A stretch of DNA of 50,357 bases. It comes from Pseudomonadota bacterium (GTDB lineage: Bacteria > Pseudomonadota > Gammaproteobacteria > Steroidobacterales > Steroidobacteraceae). Under the pieces are notes generated by a model. That model had not been told where the DNA came from, made no database searches, and saw only the letters and a list, made by a program, of their open reading frames with translations. The stretch lies in NCBI GenBank assembly GCA_025360865.1, contig JANYBG010000127.1, forward strand, positions 1-50,357. Direction: 5' to 3'. The position numbers and the translations under genes were made by a program. Shown here piece by piece: positions 1 through 50,357 of the stretch (within the stretch, counting starts at the first letter, position 1; every line of letters begins with the position of its first letter).

Positions 1-1
1 G

Positions 2-1030
2 CCCAAGGCCGCGGTGCTGCGGCACGACAACATCATGTCCTACATCCTCGGCACCGTGGAGTTCGGCGCGGCGGGCGAGGAGGAGGCGGCGCTGGTTTCC
101 GTGCCGCCGTACCACATCGCCGGCATCTCCGCGGTCCTGAGCTCGACCTACGGCACCCGGCGCATCGTGATGCTGCCGAGCTTTGAGCCGGGCGAATGGC
201 TGCGGCTGCTCGCGCGGGAAAAGATCTCGCACGCCTTCCTGGTGCCGACGATGCTCATGCGGGTCATCGAGCACTTGGCGATCCATCCCGCCGGCCCCTT
301 TCCGGCGCTGCGCGCCATCGCCTACGGCGGCGGCAAGATGCCGCGGAGCGTGATCGAGCGGGCGCTACTCACCTTCCCCGGGGTTGATTTCACCAACGCT
401 TATGGTCTCACCGAGACCAGTGCGACCGTATGCCTGCTGACTCCCGAGGATCACCGCGCGGCGGCGACCAGCACCGACCCCAGGGTGCGCCGGCGCATCG
501 CCTCCGTCGGCAAGCCGCTGCCGACGGTCGAGCTCGAGGTGCGGGACGCCGCGGGCGCCGTGCTGAGTGACCAGGAGTCAGGCTTCGTGTTCGTGCGCGG
601 GCCGCAGGTCTCAGGCGAGTACCGGGGCGTGGGAAGCCTGCTGGATGCGCAGGGCTGGTTCCCGACGCAGGATCGCGGCTGGGTCGATGCGGAGGGTTAC
701 CTGTTCCTTGAGGGACGCGCGGATGATGTCATCGTGCGCGGTGGCGAGAACATCTCCCCCGGTGAGGTGGAGGAAGCCCTGCTGGCCCACGCGGCCGTGG
801 CGGATGCGGTGGTCGTGGCCATCCCGAGCGAGCAGTGGGGCGAGGCGGTCGGGGCGGCTGTCGTCCTCAGGCCCGGCGCGCAGGTGGAAGCGCAGGCCCT
901 GCAACAGTGGGTGCGCGAGCGCCTGCGCTCCTCGCGGGTGCCCGAGCGCATCAGCTTCAGGGGCGAGCTGCCCTACAACGAGATGGGCAAGGTCCTGCGG
1001 CGCGTGGTCCGCGACGACATGGCGAGCTAG
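2..1030 (+). CDS. Acyl-CoA synthetase (AMP-forming), 5'-truncated by window edge
   Basis: This is the C-terminal two-thirds of an AMP-dependent acyl-CoA ligase, which adenylates a carboxylic acid and transfers it to CoA. The frame is open from base 2 and begins PKAAV, the tail of the ATP-binding P-loop (TSGTTGxPKG in the family). The GTG at 14 is therefore internal and the true start lies upstream of the window. Visible motifs are YGLTETSA, the TxDRGWVDAEGYLFLEGRADD hinge region with GGENISPGEVE, and the C-terminal NEMGKV carrying the catalytic lysine. The substrate is not evident; the setting suggests a steroid side-chain or terpenoid acid. Its TAG stop shares the palindrome CTAG (1027-1030) with the stop of the converging acyl-CoA dehydrogenase gene. 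Confidence 0.93.
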   Translation, partial: PKAAVLRHDNIMSYILGTVEFGAAGEEEAALVSVPPYHIAGISAVLSSTYGTRRIVMLPSFEPGEWLRLLAREKISHAFLVPTMLMRVIEHLAIHPAGPFPALRAIAYGGGKMPRSVIERALLTFPGVDFTNAYGLTETSATVCLLTPEDHRAAATSTDPRVRRRIASVGKPLPTVELEVRDAAGAVLSDQESGFVFVRGPQVSGEYRGVGSLLDAQGWFPTQDRGWVDAEGYLFLEGRADDVIVRGGENISPGEVEEALLAHAAVADAVVVAIPSEQWGEAVGAAVVLRPGAQVEAQALQQWVRERLRSSRVPERISFRGELPYNEMGKVLRRVVRDDMAS

Positions 1031-2172
1031 AACGAGCGGGCGATCAGCTCCTTCATGATCTCGTTCGTGCCGCCGTAGATGCGCGTCACCCGCGCATCGG
1101 TGTACATCCGCGCCACGAGATACTCGTTCATGTAGCCGTAGCCGCCGTGCAGCTGCACGCACTCGTCCACCACTTTCTGCAGCATGTCGGTTGACCAGTA
1201 CTTGGCCATCGAGGCGGTGACATCGTCGAGCTCGCCCTTGAGCTGGTCCTCGATGCATCGGTCGATGAAGGTGCGCGCCACCCGCGTGATGGTCGCGACC
1301 TCGGCGAGCCTGAAGCGCGCGTTCTGGAACTCCATCAGCGTCTTACCGAAGGCCCTGCGTGACTTCACGTAGCGTGTCGTCTCCTGGATGGCCCCTTCCA
1401 TGGTCGCGACCGCCTGCACCGCCACGATCAGCCGCTCGTAGGGCAGGTCCCCCATCAGCTGCGCGAAGCCGCGGCCCTCGGTGCCGCCGAGCAGGCGGTC
1501 CTCGGGCACGCGCACCTGGTCGAAGAAGAGTTCGCAGGTGTCCTGGGCGTGCTGCCCCATCTTGTCCAGGAACTTGCCGACGCGGTAGCCGGGCAGATCC
1601 TTCGTCTCGACGATGAGAATCGAGGTGCCCTTGGCGCCGAGGGCCGTGTCGGTCTTCACGACCAGCAGTACAAGGCCCGCGAGGTAGCCGTTGGTGATGA
1701 ATGTCTTCGAGCCGTTGACGACGTACTCGTTCCCGGCGCGTTCCGCGCGCGTGCGGATGCCCTGCAGGTCCGAGCCCGCGCTCGGCTCGGTCATGGCGAT
1801 GGCGCCTACGAGTTCGCCGCTGGCCAGGAGCGGCAGGTACTCCGACTTCTGCGCCGCTGTGCCGTGGTTAAGGAGGTAGTGCGCGGCGATGCTGTGCACG
1901 CCCTGGCCGAGGCCGGTGCTGCCGCGGCGCGCGAGTTCCTCATAAAGCACGACCTCGTGCCGGAAGTCACCCCCTGCGCCGCCGAACTCCCCCGGGATGT
2001 CCGTGCACAGCAGGCCCAGCGCGCCGGCCTTGCGCCATATCTCGTGGCCGACATTGTGCTCGGCGCGCCAGCGGGCATCGTTGGGAACCATCTCGGTCTC
2101 GACGAAGCGCGCCACCGCCTGGCGATGCATCGCGAGTTCCTCGTCCATCCAGCTTGAGATGAATTCCTTCAC
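1027..2172 (-). CDS. Acyl-CoA dehydrogenase, long-chain (LCAD)-like
   Basis: This 381-residue FAD enzyme would carry out alpha,beta-dehydrogenation of an acyl-CoA. The flavin/substrate signature MTEPSAGSDLQG is at about 127-138. The arginine-rich FAD segment SRRAFGK and the C-terminal QLHGGYGYMNEY and IYGGTNEIMKELIAR are diagnostic of the LCAD/isovaleryl branch. The usual MCAD-type C-terminal Glu is Gly here (IYGGT). Instead the helix-G Glu of LCAD/IVD is present, E246 in LPYERL. The start is a GTG at 2172. It is the last gene of a leftward operon after the SDR (16 bp gap) and the second dehydrogenase. The substrate is unproven; branched or polycyclic acyl-CoA is plausible from context. Confidence 0.92.
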   Translation of the reverse strand: MKEFISSWMDEELAMHRQAVARFVETEMVPNDARWRAEHNVGHEIWRKAGALGLLCTDIPGEFGGAGGDFRHEVVLYEELARRGSTGLGQGVHSIAAHYLLNHGTAAQKSEYLPLLASGELVGAIAMTEPSAGSDLQGIRTRAERAGNEYVVNGSKTFITNGYLAGLVLLVVKTDTALGAKGTSILIVETKDLPGYRVGKFLDKMGQHAQDTCELFFDQVRVPEDRLLGGTEGRGFAQLMGDLPYERLIVAVQAVATMEGAIQETTRYVKSRRAFGKTLMEFQNARFRLAEVATITRVARTFIDRCIEDQLKGELDDVTASMAKYWSTDMLQKVVDECVQLHGGYGYMNEYLVARMYTDARVTRIYGGTNEIMKELIARSF

Positions 2173-2188
2173 GCCCGGTGCCTCATGT

Positions 2189-3073
2189 TCACGGTTCCTG
2201 CCATGCGCGCGAGGCCTCGACGAACCAGGCGGGCTTGCCCGCGGTCCAGGTCTCGCCCCAGAGGTTCGAGCCGCCGTTCACGTGCAGCGTCTGCCCGGTG
2301 ATGAAGCTCCCGCCCGGGCCGCCGATGAACAGCGCCGCCTCGGCGATCTCCCAGGCGCTTCCCGCGCGGCGCATCGGGCAGGCCTGGGCGTACCTGCGAT
2401 GGATGTCCTCAGGATACGCCGCCCAGCCTTCCGAGATGATGGCCCCGGGGGCCACGCAGTTCACGCGGATGCCGAGGGGCGCCCATTCCACGGCGACCGA
2501 CTCGGTCAGGGCCGCGACGGCGGCGCGCGCCGCGGCGGAGTGGGCGACCTGATGCAGTCCGCGGGGTGAGACGATGATGCTGACGATGCTGCCGGCACGG
2601 GCCGCGTCACGCCACTGGCGCGCGCTGCTTTGCATCATGTTGAAGGTGCCGTTCAGGTTGGTGTCGAGCACCGCCCGCCAACCCTTCTCGCTGAAGTCGA
2701 TAGCGGCCTGCGGGAACTGGCCACCGGCGCTGTTGACCACCAGGTCCACCCCGCCTAGCCGCTCGAAGAGGCCGGCGAACAGCGCATCCACCGCGTCGCG
2801 CTTGCGGATATCCAGTTCCGCGGTCTGCGCGCGCAGGCCGACGCGCCCAAGCGCGGCAGCGGTGCGCGCGAGCTTCTCCTGCGTGCGCCCGCACAGCACC
2901 ACGCGGGCGCCGAGGCGCGCGGCGAGCCACGCCGTCGCGCGGCCGATGCCGCTGCCGGCGCCGGAAATGACCACCGTGCGGTCCCTGAGCAGATCCGCCG
3001 CGAGCGAAGAGGGCTGCCTTGCCAGGTCCTCGTCGCTCAGGACTCCTGGCGCAGCGGGCTGTGCCGTGCTCAT
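2189..3073 (-). CDS. SDR-family oxidoreductase, citronellol dehydrogenase/PECR-like, with altered catalytic Tyr/Lys
   Basis: This 294-residue Rossmann-fold protein has the cofactor loop SGAGSGIG near residue 35 and a VNSAGG motif in place of NNAG. At the catalytic YxxxK position it reads HSAAAR, so Tyr is His and Lys is Arg. This pattern is known in peroxisomal trans-2-enoyl-CoA reductase, DECR-like and AtuB/AtuG-like SDRs, which reduce or oxidise acyl-CoA or terpenoid substrates without the classical Tyr. A C-terminal tail (GGSNLWGE...) follows the usual SDR end. It lies between two acyl-CoA dehydrogenase genes (10 and 16 bp gaps), consistent with an enoyl-CoA or 3-hydroxyacyl-CoA step in one operon. 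A truly inactive protein cannot be excluded. Confidence 0.85.
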   Translation of the reverse strand: MSTAQPAAPGVLSDEDLARQPSSLAADLLRDRTVVISGAGSGIGRATAWLAARLGARVVLCGRTQEKLARTAAALGRVGLRAQTAELDIRKRDAVDALFAGLFERLGGVDLVVNSAGGQFPQAAIDFSEKGWRAVLDTNLNGTFNMMQSSARQWRDAARAGSIVSIIVSPRGLHQVAHSAAARAAVAALTESVAVEWAPLGIRVNCVAPGAIISEGWAAYPEDIHRRYAQACPMRRAGSAWEIAEAALFIGGPGGSFITGQTLHVNGGSNLWGETWTAGKPAWFVEASRAWQEP

Positions 3074-3083
3074 GCCGGATGCC

Positions 3084-4292
3084 TCAGGTGAGCCTGCCGA
3101 TCAGTTCGCCGCTGATGATCAGCTTGCGCACCTCCGTCGTGCCCGCGCCGATCTCCAGCAGCTTGATGGAGCGATACAGGCGGTTGATCTCAGTCTCCCA
3201 GATGTAGCCGCTGCCCCCGTGGATCTGGACCGCATCCGAGAGCACGCGGTTCATCGATTCGGAGGCGTACATGACGGAGGCCGCGGTGAGTGCGTGGATG
3301 CGCCCGCGGCCGCCGCCGCCTACCTCGAGCGCGTTGGCGGCGCTGAGCACGCGGTAAGTGAAGGTGCGCATCGTCTCCACCGCGACGTACATGTCCGCGA
3401 GCTTCGCCTGCACCATCTGGAACTGCGCGATCTTCTTGCCGAACTGCTCGCGGGTTTTCGCGTACTCGAGCGCCAGCTCGAGCGCCCGCTCGGCGATCCC
3501 CAGGCACAGCGGCGAGATCATCGCGCGCTCAAGGTCCAGGCCAGTCATGACGACTGCGACACCGTCGTTCTCAGCGCCCACCAGGTTCGCCGCGGGGACC
3601 TTGCAGTCGGTGAAGCTCAGCTCCGCGGTCTGGCTGCCGCGAAAGCCCATCTTGGTGAGCTTCTGCGCGACCTTGAAGCCCGCGAAGTCCTTCTCGACGA
3701 TGAACGCCGAGATTCCCCGCGGGCCGAGCTCCGGGGCGGTCTTGGCGTACACCAGCAGCACATCGGCCACCGGCCCATTGGTGATGTAGAGCTTCGAACC
3801 ATTCAGCAGGTAATGGTCACCCTGGCGCCGCGCGGTCGTGCGCATCGAGCCCAACGCATCTGATCCGGCGCCCGGTTCCGTGAGCCCCAGCGCGCCGACG
3901 TGCTTGCCCGAGCACAGGCCGGGGAGGTAGCGGCGGCGCTGCTCCTCGTTAGCGTTGCGGTAGATATTGTTGACGCACAGGTTGTCGTGCGCCACCCAGG
4001 CAAGTCCCAGCGCGTGGTTCCAGCGCGAGATCGCCTGCAGGACGAGGCCGCCGGTGAAAAGATCAGCGCCCGCGCCGCCGTACTCCTCGGGTACCGTGGC
4101 GCCCAGGTAGCCGTCGCGGCCGAGCTTGGCGAAGGCTTCCGCAGGCCACCACTCCTCGGCGTCCATGCGCGCGGCGAGTGGGTGCAGTTCCTTGCGGGCG
4201 TACTCGTCGGCGCTGTCCAGGGTCGCCTGCTGCTCGGCCGAGAGGTCGAAGGAGGGCGCGGCGCCGGCCGCGGGTGCCTTGGGATCGGGCAT
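3084..4292 (-). CDS. Acyl-CoA dehydrogenase, isovaleryl/citronellyl-CoA dehydrogenase-like
   Basis: This 402-residue acyl-CoA dehydrogenase is first in the leftward operon. Motifs are LTEPGAGSDALG (137-148), MGFRGSQTAEL, TREQFGKKIAQFQ and the C-terminal QIHGGSGYIWE and IGAGTTEVRKLII. The IVD-type helix-G catalytic Glu is present as E255 in LDLERA, while the MCAD-type C-terminal Glu is absent. In known atu clusters the equivalent enzyme (AtuD) oxidises citronellyl-CoA, and the divergent partner here is an AtuA-like gene. A citronellyl-type, isovaleryl-CoA or branched sterol side-chain substrate is therefore plausible. The 115 bp divergent region upstream holds two matching inverted repeats. 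Confidence 0.92.
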   Translation of the reverse strand: MPDPKAPAAGAAPSFDLSAEQQATLDSADEYARKELHPLAARMDAEEWWPAEAFAKLGRDGYLGATVPEEYGGAGADLFTGGLVLQAISRWNHALGLAWVAHDNLCVNNIYRNANEEQRRRYLPGLCSGKHVGALGLTEPGAGSDALGSMRTTARRQGDHYLLNGSKLYITNGPVADVLLVYAKTAPELGPRGISAFIVEKDFAGFKVAQKLTKMGFRGSQTAELSFTDCKVPAANLVGAENDGVAVVMTGLDLERAMISPLCLGIAERALELALEYAKTREQFGKKIAQFQMVQAKLADMYVAVETMRTFTYRVLSAANALEVGGGGRGRIHALTAASVMYASESMNRVLSDAVQIHGGSGYIWETEINRLYRSIKLLEIGAGTTEVRKLIISGELIGRLT

Positions 4293-4333
4293 GGACGATT
4301 TTCCGGATATCGGGCGACTGACCGCGAGGTTAA

Positions 4334-4346
4334 TGAGTAATGCTCA
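4334..4346. promoter_or_regulatory. Inverted repeat TGAG-N5-CTCA, candidate operator (site 1)
   Basis: TGAGTAATGCTCA lies in the AT-richer divergent region between the leftward dehydrogenase operon and the rightward AtuA-like operon. It matches the second site at 4391 to the pattern TGAGTnnnnCTCA. The TetR gene four codons' overlap downstream of the AtuA-like gene is the obvious candidate binder. This role is inferred. Confidence 0.5.
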
Positions 4347-4390
4347 CCGTGTCTATAAAAGGGCGGAAATAATTGACTTTTGTTAGTAAG

Positions 4391-4403
4391 TGAGTTGGAC
4401 TCA
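4391..4403. promoter_or_regulatory. Inverted repeat TGAGT-TGG-ACTCA, candidate operator (site 2)
   Basis: This is a perfect 5-bp-arm inverted repeat ending 4 bp before the ATG at 4408. It sits just downstream of a TTGACT (4373-4378) that could be a -35 element. It matches the site at 4334. A repressor bound here would cover the start region of the carboxylase operon. No clear ribosome binding site precedes the ATG, so a leaderless or weakly initiated message is possible. Confidence 0.5.
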
Positions 4404-4407
4404 TTAA

Positions 4408-6219
4408 ATGGCGGAAGTCCTTCGAATCGGGTGTGGCTGCGGATTCTGGGGCGACAGCGCCGCAGGCCCCGCGCAACTGGTCGCGCAGGGCGACATCGAT
4501 GTCCTGGTGCTGGATTACCTCTCGGAGATCACGCTGTCGCTGCTCGCGCGGGCGCGGCGCAAGCGCCCCGAACTGGGCTACACACCGGACTTCATCAGCG
4601 ATGTCATGCGGCCCCTGGCCGGACAGATCGCCGCACGCCGGATCAAGGTCATCGCCAACGCCGGCGGCGTGAACCCTGGCGGGTGCCGAGACGCGCTCCA
4701 GCAGGTGCTGGATGAGCTCGGCGTGCGCCTCTCGGTCGCGGTGGTGCTGGGCGATGACATCAGCGCGCGGCTGGATGAGCTGCGCGCCGCGGCTGTCGCC
4801 GACATGGAGACCGGCGGCCCGTTGCCCGCGCAGGTGGTGAGCGCGAACGCCTATCTCGGCGCCTTTCCCATCGCGCAGGCTCTCGGCCGCGGCGCTGACA
4901 TCGTCATCACCGGTCGCTGCGCCGACAGCTCCATGGCGCTTGCGCCGATGATCCACGCCTTCGGGTGGGGGCCCGCGGATTCGCACAAGCTCGCGATGGG
5001 CAGTCTCGCCGGGCACATCATCGAGTGTGGTCCGCAGGCCACCGGCGGGATCATCACCGACTGGCGCGCGAGCGCCGATGACTGGGACGACATCGGCTAC
5101 CCGATCGTGGAGTGCGCGGCCGATGGGGGTTTTGTCGTGACGAAGTGCGCCGGCACTGGCGGCCTCGTGACGCCTGCGACCGTGGCGGAGCAGATCACCT
5201 ACGAAGTGCACGATCCGGCGCGGTACATCCTTCCGGATGTCGTGTGTGATTTCACGCAGGTGCGGCTCGAGGACCTGGGCGCCGACCGCGTGCGCGTCAG
5301 CGGCGCGCGCGGTCTGCCCGCGACCAGCACCTACAAGGCCAGCCTCACCTACGCGGACGGATTTCGTTGCACCGCGACGCTTATGATCGTTGGTGCGGAA
5401 GCGGCGAAGAAGGCCGCCGCGGTCGGCGCCGCCATCCTCAAGCGCACCCGTCGCATGTTCAGCGAGCGCGGCTGGGCGGATTACCGCGCGGTCAGCGTCG
5501 AGGTGCTGGGCGCGGAGTCCATGTACGGGCCGCACGCGCGCACGGCGGACACGCGCGAGGTGATCCTCAAGATCGCCGTCGCCCACGCCAGCGAGGCGCC
5601 GCTTGAGCTCTTCGCGCGCGAGATCTTCCCATCGGCGACCTCAATGGCACAGGGCATCACGGGGTTCGCCGGTGGCAGGCCCGCGGTCCAGCCGGTCGTG
5701 CGCCTGGCTTCCTGCCTGATCCCAAAGGCGGGCGTCGCCGTGACAGTCGAGATGTGCGGGCAGGTGATGCCAGCGCCCAGCGAGCCGCCTGGCGCCAGCG
5801 CCGCGGCGGAGTCCGTGGCGCCGCGGCTCGCGCCGGTCGCGACCCCGGGAGACGGGCCGGGTGTCGAGGTGCCGCTGGTGCGGCTCGCGCATGGCCGGAG
5901 TGGAGACAAGGGTGACAACGCCAACATCGGTGTGTTGGCGCGACGCCCCGAGTTCGTGCCGGTGCTGGCGGCGCAGCTGACGCCGCCGGCGGTCCGCGCT
6001 TACATGGCGCACCTGCTCGCGGGGGAGGTCGAGCGTTACGACTGGCCCGGGCTTTGCGGGTGGAATTTCGTGCTGCGCCGCGCCCTGGGTGGCGGCGGGA
6101 TGGCGTCGCTGCGCCACGACCCACAGGGCAAGAGTTACGCGCAGATCCTCATGGACATGCCCGTGCGCGTGCCTGCCAGCTGGCTTGAGGCCGGCGGCCC
6201 GCTGGGAGCTGCCTCGTGA
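4408..6219 (+). CDS. AtuA-like acyclic terpene utilisation family protein (DUF1446)
   Basis: This 603-residue protein has the AtuA/DUF1446 architecture. An N-terminal domain (about 1-440) carries family motifs IGCGCGFWGD, DYLSEITLSLLAR, NAGGVNPGGC and GRCADSSMALAPM. A smaller C-terminal domain (about 490-600) begins VPLVRLAHGRSGDKGDNANIG, typical of the ferredoxin-fold AtuA C-terminus. AtuA is needed for citronellol/geraniol growth in Pseudomonas, but its biochemical role is not settled. Here it is first in an operon with TetR, biotin carboxylase, biotin carrier and carboxyltransferase genes, the usual partners of a geranyl-CoA-type carboxylase. Its stop overlaps the TetR start by 4 bp (GTGA). 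Confidence 0.9.
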   Translation: MAEVLRIGCGCGFWGDSAAGPAQLVAQGDIDVLVLDYLSEITLSLLARARRKRPELGYTPDFISDVMRPLAGQIAARRIKVIANAGGVNPGGCRDALQQVLDELGVRLSVAVVLGDDISARLDELRAAAVADMETGGPLPAQVVSANAYLGAFPIAQALGRGADIVITGRCADSSMALAPMIHAFGWGPADSHKLAMGSLAGHIIECGPQATGGIITDWRASADDWDDIGYPIVECAADGGFVVTKCAGTGGLVTPATVAEQITYEVHDPARYILPDVVCDFTQVRLEDLGADRVRVSGARGLPATSTYKASLTYADGFRCTATLMIVGAEAAKKAAAVGAAILKRTRRMFSERGWADYRAVSVEVLGAESMYGPHARTADTREVILKIAVAHASEAPLELFAREIFPSATSMAQGITGFAGGRPAVQPVVRLASCLIPKAGVAVTVEMCGQVMPAPSEPPGASAAAESVAPRLAPVATPGDGPGVEVPLVRLAHGRSGDKGDNANIGVLARRPEFVPVLAAQLTPPAVRAYMAHLLAGEVERYDWPGLCGWNFVLRRALGGGGMASLRHDPQGKSYAQILMDMPVRVPASWLEAGGPLGAAS

Positions 6220-6938
6220 AGGCCGCGTCGCGGCCGCGACGCGAACGCCTGCCACGGGACGAACGCGTGGGGCAGATCATGACCGCGGCCCGGAAGATCT
6301 TCCGCGAGAAAGGCTACGAGGCCAGTTCCACCGCCGAGATCGCGGTCGCCGCGGGAGTGGTCGAGGGGACGCTTTATCGTTACTTCCCGACCAAGCGGGA
6401 CCTGCTGATCAAGGTCGTCGAGGAGTTCTACGCGAACATCTTCTCGGACTACGAGGCGCAGCTGCGGGGTGTCCGCGGCACCTGGAACCGCCTGCGCTTC
6501 ATGATCTGGAAGCACCTGAGCGTCATGCACGGCGACCCGGACATGTGTCGCCTGATCGTTCACGAGCTGCGGCCGTGGCCGCAGTACCGCCAGTCGAGCG
6601 TTTTCACCCTCAACCAGCGCTATACCCAGAGCACGCTCGCGGTGGTGCGCGAGGGCATCGCAAATGGTGAGTTTCGCGATGACATGCCGCTGCGGATCGT
6701 GCGCGACATGATCTTCGGTGGCGCCGAGCACCACACCTGGGCGCACCTGCGCGATGAGGGGCGATTCTCGCCCGACGAGGCCGCTGATGGGATTACCAAT
6801 ATGATCTACCAGGGACTGGCGCGTGGCGGCCAGGGGAACAGTGAGGCGGTGGGCGGTCCGGTGAAGCGGCTCGAGCGCGCCGTGCGGCGCCTCGAGGGGC
6901 TCACCGGGCCACGGCGCCGCAACCGGAAGCGCGCGTGA
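6216..6938 (+). CDS. TetR/AcrR-family transcriptional regulator
   Basis: This 240-residue regulator has an N-terminal helix-turn-helix (about 18-62: IMTAARKIFREKGYEASS, then GVVEGTLYRYFPTKRDLL), the standard TetR DNA-binding unit. An all-helical ligand domain follows, and a basic C-terminal tail ends RRRNRKRA. The GTG start overlaps the AtuA-like stop by 4 bp, and its TGA touches the biotin carboxylase start. Regulator and carboxylase are thus co-translated, an arrangement typical of autoregulation by an acyl-CoA or acid ligand. The paired TGAGTnnnnCTCA sites upstream of 4408 are candidate operators. Confidence 0.93.
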   Translation: MKAASRPRRERLPRDERVGQIMTAARKIFREKGYEASSTAEIAVAAGVVEGTLYRYFPTKRDLLIKVVEEFYANIFSDYEAQLRGVRGTWNRLRFMIWKHLSVMHGDPDMCRLIVHELRPWPQYRQSSVFTLNQRYTQSTLAVVREGIANGEFRDDMPLRIVRDMIFGGAEHHTWAHLRDEGRFSPDEAADGITNMIYQGLARGGQGNSEAVGGPVKRLERAVRRLEGLTGPRRRNRKRA

Positions 6939-8404
6939 TGTTCAAGCGTGTGCTCATCGCCAATCGCGGCGAGATCGCCTGCCGCATCATTCGCACGCTG
7001 AAGTCACTCGGCATCGCAAGCGTGGCCGTGTATCACCACGAGGACCGCTCCGCCCCGCACGTCGGGATGGCGGACCAGGCCGTACTGCTCGAGGCGGACG
7101 TGCCGACCGCGGCGTACCTGGACCAGGCGCAGCTCGTGGACGTGGCCAGGCGCACGGGGGCTGACGCGGTGCATCCTGGCTACGGGTTCCTCTCCGAGAA
7201 CGCCGACTTCGCCGAGGGGGTGACAACGGCGGGCCTGACCTTCATTGGCCCCGAGGCGCACACGATCCGGCTGATGGGGGACAAGATCCGCTCGCGCGCC
7301 TTCGCCGCCGAGCACGGCCTGCCCGTGGCGCCGAGTGTCATCGAGGCCGACGCGGCCCGCTTCACCGCGCGCGCGCTTGAGATCGGCTTCCCGCTGCTCA
7401 TCAAGGCCGCCGCCGGCGGCGGCGGCAAGGGCATACGCATAGTGCGCCGCGCCGCCGAGTTGACCGACAACCTGGCCACCGCCGCGGCGGAGGCGACGCG
7501 CTATTTCGGCGACGCGCGCGTCTACGCTGAGCGCTACATCGAGCAGCCACGCCACATCGAGGTGCAGATCGTGGGGGACAGCCACGGCGATGTCGTGCAC
7601 CTGTTCGAGCGTGAATGCTCCCTGCAGCGTCGTTACCAGAAGATCGTCGAGGAATCCCCGGCCCCGAATCTCCCGGCGGGCGTGCGCGCGGCGCTGTGCG
7701 AGGCGGCCGTTAGCCTGGCGCGCGCGGCGCGCTACCTCAATGCCGGCACCGTCGAGTTCGTCCTCGCCCCCGGAGGGGAGTTTTATTTCCTCGAGATGAA
7801 CACCCGTCTGCAGGTGGAGCATGCGGTCACGGAGTGTGTGCTGGGTCTCGACCTGGTGGCCGAGCAGCTGCGCATAGCTGCTGGCGCGCCGCTGTCGCTG
7901 AAGCAGGAGGCGCTCGCCCCGCGCGGACACGCCATCGAGTGCCGCATCTGCGCGGAGGAGCCCGAGCATGACTTTCGTCCCGCGACCGGCCGCGTCGCGG
8001 TGCTGGAGCCGCCACGGGGGCCGGGCGTGCGCTTCGATGGCGGGATCCGCGTGGGGCAGGCGATCACGCCCGCCTTCGATTCCATGCTCGCGAAGCTGGT
8101 CGTGCACGGCGCCACGCGCGCGGAAGCCGCGGGACGCATGGAGTCCGCGCTCGCGGGTCTCACGCTTTTGGGCGTGCCCACCAACATCGATTACCTCAGG
8201 CGAGTCGTCATGCACCCGGAATTCCTGGCCGGCAGGCTGCACACCGGTTTTCTCGGTGCGCACGCCGCGGGACTCACGCCCGTGGCGAAACCAGCGGAGG
8301 CCGCCGCCGCGGCGATCGCCGCGTTGCTGACGGAGCCGGAGTTCAGCCAGGTCGCCTTCGAGGTGCCTGAGCCGCATGCGACCATCGGTCACTGGCGCAA
8401 TTGA
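6938..8404 (+). CDS. Acyl-CoA carboxylase, biotin carboxylase subunit (short, BCCP-less)
   Basis: This 488-residue biotin carboxylase would perform ATP-dependent carboxylation of protein-bound biotin by bicarbonate. Visible are the N-terminal MFKRVLIANRGEIACRI, the ATP-grasp glycine loop KAAAGGGGKGIRI, FERECSLQRRYQKI and the metal/biotin segment EMNTRLQVEH. In MCC, PCC and GCC alpha subunits a BCCP domain is normally fused at the C-terminus. Here the protein stops after the carboxylase region and BCCP is encoded by the next gene. The ATG at 6938 overlaps the TetR stop by one base; an in-frame GTG at 6935 is an alternative. Confidence 0.95.
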   Translation: MFKRVLIANRGEIACRIIRTLKSLGIASVAVYHHEDRSAPHVGMADQAVLLEADVPTAAYLDQAQLVDVARRTGADAVHPGYGFLSENADFAEGVTTAGLTFIGPEAHTIRLMGDKIRSRAFAAEHGLPVAPSVIEADAARFTARALEIGFPLLIKAAAGGGGKGIRIVRRAAELTDNLATAAAEATRYFGDARVYAERYIEQPRHIEVQIVGDSHGDVVHLFERECSLQRRYQKIVEESPAPNLPAGVRAALCEAAVSLARAARYLNAGTVEFVLAPGGEFYFLEMNTRLQVEHAVTECVLGLDLVAEQLRIAAGAPLSLKQEALAPRGHAIECRICAEEPEHDFRPATGRVAVLEPPRGPGVRFDGGIRVGQAITPAFDSMLAKLVVHGATRAEAAGRMESALAGLTLLGVPTNIDYLRRVVMHPEFLAGRLHTGFLGAHAAGLTPVAKPAEAAAAAIAALLTEPEFSQVAFEVPEPHATIGHWRN

Positions 8405-8907
8405 CCATGGCGCACCGCATGCAGACCGATGGCGTGGACACCGAGGCGGAAATCATCGCGCGCCGGCCGCGGCTGCGGGTACGGCTGGGAGGCTCCGAGC
8501 ACGTCGTGGAAGCGTCGCCGTCCGCGGGCGAGCGCTTCAGCATCAGGGTCGACGGAGTGAGATACGAGGGCTGGCGCTGCGTCGCCGGCGACGACCTGCA
8601 GGTGCGGGTCAATGGCCACACTTACACGGTGCACTTCGTCAGGCGCCAGCATGCCGCGGGCGGCGCCGCGGGCCAGGAGGAGATCAGGGCGAGCATGCCC
8701 GGGGTCGTCGTGGCCGTGCACGCCGCCGCCGGGCAGGGGGTGAGGACCGGGGACAAGCTTTTGACGCTGGAGAGCATGAAGTTGCAGATGACAATCGTCG
8801 CCGCGCATGAGGCGGTCGTCGCGCAGGTCCACGTCACGCGTGAGCGCGTGTTTGAGCGCGGCGCGTTGCTCGTGTCGTTCGCGCGGCAGGAGCTCGCGGG
8901 CACATGA
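8401..8907 (+). CDS. Biotin carboxyl carrier protein of acyl-CoA carboxylase
   Basis: This 168-residue carrier protein has a biotinyl domain at about 94-163. The biotin attachment motif is ESMKLQM (124-130) with K127 as the predicted biotinylated lysine. The N-terminal part (about 20-80) resembles the BT/linker segment seen between BC and BCCP in fused MCC/PCC alpha subunits. The pair 6938/8401 thus looks like a split alpha subunit. The first possible start is TTG 8401, overlapping the upstream stop by 4 bp; ATG 8407 is the alternative. Its stop overlaps the carboxyltransferase ATG (ATGA). It belongs to the same operon and presumably the same holoenzyme. Confidence 0.93.
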   Translation: MTMAHRMQTDGVDTEAEIIARRPRLRVRLGGSEHVVEASPSAGERFSIRVDGVRYEGWRCVAGDDLQVRVNGHTYTVHFVRRQHAAGGAAGQEEIRASMPGVVVAVHAAAGQGVRTGDKLLTLESMKLQMTIVAAHEAVVAQVHVTRERVFERGALLVSFARQELAGT

Positions 8908-10511
8908 AGCGCATCGAATCGGCCGTGCGTGGCAACTCGGCGGAATTCCGCCGGCGCTACGCGCACAACAAGGCACTCGCGGCGCAGCTGCGCGCGCGCC
9001 AGGAGGCCGCACGCCACGACCGCCCGGCGCGCGATCTCGAGCGGCTGTCCAAGCAGGGGAAACTCCTGCCGCGGCAGCGCCTCGAGCGCCTGCTCGACCC
9101 CGGGACGCCGTTCCTCGAGCTCTCCAGCCTGGCGGCGAACCTGGCCTACGCGGGCGAGTCACCCGGGGCCAGTTGCCTTACCGGCATCGGCGTCGTCTCC
9201 GGCCGCGAAGTGATGATCCATGCCGATGACCCGACGGTGAAGGGCGGAGCGTGGTACCCGCTGACCATCAAGAAGATCGTGCGGGCACTTGATATCGCGG
9301 TGGAAAACCAGCTGCCCGTGGTGCACCTGTGCGATTCGGCGGGCGGCCAGCTGCAGCTGCAGTCGGCCCTGTTCCCGGATCGCTACATGGCCGGACGCAT
9401 ATTCCGCAATCAATGCATGCTCAGCAAGATGGGCGTCAAGCAGCTCGCCCTGGTGTTCGGGCATTGCACCGCGGGGGGCGCCTACGTGCCGGCGCTGAGC
9501 GACTACAACGTGATCGTGCGTGGCACCGGGGCGGTATTCCTCGGCGGCCCGCCGCTGGTGAAGGCGGCCACCGGCGAGCTGGTCTCCGCGGACGACCTGG
9601 GCGGCGCCGACCTGCACACGCGCGTCAGTGGCACCTGTGACTACCCGGCCGCGGATGAGGACCAGGCGATTTCCATCGGGCGCGAGATCGTCGCCCAGTG
9701 GGAACGGAAGCCCAAGTGGCGCGGGCCCGACCAGGCGATCGAGGCGCCGCTGCTGGACGCTGATGAGCTCTACGGAATCATCCCTGATGACATCAAGCAG
9801 ACCTTCGAGATGCGCGAGGTGATCGGGCGCGTGGTTGATGGCAGTCGCTTCCACGAGTACAAGCCCGACTACGGCACGACACTCGTGTGTGGCTTCGCGC
9901 ACCTGTGGGGCTATCGCCTCGGCATACTCGGCAACAATGGCATCCTCTTCAATGACAGCGCCATCAAGGGTGCCCACTTCATTGAGCTGTGCAACCAGAA
10001 CAACACACCGATGCTCTTCCTGCAGAACATCACCGGCTACATGGTCGGACGCGAGTACGAGAAGGCTGGCATCACCAAGGACGGGGCCAAGATGATCATG
10101 GCGCAGAGCTGCAGCCACGTGCCCAAGCTCACGGTCATGTGTCACGGCTCCTTCGGGGCCGGCAACTACGGGATGTGCGGTCGCGCCTTCGACGGCCGCT
10201 TCCTGTTCGGATGGCCGAACCACCAGATCGCGGTCATGGGTGGGGAACAGGCGGCCGGCACGCTCGCGGAGGTGAAGCTGCGCCAGATGGAGCGTGCGGG
10301 CATGGCCGCCGATCCCCAGGTGATGCGGCAGCTGCGCGAGGAAACGCTTAAGGCCTACGAGGAACAGACCTCCGCCTATTACTCCACCTCGGAGCTGTGG
10401 GACGACGGGATCCTTGACCCGGTGGATACCCGCAACGCCCTGGGGGTCGCGCTGTCAGTGGCGATGAACGTACCCCAGGGTGTCCCGGGAAACGGCGTAT
10501 TCCGGTTCTGA
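8904..10511 (+). CDS. Acyl-CoA carboxylase carboxyltransferase (beta) subunit, MCC/GCC type
   Basis: This 535-residue carboxyltransferase transfers CO2 from biotin to an acyl-CoA. The order of conserved segments is that of methylcrotonyl-CoA and geranyl-CoA carboxylase beta chains: a tunnel of GKLLPRQRLERLLDPG, then the oxyanion region CDSAGGQLQLQ, HCTAGGAYVPALSD and GPPLVKAATGE. In the second half come FLQNITGYMVG, HGSFGAGNYGMCGRA and MGGEQAAGTLAEVK. The order AtuA-TetR-BC-BCCP-CT suggests an AtuC/AtuF-like enzyme acting on a 3-methyl-branched enoyl-CoA. MCC and GCC cannot be told apart here by eye. It converges on a crotonase gene 5 bp away. Confidence 0.95.
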   Translation: MKRIESAVRGNSAEFRRRYAHNKALAAQLRARQEAARHDRPARDLERLSKQGKLLPRQRLERLLDPGTPFLELSSLAANLAYAGESPGASCLTGIGVVSGREVMIHADDPTVKGGAWYPLTIKKIVRALDIAVENQLPVVHLCDSAGGQLQLQSALFPDRYMAGRIFRNQCMLSKMGVKQLALVFGHCTAGGAYVPALSDYNVIVRGTGAVFLGGPPLVKAATGELVSADDLGGADLHTRVSGTCDYPAADEDQAISIGREIVAQWERKPKWRGPDQAIEAPLLDADELYGIIPDDIKQTFEMREVIGRVVDGSRFHEYKPDYGTTLVCGFAHLWGYRLGILGNNGILFNDSAIKGAHFIELCNQNNTPMLFLQNITGYMVGREYEKAGITKDGAKMIMAQSCSHVPKLTVMCHGSFGAGNYGMCGRAFDGRFLFGWPNHQIAVMGGEQAAGTLAEVKLRQMERAGMAADPQVMRQLREETLKAYEEQTSAYYSTSELWDDGILDPVDTRNALGVALSVAMNVPQGVPGNGVFRF

Positions 10512-10516
10512 GGCAC

Positions 10517-11281
10517 TCACTTGCCTGTCCAGACCGGCGGACGCTTCTCCGCGAAGGCGCGCGGTCCCTCCTGGGCGTCCTCACTTAGGTAGACCGATTC
10601 AAAGAGCCGGTCGCCGGCGCGCAGCGCCTCCGAGCGGCCGGTCTCGGTGGCCGCGTACACCAGCGCGCGACAGGCCTTCACGGTCAGCGGCGCGTTGGCG
10701 GCGATACGCAGGGCGAGCTCGAGACTGCGCCCGATCAACTGCTCGCGGGGCACCACATGGTTGACATAGCCCAGCTCCCGCATACGTGTGGCGCTCATCG
10801 GCTCGCCGGTCAGCAGCAGTTCCATGACGATGCGCTGCGGCAGCATGTGCACCAGCGGGGCGGCCCAGGGCGTGCCACGGCCAACCCGAGCCTCGGTGAT
10901 CGCGAAGGTGGCGTGCTCGGCGGCCACGCACAGGTCGCACATCTGCGCGAACAGCCAGCCGCCGGCCATCGCCATGCCGTTGACGGCGGCGATCGTGGGC
11001 TTGGTCACGTGGACCGAGTCTCCGAGAATCGGAATGAAGCCGCGCGCGGGCACCTTGAGCCCGGTGGCGCTGGCCTCCTTGAGGTCCATGCCGGCGCAGA
11101 AGGCCCGGTCGCCCGTGCCGGTCAGGATCGCCACGAGCGCCGCGTCATCCTCCTCGAAGCGCTGCCAGGCGGCGTGCAGGCCCGCGCGCACCTCGGCGTT
11201 GACGGCGTTGCGGGCCTCGGGGCGGTTGATGGTGATGAGGGCCACCGGGCCGCGCATTTCGAACAGAATCGCCTCGCTCAT
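10517..11281 (-). CDS. Enoyl-CoA hydratase/isomerase (crotonase family)
   Basis: This 254-residue crotonase is of standard length. Oxyanion-hole segments are FCAGMDL and NGMAMAGGW; the acidic residue of the EARVGRG segment is in the usual catalytic Glu region. It hydrates or isomerises enoyl-CoA thioesters. The start chosen is the ATG at 11281 (MSEAILFEMRG), matching family N-termini and preceded by a purine-rich stretch. The frame stays open further upstream but would run through the divergent promoter. By its position next to the carboxylase operon it could serve the hydration step after carboxylation (AtuE-like). This is inferred only. Confidence 0.88.
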   Translation of the reverse strand: MSEAILFEMRGPVALITINRPEARNAVNAEVRAGLHAAWQRFEEDDAALVAILTGTGDRAFCAGMDLKEASATGLKVPARGFIPILGDSVHVTKPTIAAVNGMAMAGGWLFAQMCDLCVAAEHATFAITEARVGRGTPWAAPLVHMLPQRIVMELLLTGEPMSATRMRELGYVNHVVPREQLIGRSLELALRIAANAPLTVKACRALVYAATETGRSEALRAGDRLFESVYLSEDAQEGPRAFAEKRPPVWTGK

Positions 11282-11298
11282 CGAAGGACCCCCCAGGG

Positions 11299-11328
11299 TT
11301 GACAGAAGCGCTCGGGCACCGCTAGCGT
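11299..11328 (+). promoter_or_regulatory. Candidate sigma70-type promoter for the 11401 gene
   Basis: TTGACA (11299-11304) is a consensus -35. After 18 bp comes TAGCGT (11323-11328), a weak -10. The predicted start point falls on the GGTACC operator cluster immediately downstream. Confidence 0.45.
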
Positions 11329-11334
11329 ACCAAA

Positions 11335-11351
11335 ACGGTACCGGCGGTACC
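11335..11351. promoter_or_regulatory. Candidate operator ACGGTACC-GG-CGGTACC
   Basis: Two copies of CGGTACCG one base apart (11336-11352) form a 17-bp perfect palindrome around a single central base. A further half-site GTACC lies at 11328-11332. A closely matching site (14 of 17 positions) is at 15462-15478 in the P450/TetR divergent promoter. Repressor binding here would cover the predicted transcription start. The TetR at 15548 is the best candidate binder. Confidence 0.55.
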
Positions 11352-11400
11352 GCGAGCAGACCCACGACGATCCACCTGGGGAGCCTGCGGGGGGCGTACC

Positions 11401-12507
11401 GTGGCGGCGTCACCCTCGGGCGGCGAGAACGTCCTTCTGAACACCTCATCGAGGCTTGACGCGCGAGGCCTGCTCGAAATGGCCCGTTCCGGGGGGGCGC
11501 ATGCCCCGGCTTCCCCGCTCAGTGGCACGACGCATGTCCTGGTAGACCTCGATCCGCATGCGCGGCCGTCCACGGTCGACAAGCCGCTGCTGGCGAACTG
11601 GCTGCGGCAACAGGCCTGCCCGGTGATAGGCATCGCGGCCTCAGGACATGATCACCCGCTCGCGCTGGTGTGCGACGCGGTGGCGACCAGCGTCGCGGAC
11701 GCCGCCGAACTGATCGACAACATCGTGGCGGCGCCGTTGGCGGCCATGGTCCTGGTCCAGCTGCTGCGCGCGACCGATGGGCTCGAGGTATCGCGCGCGC
11801 TGATCTTCGAATCCCTCGCCTACGCGACGCTGCAGGCCGGAGGTGAGTTTCACCGCTGGCTCGCCAGCGCCGAGCGGCCGGTGCGGACGCAGGTCGCGGA
11901 GGCGGGCGCGCCCGTGCTGGTCGAGCGCGAGGGCGAACTGCTGCGCCTGCGGCTCAACCGGCCCGCGCGGCGCAATCCCCTGTCCGTCGAGATGCGCGAC
12001 GCACTGGTGGAGGCGCTCGAGCTTGTCGAGGTCGACTCCTCGATCACCGCGGTCACCATCAGCGGGGAGGGCAAGTGCTTCAGCGCCGGCGGTGACCTCC
12101 GCGAGTTCGGCAGCGCCGAGGACCCGACGGTTGCGCATGCGGTGCGCTCCACGCGCTCAGTTCCACAGCTGCTGGCGCGCTGCGCTCAGCGCCTGAGGTT
12201 CCAGGTGCATGGGGCCGCGGTGGGCGCGGGCGTTGAGATGGCCGCGTTCGGCGGCCACGTGGAGGCGACCCCGGACACGTTCTTCCAGCTGCCAGAAATC
12301 CGCTTCGGACTGATCCCGGGCTCAGGAGGTTGCGTGAGCATTCCGCGCAGGATCGGGCGCCTGCGCACCGGCTACATGGCGCTGTCGGGGCGCCGTGTGG
12401 ACGCCCATACGGCGTACGACTGGGGGCTGGTCGATCAGCTCGTCGAACCGGTCGCGCAGACTCGCGCCGCGCAGGGGCGCGCTGGGGAGGAGCCGCCGCA
12501 TGCGTAG
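11401..12507 (+). CDS. Enoyl-CoA hydratase-family protein with N-terminal crotonase-like extension
   Basis: This 368-residue protein has a crotonase domain only from about residue 160. It contains LRLNRPARRNPLS, the oxyanion segment CFSAGGDLREF, HGAAVGAGVEMAAF and the LPEIRFGLIPGSGG region with the catalytic Glu of the family. The first 150 residues (ISAS-like CPVIGIAASG, then a helical IFESLAYATLQAGGEFHRWL) look like a degenerate second crotonase fold. The protein is therefore probably a tandem fusion in which one half is non-catalytic. The C-terminus is short after GLVDQLVEP. The start is a GTG at 11401 with no strong ribosome site, so the exact N-terminus is uncertain. Confidence 0.82.
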   Translation: MAASPSGGENVLLNTSSRLDARGLLEMARSGGAHAPASPLSGTTHVLVDLDPHARPSTVDKPLLANWLRQQACPVIGIAASGHDHPLALVCDAVATSVADAAELIDNIVAAPLAAMVLVQLLRATDGLEVSRALIFESLAYATLQAGGEFHRWLASAERPVRTQVAEAGAPVLVEREGELLRLRLNRPARRNPLSVEMRDALVEALELVEVDSSITAVTISGEGKCFSAGGDLREFGSAEDPTVAHAVRSTRSVPQLLARCAQRLRFQVHGAAVGAGVEMAAFGGHVEATPDTFFQLPEIRFGLIPGSGGCVSIPRRIGRLRTGYMALSGRRVDAHTAYDWGLVDQLVEPVAQTRAAQGRAGEEPPHA

Positions 12508-12511
12508 GCGG

Positions 12512-12545
12512 CGTTCGAACGATTGGTCGCGAAATAATTCATTAT
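12512..12545. promoter_or_regulatory. Two palindromes upstream of the aldehyde dehydrogenase gene
   Basis: The 72 bp gap before 12580 holds a perfect 10-bp palindrome CGTTCGAACG (12512-12521) and an AT-rich inverted repeat ATAAT-TC-ATTAT (12534-12545). These are candidate regulator or promoter elements. No matching second copy was found in the window. Confidence 0.35.
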
Positions 12546-12579
12546 CTAGCCCGCACACAGTGGGCGAGGAGACGCTTCG

Positions 12580-13983
12580 GTGGAGGATGTAAAAGCACGG
12601 TTCGCGTCATTGCGAAAAGGTAGCCGCACGCTGGCGGCGACCACGGGCGCGCAGCGCGCGGACAGACTCAGGGACATGCTCGCCGCGGTGCTCGCCAACA
12701 AGCAGCGCTTCTACGACGCGGCGCATACGGAGATGAAGGCGTGCGATCTGGACGTCGCGGCCCAGCTGGTCATGGTCAAGAGCGAGGTCGACTTCGTGGC
12801 CAAGCGCGTCACGAAGTGGATGAAGCCACGCAGGGTGCGCAACTCTGCCGCGACCATGGGCAAGAAGTGCTACATCCTGCACGAACCCAAGGGCGTGGTC
12901 CTGAACCTGTCGACCTGGAACGCGCCGATCGCGATCGCGCTCGTGCCGGCGATCGCGGCGATCTCCGCCGGGAACGCCTTCGCCCTCAAGCCCTCGGAGC
13001 TGGCGCCGCACAGCGCGCGGGTCCTGAAGGAGGTCCTCGATGCCGCCATGCCCGCGGATGAGTTCGCCGTGTTCGAAGGCGGCCCCGAGGTCGCCCAGGA
13101 ACTGCTCGCCCAGCCGTTCAACCACATCTACTACACCGGCGGACAGCGGGTGGGGCGGGTGGTCATGAAGGCGGCGGCCGAGAACTTCGCCGCGGTCACG
13201 CTTGAGATGGGCGGAAAGAACCCCGCGATTGTCGATGCTTCCGCGGCGATAGACAACGCCGCCAGGAAGATCGCCTGGGGCCGGGTGGCCAACGCCGGAC
13301 AGGTCTGCGTCGCGCCCGACTACGTGCTCGCGCACGAGTCCGTGTACGAGAGGTTCGTGGTCTCGCTGGTGGCGGCGATGGCCGCGATGTACAACGCCGA
13401 TGGCGCCGGCTTCGACAAGTCCCCTGAGCTGATGCGCATCATCAACGACCAGCACTTCCAGCGCGTCTCACGGCTGCTGCAGGACGCCCTCGCCAAGGGC
13501 GCGAAGTTCGCGACCGGCGGCCAGACCCGCGCGGCGGACCGCTTCGTGGCCCCGACCGTGATTACCGACGTGAGCGAGGACATGCTGGTGATGCAGGAGG
13601 AGATCTTCGCGCCGGTGCTGCCGGTCATCCCGTTCCGCGACAAGGCCGAGGCGATCGAGATGATCGAGCGGCGCACCAAGCCGCTCGCGCTGTACATCTA
13701 CGCCAAGGACCGCGCGACGATCGACTACTTCCTCGCCCATACCAGCGCGGGCAGCACGGTGGTGAACCACAACCTGATCCAGTCGGGCACGAACCCGCGG
13801 CTGCCCTTCGGTGGGGTCAACCACTCGGGAATCGGCCGCGTCGGCGGGGAGACGGGGTTCATGGAGATGTCGAACCCGCGTTCGGTGGTCGAGCAGCCGC
13901 TGGGGCTGCTCGACCTGACGTTCAACCTGCCGCCGTACTCGAAGACCTACCGCAAGCTCATCGAGAAGGCGATCCAGGGATAG
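12580..13983 (+). CDS. Aldehyde dehydrogenase, class 3 (ALDH3/coniferyl aldehyde DH-like)
   Basis: This 467-residue NAD(P)-dependent aldehyde dehydrogenase lacks the N-terminal extension of class 1/2 enzymes, as ALDH3 proteins do. Catalytic residues are visible: N114 (STWNAP), E209 (LEMGGKNP) and nucleophile C243 (NAGQVCVAPDY). The C-terminal NHNLIQSGTNPRLPFGG segment is typical of ALDH3. The likely role is oxidation of a terpenoid, fatty or steroid side-chain aldehyde to the acid, which would feed the CoA ligases. The start is the GTG at 12580, 8 bp after GAGGAG. The convergent neighbour is a P450, which could generate the alcohol or aldehyde. Confidence 0.93.
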   Translation: MEDVKARFASLRKGSRTLAATTGAQRADRLRDMLAAVLANKQRFYDAAHTEMKACDLDVAAQLVMVKSEVDFVAKRVTKWMKPRRVRNSAATMGKKCYILHEPKGVVLNLSTWNAPIAIALVPAIAAISAGNAFALKPSELAPHSARVLKEVLDAAMPADEFAVFEGGPEVAQELLAQPFNHIYYTGGQRVGRVVMKAAAENFAAVTLEMGGKNPAIVDASAAIDNAARKIAWGRVANAGQVCVAPDYVLAHESVYERFVVSLVAAMAAMYNADGAGFDKSPELMRIINDQHFQRVSRLLQDALAKGAKFATGGQTRAADRFVAPTVITDVSEDMLVMQEEIFAPVLPVIPFRDKAEAIEMIERRTKPLALYIYAKDRATIDYFLAHTSAGSTVVNHNLIQSGTNPRLPFGGVNHSGIGRVGGETGFMEMSNPRSVVEQPLGLLDLTFNLPPYSKTYRKLIEKAIQG

Positions 13984-14008
13984 CGGCCTCGGGCACCGCC
14001 AGCGGCCG

Positions 14009-15397
14009 TCAGTGGCGGATGCCCTTGACCCGAACCTTGAACTTCATGCTCGGCCCCGGGGTCGGGAGCACCTTGGTCTCCAGCATGTAATCGGGTGATT
14101 CGAGCTCCAGGTCGAGCTTGTAGAACAGGCGCGCCATCGAAAGCGCCATCTGCACCTCGGCCAGCGTCTTGCCCAGGCAGGTGTGCGTGCCGCGGCCGTA
14201 TGGGGAGTACGCGCCGGGCTTCAGGTGCTCGGCGCGCGGCTTGGCGTAACGGTCGATGTCGAACGTGTCGGGGTTGGGGTAGAACTCCTCCATGTAGTGC
14301 GGCACGGCCGTCGCCACGTAGAGAAGCTCGTTCTCGCGGACCTGATAACCAAGGAAGCCGAAGTCCCGGGTCGCGGTGCGCATCTGGGCGACCGCGATCG
14401 TGTAGACGCGCATCGCCTCCATGATGGCGCCGTCGATATTGGGCAGCTCGTTGCGAACGTTCGCCTCGTCGATGCTGCCCTTGGCGAACAGCGCATCCGC
14501 GTCGGCCTGCACGCGCCTGAGCACGTCGGGATTCTTCAGCACCGCGTAGATGAAGCCGGACACGGTGTTGGCCACGGTGTCGAGCCCTGCCACGAACGGC
14601 CCGGTCAGGCTCAGGATCAGGTCGCTGCGCGGGATGAGGTCCGGATCGCGCGCGTGCGCCTCCATGACATCGTCCACCAGGTTGCGGCGCGCCGGATCCC
14701 GGTCGGCCTTGCCGGCCTCGTACTGGGCGATCATGCGCTGGCCAAGTTCCGAGACGCGGCTCTTGGCGTACTTGTAGCGCGGGTCCTTAAGCATGAACTT
14801 CGGGCGCTGGCGCGTGACCAGGATGTTCAGGATGTAGAGGATGGTGGTGCGGATATCCGCCACGTACTCGCGCGGGGAGGTTCCCGTGAGCATCGCGCCG
14901 AGCTGCTCGGTGACAATGTACTGCATGTTCTGCACGACCGGGACCATCTGTCCAACCGGCCAGTCGCGCGCGATCACCTTGTCCGTGATCTCGACGAGCT
15001 CGTCGTAGCGACCCTTGAGCGACTCCTTGGAGTAGCCGTGCTTCATGACGGCGCGCAGCTTCTGGTGCGTCTCGCCGTCCTCGCCGGTCAGGGTGCGCGA
15101 GGCGCCCCACTCATCGACCAGCCCCTGCCAGAATTCCTTCGAGCGCAGCGAGTCGCGGCCCTCGCGGGTGCCCATGAAGTTGGCGGCTTCGGCGCCAGCG
15201 AGCACGGTGTAGGTGTTGCTCATCACCTTGAGCTTGAAGACCGGCCCGTGCTTGCGGTAACACTCGTAGAAGAACCGGCCCGGGTCCTTCGCCATGTCCA
15301 GGGCATTGCCGAGGAAGGGCAGGCCCTTGACCAGGGGTGGCTCCTTCAGAGGCGCCTTGCACGGTTCTTTGATTGCTTCGGATGCGGCCGTGGCCAT
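14009..15397 (-). CDS. Cytochrome P450, soluble
   Basis: This 462-residue P450 has no N-terminal membrane anchor. The I-helix oxygen-activation motif is AGLDT (270-274). The K-helix ExxR is E327-R330. The heme-binding loop reads PYGRGTHTCLG with C407 as the axial thiolate; the usual first Phe is Tyr (YSPYGRG). A partner ferredoxin is not encoded next to it. It is transcribed divergently from a TetR gene across a 150 bp region containing a candidate operator. In a steroid catabolic island a terminal side-chain hydroxylation is the natural guess, but the sequence does not identify the substrate or the CYP family. Confidence 0.94.
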   Translation of the reverse strand: MATAASEAIKEPCKAPLKEPPLVKGLPFLGNALDMAKDPGRFFYECYRKHGPVFKLKVMSNTYTVLAGAEAANFMGTREGRDSLRSKEFWQGLVDEWGASRTLTGEDGETHQKLRAVMKHGYSKESLKGRYDELVEITDKVIARDWPVGQMVPVVQNMQYIVTEQLGAMLTGTSPREYVADIRTTILYILNILVTRQRPKFMLKDPRYKYAKSRVSELGQRMIAQYEAGKADRDPARRNLVDDVMEAHARDPDLIPRSDLILSLTGPFVAGLDTVANTVSGFIYAVLKNPDVLRRVQADADALFAKGSIDEANVRNELPNIDGAIMEAMRVYTIAVAQMRTATRDFGFLGYQVRENELLYVATAVPHYMEEFYPNPDTFDIDRYAKPRAEHLKPGAYSPYGRGTHTCLGKTLAEVQMALSMARLFYKLDLELESPDYMLETKVLPTPGPSMKFKVRVKGIRH

Positions 15398-15461
15398 GGA
15401 AGAGCCTCACACACGCGATGGATGAGCGGTTTTGACGGATGGTATACGCATTGCCATGAAT

Positions 15462-15478
15462 ACGGAACCACCGGTACC
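15462..15478. promoter_or_regulatory. Candidate operator ACGGAACC-AC-CGGTACC in P450/TetR promoter
   Basis: This site matches the 11335-11351 site at 14 of 17 positions. It lies in the divergent region between the P450 and TetR genes, just downstream of a TTGACG (15432-15437) and a TGAATA (15457-15462) that could form a rightward promoter. A perfect CCGCC-GCA-GGCGG repeat (15488-15500) follows. Autoregulation by the adjacent TetR is likely but inferred. Confidence 0.55.
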
Positions 15479-15547
15479 TATTGGACCCCGCCGCAGGCGG
15501 TGTGCGATAGTTTCCGCAGCCGAACGCACGTCTTCTGTGGGGATGAA

Positions 15548-16159
15548 ATGACCAGCCAGCTTCCCGTCACCGCATCCCAGGCGAAGCGCAAACCGGGCCG
15601 ACCCCGCAGCAAGCGTTCGGAAGAGGCCATTATCAGGGCGACCACGTTCCTGCTGGGCGACGAGCGCTACGCGGACATCACCGTCAGCAAGGTCGCGGCG
15701 CGCGCCCGGGCGAGCAAGTCGACGATATATCGGCGCTGGCCCACCAAAGAGCACCTCGTCATCGAGGCCTTTAACCGCTGGCCTGCCCTTACCGCGCACG
15801 ACCGCGGCGACGTCATGTCGGACCTGCTCGGTCTCTACCGTCAGTTCCTGCGCATCCTGCACAAGCCGCCGTCCAACGCCATCATGCCGACCCTGGTCGC
15901 GGAACGGGCGCACAACCCGGCGCTCGCCGCGGTGTTCGACCCCCTCATGAGGCGCCGCGGCGATCCCATCCGCGTGGTGCTCCAGCGCGCGATGGCCCGG
16001 GGCGAGCTGCCGCTCGCCACCAATGTGGAGATGGTCGTCGACGCCATCATGGGAATCACGGTGCTGCGGATGTACTTCATCCCTGGTGACCTTGGCATCC
16101 CGGCGATCCGTGAATACCTGACCGTGCTCCTGCGCGGCCTTGGCGCCCGCGGCTACTGA
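15548..16159 (+). CDS. TetR/AcrR-family transcriptional regulator
   Basis: This 203-residue regulator has a TetR helix-turn-helix at about residues 25-70 (IIRATTFLLGDERYADITVSKVA then ASKSTIYRRWPTKEHLV). A proline/arginine-rich lead-in KRKPGRPRSKRS is common in this group. The open frame extends far upstream through the P450 gene, but the ATG at 15548, preceded by GGGGATG, is the sensible start. The likely target is the shared GGTACC-type operator at 15462, controlling P450 and itself, and the matching site at 11335 controlling the crotonases. The ligand is unknown. Confidence 0.9.
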   Translation: MTSQLPVTASQAKRKPGRPRSKRSEEAIIRATTFLLGDERYADITVSKVAARARASKSTIYRRWPTKEHLVIEAFNRWPALTAHDRGDVMSDLLGLYRQFLRILHKPPSNAIMPTLVAERAHNPALAAVFDPLMRRRGDPIRVVLQRAMARGELPLATNVEMVVDAIMGITVLRMYFIPGDLGIPAIREYLTVLLRGLGARGY

Positions 16160-16193
16160 TCCGCGCTGTCGACGCCTTGAGCCGGAGAATGGG

Positions 16194-17153
16194 GTGAGCG
16201 CGCGGGCCGCGGCGGAGCGCCGCATCGAAGTCGGCGAGCTGATCCCCGGTGAGGGGCCCCTTGGGATCGCCGCGAGCGTTTACCTTCCGCCTCAGCCCCC
16301 GCCCGCCCCGACGGCGCTGTATTGCCTGCCTGGCGGGGCGATGTCCCGCGGTTACTTTGATCTCCAGGCGGAAGGGGACTTCAGTTTCGCCGCGGCGCTC
16401 GCCGCGCGCGGCTACATCGTCGTCACGCTCGATCCGCTGGGGGTCGGGGGCAGTTCCCGGCCCCGGGACGGCCACGAACTCACGCCACAGATCCTGGCGC
16501 GCGCCAACGCGATCGCGGTGGCCGCCATACAAGACCAGCTGGCCTCGGGGGAACTTGCGGGCCAGCCACTCGGGCCAGTGCGCGCGATTGGCGTCGGACA
16601 CTCGATGGGCGCCATGCTCACCGGTGTCCAGCAGGCGCACCATGCCAGCTACCAAGCCCTCATGCTCTTCGGGTTCGGCACCAAGGGTCTCGTGGCCGCC
16701 TTGTCCGATGAGGAAAAGCGCCACGCCGGGGATCCCGCGGGCACACTCGAGAACCTGGTGCGCCTGGCGCGCCTGCGCAGCGTGGATCCCTATCCTGAGG
16801 TTCCCCGCACGCAGCAGGGCCGGGAATTGTTCGCCGGGGCGACCGCCGACCGGCGCGGCGTCGAGGCGCTGAACCGCGTGCGCGCGGGACTGCTGCTGAC
16901 AGCGGGCCTGTATTCCATGATCCCCGGCAGCGTCGTGCCTGACTGCGCGCGGATCAAGGTGCCGTTGCTTCTGGCGCTGGGCGACCGCGATATGGCAGGT
17001 CCCCCGCACGAGGTGCCGGCAAGCTACCCGGGCAGCGGCGACATCACATTGCTGGTGCTTCCCTCCACCGGCCATGCGCATTTCCTGTTCGATTCGCGTC
17101 ATCAGCTCTTTGAGCGCGCAGCCAGCTGGTGCGAGGCGACGCGGTCGGGGTAG
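16194..17153 (+). CDS. Alpha/beta-hydrolase fold protein
   Basis: This 319-residue hydrolase has a nucleophile elbow GVGHSMGAM (around residue 140). A candidate acid lies in LALGDRDMAG, and a histidine in STGHAHFLF completes a plausible triad. The GTG at 16194 is preceded by GGAG at good spacing; an earlier in-frame codon at 16140 would overlap the TetR gene. It is followed 4 bp later by the CoA-transferase gene, so the two are likely co-transcribed. Esterase, lactonase and thioesterase activities all fit. The substrate cannot be read from sequence. Confidence 0.85.
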   Translation: MSARAAAERRIEVGELIPGEGPLGIAASVYLPPQPPPAPTALYCLPGGAMSRGYFDLQAEGDFSFAAALAARGYIVVTLDPLGVGGSSRPRDGHELTPQILARANAIAVAAIQDQLASGELAGQPLGPVRAIGVGHSMGAMLTGVQQAHHASYQALMLFGFGTKGLVAALSDEEKRHAGDPAGTLENLVRLARLRSVDPYPEVPRTQQGRELFAGATADRRGVEALNRVRAGLLLTAGLYSMIPGSVVPDCARIKVPLLLALGDRDMAGPPHEVPASYPGSGDITLLVLPSTGHAHFLFDSRHQLFERAASWCEATRSG

Positions 17154-17157
17154 GGCA

Positions 17158-18534
17158 ATGGCGCGTCACGAGTTGCCCTATGCGACCGACTACGCCAACC
17201 GGCTGCTCGCGGATCTCGGCTCGTCGCTATCCCTCGCGGAGGAACCACAACTCCATCCGGCTTTGCGTTGGGCGCGCGGCGGCGCCATGGCCCTCACCGG
17301 ATACCCCGGGGAGCCTGGCCGGATGTGTCCGGTCCCACTGGCTTCGTACGCCGACGGCATCATCGCCGCGCTGCGGGCCTTGAGACCGGGGACCGCTCTT
17401 GAGGGGGTCGAGGGGGCGTGCCTTCTCGGGGAGCGCGCGGCACTGGCCGGTTTTCGGCGCGCGGGGGCCGTGTCCCCTGGTGGTGGTTGCCGCCTGCTCA
17501 AGGCCCGCGATGGCTGGCTTGCGCTGAACCTCCCGCGCGCGAGCGACTGGGAGTTGCTGCCGGCGTGGCTGGAGGAAGGGGAGCTTGTCGGGTGGGAAGC
17601 CATTGCCAGGGCGCTCACGGCGCACGGCGTAGGGGAGAGCGTCGAGCGCGGCAGGCTTCTTGGCCTTGCGATCGCCGCGATGCGACCGGCGCGATCGAAA
17701 ACGCCTGCGAAGTGGTGTGATGAAGTTCACCGGGTCGCCGCCGCGGGATGCGCGGATCCGGGAGTGGCGCCCCTGGTGGTCGACCTATCCTCACTGTGGG
17801 CCGGCCCCCTGTGTACCCAGCTGCTGCGAACGATGGGCGCCCGCGTCATCAAAGTCGAAAGCGCCACGCGGCCGGATGGCATGCGCCGGGCCGGCGATGG
17901 GTTCCACGACCTGCTCAACGCGGGCAAGGCGAGCGTCGCGCTGGATCTGGCGCGGCCGGAAGGTCGGGCGCGGCTGCGCGCGCTCCTCCTGCGCGCTGAC
18001 ATCGTGGTGGAGGCGTCGCGGCCACGGGCGCTGCGCCAGCTGGGCATCGACGCACAGCAGATCCTCGAGGAAAACCCGGCCATGACCTGGATCAGCATCA
18101 CCGGGCACGGGCGTGAGGCTCCGCGCGGCGACTGGGTCGCCTTCGGGGACGATGGCGCGGTCGCCGGGGGCCTATCGCAAGTGCTGTGGGATTCACACGG
18201 ACGCGCCATGTTCTGCGCCGACGCGGTCGCTGATCCACTCGCGGGACTGCACGCGGCCCTGGCCGCGTGGACCAGTCACGCGCAGGGCGGTGGCCGGCTG
18301 CTGTCACTCGCCCTGGCGGAGGTCGTCGCCCACGCGATTGAGTTCGCGGATCTGCGTGACGCGCCGGCGGCGCGGGCGCGCGCTGAGGACTGGGCGGCGC
18401 ACATCTCGGATGCCGATGTCGGACCACCCCGGGCGCGCGCGCCCGCGGGGACCGCGCGTAACCTTGGCGCCGACACCGCCGAAGTGCTCACCGAGACGGC
18501 GCGGTGGACGCGACCACGCGCGACCTCGCGCTAG
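17158..18534 (+). CDS. CaiB/BaiF family III CoA-transferase, two-part architecture
   Basis: This 458-residue protein belongs to the CaiB/BaiF family (acyl-CoA:carboxylate CoA-transfer, or alpha-methylacyl-CoA racemisation in some members). The conserved N-terminal family core, VVDLSSLWAGPLCTQLLRTMGA and VIKVES, does not start until about residue 205. It is preceded by a half containing GGGCRLLKARDGWLALNL, which normally follows that core. This order occurs in a known subfamily and suggests a rearranged domain arrangement. ATG 17158 follows AGGG. The gene lies upstream of a converging flavoprotein gene. BaiF in bile acid 7-dehydroxylation clusters belongs to the same family, which fits the BaiE-like gene nearby. 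Confidence 0.87.
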   Translation: MARHELPYATDYANRLLADLGSSLSLAEEPQLHPALRWARGGAMALTGYPGEPGRMCPVPLASYADGIIAALRALRPGTALEGVEGACLLGERAALAGFRRAGAVSPGGGCRLLKARDGWLALNLPRASDWELLPAWLEEGELVGWEAIARALTAHGVGESVERGRLLGLAIAAMRPARSKTPAKWCDEVHRVAAAGCADPGVAPLVVDLSSLWAGPLCTQLLRTMGARVIKVESATRPDGMRRAGDGFHDLLNAGKASVALDLARPEGRARLRALLLRADIVVEASRPRALRQLGIDAQQILEENPAMTWISITGHGREAPRGDWVAFGDDGAVAGGLSQVLWDSHGRAMFCADAVADPLAGLHAALAAWTSHAQGGGRLLSLALAEVVAHAIEFADLRDAPAARARAEDWAAHISDADVGPPRARAPAGTARNLGADTAEVLTETARWTRPRATSR

Positions 18535-18564
18535 GGTTGCGCACATACTGCCGCCGCCCGCCAC

Positions 18565-18594
18565 GCCGCGCGGCTTAGCTGGCCGCGGTGCCAG
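18565..18594. terminator. Possible bidirectional terminator between convergent genes
   Basis: The 69 bp gap between converging genes contains a GCCGCGCGGC palindrome (18565-18574) and a stem CTGGC-N6-GCCAG (18579-18594). No T-tract follows, so this is only a weak candidate. Confidence 0.3.
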
Positions 18595-18603
18595 GACGGG
18601 GAG

Positions 18604-20088
18604 TCAGCGTGCCGTGGCCGCCGCGCGCATGCCGGCCTGACGCCCGAAAAAAGAGGCATCCGCCAGCGACAATCCCGAGCTATACCCCTCGCCCCAGCGC
18701 GGCAGGCCGCAGGTGGTCCGCCCGGCGGCGAAGAGGCCACCGATGACCTTGCGATCGGAGTCGACGACTTCCCCGGTTGGCAGGCTGTCCAGGCCGCCGA
18801 GCGTGAAGGAGGCGTAGAAGCAGTGGTCGATGCGGCAATCGATGGCGATGAAAGGCGGCTCGTTCAGCGGCTTGAGCCACTTGCGGGACTTATGGAACAG
18901 CGGATCGGTGCCCTCGGCGGCGTAGTGGTTGTACAGGCGCACGGTGGCGGCCAGCGAGTCGGTTGGCAGCTGTAGCTCGCGCTCGACCTCCTCCCAGGTT
19001 TCCCCGGCGGCGCCGATCTCCATCTTGGCGAGCGTCTGCATCTCGCCCACGGCGTAGGTGGCATGGTCCTGCAGCAGCCAGATGCGGTCGCCGCCCTGGC
19101 GCATGATGTAGTGGGAAACCCGTCCGTGGTAGCAGTCCTCATTGATGAAGCGCTGCCCGCGGCCGTTGACGAATATCCCCTTCACCATCGATCCGGGCGG
19201 GTACCAGGGAATGGTCGCGAATCCCTCGCCCATGTTGATCATCGCCCCGCCGACACTCGCGCCGAGCAGCATTCCCGATCCATCATCGACCGTTCCCAGC
19301 GGGAACCGCGAGCGCAACAGGAACGGGGCGTGCTGCTTGACCATCTCACGATTCATCACGAAACCGCCGGCGCACAGGACCACCGCGCGACGCGCGCGGG
19401 CGAAACGCTCCTGGCCGTCGATGCGCAGCACGAGGCCATGCGCCTCGCGGGCGCCGTCGGCGATGAGGGCCTGAGCGCGCGCGTTGTAGAGCACCTGTAC
19501 GCCGGCCTCCGAGACGCGCCGCGTGAGGACGTCCATGACGTAGCGGCCGCCGCCCATGCCGAGAAACTTCGGGCAGTGGCCGCGCGGGGCCGGTTTAGCC
19601 TGTGCGGAAAACGGCCACGCTTCCTCGCTGCCCGACCAGATCAGGCAATCGTCGGTCGACGGCTCGATGCAGCGCTCGGCGATGAAGGAATTCTTGTACT
19701 CGACGCCCTGCGCCCGGAGCCATTCGAAGTGGCCGAGGGAGCCATCCGCGTACAGGCGCGCCTTGGCCTCGTCCGCGTTCGGGCCACCGACCATGAGCAG
19801 GTAGCGGTACAGGTCCTCGGTGGCGTCCTCGAACCCGGCCGATCGCTGGATCGGTGTCCCGCCGCCGCCGCCCATGTAGATCTCGCCCCCGGAGAGGGCC
19901 GAGGTGCCACCGCTACCCGCGGCGCTTTCAACCAGCAGTACCCGGGCGCCGGCGCGCGCGGCCTCGATCGCGGTCGATGCCCCCGCGGCGCCGAAGCCCA
20001 CGACGATGACGTCGGCCTCGTGGTCCCAGCGGGGAACCTGGGAAAGGACTGCCGGGCGGCTTTGCGAATAGCGGAGCGGTTCGGTCAC
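18604..20088 (-). CDS. FAD-dependent dehydrogenase/reductase of the KstD/fumarate reductase family
   Basis: This 494-residue flavoprotein has the FAD dinucleotide motif VVGFGAAGAS at 30-38 and, at the C-terminus, GLFAAGRTTCGLPRWGEGYSSGLSLADASFFGR, the FAD-contacting end of the family. Members include 3-ketosteroid dehydrogenases, 3-oxosteroid reductases (BaiJ/BaiP-type) and fumarate reductases. The Tyr-containing C-terminal GEGYSSG segment differs from the YPGxG of canonical KstD1, so delta-1-dehydrogenation is not assured. The start is GTG 20088; GTG 20121 would add 11 residues. It diverges from the BaiE-like dehydratase gene. A steroid ring redox role is inferred. Confidence 0.85.
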   Translation of the reverse strand: MTEPLRYSQSRPAVLSQVPRWDHEADVIVVGFGAAGASTAIEAARAGARVLLVESAAGSGGTSALSGGEIYMGGGGGTPIQRSAGFEDATEDLYRYLLMVGGPNADEAKARLYADGSLGHFEWLRAQGVEYKNSFIAERCIEPSTDDCLIWSGSEEAWPFSAQAKPAPRGHCPKFLGMGGGRYVMDVLTRRVSEAGVQVLYNARAQALIADGAREAHGLVLRIDGQERFARARRAVVLCAGGFVMNREMVKQHAPFLLRSRFPLGTVDDGSGMLLGASVGGAMINMGEGFATIPWYPPGSMVKGIFVNGRGQRFINEDCYHGRVSHYIMRQGGDRIWLLQDHATYAVGEMQTLAKMEIGAAGETWEEVERELQLPTDSLAATVRLYNHYAAEGTDPLFHKSRKWLKPLNEPPFIAIDCRIDHCFYASFTLGGLDSLPTGEVVDSDRKVIGGLFAAGRTTCGLPRWGEGYSSGLSLADASFFGRQAGMRAAATAR

Positions 20089-20112
20089 GGCGGGTACTCT
20101 GTTTCGGCGATG

Positions 20113-20128
20113 TATCCACACAAGGATA
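20113..20128. promoter_or_regulatory. Inverted repeat TATCC-N6-GGATA in divergent promoter
   Basis: A perfect 5-bp-arm repeat lies between the flavoprotein and BaiE-like genes. It overlaps the upstream alternative GTG of the flavoprotein, supporting the shorter start at 20088. It is a candidate operator. No second copy was noticed in the window. Confidence 0.35.
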
Positions 20129-20204
20129 AGGTAGATTCGGCGGCGGATGCAGCCTGTAGCATGGGCGCAGTTCGCGCCCGGCCGGTCAGCAGAGGGGGTT
20201 TGCC

Positions 20205-20699
20205 ATGTCTCTACGCCTGGAAGATATCGAGCTCATCAAGCGCCTGAAGTACAAGTACTGGCGCTGCATCGACATGGGTGACGTCGCGAGCCTGCGAGAC
20301 TCGCTCACCGAGGACATGCGGGTCGACTACAAGGGCGGCACCTACCGCTGGCAGATGACCGGTCGTGACCAGATCCTCGCGGCGATCGCCGCATCCTTCA
20401 ACTCGAACGGCGTGGGTTGCCACACCGGGCACCACCCCGAGATAGACGTGCTCACGGACACCACGGCCACCGGCCTGTGGTATCTGACGGACATCTTCAT
20501 CAACCTCAAGGAGAAGGTGAGGACCACTGGCAGCGCGCTCTACAAGGACAAGTACGTGAAGATCGCAGGCCTCTGGCGCATCGCCGAGTCGACCTATGAA
20601 CGCGTGTACGAGCAGGTGGAGAGCTTCACCGAGGCTCCGAACCTCACCGCGCACTGGCTGGCGCGCGTGCCGCCCCCCGCCGCCGCGGGAGCCAAGTAA
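20205..20699 (+). CDS. BaiE-like SnoaL/NTF2-fold dehydratase
   Basis: This 164-residue protein is a single SnoaL-like domain. It aligns well with bile acid 7alpha-dehydratase BaiE: KYWRCID, GHHPEI, TATGLWYLTD, ALYKDKYVKIAGLWRI and YERVYE match BaiE segments in order. The active-site set reported for BaiE (Tyr30, Asp35, His83, Asp106, Arg146) appears here as Y18, D23, H73, D96 and R133. This supports elimination of water from a hydroxysteroid-CoA or hydroxysteroid ketone. The alignment was made from memory of BaiE and is not a computed one. It is co-translated with an SDR (1 bp overlap) and diverges from a KstD-family flavoprotein. Confidence 0.82.
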   Translation: MSLRLEDIELIKRLKYKYWRCIDMGDVASLRDSLTEDMRVDYKGGTYRWQMTGRDQILAAIAASFNSNGVGCHTGHHPEIDVLTDTTATGLWYLTDIFINLKEKVRTTGSALYKDKYVKIAGLWRIAESTYERVYEQVESFTEAPNLTAHWLARVPPPAAAGAK

Positions 20700-21457
20700 T
20701 GGCCAACCTCTCCGGCAAGATAGCGCTCGTGACGGGCGCGGGTCAGGGCGTCGGGCAGGGCATCGCGCTCGCGCTCGCCGGCGCCGGCGCCACGGTCGCG
20801 GTCACCGGTCGCACCGAGTCCAAGCTCGCCGATACGCTCAAGATCCTGAAGGATCGCGGTGGCAAGGGCCTGGCGATCACTTGCGACGTGTTCAAGGCCG
20901 AGGACATCACCCGCACGGTGGCGCGTACCGTCGAGGCGCTGGGTGGAATCGACATACTCGTCAACAATGCCTACGACGGCGCGTTCGGGCCGCTGCTATC
21001 ACTGGACGACGACGCCTTCATGCGCGGCATCAACGCAGGACCCTTGGCCTCGTTCCGCTTCATGCGCGCCTGCCACCCGCACCTGAAGGCGCGTGGCGGC
21101 GGCAACATCGTCAACCTCATCACCTCCGCGGCCGTGCGCTGGGATTCGTCCAACTACGGCGCCTACGCCGTCGCCAAGCAGGGGGTACGCGCGCTGACGC
21201 GCGCCGCGGCCAGCGAGTGGGGGCCGGATAACATCCGCGTCAACAACCTCGCCCCGCTCGCCGCATCACCGGCGCTCGCCAACTGGATCAAGCATGACCC
21301 TGAGTCGAAGACCTTCTTCCAGACCGTGGCCCTGAAGCGGGTGGGGGACTGCGAGGTCGACATCGGCCGCGCCGTGGTCGCCCTGGTGGGCCCGGAGATG
21401 GGCTACCTGACGGGGGCGACGCTGCCTCTGGACGGCGGCCAGGCGTACTTCGGCTGA
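20699..21457 (+). CDS. SDR-family oxidoreductase
   Basis: This 252-residue classical SDR has the NAD(P) loop TGAGQGVGQG (residues 12-21), NNAY in the NNAG position, and the catalytic Ser in NLITSAA followed by YAVAK (Tyr-x3-Lys). The C-terminal LTGATLPLDGGQ is typical. The ATG overlaps the last base of the BaiE-like stop (TAATG), so translation is coupled. A hydroxysteroid dehydrogenase role supplying or consuming the keto group needed for dehydration fits, but substrate and position are not readable. Confidence 0.9.
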   Translation: MANLSGKIALVTGAGQGVGQGIALALAGAGATVAVTGRTESKLADTLKILKDRGGKGLAITCDVFKAEDITRTVARTVEALGGIDILVNNAYDGAFGPLLSLDDDAFMRGINAGPLASFRFMRACHPHLKARGGGNIVNLITSAAVRWDSSNYGAYAVAKQGVRALTRAAASEWGPDNIRVNNLAPLAASPALANWIKHDPESKTFFQTVALKRVGDCEVDIGRAVVALVGPEMGYLTGATLPLDGGQAYFG

Positions 21458-21465
21458 AGGCGCGT

Positions 21466-21488
21466 CCCGCGCTGTGCTACAGCGCGGG
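21466..21488. terminator. Bidirectional terminator-like hairpin
   Basis: A perfect 8-bp stem CCCGCGCT/AGCGCGGG with a 7-nt loop lies between the converging SDR and EthD genes. It overlaps the last codons of the leftward gene. GC-rich and symmetric, it could serve both strands. No T-tract is evident. Confidence 0.5.
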
Positions 21489-22199
21489 GTCCTGCGCGCG
21501 ATACAGCCGGTACTCGCTCGTGGCGATGACGTCGATGCGGTCGAAATCGATGAACTTGGCGCAGCTGTCCATCATCAGCCGCTGGTGCCGCTGGTGACGC
21601 GGCTCATCGCCGACCGCGTCGTAGAACGACGCCGAGTCACGCATCGCCTCGGGCGGGAAGCATTCCTCGACGATGCCCCTGAAGGGCGGCGCCCCTTCCG
21701 TGAGCGGCATGACCACGACGTTGTGCGCGTAGAGGAAGTTGGCCTGCGTGGCGACACCGACGGGGGTGTGTTCCTCGAACCAGACCTTGCGCCAGGCCTC
21801 ATACGTCAGGCGCGGCGGTATCTGCAGGAAGGTCACCTGGCTGAATCCATAGGTACGCTCCCCGGGGCTCCCCTGATGGCGCACGTTGGGCAGGATCGTG
21901 GACTCGGCGACCTCGTAACCGGCGATGCGCGCGAAGCTCTTCGCCAGCAGCAGTTCGACCGGTTGCCGGCGGTACGCGCTCGTCAGCCAGAACGACACCA
22001 GCCCATCGGGCACAGGCTTGGTGTTATGCAGGCTGAAGTTGACGAGCGTCCCACTCAGGTCGGCGAAGTCGGCGACGTTGAGCTGCACGCGCGCGGCGCC
22101 CAGTTCGCTGAGTCGGGGACCGATCTCGCTCAGGAAGCGCTGGCGCAGGGCGACCGCGTCCTGCGTGCCGCGCCAGAATACATACACCAGTTTTTCCAT
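21477..22199 (-). CDS. EthD domain-containing protein
   Basis: This 240-residue protein has two ferredoxin-like halves. The second contains TYEAWRKVWFEEHTPVG and NFLYAHNVVVMPLTEGAPPF, resembling EthD/dimeric alpha-beta barrel proteins. The first, beginning MEKLVYVFWRGTQD, resembles a repeat of the same fold. EthD proteins accompany P450 and other catabolic systems, with no agreed biochemical role. It diverges from a VOC-family gene over 107 bp. Assignment rests on the pattern W-x5-H-xP and length only. Confidence 0.7.
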   Translation of the reverse strand: MEKLVYVFWRGTQDAVALRQRFLSEIGPRLSELGAARVQLNVADFADLSGTLVNFSLHNTKPVPDGLVSFWLTSAYRRQPVELLLAKSFARIAGYEVAESTILPNVRHQGSPGERTYGFSQVTFLQIPPRLTYEAWRKVWFEEHTPVGVATQANFLYAHNVVVMPLTEGAPPFRGIVEECFPPEAMRDSASFYDAVGDEPRHQRHQRLMMDSCAKFIDFDRIDVIATSEYRLYRAQDPAL

Positions 22200-22306
22200 T
22201 GTCGCGTCCGTGGTTCCGCTGGTTCGCCGCTGGCGGAGTCTAGCCGCAAATCAGTACGCGCGGCTGCGGCACCTGAACCACACGCCGCCGCGGCTCGGGA
22301 GATCCC

Positions 22307-22837
22307 ATGACGTCACAGTCCTTCGGTCCGATCCGGCAGGTCGCATGGGTGGTGCGCGATCTCGAGGAGAGCGTGCGCAACTGGATGCGGGTGAGTGGCG
22401 TGGGGCCCTGGACCTGCTTTCGCAACGTCGCCATGGCCGGCAAGCTGGCCGGTAAGGGCGCGAAAGTGCGCATGCACGTGGCGCTGGGGTACCAGGGCGA
22501 CATGGAGATCGAGCTCATCGAGGACCTGAACGCCGGGCCCTCGCCCTACCGCGATCCATCCGGTGCGCCGCTGGTTGGCATGCACCATGTCGGCTGGTTC
22601 AGCGATGATGTCGGGGCGGACATCGAGCGCGGTGTCGAGCGCGGCATGAAGGTCAGGTTCGAGGCCGCCAACGAGGTGACGCGGGTCGCATACCTTGAGG
22701 ATCCGCGCGAGTCAAAGCTGCTGTTCGAGTTCATTGAGATGAACGCGGCGATGCGGGCGGGATTCGCGGCGCGGCTGGAAGCGGCGCGCTCGTGGCAGGG
22801 GGAGAATCCCCTGCGGATCATCGATCTTGGCGGTTAA
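22307..22837 (+). CDS. VOC-superfamily (glyoxalase/epimerase-like) protein
   Basis: This 176-residue protein has two beta-alpha-beta-beta-beta modules typical of vicinal oxygen chelate proteins. The first begins IRQVAWVVRDLEESVRNW and the second GMHHVGWFSDDVGADIE. Candidate metal ligands are the acid in IELIED, the His of GMHHVGW and the Glu of LFEFIEM. Family members include methylmalonyl-CoA epimerases, glyoxalases and extradiol dioxygenases. At this length, with only 1-2 apparent modules, it is unlikely to be the missing ring-cleavage HsaC enzyme, which is about 290-300 residues. The SDR gene 16 bp downstream is probably co-transcribed. Confidence 0.78.
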   Translation: MTSQSFGPIRQVAWVVRDLEESVRNWMRVSGVGPWTCFRNVAMAGKLAGKGAKVRMHVALGYQGDMEIELIEDLNAGPSPYRDPSGAPLVGMHHVGWFSDDVGADIERGVERGMKVRFEAANEVTRVAYLEDPRESKLLFEFIEMNAAMRAGFAARLEAARSWQGENPLRIIDLGG

Positions 22838-22853
22838 GCGGCGAGGAACATCC

Positions 22854-23609
22854 ATGGGCAGCTGGCAGAACATCACGTACAACTATCGTGGGGCGCAGGT
22901 CCTGGTGACCGGCGGTACCTCCGGAATCGGCGCGGGGATCGCCGCGGCCTACCGCGAGGCGGGCGCGGAGGTGGTCATCACCGGCACGCGCTCCTCGGCC
23001 AAGGACTACGCGGAGGACCTCGGCGGCTTCCGCTACCTGCAGCTGAGCCTCACCGACAAGGCGCGCATCGCCGCGGTCGCGGCCGCGTTGCCCAGCCTCG
23101 ACATCCTGGTCAACAACGCCGGCGCGAACTTCATGACGCAGAACGAGTACGACCCGGAGATCTTCGAGAAGGGAGTGCAGGTGAACCTCACCAGCGCCTA
23201 CCGCATGTCGCACGCCCTGAAACCGAAGCTCGCGCTGAGCAAGCTTCCAGGTGGCGCCAGTGTCATCGGCATCGCCTCGCTCACCTCGTACTTCGGCGTC
23301 GAGGTCGTGCCGGCCTATGGCGCGGCCAAGGCCGGGCTCGTGCAGCTGATGAAGACCCTGAGCATCGCCTGGGCGAAGGACAATATCCGTGTGAACGCGG
23401 TCGCCGCGGGGATCACGGAAAGCCGCATGACCGCGCAGATGCTCAGCATGCCGGAAATGATGGCGCCGGTGCTGGCGCGCACGCCGCTGGGCCGTCCCGG
23501 CAAGCCCGCCGACATCGCCGCCGCGGTCCTCTTCCTGACGAGCGCCGGCGCGAGCTATATCACCGGACAGACGCTGATGGTGGACGGCGGCTACTCGATC
23601 GTGGGCTGA
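22854..23609 (+). CDS. SDR-family oxidoreductase
   Basis: This 251-residue classical SDR has the cofactor loop TGGTSGIGAG, the NNAG motif, catalytic Ser in IGIASLTSYFG and YGAAK. The C-terminus TGQTLMVDGGYSIVG is standard. The start at ATG 22854 is set by GAGGA 6 bp upstream; an in-frame codon at 22827 would overlap the VOC gene. Four bases separate its stop from the sulfotransferase start. The substrate is unknown; a hydroxysteroid is plausible by context. Confidence 0.9.
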   Translation: MGSWQNITYNYRGAQVLVTGGTSGIGAGIAAAYREAGAEVVITGTRSSAKDYAEDLGGFRYLQLSLTDKARIAAVAAALPSLDILVNNAGANFMTQNEYDPEIFEKGVQVNLTSAYRMSHALKPKLALSKLPGGASVIGIASLTSYFGVEVVPAYGAAKAGLVQLMKTLSIAWAKDNIRVNAVAAGITESRMTAQMLSMPEMMAPVLARTPLGRPGKPADIAAAVLFLTSAGASYITGQTLMVDGGYSIVG

Positions 23610-23613
23610 CGAC

Positions 23614-24876
23614 ATGGCAGATGACATCCGCATCGATGATCTCGCGCAGCCGCGCCTAGACGCGGCGCAGCGCGCCGCCCTGGCCTGGGGCGAATCGCAG
23701 CCCGTCGAACTCACCGTGGCGGCGGTGCTCGCGGCGGCGCGGGCGCGCACCGGGCTGACCGACTTTGGCGCGGACGACTTCCGCGCGCGCCTCGCGCTGT
23801 TGTGCGAGGAATGGGACGCGGACAAGCCGCTCACCGCGCTGCATCGCGGCGTGCTCTTCGGTTACCTGTCGCGCTACGCGTGTAACCGCTTGCTGATCCA
23901 CGACACGCTCAAGCGCCACCCGCGGATCCTCGCCGAGCGCATCGACCGGCCGGTGATCGTCACCGGCTTGCCACGTTCCGGCACCACGCACCTGGTGAAC
24001 CTGCTGGCCGCGGACTCGCGCTTTCATTCGCTGCCGCTGTGGCAGTCCTACGAGCCGGTGCCGCTGCCGGGCGAGGCGTTGACGGCCGACGGCGCGGATC
24101 CGCGCTACGCGCGTTGCGCGGCGGCATGGGAGGGCATGAAACAGGTAACCCCGCTGCTGGCTTCCATGCACCCGATGGAGCCGGACCACATCCACGAGGA
24201 ACTCGAGCTCATGGGGCCGGACTTCGCCTCATACAACTTCGAGTGGCTGAGCAAGTCCCCGCGCTGGGGCGCGCACTACGCGGCGACCGACCAGACCCCG
24301 CACTACGAGTACCTGAAGCGCGCGCTGCAGCTGCTGCAGTGGCAGCGCCGCGAGAGTGGCAAGCGCTGGGTGCTCAAGTGTCCGCAGCATCTTGAGCAGC
24401 TGCCGGCGCTCATGAAGGTCTTCCCGGATGCGATCGTCGTGTTCACGCACCGGGACCCGGTGGCGGTGATCCAGTCGACCGTGACCATGCAGGCCTACAC
24501 GCAACGCATCCAGCGGCCAAGGATCGAGATCGACTGGCTGCGCGAGTACTGGGTGGCGCGCATCGAGCGACTGCTGCGCGCCTGCGTGCGCGATCGCGCG
24601 CTCGCGGATCCCGCGCACAGCGTGGACTGCCCGTTTCACCTGCTCATGCGCGACCCGTGGAGCCTACTCGAGCAGGTTTACGCCAAGGCGCAGCTGCCCG
24701 TGTCGGCGCAGGCGCGGGCGGAGCTGAACCATTACCTGGCGACGCATCCGCGCGGCAAGGCGGGGCAGGTGATCTACGACCTGCGGCGTGATTTCGCCAT
24801 CGACCCGGCGCTGCTGCGCGAGCGGTTCGGCTTCTACTTCGAGCGCTTCGAGGTGCGCGCGGAAAAAGCCGGCTGA
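23614..24876 (+). CDS. Sulfotransferase-family protein (PAPS-dependent type)
   Basis: This 420-residue protein has the 5'-phosphosulfate-binding loop GLPRSGTTHL at 118-127 and a 3'-phosphate region FTHRDPVAVIQST, the two hallmarks of cytosolic-type sulfotransferases. The N-terminal 100 residues are an extra helical segment. The family moves sulfate from PAPS to a hydroxyl. Relatives are frequent in steroid and aromatic catabolic clusters of Pseudomonadota, where their role is not established. No sulfatase or PAPS-synthesis gene was seen nearby. It converges on the LuxR gene. Confidence 0.88.
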   Translation: MADDIRIDDLAQPRLDAAQRAALAWGESQPVELTVAAVLAAARARTGLTDFGADDFRARLALLCEEWDADKPLTALHRGVLFGYLSRYACNRLLIHDTLKRHPRILAERIDRPVIVTGLPRSGTTHLVNLLAADSRFHSLPLWQSYEPVPLPGEALTADGADPRYARCAAAWEGMKQVTPLLASMHPMEPDHIHEELELMGPDFASYNFEWLSKSPRWGAHYAATDQTPHYEYLKRALQLLQWQRRESGKRWVLKCPQHLEQLPALMKVFPDAIVVFTHRDPVAVIQSTVTMQAYTQRIQRPRIEIDWLREYWVARIERLLRACVRDRALADPAHSVDCPFHLLMRDPWSLLEQVYAKAQLPVSAQARAELNHYLATHPRGKAGQVIYDLRRDFAIDPALLRERFGFYFERFEVRAEKAG

Positions 24877-24877
24877 C

Positions 24878-24892
24878 GGCGGCTCAGCCGCC
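24878..24892. terminator. Possible terminator hairpin between convergent genes
   Basis: GGCGG-CTCAG-CCGCC forms a 5-bp stem at the junction of the converging sulfotransferase and LuxR genes. It overlaps the LuxR stop codon. The stem is short and lacks a T-tract. Confidence 0.3.
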
Positions 24893-26077
24893 CAGCTGGG
24901 CGACGCTCCGCAGGATGGCGCGCACCAGGCGCGCCTGCCGATCGATCCCCGTCTTGGAAAACGTCGAGCGTAGGTGCGCCCGCGCGGTATTGAGCGTGAT
25001 ACCAAGATCACTCGCGGCCTCCTGCAGGCTGCGGCCGTTGGCCAGGCACAGCGCGAGCTGCGCCTCCTTGTGCGTGAGCTCGAAGAGCTTGCGGATGGTC
25101 TCCACCGGCGGCGGGGTCTGCGAGTTCTCCTCCACGCTGATGAACACCGCGACCGCGGGCGAGACGTTGAACTCGTCAGCCTCGACGGAACCGGCGGCCG
25201 GCCGGATCATCATGCCGTAGTGACCGGCACCTGAGGGGCGGCGGGCGCGCAGCACCTCGACGATGCCGGGCTTGGCGGCGCGCCCGACGGCGATGGCGCG
25301 GGCGATCGAGTCGCGCAGGCGCTGGGCATCGGCCGGGTGCGTGAGCACGAGCGTGTCGTTGGCGAGGCTGATGCCGTCCTGGCGCTGGAGGATGTCACGC
25401 GCGAGCGCGTTGGTATGGATCACGTGCCCCGAGGCATCCAGGATCACGGTCGCAAGCGTGAGGTGATCCATCGCATCCGCGTAGATGGCGCGCTCCATCT
25501 TGGTGGCGTCCAAGGCGGCGTGCGTGCGCATCGCGATGTCGACATGGGGGACGAGGGATTCGACGAAGCGCTTCTCGGCCGTGGTGAAGTTGCCGGCGTT
25601 ACGCCCCCGGGTGACGCGCAGGCGCGCGTACAGGCGATCGCCGTCGCGCAGGTCGACGCCGAGGTTGTAGATCGCGTCCCAGGGGATCAGGTACTCGGTG
25701 AAGAAGCGGCTGCGCTCCAGCTGTTCCACCGGCACGAACTCGTGCATCGTGATGACCTGCTTCTCGGGCAGGTTCACGAACGGGTCCAGCGGGAAATAGC
25801 GGTTGTATTGGCCCAGCACCTCATCGCTGCCGCCCCATGAGTACAGGAGACCGGCCTCCGCCACATGCGGCGAGCGCAGGATGAGCGTCGCGGCTCCATT
25901 GAGGCGCTGTCCCAGGCCCTCGAGGAACTCGCGCCAGCGCCTCGGGTTGATGGCCCCTTCATGCACCAGCAGCGTCAGCCGCTCGCGCAAATCCGCCGAT
26001 GCGGGTGACCGCGCGGCTCCGTGGCTGGCGGAAGCCGCGGCACGAGCGGGGGCGCGGGTGGCGGCGGGAGGACTCAT
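24884..26077 (-). CDS. LuxR-family regulator, TeiR-like candidate
   Basis: This 397-residue regulator has a C-terminal LuxR-type helix-turn-helix (about 330-390: LTHKEAQLALCLANGRSLQEAASDLGITLNTARAHLRSTFSKTG). A sensor region precedes it with PAS-like features (TLATVILDASGHVIHTNALARDIL near 210-235). No receiver domain or transmembrane segment is evident. TeiR, the LuxR-type activator of testosterone degradation in Comamonas, has similar size and architecture. The setting next to hydroxysteroid dehydrogenase-like and hsa-like genes makes a steroid-responsive activator plausible. Orthology is not shown. It diverges from the 26212 SDR gene across a region with a 16-bp imperfect palindrome. Confidence 0.85.
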   Translation of the reverse strand: MSPPAATRAPARAAASASHGAARSPASADLRERLTLLVHEGAINPRRWREFLEGLGQRLNGAATLILRSPHVAEAGLLYSWGGSDEVLGQYNRYFPLDPFVNLPEKQVITMHEFVPVEQLERSRFFTEYLIPWDAIYNLGVDLRDGDRLYARLRVTRGRNAGNFTTAEKRFVESLVPHVDIAMRTHAALDATKMERAIYADAMDHLTLATVILDASGHVIHTNALARDILQRQDGISLANDTLVLTHPADAQRLRDSIARAIAVGRAAKPGIVEVLRARRPSGAGHYGMMIRPAAGSVEADEFNVSPAVAVFISVEENSQTPPPVETIRKLFELTHKEAQLALCLANGRSLQEAASDLGITLNTARAHLRSTFSKTGIDRQARLVRAILRSVAQLGG

Positions 26078-26120
26078 GTGCGGGTGTTGGGGGCGCGGGG
26101 GTGCGGCTGTGACCTGTTAA

Positions 26121-26136
26121 TAAAGAGTACTCTATA
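26121..26136. promoter_or_regulatory. Candidate operator TAAAG-AGT-ACTCTA (LuxR/SDR divergent region)
   Basis: The site contains the perfect palindrome AGAGTACTCT (26124-26133) within an imperfect 16-mer. It shares the pattern TAAAGnnnACTCTA with 44722-44735 (read on the other strand) upstream of an acyl-CoA ligase gene. Binding by the adjacent LuxR regulator is inferred. Confidence 0.45.
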
Positions 26137-26211
26137 TGTGTGATGCCGACCACGGTGGGTCCGCAGTTACGCTTAACAGTTCAATGACCTAGACACAGCC
26201 TGAGGAGTTCC

Positions 26212-26979
26212 ATGACAGGTCTGGCCGGCAAGGTTGCCCTCGTTACGGGCGCGGCGCGCGGACTGGGCGCCAGCATCAGCCGCCAGCTGCACTCCGAGGG
26301 TGCGCAGGTGGTGCTCGCGGACATGCGCGACGATGAGGGGAACGCGCTGGCGAAAGCCCTCGGTGAGCGCGCCCATTATGTTCACCTGGACGTATCCAGC
26401 GAGTCGGAGTGGAACGCGGCGCTGGGCGCGGCGCGCAAGCGTGTCGGTCCGGTCACGATCCTGGTCAACAACGCGGGCATCTATCGAACGCGCGCGACCA
26501 TCGAGCAGAGCGTGGACGAGTACCTGCAGATCATCCGCACCAACCAGCTCGGCACCTTCCTGGGCATGCGCACCTGCTTCGCGCAGATGCGCGACGCCGG
26601 CGGCGGGTCCATCGTGAACATCGCCTCCACGGCCGGCATCGAAGGGGTGCCCCTGGCACTGGCCTATACCGCGAGCAAGCACGCCGTGGTCGGTATGACC
26701 AAGGCGGCGGCGCTCGAGTTCGGGCCGTCCAAGGTGCGCGTCAATGTCGTGTGTCCGGGGGCGATGCTGACCCCGCTGCTGGTCGAGTCGCTGAACGTGC
26801 CGCTAAGCGCGCTCAGCGCGGCCCCGTTCGCCAATTCCCCGATGGGCCGCATGGGCGACCCGTCCGAGATCGCCCCGACCGTTGTGTTCCTGGCCAGCGA
26901 CGCTTCCTCCTACACGACTGGCAGCGAGTTCGTGGTCGACGGCGGCCTCACCGCCGGCGTCAAGATGCCGCCGCCGTAG
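26212..26979 (+). CDS. SDR, 3alpha/20beta-hydroxysteroid dehydrogenase-like
   Basis: This 255-residue classical SDR has TGAARGLGAS, NNAG, and catalytic Ser/Tyr/Lys in NIASTAG and YTASK. Along its length it closely resembles Streptomyces 3alpha,20beta-hydroxysteroid dehydrogenase: GARGLGA, YVHLDV, GGGSIVNI, NSPMGRMG and SSYTTGSEFVVDGG all correspond. This points to reversible oxidation of a steroid hydroxyl. The comparison is from memory. The ATG is 6 bp after GAGGAG, a strong ribosome site. It is the first gene after the LuxR-regulated divergent promoter and is followed by the DUF35/thiolase pair. Confidence 0.88.
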   Translation: MTGLAGKVALVTGAARGLGASISRQLHSEGAQVVLADMRDDEGNALAKALGERAHYVHLDVSSESEWNAALGAARKRVGPVTILVNNAGIYRTRATIEQSVDEYLQIIRTNQLGTFLGMRTCFAQMRDAGGGSIVNIASTAGIEGVPLALAYTASKHAVVGMTKAAALEFGPSKVRVNVVCPGAMLTPLLVESLNVPLSALSAAPFANSPMGRMGDPSEIAPTVVFLASDASSYTTGSEFVVDGGLTAGVKMPPP

Positions 26980-27001
26980 CCGCCGCTTTTTCGGGGGACG
27001 C

Positions 27002-27442
27002 ATGACCGCCAAATCACCCGTGGCCGCCATCGATGGCTGGTACACCCTGGATGACCCGCCGCACCTGATCGGCTCGCGCTGCCTGACGTGCGGGACGTAC
27101 TTCTTCCCGCGACAGGCGTCGTTCTGCCGCAATCCGGACTGCGAGGGCGAGACGTTCGAGGACGTGAAGTTGAGCCGCACCGGCAAGATCTGGTCGTACA
27201 CGAACGCCTGCTACCAGCCGCCACCGCCCTTTGTCGCCCCCGTCCCATACCTGCCATTCGCCATCGCCGCCGTGGAACTCGCCGCCGAGCGCATGATCGT
27301 GCTGGGTCAGATGAGTGCCGGCATCGAGGTTGGTGACCTGCGGGTCGGCATGGAGGTGGAGCTGGTTCTGGAGCGGCTGTACGCGGCGGATGGGCAGGAG
27401 AAGCTCATCTGGAAGTGGCAGCCGATGGGGCGCGCCCCGTGA
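27002..27442 (+). CDS. DUF35 OB-fold/zinc-ribbon protein, thiolase partner
   Basis: This 146-residue protein has an N-terminal rubredoxin-like zinc ribbon with C27, C30, C42 and C47 (CLTC...CRNPDC), followed by an OB-fold. This is the ChsH2-C/DUF35 architecture. DUF35 proteins bind Ltp2-type thiolases and form the retro-aldolase that cleaves steroid side chains, or act as thiolase/HMG-CoA synthase scaffolds. The next gene encodes such a thiolase and its GTG overlaps this stop by 4 bp (GTGA), supporting a complex. Start ATG 27002 follows GGGGGA. Confidence 0.9.
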   Translation: MTAKSPVAAIDGWYTLDDPPHLIGSRCLTCGTYFFPRQASFCRNPDCEGETFEDVKLSRTGKIWSYTNACYQPPPPFVAPVPYLPFAIAAVELAAERMIVLGQMSAGIEVGDLRVGMEVELVLERLYAADGQEKLIWKWQPMGRAP

Positions 27443-28611
27443 GTCGCGAGGTCGCGGTGCTGGGCGTTGGCATGCACCCCTGGGGCAAGTGGGGCCGCAA
27501 TTTCGTCGAGTACGGTGTGCACGCGGCGCGCGCGGCGCTGAAAGACGCGGGCGTCCCCTGGCGGGACGTGCAGTTCATCTCGGGAGCCGCGACCATGCGC
27601 TGCGGCTATCCGGGCTACGTGGCGGGAGCCACCTTCGCCCAGGCCCTGGGCTGGCAGGGCGCGCAGGTGAACACATCGTACGCGGCGTGCGCCTCCGGCT
27701 CCCAGGCTCTCGCCGCGGCGCGCGCCCAGATCCTCTCCGGGGGCTGCGACGTCGCTTTGGTGGTGGGCGCCGACACGACACCGAAGGGATTCCTCGCCCC
27801 CGCGGCCGGTTATCGCCCGGATGACCCGGACTGGGTGCGCTTCCACATAGGCATCACGAATCCCACGTACTTCGCCCTGTACGCGCGGCGCCGCATGGAC
27901 CTGTACGGCGCCACGGTCGCTGATTTCACCGCCGTGAAGCTCAAGAACGCGGCGCACGGGGCGGAGAACCCGAACGCGCGCTATCGCAAGCGCTTCACGC
28001 GTGAGGAGGTGGACGCCTCGGCGATGGTGGCCGATCCGCTGCGCCTGCTGCACGTGTGCGCGACCTCCGACGGTGGGGCCGCGATCGTGCTGTCGAGCCT
28101 TGAGTACGCCCGTCGTCGCGGTGGCAAGTCAGCGCCGCGCATCGCGGCGATCTCGACGGTGACGCCGCGCTTCGCCAGCACCGAGGTCGAGATGCCGGAC
28201 ATCGCCACCGACTCGGCGGCCGCGGTCGGCGGCCATTCGTTCCGCGGCTCGCTCGCGGCCAGGGCCTACGAGGAAGCCGGCGTCGGTCCGCAGGACCTGT
28301 CGCTGGCGGAAGTCTATGATCTGGCCGCCTCCATGGAACTGGACTGGTACGAGTACCTCGGCCTGTGCAAGACCGGCGAGGCCGAGGGACTGTTGCGCAG
28401 CGGCGCGACCAGCCTGGGCGGCCGCATCCCGGTGAATGCCAGCGGCGGGCTCGCCTGCTTCGGCGAGGCGGTGCCGGCGCAGGCGCTGGCGCAGGTGTGC
28501 GAGCTGGTCTGGCAGCTGCGCGGGGAGGCCGGTGCGCGCCAGGTGAAGGACGCCCGGGTGGGCATCACGGCCAACAGGGCCTGTTCGGGCACGGCTCGTC
28601 CGTGCTTGTGA
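27439..28611 (+). CDS. Thiolase-family lipid-transfer protein (Ltp2/SCP2-type), C-terminus frameshifted
   Basis: This 390-residue thiolase-fold protein is co-translated with its DUF35 partner, as in steroid side-chain aldolases or thiolases. The nucleophile-loop segment is NTSYAACASGSQAL, and NASGGLACFGEAVPA is the conserved Asn/Gly loop. After GITAN (codon at 28573) the frame reads RACSGTARPCL and stops. In the minus-one frame the same bases encode QGLFGHGSSVLVKR and a TAG at 28617-28619, which is the normal thiolase ending with the conserved GHG histidine loop. One base (a C near 28575) appears to be missing. The gene either carries a sequence error or has lost its last 14 residues. Confidence 0.85.
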   Translation: MSREVAVLGVGMHPWGKWGRNFVEYGVHAARAALKDAGVPWRDVQFISGAATMRCGYPGYVAGATFAQALGWQGAQVNTSYAACASGSQALAAARAQILSGGCDVALVVGADTTPKGFLAPAAGYRPDDPDWVRFHIGITNPTYFALYARRRMDLYGATVADFTAVKLKNAAHGAENPNARYRKRFTREEVDASAMVADPLRLLHVCATSDGGAAIVLSSLEYARRRGGKSAPRIAAISTVTPRFASTEVEMPDIATDSAAAVGGHSFRGSLAARAYEEAGVGPQDLSLAEVYDLAASMELDWYEYLGLCKTGEAEGLLRSGATSLGGRIPVNASGGLACFGEAVPAQALAQVCELVWQLRGEAGARQVKDARVGITANRACSGTARPCL

Positions 28612-28615
28612 AGCG

Positions 28616-29539
28616 TTAGCCGGTCAGCGCGGTGCGCAGGTCCGCGCCGAAGTCTGCGACCGCGTGGTTCGCCATCGGCGTCAGGTACGGCATGCTCGCG
28701 AAGCCGTGGATCATGCCCAGATACCGACGGCCGATCACCTCCACGCCCGCGGCGCGCAGGCGATCCGCGTAGTCCTCGCCCTCATCGCGCAGCGGATCGA
28801 ACTCCGCGGTGATCAGGCTCGCCGGAGGCAGTCCCCGCAGATCAGCCAGCGGCGGGGCCGCGAGCGGGTTGTTCGCATCCCCAGGGGACCGCAGATATTG
28901 CTTCCAGTACCAGAGCATCCCGCTGCGCGTCAGCATGTGGTTCTCCGCGAAGGCCCGCTGCGAGGGGCTGTCGCAGGCGGGGTCCACGCAGGGATAGATC
29001 AGTCCCTGGTAGCGCAGCGCCGGTCCCCCGCGCTCGCGGGCCAGGAGCGCGGTCGCCGCGGCGAGATTGCCCCCCGCGCTGTCACCGGCCACCGCGAGCC
29101 GCGACGGGTCGATTCCCAGTTCCGCGCCCCGGCCCGCCAGGTTTTTCAGCGCGAGATAACAGTCCTCAAGCGGCCCGGGGAAGGGGGCCTCGGGCGCCAG
29201 GCGGTAATCCACCGAGGCGACCGCGCAGCCTGAGTGGTTGGCGAGCATCCGGCACATGTCGTCGTACATCTCGATGGTGCAGATGACGAAGCCGCCGCCA
29301 TGGAAGTAGACGATCAGCGGCAGCTCGCGCGCGCCCGAGGGCCTGTAGAGCCTTACGCGCACCGGCCCCGCGGCTCCGGGCACGGTGAGGTCCGTCACCG
29401 AGTGCACCGGCGGGGCGAGCACCGGGGCGGGGTACTGCGCGAGCATGGCGCGCAGGCCGTTCGCGCCCAGCTGCTCGTGGGGCGGATGCGATGCCAGGGG
29501 TGAATCGAGGAACGCCTGGACTTTGGGGTCGACCGCCAT
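28616..29539 (-). CDS. Alpha/beta-hydrolase, hormone-sensitive-lipase-type esterase
   Basis: This 307-residue esterase has the HSL oxyanion motif HGGG (80-83), nucleophile S154 in GDSAGGN, an acid in EFDPLRDEG and a catalytic His in GMIHGF, in the usual order. Members hydrolyse short acyl esters, including steroid esters or lactones in some clusters. It is the last gene of the leftward group that starts with the hsaA homologue, 19 bp after the aldolase gene. Its stop overlaps the reconstructed end of the thiolase gene. Confidence 0.9.
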   Translation of the reverse strand: MAVDPKVQAFLDSPLASHPPHEQLGANGLRAMLAQYPAPVLAPPVHSVTDLTVPGAAGPVRVRLYRPSGARELPLIVYFHGGGFVICTIEMYDDMCRMLANHSGCAVASVDYRLAPEAPFPGPLEDCYLALKNLAGRGAELGIDPSRLAVAGDSAGGNLAAATALLARERGGPALRYQGLIYPCVDPACDSPSQRAFAENHMLTRSGMLWYWKQYLRSPGDANNPLAAPPLADLRGLPPASLITAEFDPLRDEGEDYADRLRAAGVEVIGRRYLGMIHGFASMPYLTPMANHAVADFGADLRTALTG

Positions 29540-29558
29540 GAGGCACTTCCCTCAGCGC

Positions 29559-30587
29559 TCAGGCGCTTTTCTTGGCGCGCGCCATGTTGATGGCGAGATC
29601 CTCGATCATGTCTTCCTGGCCGCCCACGGTTTTCAGGCGACCGAGTTCGACCAGGATGTCGGCCGAGGAGACCCCGTACTTGGCGCCGGCGCGCTTGGCG
29701 AACAGGAGGAACGAGGAGTACACGCCCGCGTAGCCCAGGATGAGGGCATCGCGATCGATGCGGATCGGGTGGTCCATCATCGGCACCACCAGGTCCTCGG
29801 CGACATCCATCAGCCGGAAGACATCCACGCCGGTCTGGATACCCATGCGCGTGGCGACCGCGTTGAAGACCTCGAGGGGCGTGTTACCCGCGCCCGCGCC
29901 CAGGCCCGCGGCGGAGCCATCGATACGTCCCGCGCCGGCCTCAACCGCGGCGAGCGAGTTAGCGATGCCCATCGCCATGTTGTGATGGCCATGGAATCCG
30001 ACCTCGGTCCCGGGCTTGAGGACGGCGCGCAGCGCCTTGACACGCGCGCTCACGTCATCGGGGAGCATGTAGCCGGCGGAGTCGGTGCAGTAGATGCAGT
30101 TGGCGCCGTAGTCCTCCATGAGCTTGCCCTGACGGGCGAGATCATCCGGGCCGATCATGTGGGCCATCATGAGGAAGCCCACCGTGTCGAGCCCGAGCTT
30201 GCGCGCCGCGGAGATGTGCTGCTCGGAGACGTCCGCCTCGGTGCAGTGCGTCGCGACCCGGATCGTGGCGACCCCGCAGTCGTGCGCGAGCTTCAGGTGC
30301 TCGACCGTGCCGATGCCCGGCAGCAGCAGCGCTGATACCTTGGCGCGCCGCAACTTCGGGATCACCGCGCGCAGGTATTCCTCGTCGCTGTGCGCGGGGA
30401 AGCCGTAGTTGACCGAGGCGCCACCCAGGCCATCCCCGTGCGTCACCTCGATGAGCGGCACGCCGGCGGCATCCAGGCTGGTGGCGACCGCGACCATCTG
30501 CGCGATGGAGATCTGGTGCTGCTTGGGGTGCATCCCATCACGCAGGCACATGTCGTGCAGCGTGATCTTCTTGCCATCGAGGTTCAT
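29559..30587 (-). CDS. 4-hydroxy-2-oxovalerate-type aldolase (HsaF/TesG/BphI family)
   Basis: This 342-residue metal-dependent aldolase belongs to the DmpG/BphI/HsaF family, which splits 4-hydroxy-2-oxoacids into pyruvate and an aldehyde. Catalytic residues are visible: R16, D17 and H20 in LRDGMH, and metal ligands H199 and H201 in GFHGHHN. The C-terminal communication domain is complete. In the steroid pathway the substrate is 4-hydroxy-2-oxohexanoate, giving propanal. Its ATG overlaps the stop of the acylating aldehyde dehydrogenase by 4 bp, as expected for the channelling complex of the two enzymes. Confidence 0.96.
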
Positions 30588-31495
30588 GAGGCCCTCTTCA
30601 CAGGTTCAAAGCGGCCCCCGGTCATCTCCTCGGCGATCAGTTCCCCGGTGCGCAGCGCCGCGGCGGTCATGATGTCGAGGTTGCCGGCGTACCTGGGCAG
30701 GTAGTCACCGAGGCCTGCGACCTCCAGATACGTGGAGACCCGCTTGCCGTCGAACACCGGCCCGTTCTTCAGCTGGTAGCCCGGGACGTACTTCTGCACC
30801 TCGGTGATCATCGCCAGGATGGACGCGCGGATCGCCTCCCGGTCCGGTTCGTCCTCGGTCAGGCAGTGCACCACGTCGCGCATGATCAGCGGCGGTTCGG
30901 CCGGATTGAGGATGATGATCGCCTTGCCGCGCCTCGCGCCGCCGACCTTCTCGATGCCGCTCGCGGTCGTGCGGGTGAACTCGTCGATGTTCTTGCGCGT
31001 CCCGGGTCCCGCGGAGCGCGAGGCAACCGTCGCCACGATCTCCGCGTACGCCACTGCCTGCACCCGCGACACAGCCGCCACGATGGGGATCGTCGCCTGG
31101 CCGCCGCAGCTGACCATGTTGACGTTCATCTCGCCCTTGCCCACGTGCTCGGAGAGATTCACGGAAGGCACGCAATACGGCCCGATCGCCGCCGGCGTGA
31201 GGTCGATCACGACCACGCCGTTCTCCTGCAGCTTGCGCGCGTTCTCCGGGTGCACGTAGGCGCTCGTCGCATCGAAGGCGATGCGGATGCCGCCCTTCTT
31301 CAGGTGTGGCAGCAGGCCATCGACGCCGGCGGCCGTGGTGGACAAGCCCTTCTCGCGCGCCTTGGCCAGACCGTCGGAGGCCGCATCGATGCCCACCATC
31401 CAGGTGGGTTCGATCCAGGGGCTGCGCAGCGCCTTGTACATGAGGTCGGTGCCGATGTTGCCCGAGCCGATGAGGGCGGCCTTGATCTTTGCCAT
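30584..31495 (-). CDS. Acylating acetaldehyde/propanal dehydrogenase (HsaG/TesF/BphJ family)
   Basis: This 303-residue enzyme oxidises the aldolase product to acyl-CoA (propionyl-CoA in steroid breakdown). It has the NAD loop [10 protein letters not shown] and the catalytic C130 in [12 protein letters not shown]. The start is the ATG at 31495 ([12 protein letters not shown]); the open frame upstream runs into the gap and the hsaA-like gene and is not used. It partners with the aldolase encoded immediately downstream and overlapping, forming the known bifunctional channelling complex. Confidence 0.96.
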
Positions 31496-31523
31496 GGTGT
31501 CGCCGTGCCGTCGGTGGTGAGGT

Positions 31524-32726
31524 CTAGACGAAGAATTCCTGCACGTTCTCACCCACGTACAGGGCGCCCAGCGAGGTGCCGATGATGGCCGGGTCGTTGG
31601 CGACGTGGGCGCGGGCGGCGTTGATGTCGAGCCAGTAGCGCACGACCGGGCTGTCCATGTAGATGGCACGCCCGCCCAGAAGGGGCATCAGCTCATCGCA
31701 CAGCACCGCGCAGCGCCGCACCACCTGCGAGGACTCAAAGCGGTAGCGGATGCGGTCGGGGATCGGAATCTCCCCACCCGCGGTGATGCGCGTCATCATG
31801 TCGTCGAAGCTCTTGTTGAGGGTCGCCTTCATCTCGATGATCGCCGACTGCGTGCGCGCGGCGGCGTTCATCGCGAACGGGTCAAGCTTGGTCGCCTTGC
31901 CGGTGTTGGTGGAGACACGCTTGGCCGCGATGGCGATGAAGGCGTTGAGCGCGCCCTGCAGCGCGCCGATGGCGGCGCTGGAGACCGCGCGCACGAACAC
32001 CTGCGCCCAGGGGAGGCGGTAGAGCGGGGCGGTGTTCTGCCCCTGGCCGGGGTTCTTGCACAGGAAGCCGTCGACCGCCTTGTGCGTGCGGTGCTCGGGC
32101 ACGAAGGCCTTCTCGACCACGATGCCGTGGCTGCCCGTGGCCTGCAGCCCGAACACCGTCCAGTCGTGCACGATCTGGAAGTCGCTGCGCGGCAGGAGGA
32201 AGGTGCGCATCTCCGGCTGGCCGCCGGCCTCCAGCGGCGGGATGAGCGCGCCGAGGAAAACCCACTGGCAGTGGTCGCAGCCGCTGGAGAACCCCCAGCG
32301 ACCCGACAGCGTGAAGCCACCGTCCACGCGCTCGATCTTGCCGACCGGCTGGTACGAGGAGGCGATGAGCGTCGCATCGTCCTTGTTCCAGACATCCGCC
32401 TGCGCCTTGGGATCGAACAGGCCGAGCTGGAAGGGATGGACGCCGATGACCCCGTACACCCAGGCGGTGGACATGCAACCTTCCGCAAGCGTCGTCTGAA
32501 TGTCGTAGAACACCCGCGGGTCGTGCTCGTAGCCGCCGTAGCGCTTGGGCTGCAGCACGCGGAAGAAGCCCGCCTCCTGCATGTCGCGAATGGTTTCCGC
32601 CGGGAGGGCCCGCGCGGCGGTCGCCGCATCGGAGCGCGCCTTGAGCGCGGGGATCATGGCGCGGGCACGCTCGACGAGTGTTTCACGGGAGGGGATCGCG
32701 GTGACGAGGAGCGCGGGGCTGGCCAT
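31524..32726 (-). CDS. Flavin-dependent monooxygenase, HsaA-like (3-HSA hydroxylase oxygenase)
   Basis: This 400-residue protein has the acyl-CoA dehydrogenase fold of group D flavin monooxygenases. Features shared with HsaA/TesA2 include [37 protein letters not shown] and a C-terminal [10 protein letters not shown]. HsaA with reductase HsaB adds the C4 hydroxyl to 3-hydroxy-9,10-seconandrostatrienedione. The start ATG 32726 follows GGAGG at 5 bp; the in-frame GTG at 32741 would include that ribosome site. It is the first gene of a leftward operon followed by hsaG and hsaF homologues. An HsaB-like reductase is at 37854. Confidence 0.92.
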
Positions 32727-32782
32727 GGGGACCTCCGACACAAAAAGATGGGAGAATCAGATGGGATTCCCGACGAAGACGA

Positions 32783-32811
32783 AATATACCCGCTGGGCAC
32801 GGCTCGCACAA
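32783..32811 (-). promoter_or_regulatory. Candidate sigma70 promoter for the hsaA-like operon
   Basis: On the minus strand TTGTGC (32811-32806) and TATATT (32788-32783) are separated by 17 bp, a good sigma70 arrangement about 60 bp upstream of the start at 32726. The same TTGTGC -35 occurs in the promoter before 44758. Confidence 0.5.
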
Positions 32812-32835
32812 CCATACTCGTACTTTTGTGGCTAT

Positions 32836-32854
32836 GTAGCTACGCATCACGTAG
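32836..32854. promoter_or_regulatory. Overlapping palindromes in the hsaA/hsaD divergent region
   Basis: GTAGCTAC (32836-32843) overlaps a perfect inverted repeat CTACG-CATCA-CGTAG (32840-32854). These lie in the 214 bp region between the divergent hsaA-like and hsaD-like genes, so one regulator could control both. The known KstR and KstR2 operator patterns were not found. Confidence 0.4.
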
Positions 32855-32940
32855 TGTAAAATCGCGCAGAGCAGGTGATTGCGGTGACGCAGGGCGAATC
32901 CGCTGCGTATTCTGCCTCCCCAGACCCCCAAGGAGCGACC

Positions 32941-33771
32941 ATGTCCCAGGATCGTCCGTCCACACCGCCCTTCGGCCGTACCGTCACTCTGAAGCAGGGC
33001 TACGAGATGCACTACCTCGAGCACGGCAGCGGATCGCCCGTCGTGTTCGTGCACGGCAGCGGGCCGGGGGTGAACGCCTACAGCAATTTCTTCCCGAACT
33101 ACCGCGAGATCGCCGCCGCCGGCTACCGCGCGGTCATGCCGGACATGATCGGCTTCGGCTGGTCGTCCAAGCCCACCGGGATCGACTACACGCTGGATCT
33201 TTTCGTCTCGACACTGGCCGAGTTCCTCGAGCAGATGGGGATCAAGCGCTGCGTCCTGCTGGGCAACTCCCTGGGTGGGGCGATCTCGATGAAGTACGCC
33301 ATCGACAACCCCGAGCGCGTAGAGCGCCTGGTTGTCATGGGCCCCGGGGGCATCGAGTCGCGCGAGGCCTACTTCAAGATGCCCGGCATCCAGAAGATGG
33401 TCTCGCGGTTCGTGGGCAGCGGCTTCGACAAGGAGGGTCTGCGGGGCTTGCTCGGCCTACTCGCCTATGACCCCAAGTTCGTCACGGACGAGCTGCTGCA
33501 GCAGCGCTGGAACATCCTGCAGACGCAGCCCAAGGATGTGCTCGCGCGCATGATCATCCCCGATCTCTCCCCCGAGCTGGGCAAGATCCGCTGCCCGCTG
33601 CTGGGCTTCTGGGGGGTAGAGGACCAGTTCTGCCCGTCCACGGGCAACGAGAAGATCCTGCGCGCGGTTCCCGAGAGCCGCTTCATCATGTATTCGCGCT
33701 GTGGCCACTGGGCGATGATCGAGCGCGCCGAGGAATTCAACCGCTATGTCATCGAGTTCCTCAAGAGCTGA
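32941..33771 (+). CDS. Meta-cleavage product hydrolase (HsaD/TesD/BphD family)
   Basis: This 276-residue alpha/beta hydrolase cleaves C-C bonds of meta-cleavage products. The oxyanion loop HGSGPGVNAYSNF is diagnostic of BphD/HsaD-type enzymes, and the triad is S110 (GNSLGG), D228 (GVEDQF) and H256 (CGHW). In steroid degradation it splits 4,9-DSHA into a 2-hydroxyhexadienoate and the CD-ring acid HIP. The ATG 32941 is preceded by AAGGAG at good distance. The next gene (hydratase) overlaps its 3' end by 26 bp. Confidence 0.95.
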   Translation: MSQDRPSTPPFGRTVTLKQGYEMHYLEHGSGSPVVFVHGSGPGVNAYSNFFPNYREIAAAGYRAVMPDMIGFGWSSKPTGIDYTLDLFVSTLAEFLEQMGIKRCVLLGNSLGGAISMKYAIDNPERVERLVVMGPGGIESREAYFKMPGIQKMVSRFVGSGFDKEGLRGLLGLLAYDPKFVTDELLQQRWNILQTQPKDVLARMIIPDLSPELGKIRCPLLGFWGVEDQFCPSTGNEKILRAVPESRFIMYSRCGHWAMIERAEEFNRYVIEFLKS

Positions 33772-34564
33772 CACGGGCGCCCGCGGCGCCCTGCGCGAGA
33801 GCCTCGCCGAGGAGCTGTACCAGGCACTCGTCCAGCGTCACACGGTCGCGCCATTGCGCTCGCGCAACCTCGACCTTGAGATCGAGGACGCGTACGCGAT
33901 CTCCCGCGGCGTCCTCGCGCGGCGCGAGCGCGCGGGGGAGCGGGTCATCGGTAAGAAGATCGGGGTCACCAGCGCCGCGGTGCAGAACATGCTCGGCGTG
34001 GACCAGCCGGACTTCGGCTTCCTCACCGACCGCATGTGGGTGCCCGAGGGTGGCACCGTGCGCATCCAGGACAGCATGATCCAGCCGCGCGCGGAGGCTG
34101 AGATCGCCCTCATCCTCAAGCACGACCTGCGCGGCCCGGGCATCACGCCCGCGGCGGTCCTCGCCGCGACTGAATCCATCGCCCCTTGCTTTGAGATCGT
34201 CGACTCACGCATCACCAACTGGGATATCCGCATCGTCGACACCGTGGCCGACAACGCCTCCTGCGGGGTATTCGTGCTCGGGGCCGCGCGCGTGGACCCG
34301 CGCGGCATCGATCTGGCGGCCCTGCAGGTGCGGGTGTGGAAGAACGAACAGCCCCTGTCGGAAGGGCTCGGCTCCGCGGTGCAGGGCTCGCCGCTGGCCT
34401 CGGTCGCCTGGCTCGCCAATACCCTCGGCGCCTACGGTGTGGAACTCAAGGCCGGCGACATCATCCTGTCAGGATCCCTGGTGCCGCTCGAGCCGGCGCG
34501 GCCCGGGGACCGCTTCCGCCTTGACCTCGAGGGCGTCGGCTCAGCGAGCATCGCCTTCGCGTAA
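33746..34564 (+). CDS. 2-hydroxypenta/hexa-2,4-dienoate hydratase (HsaE/TesE family)
   Basis: This 272-residue member of the fumarylacetoacetase/hydratase family adds water to 2-hydroxydienoates to give 4-hydroxy-2-oxoacids for the aldolase. Typical motifs are GKKIGVTSAAVQNMLGV, PRAEAEIALIL (metal-binding acids), CFEIVDSRI and DNASCGVFVLG, ending GDIILSGSLVPLEPARPGD. The ATG at 33746 lies inside the hydrolase gene (26 bp overlap) with GAGGA upstream. The 3' end overlaps the converging FadD3-like gene by 24 bp. Confidence 0.94.
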   Translation: MSSSSSRADTGARGALRESLAEELYQALVQRHTVAPLRSRNLDLEIEDAYAISRGVLARRERAGERVIGKKIGVTSAAVQNMLGVDQPDFGFLTDRMWVPEGGTVRIQDSMIQPRAEAEIALILKHDLRGPGITPAAVLAATESIAPCFEIVDSRITNWDIRIVDTVADNASCGVFVLGAARVDPRGIDLAALQVRVWKNEQPLSEGLGSAVQGSPLASVAWLANTLGAYGVELKAGDIILSGSLVPLEPARPGDRFRLDLEGVGSASIAFA

Positions 34565-36124
34565 CGCGAACTTCTGCACCTTGCCCGCGGCGTTCACCGG
34601 CAGTTGCGCCACGATCTCAAATTGACGCGGCACCTTGTAGTTCGCCATGTTCGCGCGCGACCAGACCAGCAGCTCCTCGGGACTCACGGCCTGCCCGGGA
34701 CGCAGCACCACGAAGGCCTTGCCGACCTCGCCCATGCGCTCATCCGGGACGCCGATCACGGCGATCTGGCCGATGGCGGGATGCTCGGACATCAGCCGCT
34801 CGATCTCCGCAGGGTAGCAGTTGAACCCGCCGACGATGAACACGTCCTTCATGCGGTCGGTGATGCGCAGGTAACCGCGCTCGTCCAGCACCCCGACGTC
34901 CCCGGTATGCAGCCAGCCCTCCGCGTCGATCGCCTCGGCGGTGGCCGCCGGGTCCTCGAAGTAGCCGGGCATGACGTTGTAGCCCCGCACCTGGACCTCA
35001 CCGGCCTCACCGGTAGGCACCGGGTGGCCGCGCTCATCGGCGCAGCGCACCTCGACGCCCGGGATGGGCACGCCGCAGCGCGTCGCCACCGTCTGGTCAT
35101 CGGCATCGTGCGGACACACGGTGACGACCCCGGTGGACTCGGTGAGCCCGTAGGCGGTAAGCACACTCCTGAACTTAAGCTCCCGCCGCATGCGCGTGAT
35201 CAACGCCGGCGGCACGCTGGCGGCCCCGGTCACCGCCAGGCGCAGCGAGGACAGGTCGCGCCGCGCGAGGCTCTCGTGCGCCAGCAAACTCTGGTAGATG
35301 GTCGGGGGTCCTGGCAGCACCGTTATGCGCTCCTGCTCGATGAGATCGAGCGCCCGGCCCACGTCGAAGACCGCGAGCGGGTAGAGCGTGGCCCCCTGCA
35401 GCAGGCAGGCGAGCACGCCTGCCTTGTAGCCGAAGCTGTGGAAGAACGGGTTCACCCCCAGATAGCGGTCGCCCTGGGCGAGGCCCACGACCTGCGCCCA
35501 GGTGCGGAACACGCGCACGTCCTGCTCGTGCGTGCTCAGCACGCCCTTGGGCTGTCCCGTCGTACCGGACGTGAAGAGGATATCGGCGATGTCCCCCGCG
35601 GCCACCCGCCCGTGAGCCGCCGCGGCCTGGGCCCGGGTGACCGGAGCGGCGCCGGCCAGAAAATCGTCCCACGACTGGGTCGCCGGAGCGGGGCCGGCGC
35701 CTGCGCCTGCGCCCAGCAGCAGGGTGCGCTCAAGCTGGGGGAGGGATTCACCGGCGAGCAGCCCCGGATAGCGCGTTCCGAGGAACTCATCGACCGTTAC
35801 CAGCGCGCGCGTGCCACTGCGGCGCAGGATGAAGCCGGCTTCCTTGCCCTTCAGTCGGGTATTGAGTGGCACCAGCACCCCGCCACAGCCGAGGATTCCC
35901 AAGGCTGCGACCACCCACTGCGCGCTGTTGGGCGCCCAGATGCCGACGCGGTCGACCGGCGCGATCCCGGCGGCCATGAACGCCGCGGTGGCGGCGAGGG
36001 CCTGCTCCTGCAGTTGGCGGAAAGTCAGTCGCTGGGGGCCATCGATGATGGCGAACGCGTCGCCGAAGCGGTGCGCGGCGCGCGCCAACACGCGCGGTAT
36101 CGTCGGGGGTATCTCCTCATGCAT
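34541..36124 (-). CDS. Acyl-CoA synthetase, FadD3-like (HIP-CoA ligase candidate)
   Basis: This 527-residue AMP-forming ligase is complete: P-loop FTSGTTGQPKGV, VNPFFHSFGYKAG, YGLTESTG, the GWLHTGDVG hinge, FIVGGFNCYPAEIE and the C-terminal NAAGKVQK lysine. It resembles FadD3, which activates 3aalpha-H-4alpha(3'-propanoate)-7abeta-methylhexahydro-1,5-indanedione (HIP) and so starts C/D-ring degradation. Placement next to hsaD/hsaE homologues supports this, but other small-acid ligases share these motifs. It converges with the hydratase gene (24 bp overlap) and diverges from an SDR gene across only 37 bp, which holds an inverted repeat TTGA-N5-TCAA (36128-36140). Confidence 0.87.
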   Translation of the reverse strand: MHEEIPPTIPRVLARAAHRFGDAFAIIDGPQRLTFRQLQEQALAATAAFMAAGIAPVDRVGIWAPNSAQWVVAALGILGCGGVLVPLNTRLKGKEAGFILRRSGTRALVTVDEFLGTRYPGLLAGESLPQLERTLLLGAGAGAGPAPATQSWDDFLAGAAPVTRAQAAAAHGRVAAGDIADILFTSGTTGQPKGVLSTHEQDVRVFRTWAQVVGLAQGDRYLGVNPFFHSFGYKAGVLACLLQGATLYPLAVFDVGRALDLIEQERITVLPGPPTIYQSLLAHESLARRDLSSLRLAVTGAASVPPALITRMRRELKFRSVLTAYGLTESTGVVTVCPHDADDQTVATRCGVPIPGVEVRCADERGHPVPTGEAGEVQVRGYNVMPGYFEDPAATAEAIDAEGWLHTGDVGVLDERGYLRITDRMKDVFIVGGFNCYPAEIERLMSEHPAIGQIAVIGVPDERMGEVGKAFVVLRPGQAVSPEELLVWSRANMANYKVPRQFEIVAQLPVNAAGKVQKFALREGDAR

Positions 36125-36161
36125 CGCTTGAAAATATCAAACCAGCCCGTACGATGCGAGA

Positions 36162-36953
36162 ATGATGAAAGCCACGGCTGAGATCCGCCTTCCGGGGGCC
36201 GTGGTACTGGTGACCGGCGGCGCGCGCGGCATCGGCGCGGGCATCGCCACCGGTTTCCTGACCGCGGGCGCGCAGGTGATCGTCTGCGGGCGCACCGCGC
36301 CTGAGCCGGCGAGGCTGCCCGAGGGCGGGGGCCGGCGCGCCGAATTCATCGTCTGCGACGTGCGCGAGGCGCAGGCCGTCACGGGCATGTACGCGCAAAT
36401 CGCCGCGAAACACGGACGGCTCGATGTGCTGGTGAACAACGCCGGCGGCACCCCGCCCGGGGAGCTCGCGGCCGCCCCGGCGCGGCTGATCGAGCGCATC
36501 ATCCAGCTGAACCTGCTCGCGCCGCTGCTGTGTTCGCAGGGGGCCCACGCGATCATGCAGCCCCAGGCCGAGGGCGGTTGCATCATCAACATCGGTAGCG
36601 TCGCCGGCGACCGCCCGGCGCCAAGCACCGTCGCGTACGGGGCCGCCAAGGCGGGTTTGCTGCACGCGACGCGGAGCCTGGCGATGGAATGGGGGCCGAA
36701 AGTGCGCGTCAACGGGATCATCACCGGCTTCGTCGCCACTGAGAACGCGGCCGAGCACTACGGTGGGGAAGAGGGTATCAAGCGCATCAGCGACATGTTC
36801 CCCCTCAAGCGGCTGGCGGATCCGGCCGATGTGGCTGACGCGTGCCTGTATCTGGCCTCGCCCCTGGCCCGCTACGTGAGCGGGGCGCTGCTCGCGGTGC
36901 ACGGTGGCGGCGAATGGCCGCTGTTCCTGCACCTGGCGAGGTCGGCGCTGTGA
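36162..36953 (+). CDS. SDR-family oxidoreductase
   Basis: This 263-residue classical SDR has VTGGARGIGAG, NNAGG, and catalytic Ser and YGAAK in NIGSVAG...AYGAAKAG. The C-terminal tail is atypical: VSGALLAVHGGGEWPLFLHL rather than VDGG. It starts at the first of two tandem ATGs. It is divergently paired with the FadD3-like ligase gene and overlaps the next SDR by 4 bp (GTGA). In actinobacteria an SDR (IpdF) works on HIP-CoA beside fadD3, so a CD-ring keto/hydroxy step is a reasonable guess only. Confidence 0.88.
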   Translation: MMKATAEIRLPGAVVLVTGGARGIGAGIATGFLTAGAQVIVCGRTAPEPARLPEGGGRRAEFIVCDVREAQAVTGMYAQIAAKHGRLDVLVNNAGGTPPGELAAAPARLIERIIQLNLLAPLLCSQGAHAIMQPQAEGGCIINIGSVAGDRPAPSTVAYGAAKAGLLHATRSLAMEWGPKVRVNGIITGFVATENAAEHYGGEEGIKRISDMFPLKRLADPADVADACLYLASPLARYVSGALLAVHGGGEWPLFLHLARSAL

Positions 36954-37828
36954 GCGCGGCCGGCCCGAAGGTCGCCCTCGTCACCGGCGCCAGTCGCGGG
37001 GCCGGCAAGGGCATCGCGCTCGCGCTGGGCGCCGCGGGCATGACCGTCTACGTGACCGGGCGTTCCAGCGCGAAAAGTCTCGGGCGGCTGCGCGACGTGG
37101 AGCTGCCGGGCACGGTGCTGGAGACCGCGGCGCAGGTTAAGGAGCTGGGCGGCCGGGGAGTGGCCGTTGCCTGCGACCATCACGATGATGCCGCCGTCGA
37201 GAAGTTACTGCGCCGCGTGGCCGAGGAGTCAGGCCGCCTGGACATCCTGGTCAATAACGCCGCGAGCATCCATGACGCGCTGATCGACGCGGGTGGTTTC
37301 TGGGAAAAGCCGCTGGCCCTGGTCGACATTCTCGACGTGGGGCTGCGGTCGGCCTACGTCGCCAGCTACTTCGCGGCTCCCATGATGGTGGCCGCCCGCG
37401 CGGGGCTCATCGCCTTCACCTCCTCGTTCGGTTCCAGCTGCTACATGCATGGGCCCGCCTACGGCGCCCAGAAGGTCGGCCTCGACAAGTTCGCCGCCGA
37501 TATGGCCGTCGACCTGCGGCCCCACAACGTCGCCGCCGTCTCCTTGTGGCTCGGCCCCCAGCTGACCGAGCGCACAGCGGCCGCCGGCCGCAACCGCCCG
37601 GACCAGTACGCGGCCTTCCTGCGCACGGGCGAGACCCCCGGGTTCAACGGGCGCATCATCCACGCGCTGGCGAGCGATCCGGGCCTCATGGCTCTCAGCG
37701 GGCAGACGCTGATCTCAGCGGAGGTGGCGCAACGCTATGGCATCACCGAGGAGGGTGGACGTGTACCGCCCTCGTACCGGGAGATGCTGGGCGCGCCGCG
37801 CGTGCCACACCCGGCCAAGGTGATGTGA
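36950..37828 (+). CDS. SDR-family oxidoreductase (long DHRS1-like form)
   Basis: This 292-residue SDR is longer than the classical type. It has VTGASRGAGKG, NNAA, and YGAQK following FTSSFGSSCYMHGPA. There is an insertion after the second strand (SSAKSLGRLRDVELPGT) and an extended C-terminus ending VPPSYREMLG, both as in DHRS1-like SDRs. The GTG at 36950 overlaps the previous stop by 4 bp, so the two SDRs are co-translated. The flavin reductase gene follows 25 bp later. The substrate is unknown. Confidence 0.88.
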   Translation: MSAAGPKVALVTGASRGAGKGIALALGAAGMTVYVTGRSSAKSLGRLRDVELPGTVLETAAQVKELGGRGVAVACDHHDDAAVEKLLRRVAEESGRLDILVNNAASIHDALIDAGGFWEKPLALVDILDVGLRSAYVASYFAAPMMVAARAGLIAFTSSFGSSCYMHGPAYGAQKVGLDKFAADMAVDLRPHNVAAVSLWLGPQLTERTAAAGRNRPDQYAAFLRTGETPGFNGRIIHALASDPGLMALSGQTLISAEVAQRYGITEEGGRVPPSYREMLGAPRVPHPAKVM

Positions 37829-37853
37829 GAACCAAAGAACGCATGGGAGCGGC

Positions 37854-38390
37854 TTGAGCAACTCATTCACCCAGCGACAGCTGCGCGACGCGTTCGGCGA
37901 GTTCGCCACCGGGGTCACCGTCGTGACCGCGGTGCGTCCCGATGGCGAGCCGGTGGGCGTCACCGCCAATTCCTTCAGTTCCGTTTCCCTCGAGCCGCCA
38001 CTCTTGCTGTGGTGTCTCGCGAACAGCAGCAGTGGCGTCGCCGCCTTCGCCCCGGGAGCGCACTTCGCCGTGCACGTGCTCGCGCGCGAGCAGCGTGACC
38101 TCGCGCTGCACTTCGCCAGGCGCACCGCCGACAAGTTCGAGGTGGACCTGCACTGGCGCGCGAATCCACAACCGCCGCAGCTGGATGGCGCGCTGTGCCG
38201 CTTCGACTGCCGGGTGCACGCGCTCCACCCAGGCGGTGACCACCTGGTCGTCATCGGCGAGGTACTCGCCCTGACTCGCGGGGCGGGCCACCCGCTGGCC
38301 TTTCACGCCGGCCACTTTGGCCACTTCAGCGCCGATCGCGGCTCGCCGAAACTGGACGTCTGGGACGGCGCGAATGACGGCTGGTTCTAG
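37854..38390 (+). CDS. Flavin reductase, HsaB-like
   Basis: This 178-residue protein is a flavin-reductase-domain (FMN-binding split barrel) protein. It has RDAFGEFATGVTVVTA, the flavin segment GVTANSFSSVSLEPPLLLWCL, HFAVHVLAREQRDLA and the C-terminal HAGHFG. HsaB-type reductases supply reduced flavin to HsaA from NADH. The start is a TTG at 37854 with GGGAG 4 bp upstream. It is separated from the hsaA homologue by about 5 kb but remains in the same island, and its stop is 9 bp from a converging reductase gene. Confidence 0.9.
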   Translation: MSNSFTQRQLRDAFGEFATGVTVVTAVRPDGEPVGVTANSFSSVSLEPPLLLWCLANSSSGVAAFAPGAHFAVHVLAREQRDLALHFARRTADKFEVDLHWRANPQPPQLDGALCRFDCRVHALHPGGDHLVVIGEVLALTRGAGHPLAFHAGHFGHFSADRGSPKLDVWDGANDGWF

Positions 38391-38399
38391 GCGCGTGGG

Positions 38400-39488
38400 C
38401 TAGCGGGCGTGGCGCGGATAGCTGGTGTAGCCGTCGGCGCCGGGCGTGTACAGGGTCTTGCGATCGAACGGGGCCAGTGGCCATCCCCCTTCGAACCGCT
38501 CCACCAGGTCCGGGTTGGCGATGAAGGCGCGCGCGAAGGAGACGGCCGCGGCCGCGCCCCCGGCCACCGCGGCGTTGCCTGAGGCGAAATCGAAGCCGTC
38601 GTTGAGGACCCGCGGGCCGGCGAAGCAGGCCTGCGCGAGCGCGAAGGCATCGAGCGTCGCGTCCGGGGAGCGGATGACGTGGAGGTAGGCGAGATTCAGC
38701 GGCGCCACGGTGCGCAGCAGCGCCTCGTAGGTCTCGACCGGATTCTCGTCCCGCAGATCGTTGAAGGGATTGCCGGGACAGATGCGCAGCCCAACCTGCC
38801 CGGCGCCCCACACCTCGCTGAGCGCCTCGAGCACCTCGACGACGAAACGCAGCCGGTGGGTGAGCGCGCCGCCGTAGGCATCCATGCGGTGATTGGTGCC
38901 GGTGGAGAGGAACTGCATCGGCAGGTAGCCGGAGGCGGCGTGCAGCTCCACGCCATCGAAGCCTGCCAGCTGCGCGGCCCTACCGGACTGCGCGTACTCG
39001 CCGATGGTCGCCCTGATGCCCTCGATCGACAGCTCCTCGGGGGTGTCGAACTCCACCAGGCCCGCGGTATCGGTGAACATGCGTCCGCTGGCGCGCAGCA
39101 CCGAAGGGGCGACGGTGCGCGCATCGGCGTCCTTGTTGTGATGGCTGGCGATGCGTCCGCAATGCATCATCTGCAGGACGATGGTGCCGCCGCGGGCGTG
39201 CACCGCATCCGTCACCCGGCGCCAGCCGGCGAGCTGCTCCCGGGTATACAGGCCGGGGGTGCGCGCATAGCCTTTGCCGTGCCGGCTCGGCTGCGTCCCT
39301 TCCGTGATGATCATGCCCGCGTCCGCGCGCGCGGCGTAGTAATCGACGGACAGTTCGCCCGGCACGTCGCCCGGTCCGGCGCGGTTGCGGGTCATGGGTG
39401 CCATCACGATGCGGTTGCGCAGCGCGAGGCCGCCGAGCTGGACGGGCGCCAGCAGCGGTGTCGCGGTCAAGGTCGCCTCAGCGGACAC
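38400..39488 (-). CDS. NADH:flavin oxidoreductase, Old Yellow Enzyme family
   Basis: This 362-residue TIM-barrel FMN reductase begins LLAPVQLGGLALRNRIVMAPMTRNRA, typical of OYE enzymes. It has MMHCGRIA and the active-site segment ELHAASGYLPMQFLSTGTNHRMDAYGG. The substrate-binding pair normally HxxN or HxxH reads H183-x-x-S186. OYEs reduce activated alkenes such as enones; BaiCD/BaiH relatives reduce steroid enones but are much longer. The start is GTG 39488 (11 bp overlap with the upstream SnoaL-like gene); TTG 39470, with GAGG 5 bp upstream, is a good alternative. It is last in a four-gene leftward operon. Confidence 0.87.
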   Translation of the reverse strand: MSAEATLTATPLLAPVQLGGLALRNRIVMAPMTRNRAGPGDVPGELSVDYYAARADAGMIITEGTQPSRHGKGYARTPGLYTREQLAGWRRVTDAVHARGGTIVLQMMHCGRIASHHNKDADARTVAPSVLRASGRMFTDTAGLVEFDTPEELSIEGIRATIGEYAQSGRAAQLAGFDGVELHAASGYLPMQFLSTGTNHRMDAYGGALTHRLRFVVEVLEALSEVWGAGQVGLRICPGNPFNDLRDENPVETYEALLRTVAPLNLAYLHVIRSPDATLDAFALAQACFAGPRVLNDGFDFASGNAAVAGGAAAAVSFARAFIANPDLVERFEGGWPLAPFDRKTLYTPGADGYTSYPRHAR

Positions 39489-40191
39489 GGACCTTCGGAT
39501 CCGGCGCGCCGCGACGCATGGTATTGAGGAACTCACCCAGCGGGGCGGGGGCTGCGACCTCGGGCTCCCCGGCCGGCCGCTTGGCCCAGAAGCTCTTCCA
39601 CGACGGCCACAGCTCATGCCAGCCGCCCTCGTACGGCTCGCGTCCCGGCCAGCGCATCTTCCTCGCGCCCGTGGGCGGGTGATTGAGGTCGGTGGCGTAC
39701 CAGTAGCACGGCAGGCGGCGGCGGAAATACCAGCGTCCGGCGATGCGCTCGTAATCATCCCAGTAGAGCATCTGCATGATCACCCAGGCAGCTCCGGTCT
39801 CATGCTCGTTCTTGGAATAGACAACCCCGTGGGCGTGGTCCGCGTCGGTGAATTCGATGACGTGGCCGCCGATGTGGTGCGAGGTGCCGGTGAACTGGTC
39901 GCGGAGCATCGTATCCACCCAGGCCTTCAGGTGCGCGCGGCCGATGCGCTCGCGGCCTACGCGGATGTCATGGGCGAAGAGGTTCACATGCGCATCGACG
40001 TCGCGCATGTCGAGTGAAAGCGAGTACTTCGCCACCAGCATGCGGATCTCCTCGGTGGACTCGAGGCGGTCGACCCGCGCGGCGAGCGCGGCGGGGGCGC
40101 GTTCCGGGCCGGTGAGCGTGGCGCTCTTGGCGCTGCTGGCGGGGCGCTTGCGCGCCTGCGGCGATGGCGTCTTCCTAGGGGGCGGGGACAT
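39478..40191 (-). CDS. SnoaL/NTF2-like protein
   Basis: This 237-residue protein has a disordered basic N-terminus (about 1-38), a SnoaL-like domain (about 40-165) and a C-terminal Trp/Pro-rich tail. It keeps Y56 and D61 (KYSLSLD) and H105/H106 (SHHIGGH), matching the Tyr, Asp and His positions of BaiE. At the Asp106 position it has N128 (YSKNEH). It may be a dehydratase, an isomerase or a binding protein. The ATG at 40191 follows GGAG and overlaps the preceding SDR end by 17 bp; its own stop overlaps the OYE start. Confidence 0.78.
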   Translation of the reverse strand: MSPPPRKTPSPQARKRPASSAKSATLTGPERAPAALAARVDRLESTEEIRMLVAKYSLSLDMRDVDAHVNLFAHDIRVGRERIGRAHLKAWVDTMLRDQFTGTSHHIGGHVIEFTDADHAHGVVYSKNEHETGAAWVIMQMLYWDDYERIAGRWYFRRRLPCYWYATDLNHPPTGARKMRWPGREPYEGGWHELWPSWKSFWAKRPAGEPEVAAPAPLGEFLNTMRRGAPDPKVRVR

Positions 40192-40942
40192 AGAGCTCCA
40201 CGGCCTTGCCACCATCGACTGAGATGCACGTGCCGGTCAGGTAGGACGCCTGATCAGAGGCCAGGAAGAGGGCGAGGGCCGCGACCTCGGCCGGTTCGCC
40301 GAAGCGGCGCATCGGCACCTGGGCCGCGATCTTCTGGCCCCAGGGGGCGGTCGGGCCTGCGAACGCGGCAAGCGTAGCGGGGGTGTTGCTGACCCCGGGC
40401 GCGATGACGTTCGCGCGCACGTTGTGTGGGCCGCCTTCCGTGGCGGTCTGGCGCGTGAAGTGGATCAGCGCGGCCTTGGCCGAGCCGTAGGCGGACATGC
40501 CGGTCATGGCGAGCAGCCCGCTCACGGATGCGATGTTGATGATCGAGCCGCCGCGCCGCGGGATCATCGCCGCGAGCGCCGCCTTGGTCGCGACGAAGGC
40601 GGCGTCCACGTTCACCTGGAAATCCCTGCGGAAGCTGGCGACATCCATCGCGGAGATCGCGCATAGGTCACCGACGGGGCGTTGTTCACGAGGATGTCCA
40701 GGCCCTGGCCGGTGGCGACCCGCGTGACGAAGGCGGCCAGGCGCTCGAAGTCGGCGACATCCAGCGCTTCCGCCGTGACGGTGCCGCCCGCGGCGCGCAG
40801 CCGCGCGGCCAGGCCTCGGGCGGGCCGGCCGTCCGGGCACACAGGGCCAGGTGCGCGCCTTCGCGCGCGAAGCGTTCGGCGATCGCGGCCCAATCCCCTG
40901 ACTCGCCCCGGTGATGAGCGCGACCTTGCCCTCAAGTCTCAT
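40175..40942 (-). pseudogene. SDR-family oxidoreductase broken by multiple frameshifts
   Basis: The start (MRLEGKVALITGASQGIG) and the second half (from about SAMDVASFRRDFQVNVDAAF, with YGSAK, NVIAPGVSNTP and SVDGG) are good classical SDR sequence in one frame. Between them (about 40888 down to 40655) that frame is nonsense. The expected SDR continues first in a second frame (AIAERFAREGAHLALCART) and then in a third (ARLRAAGGTVTAEALDVADFERL, GLDILVNNA), before returning to frame one. At least three single-base losses are needed. No in-frame stop arises. Either the assembly is poor here or the gene is decayed. It lies 3 bp after the LLM gene. Confidence 0.82.
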
Positions 40943-40945
40943 GCC

Positions 40946-41812
40946 CTAGGTCCGGCTGATCACGGTATCGCCGAAGCGACGCAGGCCATCCAGCTGGGCT
41001 TCGATCAGGGTCGAAGGATCAAAGCCCCACGGGGCGACGCAGGCATCGGTGACACCGAGCTCCCCGAGGCGCCTGAATTCCGCGGGCGACTGCGCGGCGA
41101 CATCGAAGCCGTGAACCTCGAAATCCTCGCGACCGTCAGTGCCGTACTCCCTGCGCAGTTCGCGCAACTGGGCGAGCAGCGACTTCAGGGTCTCGAAGTC
41201 GGTGTTGGCGCCGACCCAGCCATCGCCCAGGCGCGCCGCGCGCTTGAGCGCGGGTTTCGAGTGGCCGCCGATGATGATCGGGACGGGGCGGCTGGGCACC
41301 GGGAACATCTTCATGGGCCCGAAGTCGTAGTTCTCGCTGTGGTACTCGAAGTACTCCCCGCTCATGGCGCCGCGGATGATCGCGATGCATTCGTCCATGA
41401 GCTTGCCGCGCTTGGCGAAGTCGACGTTGTTGTAGCTGAAGTCCTCTTTCCAGGGGCTCAGGCCCGCGCCCAGCAGGATGCGCTCGCCGCTGAGCACGGC
41501 CAGCGAGGAGAGCGCCTTGGCCAGCACCAGCGGCTGGCGGGTGGGCACCTTCAGGACGCTGGGGTAGAAGCGGATCTTCTTCGTGACCGCGGCCATCCAG
41601 CTCATCGAGACGATCGGCTCGATGAAGGGCATCGCCTCGATGTAGCCGCGGATCACTTGGGTGTCGGTGTAGGGGTACTCCGAGTCGGTGTGCTTGGGAA
41701 AGAAGAAGCTGTCCGGCATGCCGATCGAGCTGAAGCCGCTTTCCTCGGCGACCTGGGCGATCCTTTGGAAGTCTGGATACCGGGCGAAGCCCAGCTGCAG
41801 GGTGAAGCGCAT
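40946..41812 (-). CDS. LLM-class (luciferase-like) flavin oxidoreductase
   Basis: This 288-residue TIM-barrel protein of the luciferase-like monooxygenase superfamily begins FTLQLGFARYPDFQRIAQVAEESGFSSIGMPD. It carries GLSPWKEDFSYNNVDFAKRGKLMDE and PVPIIIGGHSKPALKRAARLGDGW, common to F420- or FMN-dependent members. Cofactor choice cannot be decided here; F420 would be less usual in Pseudomonadota. ATG 41812 follows GGAG. It is first in the leftward operon with SDR, SnoaL-like and OYE genes, suggesting one multi-step conversion of a keto or enone substrate. Confidence 0.9.
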   Translation of the reverse strand: MRFTLQLGFARYPDFQRIAQVAEESGFSSIGMPDSFFFPKHTDSEYPYTDTQVIRGYIEAMPFIEPIVSMSWMAAVTKKIRFYPSVLKVPTRQPLVLAKALSSLAVLSGERILLGAGLSPWKEDFSYNNVDFAKRGKLMDECIAIIRGAMSGEYFEYHSENYDFGPMKMFPVPSRPVPIIIGGHSKPALKRAARLGDGWVGANTDFETLKSLLAQLRELRREYGTDGREDFEVHGFDVAAQSPAEFRRLGELGVTDACVAPWGFDPSTLIEAQLDGLRRFGDTVISRT

Positions 41813-41932
41813 GCGAGTCTCCGCGTTGCTACCGGGAGTTAATACTACAGGGGGCGGGCAGCCGTCCTACCCCGCTTTGGGTACCATCCCCGGGCGGCCC
41901 TGGAGCGCGGGAGGGTGCCATGTCAGGGCGAG

Positions 41933-41959
41933 GGAATAAACGCATCGCGCGCGCGGTCT
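41933..41959 (+). promoter_or_regulatory. ECF-type promoter GGAATAA-N15-GGTCT before the sigma factor gene
   Basis: GGAATAA (41933-41939) and GGTCT (41955-41959) are separated by 15 bp, 54 bp before the sigma factor ATG. An identical pair with identical spacing precedes the metallophosphoesterase gene. This indicates that the ECF sigma factor recognises both and activates its own operon. Confidence 0.7.
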
Positions 41960-42012
41960 CCCATCGCAGCTGGGGCGGTTGCGCGCCATGAGGCGGGGAC
42001 GCGGTCGCATCC

Positions 42013-42552
42013 ATGGGTGACAGACGAAGCGGATTCGAGGCGCAGGTGCTGCCGCACCTGGATGCCGCTTACCGGTATGCGCGCTGGCTGTGCGGATCAC
42101 CCAGTGACGCGGACGATGTGGTGCAGGAGGCCGTGCTGCGCGCCTTTCGCGGGTTCGACGGCCTGCGCGGTGATGCGAAGGCGTGGCTGCTGACGATCGT
42201 GAGGAACTGCCACGCCACCGCGCTCAGTCAGCGCCAGCGACGCGGGTTCGTGCCGCTTCCCGATGAGCACGATCCGGAGGACGGCGAGGCGATGATCGCC
42301 ACGGCACCGGGGCCTGAAGCCCTTGCGATCAGCCTGGACCAGGCCCGAGATCTCGGGCGCCTGCTGGCTGGCCTTCCGGAGCGGCAGCGCGAGGTGCTGG
42401 TGCTCAGGGAGATCGAGGACCTCGACTATCGCGATATCGCGCGGATCACGAATGTCCCGATTGGCACGGTGATGTCGCGACTGGCCCGCGCGCGGGCGGC
42501 ACTCAAGGCCCGCTGGGCCGGCGCCGAAGGAGACCCGAAAGATGTGTCCTGA
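42013..42552 (+). CDS. ECF-family RNA polymerase sigma factor
   Basis: This 179-residue sigma factor has region 2 (about 10-80: AAYRYARWLCGSPSDADDVVQEAVLRAFRGF and KAWLLTIVRN) and region 4 (about 118-165: LAGLPERQREVLVLREIEDLDYRDIARITNVPIGTVMSRLARAR), with no region 3. It overlaps the anti-sigma gene by 11 bp, the usual pairing. Its own promoter carries the GGAATAA-N15-GGTCT element shared with the metallophosphoesterase gene. The inducing signal is not known; the cupredoxin in the module hints at copper, redox or envelope conditions. Confidence 0.95.
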   Translation: MGDRRSGFEAQVLPHLDAAYRYARWLCGSPSDADDVVQEAVLRAFRGFDGLRGDAKAWLLTIVRNCHATALSQRQRRGFVPLPDEHDPEDGEAMIATAPGPEALAISLDQARDLGRLLAGLPERQREVLVLREIEDLDYRDIARITNVPIGTVMSRLARARAALKARWAGAEGDPKDVS

Positions 42553-43312
42553 CGAGCAGCGCCTGCAGGCCTATTTCGACGCCGAGCTGGACGCACAGGG
42601 GGCGAGCGAGGCGGCGCGACACGTGCACGGCTGCGCGGCGTGCGGCGCTGAGCTTGAGCGGCTCGCCGCGACGCGTCAGGCGCTGCGCTCAAAGTTCATC
42701 GAAGTGCGTGCGCCACAAGGGCTGCGGGCAGGCATCCTGCGCGCGCTCGATGCCGAGGAGGCGACGTCGGTCCGCCCAGCCCGCGGCGACGCCGCCTGGC
42801 GGACGCGCCCGTTCTGGCTCGGGTTACTGGGAGGTGTCGGTGGCTCGGCGATGGCCGCGTTCGCGTTTCTGCTCCTGTTCGCGCCCAGGGCAGACCTCGT
42901 GGAGCAACTCGCGACCGCCCACGTGGGCTCGCTCGCACCCGGGCACCTCATCGCCGTTGTTTCGACTGACAGGCACACGGTGAAGCCCTGGTTCGCCGGC
43001 CGCACCGACGTCTCCCCGGTGGTCGTGGACCTCGCCGACCAGGGGTACCGCCTGGTGGGCGGCCGGACCGATGCCATCGCCCACCAGCGCGCCGCGGTGG
43101 TGGTGTACCAGCACGGCGCGCACTCGATCAATGTCTTCGCCTGGAAGAGTGACGCCGCGCCCCCCGCCGACACCACCCGCAGCGGCTACCACATGGCCTT
43201 CTGGAAGTCCGGTGACATCATGTATTGCGCGGTCTCGGACACCGGCTGGTCGGAGCTGCAGGGACTGGAACAGCTGCTCCAGGGGGCGGGCGGGCGCGAA
43301 CAGCGGCCCTGA
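42542..43312 (+). CDS. Zinc-binding (ZAS-type) membrane anti-sigma factor
   Basis: This 256-residue protein has an N-terminal cytoplasmic anti-sigma domain with the zinc motif H28-x3-C32-x2-C35 (HVHGCAACG). One transmembrane helix follows at about 92-114 (FWLGLLGGVGGSAMAAFAFLLLF), then a roughly 140-residue periplasmic domain. It should hold the ECF factor inactive until a periplasmic or redox signal. The periplasmic part (TVKPWFAGRTDVSPVVVDL, GYRLVGGRTDAI, VYQHGAHSINVFAW) is conserved in a family of such anti-sigma factors and may be the sensor. Confidence 0.92.
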   Translation: MCPDEQRLQAYFDAELDAQGASEAARHVHGCAACGAELERLAATRQALRSKFIEVRAPQGLRAGILRALDAEEATSVRPARGDAAWRTRPFWLGLLGGVGGSAMAAFAFLLLFAPRADLVEQLATAHVGSLAPGHLIAVVSTDRHTVKPWFAGRTDVSPVVVDLADQGYRLVGGRTDAIAHQRAAVVVYQHGAHSINVFAWKSDAAPPADTTRSGYHMAFWKSGDIMYCAVSDTGWSELQGLEQLLQGAGGREQRP

Positions 43313-43325
43313 TTTCGCGCGCGGT

Positions 43326-43352
43326 GGAATAACGGCCAATCCACGTGGGTCT
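43326..43352 (+). promoter_or_regulatory. ECF-type promoter GGAATAA-N15-GGTCT before the metallophosphoesterase gene
   Basis: GGAATAA (43326-43332) and GGTCT (43348-43352) have the same 15-bp spacing as the copy at 41933-41959. The element ends 28 bp before the ATG at 43381. The spacer contains CCACGTGG. Confidence 0.7.
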
Positions 43353-43380
43353 TTCCCGTGTAACCCCACAGGAGATCGAC

Positions 43381-44319
43381 ATGGCGGATCAGAAGCAGCT
43401 GCATACGCGGCGCGCGGCGCTCGGGTGCATGGCCTTTGGCGGCGCGGGCACGCTCTTCGCCATCGCCGGTGGCGTGTTAACGCCGATCGACCTCGCGGTG
43501 GCCGCGGCGAGCCCGTCGGCCCTCGCCCGCGTGGGCAAGCCGCTGTTCGTGCAGATCAGCGACACTCACATCGGCTTCAACAAGGACGCCAACCCGGACG
43601 TCAGCGGCACACTCGCGCGCAGCATTGACCTCGTGAACGCGATGAGCGAGCAGCCCGCGCTCATCATCCACACCGGCGACATCACTCACCTGTCACGGCC
43701 GGCCGAGTTCGACACCGCCCGGCAGTTGTTCTCGCGCCTGCGCGCCACCGAGATGCACACCGTGCCCGGGGAACACGACACCAGCGACGCCGGAGTCACC
43801 GAGTACTTCAGTCGCTTCGGCCAGGCCTCGGACAACCGCGGCTATTACAGCTTCGACCACGGCGGCGTGCATTTCGTCGGACTGGTGAACGTGCTGCGTT
43901 TCAGGCCCGGTGGGCTTGGGACGCTGGGCGATGAGCAACTCGCATGGGTCACGGCGGATCTCAAGGGGCGCTCGTCGAGCACCCCGCTCGTGGTCTTCGC
44001 GCACATGCCGCTGTGGACCATCTACGAGCCCTGGGGCTGGGGAACCGGGGACTCCGGCGCGCTGATGGACCAGTTGCGGCGCTTCGGCTCGGTGAGCGTG
44101 CTCAACGGCCACATCCACCAGATCGTGCAGAAGGTCGAAGGCAACATCCGCTTCCACACGGCCCGTTCCACCGCTTATCCACAGCCCGAGGCCGGCGTGG
44201 GTTCGGGTCCTGGGCCACTGAAGGTTCCGGCGGAAGAACTCGCGCGCATGCTCGGGGTCACCAGCGTCACCGAGACCAGGCACCACGCTCTTGGGCTCAC
44301 TGACACGACACTCGCGTGA
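43381..44319 (+). CDS. Tat-exported metallophosphoesterase (calcineurin-like)
   Basis: This 312-residue protein begins with a twin-arginine-type signal (R10-R11 in TRRAALG followed by a hydrophobic stretch to about residue 40). The phosphoesterase motifs follow in order: QISDTHIG (DxH), IIHTGDITH (GD), PGEHD, FAHMPLW and NGHIHQ. The third motif is GEHD instead of the usual GNHD, so a metal-ligand Asn is replaced by Glu. Periplasmic phosphodiester or phosphomonoester hydrolysis is likely; the substrate is unknown. The ATG has AGGAG upstream. Its stop overlaps the cupredoxin start (GTGA). Confidence 0.92.
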   Translation: MADQKQLHTRRAALGCMAFGGAGTLFAIAGGVLTPIDLAVAAASPSALARVGKPLFVQISDTHIGFNKDANPDVSGTLARSIDLVNAMSEQPALIIHTGDITHLSRPAEFDTARQLFSRLRATEMHTVPGEHDTSDAGVTEYFSRFGQASDNRGYYSFDHGGVHFVGLVNVLRFRPGGLGTLGDEQLAWVTADLKGRSSSTPLVVFAHMPLWTIYEPWGWGTGDSGALMDQLRRFGSVSVLNGHIHQIVQKVEGNIRFHTARSTAYPQPEAGVGSGPGPLKVPAEELARMLGVTSVTETRHHALGLTDTTLA

Positions 44320-44645
44320 GAATGAGAGCCAAAACCCCCACGATCGCGGCGCTGCTCGCCACGACCCTGCTCGCCTGCCAAGCCTCGCTCGCGGCCCTCT
44401 CCGGCCAGGTGGTCATCAAGGACTTCATGTTCGTGCCCACGACGCTCACGGTGAAGGCCGGAACCACGGTCACCTGGGCGAACCAGGACGAGGAGCCGCA
44501 CACCGTATATAGCGATACCGGGCTGTTCCGCTCCAGCGCGATCGATACCGGGGAGGCCTTCAGCTTCAGGTTCGACACGCCCGGGACCTACCACTTCGTG
44601 TGCACCATCCATCCGCGCATGGTCGGCACGATCGTGGTGGAGTGA
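44316..44645 (+). CDS. Periplasmic cupredoxin (plastocyanin/amicyanin-like)
   Basis: This 109-residue protein has an N-terminal signal (to about residue 27, ...LLACQASLAALSG; LLAC could alternatively be a lipobox). A single type 1 copper domain follows. Copper ligands are visible as His in EEPHTVY and the Cys-His-Met set in CTIHPRM, the amicyanin/plastocyanin pattern. It presumably shuttles electrons or binds copper in the periplasm. Start GTG 44316 gives a 4-bp overlap with the phosphoesterase stop; ATG 44322 is an alternative. A strong hairpin follows the stop. Confidence 0.93.
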   Translation: MRMRAKTPTIAALLATTLLACQASLAALSGQVVIKDFMFVPTTLTVKAGTTVTWANQDEEPHTVYSDTGLFRSSAIDTGEAFSFRFDTPGTYHFVCTIHPRMVGTIVVE

Positions 44646-44648
44646 TGG

Positions 44649-44681
44649 CGCTTCCCGGCCGCTTGGCGTGGCCGGGAAGCG
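44649..44681 (+). terminator. Strong GC hairpin ending the ECF module
   Basis: CGCTTCCCGGCC and GGCCGGGAAGCG form a perfect 12-bp stem with a 9-nt loop, 4 bp after the cupredoxin stop. No T-tract follows. It is a likely terminator for the ECF/cupredoxin unit. Confidence 0.7.
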
Positions 44682-44692
44682 GGGCGGGGGTA

Positions 44693-44722
44693 TTGTGCCG
44701 GGTCGGCGTAAATATTTATACT
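44693..44722 (+). promoter_or_regulatory. Candidate sigma70 promoter for the 44758 gene
   Basis: TTGTGC (44693-44698) and TATACT (44717-44722) are 18 bp apart. The -10 element overlaps the inverted repeat at 44720 and a TAAATATTTA palindrome (44709-44718) lies in the spacer. Confidence 0.5.
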
Positions 44723-44737
44723 AGAGTCTACTTTAGT
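44720..44737. promoter_or_regulatory. Candidate operator ACTAGAGT-CT-ACTTTAGT
   Basis: This is an imperfect inverted repeat (7 of 8 arm positions pair) overlapping the -10 box. On the minus strand it contains TAAAGnnnACTCTA, the same pattern as the site at 26121 in the LuxR/SDR divergent region. Confidence 0.5.
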
Positions 44738-44757
44738 GGACGGCATACCCGGGACCC

Positions 44758-46464
44758 ATGGAAGTCGCGCGCACAGCTGACCCGCTCAGCGTCGAGACGT
44801 TCACCGCTCCGGGCGCGCCGTTCGAGCTGATCGAGTCCGTGGTCCGCGGCGCGCGCTGCCGCGTGTTCCGCAACGCGCCCCGTTCGCTCGCTGACCTGTA
44901 CAGATCCGCGCGAGTTCACGATGACAAGGTGTGTGCCGTCATGGACGGCGAGCGCCTCACGTACCGCGACCTGTTCACCCAGGCGGGGCTCCTCGCCGGG
45001 GAGCTGCGCGGGCGCGGCGTGGGGCGCGGCACGCATGTCGGGATCGCGATGCGCAACCGTCCGGAGTGGCTGGTCGCGTTCATCGCGATCAGCAGCCTCG
45101 GGGGAGTTCCGGTACTCGCCAACAGCCGCTCATCGGCGACGGAACTATCGCGGAGTCTGGAGTACGCGAACTGCCGGGTGGTCGTCGCCGACGTTAAATG
45201 CGCCGCGCTGATCGTCGAAGGCGACGCTCGCGGGATCGACGGCATCCTCGTCGGTGAGGCGCCCGGCGTGGGGCTGGCCGGCTGGGCGAGCTACGCGGGC
45301 ATCCTCCGGGGCGGCGCGCACGGGGATCTTCCAGTCACGCCATGCGCCCCGGAGGAACCCGCGCTGATCATGTTCACCTCGGGGACCACGGGGGTCGCCA
45401 AGGGCGCGGTGCTCAACCATGTCGGCGTGCTCACCGCGCTCATGGCGAACCAGTTGAGCGCGGCGCTGCTGGGCGCGCGCATGGCGGCGCACCTGGGCGT
45501 GGACATGGCGACCCTTGGGCGCACTTCACCTCAACCATCTACCCTGCTCGTGTTCCCACTGTTCCACACCAGCGGATGCCTGTCGGTGTTCCTCACCACC
45601 ATGGCGCGCGGCGGCAAGATCGTTTTCCTGCCGCGCTGGAGCGCGGCGGAGGCGCTGCGCCTGATCCAGGAAGAGCGTGTCGCGGCGCTGCCCGCGGTGC
45701 CTACCATGCTGTGGGACATCCTGCAGTCCCCGGACCTCGGCCGCTTCGACACGAGCTCGCTGGTGAGCCTGGGGACCGGCGGCCAGGGCTTGCCGGAGAA
45801 CCTGTTGGCGGCGCTCCAGGCGCGTTTCCCGCGCGCGCTGCTCGGGACCGGCTACGGCATGACGGAAACCAACGGCATGGTGTCGCTGACCGTGGGGGCG
45901 GAGTTCCTGGCACATCCGCACAGCGCTGGCCGGCCGCTGGCGACCGCGGAGATCCGCATCGTCGACGATGGGGGGATTGAGGTCCCTGCCGGGCAGTGCG
46001 GCGAGGTGTGCGTGCGCAGCGCGCAGAACATGAGCGGCTACTGGCAGCGCCCGGAGGCCGACGCGCTCATCTTCCGCGACGGCTGGCTGCACACAGGCGA
46101 CGTGGGGTCGATCGACGCGGAAGGGTTCCTGCACATCGTCTCCCGTCGGACCGACATGATCATCAGCGGTGGCGAGAACATCTATTGCGCCGAGGTCGAG
46201 CGCGTCCTGAACGAACACCCGGACGTCATGGAAGCGGCGACCTTCGGGCTGCCCGATGAGCGACTGGGCGAGAAGCTGGTGGCCGCGATCGTGCCGCGTC
46301 CGGGCTGTGTGCTTGAACCGGAGCGGCTGCGCGCGTTCTGCGCCGGGCGCCTGGCCCAGTACAAGCTGCCGCGCGAGTGGCGGATCGGCGCCGAGCCGCT
46401 GGAGCGCAACGCCACCGGCAAGATCATGAAGGGCCAGGTCCGGCTGCGCCTCACGGGAGCCTGA
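44758..46464 (+). CDS. Acyl-CoA synthetase (AMP-forming)
   Basis: This 568-residue ligase is complete with IMFTSGTTGVAKGAV (P-loop), FPLFHTSGCLSV, GYGMTETNG, the GWLHTGDVGSID hinge, IISGGENIYCAEVE and the C-terminal RNATGKIMK lysine. It would activate a steroid or aliphatic carboxylic acid as a CoA thioester. It is the first gene of a rightward group with amidohydrolase-like, Rieske and acyl-CoA dehydrogenase genes. Its promoter carries a site shared with the LuxR-linked region. The sequence does not fix the substrate; side-chain acids are favoured by the dehydrogenase pair downstream. Confidence 0.93.
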   Translation: MEVARTADPLSVETFTAPGAPFELIESVVRGARCRVFRNAPRSLADLYRSARVHDDKVCAVMDGERLTYRDLFTQAGLLAGELRGRGVGRGTHVGIAMRNRPEWLVAFIAISSLGGVPVLANSRSSATELSRSLEYANCRVVVADVKCAALIVEGDARGIDGILVGEAPGVGLAGWASYAGILRGGAHGDLPVTPCAPEEPALIMFTSGTTGVAKGAVLNHVGVLTALMANQLSAALLGARMAAHLGVDMATLGRTSPQPSTLLVFPLFHTSGCLSVFLTTMARGGKIVFLPRWSAAEALRLIQEERVAALPAVPTMLWDILQSPDLGRFDTSSLVSLGTGGQGLPENLLAALQARFPRALLGTGYGMTETNGMVSLTVGAEFLAHPHSAGRPLATAEIRIVDDGGIEVPAGQCGEVCVRSAQNMSGYWQRPEADALIFRDGWLHTGDVGSIDAEGFLHIVSRRTDMIISGGENIYCAEVERVLNEHPDVMEAATFGLPDERLGEKLVAAIVPRPGCVLEPERLRAFCAGRLAQYKLPREWRIGAEPLERNATGKIMKGQVRLRLTGA

Positions 46465-46465
46465 G

Positions 46466-47362
46466 ATGCCGTTTCCGCGCGACACGAAGATCGTCGACCT
46501 CATGCTGGCCATCCCGGTGAGCGAGACCAACACTGAGTGGTACGAGCAGTTCAAGCCCCTGCTGATGGACGAGGAGAGCCGGCGGCGGTTCGAGATGCCC
46601 GCGCAGTACATGTTCAAGGACATCCCGCGGCTGGCGGGCACCTCGGACTACGTGCGCTTCCTGGTCGCGCAGATGGACCGTTACTCGATCGATGTGGCCC
46701 TGGTCGGCTGCTTCGAGGGATCGGCGGCCGCCACCGCGGCGCGGCGCGACCACCCGGGGCGATTCATATTCGATTATCCGGCCAATCCCAACCTGGGGAT
46801 GGATGAGATCCGCACGATACGGCGCCTGCACGCCCAGTTCGGCATCAGCTCGGTGAGCGTCTTTCCCTGCGGCCTCAACCCGCAGGTGCCCATCAACGAC
46901 AAGAGGATGTATCCGCTCTACGCCACCTGCGTGGAGCTCGGGCTGCCGATCCTCGTCAACGTGGGCGTGCCCGGCCCCAGGGTGCCGATGGAGCCGCAGC
47001 GGGTCGAGCATGTGGATGAGGTCTGCTGGTTCTTCCCGGAGCTCAAATTCGTGATGCGCCACGGCGCGGAACCTTGGGAGGACCTCGCGGTGAAACTCAT
47101 GCTTAAGTACCCGAACCTCTATTACTCGACCAGTGCCTTCGCGCCCAAGCACTACCCGAAGGCGATCATCGACTACGCCAACACCCGTGGCGCCCACAAG
47201 ATCATGTACGCCGGTTACTACCCGATGGGATTGTCGCTGGAGCGCATCTTCCGCGAGCTGCCGGATGTGCCGTTCAAGGACGAGGTCTGGCCCGCGTTCC
47301 TCTCCGCAAACGCGCGGCGGGTCTTCGCGATCGGCGCGGTCGCGCCAGGAGAGAAACCATGA
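46466..47362 (+). CDS. Amidohydrolase-2-family protein lacking the HxH metal motif
   Basis: This 298-residue TIM-barrel protein resembles amidohydrolase_2/ACMSD-like decarboxylases (segments GRFIFDYPANPNLG, PLYATCVELGLPILVNVG, FPELKFVMRHG, YPNLYYSTSAFAP, KIMYAGYYPMGLSLERI). The N-terminal strand where the family has DxHxH reads VDLMLAIPV, and the later metal Asp region is YAGYYP. At least two usual metal ligands are therefore missing. It may be a metal-free hydrolase/lyase or a non-enzymatic homologue. It starts 1 bp after the ligase stop and overlaps the Rieske gene by 4 bp, so all three are one operon. Confidence 0.82.
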   Translation: MPFPRDTKIVDLMLAIPVSETNTEWYEQFKPLLMDEESRRRFEMPAQYMFKDIPRLAGTSDYVRFLVAQMDRYSIDVALVGCFEGSAAATAARRDHPGRFIFDYPANPNLGMDEIRTIRRLHAQFGISSVSVFPCGLNPQVPINDKRMYPLYATCVELGLPILVNVGVPGPRVPMEPQRVEHVDEVCWFFPELKFVMRHGAEPWEDLAVKLMLKYPNLYYSTSAFAPKHYPKAIIDYANTRGAHKIMYAGYYPMGLSLERIFRELPDVPFKDEVWPAFLSANARRVFAIGAVAPGEKP

Positions 47363-48489
47363 GTGAAGTCGAGCCCCCCCCGGGCGCGAATGCGGCGGCG
47401 ACGCGCGCCTACCTCGCCGCGCTTAACGGCGAGGAGTTGCTGCGCTGGCGCACCGCGCCCCTGAGCCCGCGCCCGTCGCCGCAGGAGCGCGGCATCGAGC
47501 TGCCGCTGCCGTTCGGGTGGTTCGCGGTCTGCTACAGCGATGAGCTCGCCGTCGGGCAGGTGAAGTCGGTGCGCTATTTCGGGCGGGACCTCGCGCTGTG
47601 GCGCGGCGAGGATGGCGAAGCGCGCATGCTCGATGCCTACTGTCGCCACCTCGGCGCCCACATGGGCTTCGGCGGTCGCGTGCATGGCAACCTGCTGGAG
47701 TGCCCGTTCCATGCGTGGCGCTATGACGGAAGCGGGGCGGTGCGGGAAATCCCGTACGCGAAGATCATTCCGCCGCTGGCGCGGCGCGCATGCGTGCGCC
47801 ACTGGCTCACGGATGAGAAGAACCGACTCATCTGGGCCTGGTACCACCCGGATGCCATCGAGCCGATGTGGGAGGTCGAGGAGTTCCCCGAGACGGTGAG
47901 TCCGGATTGGACCGATTTCGAGCGGCACGAGTGGCTGGTGCACTGTCCGCTGCAGACCATGGCGGAGAATGGCGTCGATGTGGCGCACTTCCGCTACGTG
48001 CACGGCACCGCCTCCTATCCTGACTGGCAGGTGAGGATGGAAGGTCACCGCCGCGAGACCACCGTCAACGCCAAGATGGAGACCCCGCGCGGTTCGGTGG
48101 ACGGCACCATCACCGCGGGCGTCGTGGGCCCCGGGCAGCCGTGGACCCGGTTCACCGGTATCTGCGAGACCCTATTGGTCACCGGCTGCACGCCGGTGGA
48201 GATCGATACCGTGCACCTGCGATTCGCGTTCACGCAGCAGCGCGCCGACCGGGACGGTCCCCGCGCGGGCGTGGCGCGCGCGATCATCCGCGACATCTGT
48301 CGCCAGCTGGACCAGGACAAGGTGGTATGGGACCGTCAGCGTCACGTGGCGCAGCCCCTGCTGTGTGATGGCGACGGCCCGATCGCCGCGTTCCGTGACT
48401 TCTTCAGCCAGTTCTACGCCGAACTGCACCGGCAGTCCGGTCCCAAAGTCGTGGCGCCACAACGCATGCGGCGCAAGGCGCGCATATGA
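47359..48489 (+). CDS. Rieske non-heme iron oxygenase, KshA-like
   Basis: This 376-residue oxygenase has the Rieske [2Fe-2S] ligands C95, H97, C115 and H118 (CRHLGAH...CPFHAW) and the mononuclear iron site D207-H210-H215 region (ENGVDVAHFRYVHG). The C-terminal CDGDGP probably supplies the acidic ligand. Overall layout and the ending LLCDGDGPIAAFRDFFSQFY resemble KshA, the oxygenase of 3-ketosteroid 9alpha-hydroxylase, which opens ring B. Related Rieske enzymes act at other steroid positions, so regiochemistry is uncertain. No ferredoxin reductase (KshB) gene is visible in the window. Confidence 0.9.
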   Translation: MSEVEPPPGANAAATRAYLAALNGEELLRWRTAPLSPRPSPQERGIELPLPFGWFAVCYSDELAVGQVKSVRYFGRDLALWRGEDGEARMLDAYCRHLGAHMGFGGRVHGNLLECPFHAWRYDGSGAVREIPYAKIIPPLARRACVRHWLTDEKNRLIWAWYHPDAIEPMWEVEEFPETVSPDWTDFERHEWLVHCPLQTMAENGVDVAHFRYVHGTASYPDWQVRMEGHRRETTVNAKMETPRGSVDGTITAGVVGPGQPWTRFTGICETLLVTGCTPVEIDTVHLRFAFTQQRADRDGPRAGVARAIIRDICRQLDQDKVVWDRQRHVAQPLLCDGDGPIAAFRDFFSQFYAELHRQSGPKVVAPQRMRRKARI

Positions 48490-48534
48490 CGCGATATTCC
48501 GGACGACAAGCGCACCCGGCGCAAAGAGGCGGCC

Positions 48535-49701
48535 TTGCGCTTCACTCATAGCGAGGAGCAACTGCTGATTCGCGACAGCGCGCGCTCGTTGCTGGCCGAA
48601 CACGCGACCTCGCGGCGTATCCGCGCCGCCATGGCCGCGCCGGGCGGCTACGATGCGTCGCTGTGGCACCAGATGGCCGGTGAGCTCGGCTGGACGGGCC
48701 TCGCCATACCCGAGCGCTTCGGCGGGGCGGGACTGGGCTGGGTCGAACTCTGCATCCTGCAGGAAGAGCAGGGGCGACGCCTGGTGGCCTCGCCCTTCCT
48801 TGGCACGGTGGCGCTCGCGGCGCCGCTGATAGGCGCCGCCGGCAGCGAGGCGCAGTGCGCGGAGCTGCTTGCCCGCATCGCCGCGGGCAAGGCGCGCATC
48901 GCGTGCGCGCTGACCGGCACCGACGGGCGCGCCGGCGTCGCCGGCGTGGCGGTCGAGCTGCGCGCCGGATCCGACGGTGGCTTCGTCCTTGAGGGAACGA
49001 GCGATTTCGTGATCCATGCCGACAGCGCCGATCTGTTGCTGGTGCTGGCGCGCACGCCGGGCTCGCCCGGCGCCGCGGGACTGAGCGTCGCGCTGATCCC
49101 GGCGGATGCGCCGGGCCTCACCATCAGCCCGCATGTGATGCTTGATCTGACCCGTCCCATGTCGCGCGTCACGCTGTCGGCGGTGCCCGTCGGGCGCGAG
49201 GCGCTGCTCGGTGCCCCGGGCGAGGCGGGCGCGGCGATCGGACTCGCGCTGCGGTGTGCGCAGGTGGCGGTGGCCGCCGAGGCGCTCGGCGGGGCCGAGC
49301 AGGTGCTGGAGATGACGGTGCAGTACGTGAAGCAGCGCGAGCAGTTCGGCCGCAAGATCGGCAGTTTCCAGGCGATCAAACACCGCCTGGCCGACATGAT
49401 GGTGCAGGTGGAGGCGGCACGCTCCGCATCCTGGTACGCGGCGTGCGTGGTCGATGAGCAGGGCGCCGAACTCGCCGAGGCGGCCGCGATCGCCAAGAGC
49501 TACTGCTGTGATGCGTTCTACGACTGCGCGGCGAGCGCGATCCAGCTGCACGGTGGCATCGGCTTCACGTGGGAACACGATGCGCACCTGTACTTCAAGC
49601 GCGCGCGCGCCAGTGCCACGCTCCTGGGCAGCCCCGCGTGGCATCGCGAACAGCTGGCGCAGGGGCTGGGCTTCGGCGCCGCCCCGGTGCCGGTGTTTTG
49701 A
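48535..49701 (+). CDS. Acyl-CoA dehydrogenase, steroid FadE-type subunit without catalytic Glu
   Basis: This 388-residue acyl-CoA dehydrogenase-fold protein has KQREQFGRKIGSFQAIKHRLADM and QLHGGIGFTWEHDAHLYFKRA, resembling FadE27/28/29-type steroid enzymes. Neither the C-terminal YEGT Glu (here LLGSPAW) nor the LxxER helix-G Glu (here LALRCAQVAVAAE) is present in usual form. The flavin loop around residue 120-130 is also degenerate (ACALTGTDGR). It probably pairs with the next gene product in an alpha2beta2 complex, as ChsE proteins do. The start is TTG 48535 with GAGG upstream. Confidence 0.87.
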   Translation: MRFTHSEEQLLIRDSARSLLAEHATSRRIRAAMAAPGGYDASLWHQMAGELGWTGLAIPERFGGAGLGWVELCILQEEQGRRLVASPFLGTVALAAPLIGAAGSEAQCAELLARIAAGKARIACALTGTDGRAGVAGVAVELRAGSDGGFVLEGTSDFVIHADSADLLLVLARTPGSPGAAGLSVALIPADAPGLTISPHVMLDLTRPMSRVTLSAVPVGREALLGAPGEAGAAIGLALRCAQVAVAAEALGGAEQVLEMTVQYVKQREQFGRKIGSFQAIKHRLADMMVQVEAARSASWYAACVVDEQGAELAEAAAIAKSYCCDAFYDCAASAIQLHGGIGFTWEHDAHLYFKRARASATLLGSPAWHREQLAQGLGFGAAPVPVF

Positions 49702-49711
49702 GGGATTCACG

Positions 49712-50357
49712 ATGAAGCTTGGATTCACAGCTGCTGAGGAGCGCTTCCGCGATGAGGCCGCCGGCTGGCTGGAAGGGCAACTGAGTGGACCGTTCACGGA
49801 TGTGCGAGGCGTCACCAGCATGAGCGGAATGCTCGAGCGGCGCATGGAATGGGAGCGCGCGCTGGGCGCGGCCCGCTGGAGCTGCATCGGCTGGCCCGAG
49901 CGCTACGGCGGACGCGACGCCACGCTTGCGGAACAGGTGATCTTCGCCGAGGAATACGCGCGCGCGCGGGCGCCGGGGCGCATCGGCCACATGGGAATCG
50001 AACTCGCCGGGCCCACGATTCTCACTTTCGGCACACAGGCCCAGAAGGACCGCTTCCTGCTGCCCATCGCCCGCGGCGAGGAGTTCTGGTGCCAGGGCTA
50101 CAGCGAGCCCAACGCGGGCTCCGACCTCGCCAACGTGCGCACGCGCGCGGAGCTGGTGGACGACGCTGATGGCGCCGCATGGGTAGTGAACGGGCAGAAG
50201 GTATGGACATCGCTCGCGCAGTTCGCCGACTGGGCCTTCGTCGTGTGCCGCACGGAGGAAGGGTCCCGCGGCCACCGTGGCCTGTCCTACCTGCTGGTGC
50301 CGATGCGCCAACCGGGCGTCACGGTACGTCCGATCCGCCAGCTCACCGGCGAGGCGG
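49712..50357 (+). CDS. Acyl-CoA dehydrogenase, steroid FadE-type subunit, 3'-truncated by window edge
   Basis: The first 215 residues of an acyl-CoA dehydrogenase run off the right edge. Visible are the N-terminal helical domain, WPERYGGRDATLAEQVIF and the flavin/substrate signature CQGYSEPNAGSDLANVRTRAE, which is intact, unlike that of the preceding protein. The following segment WVVNGQKVWTSLAQFADW is canonical. The ATG lies 10 bp after the preceding stop. The tandem arrangement and split motifs point to a heterotetrameric steroid side-chain dehydrogenase. The catalytic Glu, if present, lies outside the window. Confidence 0.9.
   Translation, partial: MKLGFTAAEERFRDEAAGWLEGQLSGPFTDVRGVTSMSGMLERRMEWERALGAARWSCIGWPERYGGRDATLAEQVIFAEEYARARAPGRIGHMGIELAGPTILTFGTQAQKDRFLLPIARGEEFWCQGYSEPNAGSDLANVRTRAELVDDADGAAWVVNGQKVWTSLAQFADWAFVVCRTEEGSRGHRGLSYLLVPMRQPGVTVRPIRQLTGEA

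Follow-up and report, generated by a model that had tools for sequence, protein, structure and literature searches.

A SnoaL-EthD gene pair predicted to dehydrate 7-hydroxysteroids in a proteobacterial steroid island

The closest described systems come from Sphingobium sp. Chol11 and from gut Clostridia. In Chol11, Hsh2 (Nov2c400) is a 7alpha-hydroxysteroid dehydratase, the substrate of which is given as a delta4-3-keto steroid in the available part of PMC8399759, and Hsh3 (Nov2c681; PMC12175502) is a 7beta-hydroxysteroid dehydratase. In gut Clostridia, the 7alpha-dehydratase is BaiE (PDB 4leh, 4l8o, 4l8p, 4n3v). BaiJ and BaiP are described, in the accessible text of PMC9645264, as 5alpha-reductases of 3-oxo-delta4 bile acids. 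SteC, an NTF2/SnoaL protein about 28% identical to BaiE, removes a 12beta-hydroxyl group according to PMC13101464, and because the wider family includes it, the SnoaL fold does not fix the position of the hydroxyl group that is removed.

Here, predicted dehydratases of the SnoaL and EthD types, which are unrelated, lie side by side in the steroid island of an uncultured proteobacterial genus (Table 1). The window is the whole stretch of DNA that was analysed, 50,357 nucleotides in length. We favour, with moderate confidence, the reading that this locus is an aerobic delta4,6-type module for 7-hydroxyl removal that acts on both 7-epimers and feeds the 9,10-seco pathway. The basis of this reading is homology, conserved residues, predicted fold, gene order and phylogeny, from which we infer the reaction, ring position, stereochemistry and substrate. 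The host apparently uses oxygen.

Table 1. Predicted features of the window. The Pfam scan covered 40 proteins (39 of the 47 predicted genes and 39478-40215), with 14-1030, 1027-2172, 2189-3073, 26882-27442, 42013-42552, 44316-44645, 47359-48489 and 48535-49701 outside it, of which 47359-48489 came up in the KshA search; the NCBIfam scan covered 20 proteins.
Feature	Position	Strand	Evidence
Family III CoA-transferase (CoA_transf_3)	17074-18534	+	143 bits; residues 235-425, profile 6-206 of 366
FAD dehydrogenase (FAD_binding_2)	18604-20121	-	closest to 3-ketosteroid-delta4-(5alpha)-dehydrogenase; NF005510 769 bits, cut-off 481
SnoaL/NTF2 protein, predicted BaiE/Hsh2-group dehydratase	20205-20699	+	164 aa; SnoaL_4 86 bits (Pfam)
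SDR1	20699-21457	+	252 aa; adh_short_C2 152 bits; start overlaps SnoaL stop (TAATG)
EthD-domain protein, predicted Hsh3-type 7beta-hydroxysteroid dehydratase	21477-22199	-	240 aa; EthD (Pfam)
SDR2	22827-23609	+	Pfam; 43% homologue near second Chol11 SnoaL homologue
Sulfotransferase (Sulfotransfer_3)	23614-24876	+	Pfam
LuxR-type regulator	24884-26077	-	GerE weak, 21 bits, below cut-off 23.5; 35% homologue near second Chol11 SnoaL homologue
HsaF-type aldolase	29559-30587	-	generic NCBIfam cut-off passed
HsaG-type acetaldehyde dehydrogenase	30584-31669	-	generic NCBIfam cut-off passed
HsaA-like	31524-32741	-	NCBIfam 373, cut-off 450
HsaD-like	32875-33771	+	NCBIfam 175, cut-off 400
HsaE-type hydratase	33746-34564	+	NCBIfam 365, cut-off 409
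FadD3 (AMP-binding ligase)	34541-36124	-	NCBIfam cut-off passed
SDR4	36162-36953	+	52% to an SDR of the Chol11 hsh2 locus
SDR5	36842-37828	+	64% to an SDR of the Chol11 hsh2 locus
Old Yellow Enzyme, Sor1-like	38400-39758	-	Oxidored_FMN 214 bits, residues 102-426; 49.6% to Chol11 gene in Sor1 position
Second SnoaL, Hsh1-like (predicted 12beta-hydroxysteroid dehydratase)	39478-40215	-	66% over 207 aa to Chol11 gene in Hsh1 position
AMP-binding ligase	44758-46464		Pfam

The SnoaL gene and its relatives

The initial annotation had described a BaiE-type dehydratase grouped with a CoA-transferase, a flavoprotein and a co-translated SDR, and all four genes were found in place, with the SDR1 start lying within the SnoaL stop. 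Judged from sequence and predicted fold, BaiE is by far the nearest solved relative of the 20205-20699 protein: a phmmer search of the PDB returned three BaiE sequences at E values of 1e-22 to 3e-20, the next match being at 0.067, and the predicted fold (pLDDT 94.6) had BaiE throughout Foldseek ranks 1-4. The five residues that had been listed for BaiE (Y18, D23, H73, D96 and R133) are all present and align with identical letters in 3/3 BaiE sequences, so the proposed comparison with BaiE was borne out in both fold and residues. They are less specific than had been supposed: all five were found in 76 of the 96 aligned SnoaL rows. Besides two further proteins of the same genome (L018 and L007), these include the two close homologues from Chol11 and three rows that are only distantly related (L048_15050, L106 and L107); in the remaining 20 rows Y, D and H are conserved, whereas the last two positions vary. 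Because the residues are shared by 76 of 96 rows, with two paralogues from the same genome among them, they were rejected as proof of 7alpha activity.

The SnoaL tree contained 96 of 133 rows, after removal of L005 as a duplicate, L027 as damaged, and 35 rows that came from 19 redundant Burkholderiaceae loci, and a careful version contained 94 rows, without window_39478 and L061_8071; the model alignments held 40 sequences (the window and 39 of the 80 loci) and 17 sequences. The 20205-20699 protein fell outside the 29-row Hsh2 clade (support 99/98), in a neighbouring clade together with a second, uncharacterised Chol11 gene, and BaiE joined Chloroflexi rows (support 89/92). In AU tests, for which the groupings were chosen once the tree had been seen, a grouping of the window clade with BaiE was rejected (p 0.0026) and a joint window-Hsh2 clade was not rejected (p 0.057).

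The Chol11 genes referred to as Hsh2, Hsh3 and Hsh1-Sor1 (Nov2c12/Nov2c13) are our own assignments, the pair being assigned from gene numbers. Within Chol11, the window protein matched the second homologue (C6:91089) at 47% identity and 155 bits and the gene taken as Hsh2 at 46% and 146 bits; it therefore prefers the former, and a reciprocal best match with Hsh2 fails, although Hsh2 itself found 20205-20699 as its best match in the window genome (146 bits, 46%). The second homologue is located about 5 kb from Nov2c085, which had no activity on any bile salt assayed in the available part of PMC8044976. With a Nov2c085-type protein as the query, the best match in the window genome was 32% over 500 of 710 residues.

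These relationships bear on a different, rather unlikely reading, in which the SnoaL protein dehydrates a steroid elsewhere than at C7 (it might remove a 12beta- or a 15-hydroxyl group that is beta to a ring ketone) or acts on a later, ring-opened intermediate, leaving the EthD protein alone to serve C7. Its place outside the Hsh2 clade and the 12beta-hydroxyl removal by SteC are in line with this, as are the 19 SnoaL_4 matches in the same genome, three of which match the window SnoaL protein at E <= 1e-15 (itself counted), because of which SnoaL functions may have diversified. However, C12 is already covered by the separate 66% match in the Hsh1 position, which is without two of the five residues, and the FAD neighbour would make the delta4-3-ketone that is used by the Hsh2 type and required for C7 elimination, which counts for dehydration at C7.

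The EthD gene and recurrence of the pairing

A gene of the Hsh3 type right downstream of the SnoaL-SDR1 pair had been overlooked in the initial annotation. The EthD protein is predicted to be an Hsh3-type dehydratase from its domain, reciprocal match and conserved residues: it and the Chol11 EthD protein taken as Hsh3 are reciprocal matches, each the sole match in its genome at the thresholds used, with 37-39% identity, and the Chol11 protein has 27/27 of the residues that are invariant in an EthD alignment made without it, which did contain its close sphingomonad relatives. In the EthD tree, the deep branching of the window group and the sphingomonad Hsh3 group showed no clear join. A PDB profile search with the EthD protein gave no credible match, and its fold matches were weak (best E 2e-5, TM about 0.5).

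The pairing was followed in 80 loci, the best 80 of 106 confirmed, which were fetched with SnoaL alone. An Hsh3-like EthD gene was present within about 10 kb of SnoaL in 34 of these 80, namely in 22/22 Burkholderiaceae and 12/58 others, counts that are non-independent because related species are included; in 28 of the 34 the two genes are less than 1 kb apart, and in the other 6 they are separated by 2.3-8.3 kb. A length of 20 kb or more is reached by just 50 of the 80 loci, so that a gene may go unnoticed at a contig end. Proximity was seen in Burkholderiaceae, Sphingobium, Rhizorhabdus, Hyphomonadaceae, gammaproteobacterial MAGs and a Rhodococcus plasmid, and this recurrence across lineages points to a conserved, epimer-independent unit for 7-hydroxyl removal. 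SnoaL, SDR1, EthD and FAD genes occurred together in 7 of the best 80 loci (L023-L027, L094 and L099), at identity thresholds of 44% (SDR1) and 45% (FAD) that were fixed after the neighbourhood data had been seen. Homologues of SDR1 immediately precede EthD/Hsh3-type genes in sphingomonads (50-55%) and SnoaL genes in SAR86 and related loci (44-49%), and the sulfotransferase is a recurrent SDR1-EthD neighbour, with homologues in four loci (L009, L040, L051 and L116).

It is very unlikely that the SnoaL-EthD pair works on a non-steroidal ketone and is in a steroid island by chance: SnoaL_4 and EthD are broad families, and LinA and scytalone dehydratase were also among the Foldseek matches of the SnoaL model, but BaiE came first in the sequence and fold searches by orders of magnitude, and steroid-type genes adjoin SnoaL here and in several other loci.

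The flavoprotein and other genes of the island

The flavoprotein 18604-20121 had been assigned to the KstD/BaiJ-P type. Its match to PDB 4at0, which we take to be the Rhodococcus jostii RHA1 enzyme, was at E 2e-108, followed by fumarate reductase (2e-36), urocanate reductase (4e-34) and delta1-KstDs (2e-19 to 3e-16); a delta1-KstD identity was therefore rejected, and the protein resembles delta4-(5alpha)-KSTD. The 5alpha-reduction by BaiJ/BaiP concerns the same bond in the opposite direction.

The CoA-transferase, previously labelled CaiB/BaiF, does belong to family III, but it is not specifically BaiF-like, and 17074-18534 matches only half of the family III profile (Table 1). Its N-terminal half, ahead of this domain, is without a Pfam match, and its best PDB match was formyl-CoA transferase (3.5e-16, query starting at 17149). 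For SDR1, the PDB gave no match at E <= 1e-36. A CoA-transferase and an SDR are not specific to bai. With a Chol11 member of the BaiCD/BaiH-type Old Yellow Enzyme group as the query, no long enzyme of this type was found in the window at E <= 1e-20, the sole match being the shorter Sor1-like enzyme in a 459-aa frame, with its true start probably near 39470; longer frames are present on other contigs of the same genome (C59 and C254).

The bai-like gene set of the initial annotation was consequently abandoned, and a true bai-type CoA-ester 7-dehydroxylation like that of Clostridia, with reduced secondary bile acids as its end products, is highly improbable: a family III CoA-transferase, an SDR and a flavoprotein adjoin the BaiE-like protein and the window encodes two AMP-binding ligases, but BaiE is phylogenetically apart, the one Old Yellow Enzyme matched in the window at E <= 1e-20 is Sor1-like, the flavoprotein is a delta4-(5alpha)-KSTD relative, oxygen-dependent ring-cleavage genes adjoin, and the half-profile CoA-transferase was not detected beside SnoaL in L026 and L027 (the latter a 6.5-kb contig).

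The hsa-type genes noticed next to the SnoaL set are real, with the HsaF and HsaG types and FadD3 passing NCBIfam cut-offs and HsaA, HsaD and HsaE below theirs. Homologues of KshA and HsaC are encoded elsewhere in the genome; the HsaC and delta1-KstD matches were below curated cut-offs, as was HsaC of Chol11. The Hsh1-Sor1-like pair at 38.4-40.2 kb had also been overlooked.

A proposed route and its relation to known systems

In the proposed module, the FAD enzyme would desaturate a 3-ketosteroid at the delta4 bond, and the acidic C6 hydrogen of the resulting delta4-3-ketone would permit elimination of the 7-hydroxyl group to a delta4,6-dien-3-one; the 7alpha-epimer would fall to the SnoaL protein and the 7beta-epimer to the EthD protein. 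Oxidation or reduction at ring hydroxyl or keto groups of the same substrate would be the task of SDR1 and its neighbours, the dehydrated product would enter 9,10-seco cleavage (KshA and HsaC from elsewhere in the genome; the HsaA-, D-, E-, F- and G-type proteins and FadD3 from the window), and the Hsh1-Sor1-like pair may take off a 12-hydroxyl group at a later stage. The earlier suggestion of an Hsh2-comparable 7-hydroxysteroid dehydration that leads into the 9,10-seco pathway fits the evidence best. Against it are the second Chol11 homologue outscoring Hsh2, the Nov2c085 enzyme near that homologue, reported as inactive, the 12beta-hydroxyl removal by SteC within the wider SnoaL family, the EthD likeness of 37-39% and the unclear join in the EthD tree, the lack of a recognised SteA/SteB orthologue, the HsaA, HsaC, HsaD and delta1-KstD matches below their cut-offs, and Caenibius tardaugens, whose three Hsh2 homologues and one Hsh3 homologue were not induced on cholate according to the available part of PMC12882949.

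A more specific, tentative possibility, which we consider somewhat unlikely, is that the cluster is an entry route dedicated to flat 5alpha 7-hydroxy bile steroids (allo bile acids or fish 5alpha bile alcohols), in which a delta4-(5alpha)-KSTD works together with one dehydratase for each 7-epimer. The dehydratases for that class of steroids would then be the SnoaL proteins of the clade next to Hsh2, among them the product of the second Chol11 gene. We know of no report of a delta4-(5alpha)-dehydrogenase coupled to a 7-dehydratase.

Few strains have so far provided characterised Hsh2 and Hsh3 enzymes, and homologues of Hsh3 are named from sphingomonads and metagenomes in PMC12175502, the available main text of which is without the word Burkholderia. 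If the module reading is true, the route looks broader and more tightly organised, and the SnoaL-EthD pairing could serve as a genomic marker of the delta4,6 route. The uncharacterised SnoaL clade beside Hsh2 has a member gene in the culturable model strain Chol11.

Among the known systems, BaiE shares the fold and the five residues with the window SnoaL protein as its nearest solved structure; it differs in being about a third identical, in its separate clade and in its anaerobic CoA-ester pathway. The 3-ketosteroid-delta4-(5alpha)-dehydrogenase 4at0 is matched by the window flavoprotein over its full length, the specificity in the window being predicted. The Chol11 Hsh1-Sor1 pair (PMC8399759, available part) has the same order as its window counterparts at 66% and 49.6% identity; it differs in that SteA/SteB partners were not recognised in the window genome, where they are not separable from other SDRs. 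Hsh3 shares the EthD domain, the reciprocal sole match and the 27/27 residues, and Chol11 also has an SDR1 homologue directly upstream and a sulfotransferase nearby; it differs in sequence (37-39% identity), and the window EthD gene is convergent with the SnoaL-SDR1 pair. Hsh2 shares the SnoaL/NTF2 family, the five residues and 46% identity with the window protein, which is in the neighbouring clade with another Chol11 gene; hsh2 of Chol11 has a kshA gene about 8 kb away, and 9,10-seco genes are near the window SnoaL gene. In Chol11 the genes that we take to be hsh2 and hsh3 share a contig but are separated by about 327 kb, whereas in the window both types are neighbours.

Core genes and an EthD gene

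The four genes of the bai-like set proposed in the initial annotation, for a CoA-transferase, a flavoprotein, a SnoaL protein and a short-chain dehydrogenase (SDR1), were all confirmed by gene calls and domain matches. The SnoaL stop codon and the SDR1 ATG share bases (TAATG), and an overlapping junction was also present in the four nearest relatives examined, loci L023-L026 (judged by eye from the bases in L024 and L025). The FAD gene and the SnoaL gene are divergent, with 83 bases separating the called starts.

That set had not included the gene for an EthD-domain protein. Hsh3 of Sphingobium sp. Chol11 is reported to be an EthD-domain 7beta-hydroxysteroid dehydratase, unrelated to Hsh2, the 7alpha-dehydratase of this strain, and to BaiE (PMC12175502). 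The window EthD protein had a single match in the Chol11 genome (39%, E 1e-46), and the reverse search of the window's genome with the Chol11 protein returned the same gene as its only match. It also matched Novosphingobium aromaticivorans WP_011906908.1 (37%, E 3e-35) and S. herbicidovorans WP_234810817.1 (41%), both of which are listed as Hsh3 homologues (PMC12175502). The Chol11 protein has all 27 residues that are invariant in a 17-sequence EthD alignment, from which it was left out while close sphingomonad relatives were in. The predicted EthD fold (pLDDT 88) gave weak PDB matches.

Features of the window discussed in the text
Feature	Position	Strand	Remark
AtuA, TetR, biotin carboxylase, biotin carrier and carboxyl transferase genes	4408-10511		left end of window; acyclic-terpene utilisation type gene set
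Cytochrome P450	14009-15397		closest solved relatives CYP51 structures, E 5e-29
Family III CoA-transferase	17074-18534	+	
FAD dehydrogenase	18604-20121	-	
SnoaL_4 protein	20205-20699	+	
SDR (SDR1)	20699-21457	+	
EthD-domain protein	21477-22199	-	EthD domain match
SDR2	22827-23609		
Sulfotransferase	23614-24876		
Two SDRs	36.2-37.8 kb		match hsh2-locus SDRs, 52% and 64%
Hsh1-Sor1-like pair	38400-40215		predicted 12-hydroxyl removal; gene order as in Chol11
Second SnoaL	39478-40215	-	66% to Chol11 gene in Hsh1 position
KshA_C match	47359-48489		105 bits; weaker than the 195-bit KshA on another contig

The SnoaL protein, BaiE and Hsh2

A phmmer search of 177,635 PDB sequences with the SnoaL protein returned three BaiE sequences (E 1e-22 to 3e-20), the runner-up having E 0.067. 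With the predicted model (pLDDT 94.6, from an alignment of 40 sequences), the top four Foldseek matches were all BaiE structures (E 9e-15 to 2e-13, TM 0.76-0.81), followed by a putative scytalone dehydratase (E 3e-10). The five residues reported for BaiE (Y18, D23, H73, D96 and R133) were found as claimed, and identical letters align in the three BaiE sequences. However, these residues alone do not fix function, because 76 of 96 aligned rows have all five, including L018 and L007, two other proteins of the window's genome, and both of the close homologues in Chol11; three distant rows (L048_15050, L106 and L107) also carry the full set, and the remaining 20 rows keep Y, D and H while the last two vary. 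The genome has 19 SnoaL_4 matches; counting the window protein itself, three of them match that protein at E <= 1e-15. The SnoaL protein is very probably a steroid dehydratase.

In a careful tree of 94 rows, one clade (100/92) unites the window protein and its four near relatives with a Rhizorhabdus protein and a second Chol11 homologue (contig position C6:91.1 kb, with Nov2c085 some 5 kb away). A Hyphomonadaceae row joins this clade (99/88), and its sister is a SAR86 and gammaproteobacterial clade (97/83). Hsh2 sits in a separate 29-row clade (99/98), and BaiE groups with Chloroflexi proteins (89/92). The closest neighbours of clostridial BaiE are the Chloroflexi SnoaL proteins L071, L072, L073 and L095. 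Grouping the window clade with BaiE was rejected (AU p 0.0026). Joining the Hsh2 clade to the second Chol11 gene gave p 0.044, and to the window clade p 0.057, which is not rejected. The protein is therefore BaiE/Hsh2-like, being neither BaiE nor simply an Hsh2 orthologue.

Locus names in Chol11 were assigned by inference from the numbering of its genes. The three long Old Yellow Enzymes at C6:16.6, 84.4 and 349.4 kb would be Nov2c019, Nov2c085 and Nov2c314 of PMC8044976. Of the KshA matches (C9:42.6, 66.2 and 76.2 kb), the first two fit Nov2c407 and Nov2c430 of PMC8399759; on this numbering, the SnoaL gene at C9:34.7 kb fits Nov2c400, which is Hsh2. The sole EthD match (C9:361.3 kb) fits Nov2c681, Hsh3. 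Nov2c085 is described in PMC8044976 as having no activity on any bile salt tested, and the C6 locus near it also has homologues of the window's SDR2 (43%) and LuxR (35%) genes.

The best solved match of the FAD protein, over its full length, was 3-ketosteroid-delta4-(5alpha)-dehydrogenase 4at0 (E 2e-108), followed by fumarate reductase (2e-36) and urocanate reductase (4e-34), with delta1-KstDs at only 2e-19 to 3e-16. The nearest type is delta4-(5alpha), not delta1-KstD. As Hsh2 reportedly uses delta4-3-keto compounds (PMC8399759), the FAD enzyme would supply such a substrate to the dehydratase. It is unlikely, though conceivable, that the whole set serves 5alpha-steroids.

Surrounding steroid pathway

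The hsa-type neighbours were borne out, with HsaA-, HsaD-, HsaE-, HsaF- and HsaG-type genes and FadD3 in the window. Another contig of the genome, C165, carries a KshA match (195 bits) and an HsaC-like match (286 bits against a cut-off of 450; the Chol11 protein scores 281), and five delta1-KstD-type matches elsewhere are all below the model's cut-off. The second SnoaL gene is followed by an Old Yellow Enzyme gene, which shares 49.6% identity with the next Chol11 gene, the one that occupies the Sor1 position. Taken with the Hsh1-Sor1-like pair and the hsh2-locus-type SDRs, these genes suggest an organism that degrades hydroxylated steroids of the bile type.

Recurrence and comparison with known systems

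Genome contigs were scanned once, with SnoaL as sole seed. Among the best 80 of 106 loci, an Hsh3-like EthD gene was present on 34 (22/22 Burkholderiaceae and 12/58 others), less than 1 kb from SnoaL in 28 and 2.3-8.3 kb away in six. SDR1 (at least 44%) was found on 37, the FAD gene (at least 45%) on 19 and all four together on seven, both thresholds having been chosen after inspecting the neighbourhood comparison. On Rhodococcus gordoniae plasmid pDND3A (L014 8350-12110), EthD, SDR, SnoaL and FAD oxidoreductase genes are contiguous, with a CoA-transferase farther along.

In sphingomonads, an SDR1 homologue immediately precedes the hsh3-type gene (L009, L011, L040, L051, L058 and L116). Some sphingomonad loci (L041, L049, L053, L064 and L068) have SnoaL, the FAD gene and hsa-type genes within a short distance of one another. 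In SAR86-type loci, SDR1 immediately precedes SnoaL. Two-gene SDR1-SnoaL units occur in SAR86 and other proteobacterial MAGs (L032-L036, L038, L039, L042, L046 and L047), where hsa-type genes were not detected with window genes as queries (E <= 1e-8). Sulfotransferase homologues turn up repeatedly in the vicinity of SDR1 and the EthD/Hsh3 gene: in relatives of the window, on N. aromaticivorans pNL2, in Chol11 and at two Sphingobium loci. Of 36 relatives from the window's genus that were searched, only 2 carry the SnoaL gene (E <= 1e-15).

None of the literature passages surveyed (including PMC10382948, PMC9645264, PMC8540908 and PMC13101464) described an Hsh2-type gene next to an Hsh3-type one. 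Steroid degradation was predicted for SAR86 members and for Burkholderia in 2016 (PMC4810484), and baiE of Burkholderia cenocepacia is listed with virulence-facilitating genes, putatively for steroid degradation (PMC6829993). For Caenibius tardaugens, homologues of Hsh2 (three) and Hsh3 (one) are reported, and growth on cholate induced none of them (PMC12882949). For the window, the bai label is not supported. Removal of 7-hydroxyls by the SnoaL and EthD pair is predicted with some confidence, and the suggested Hsh2-like dehydration feeding the seco pathway stands as the most likely reading.
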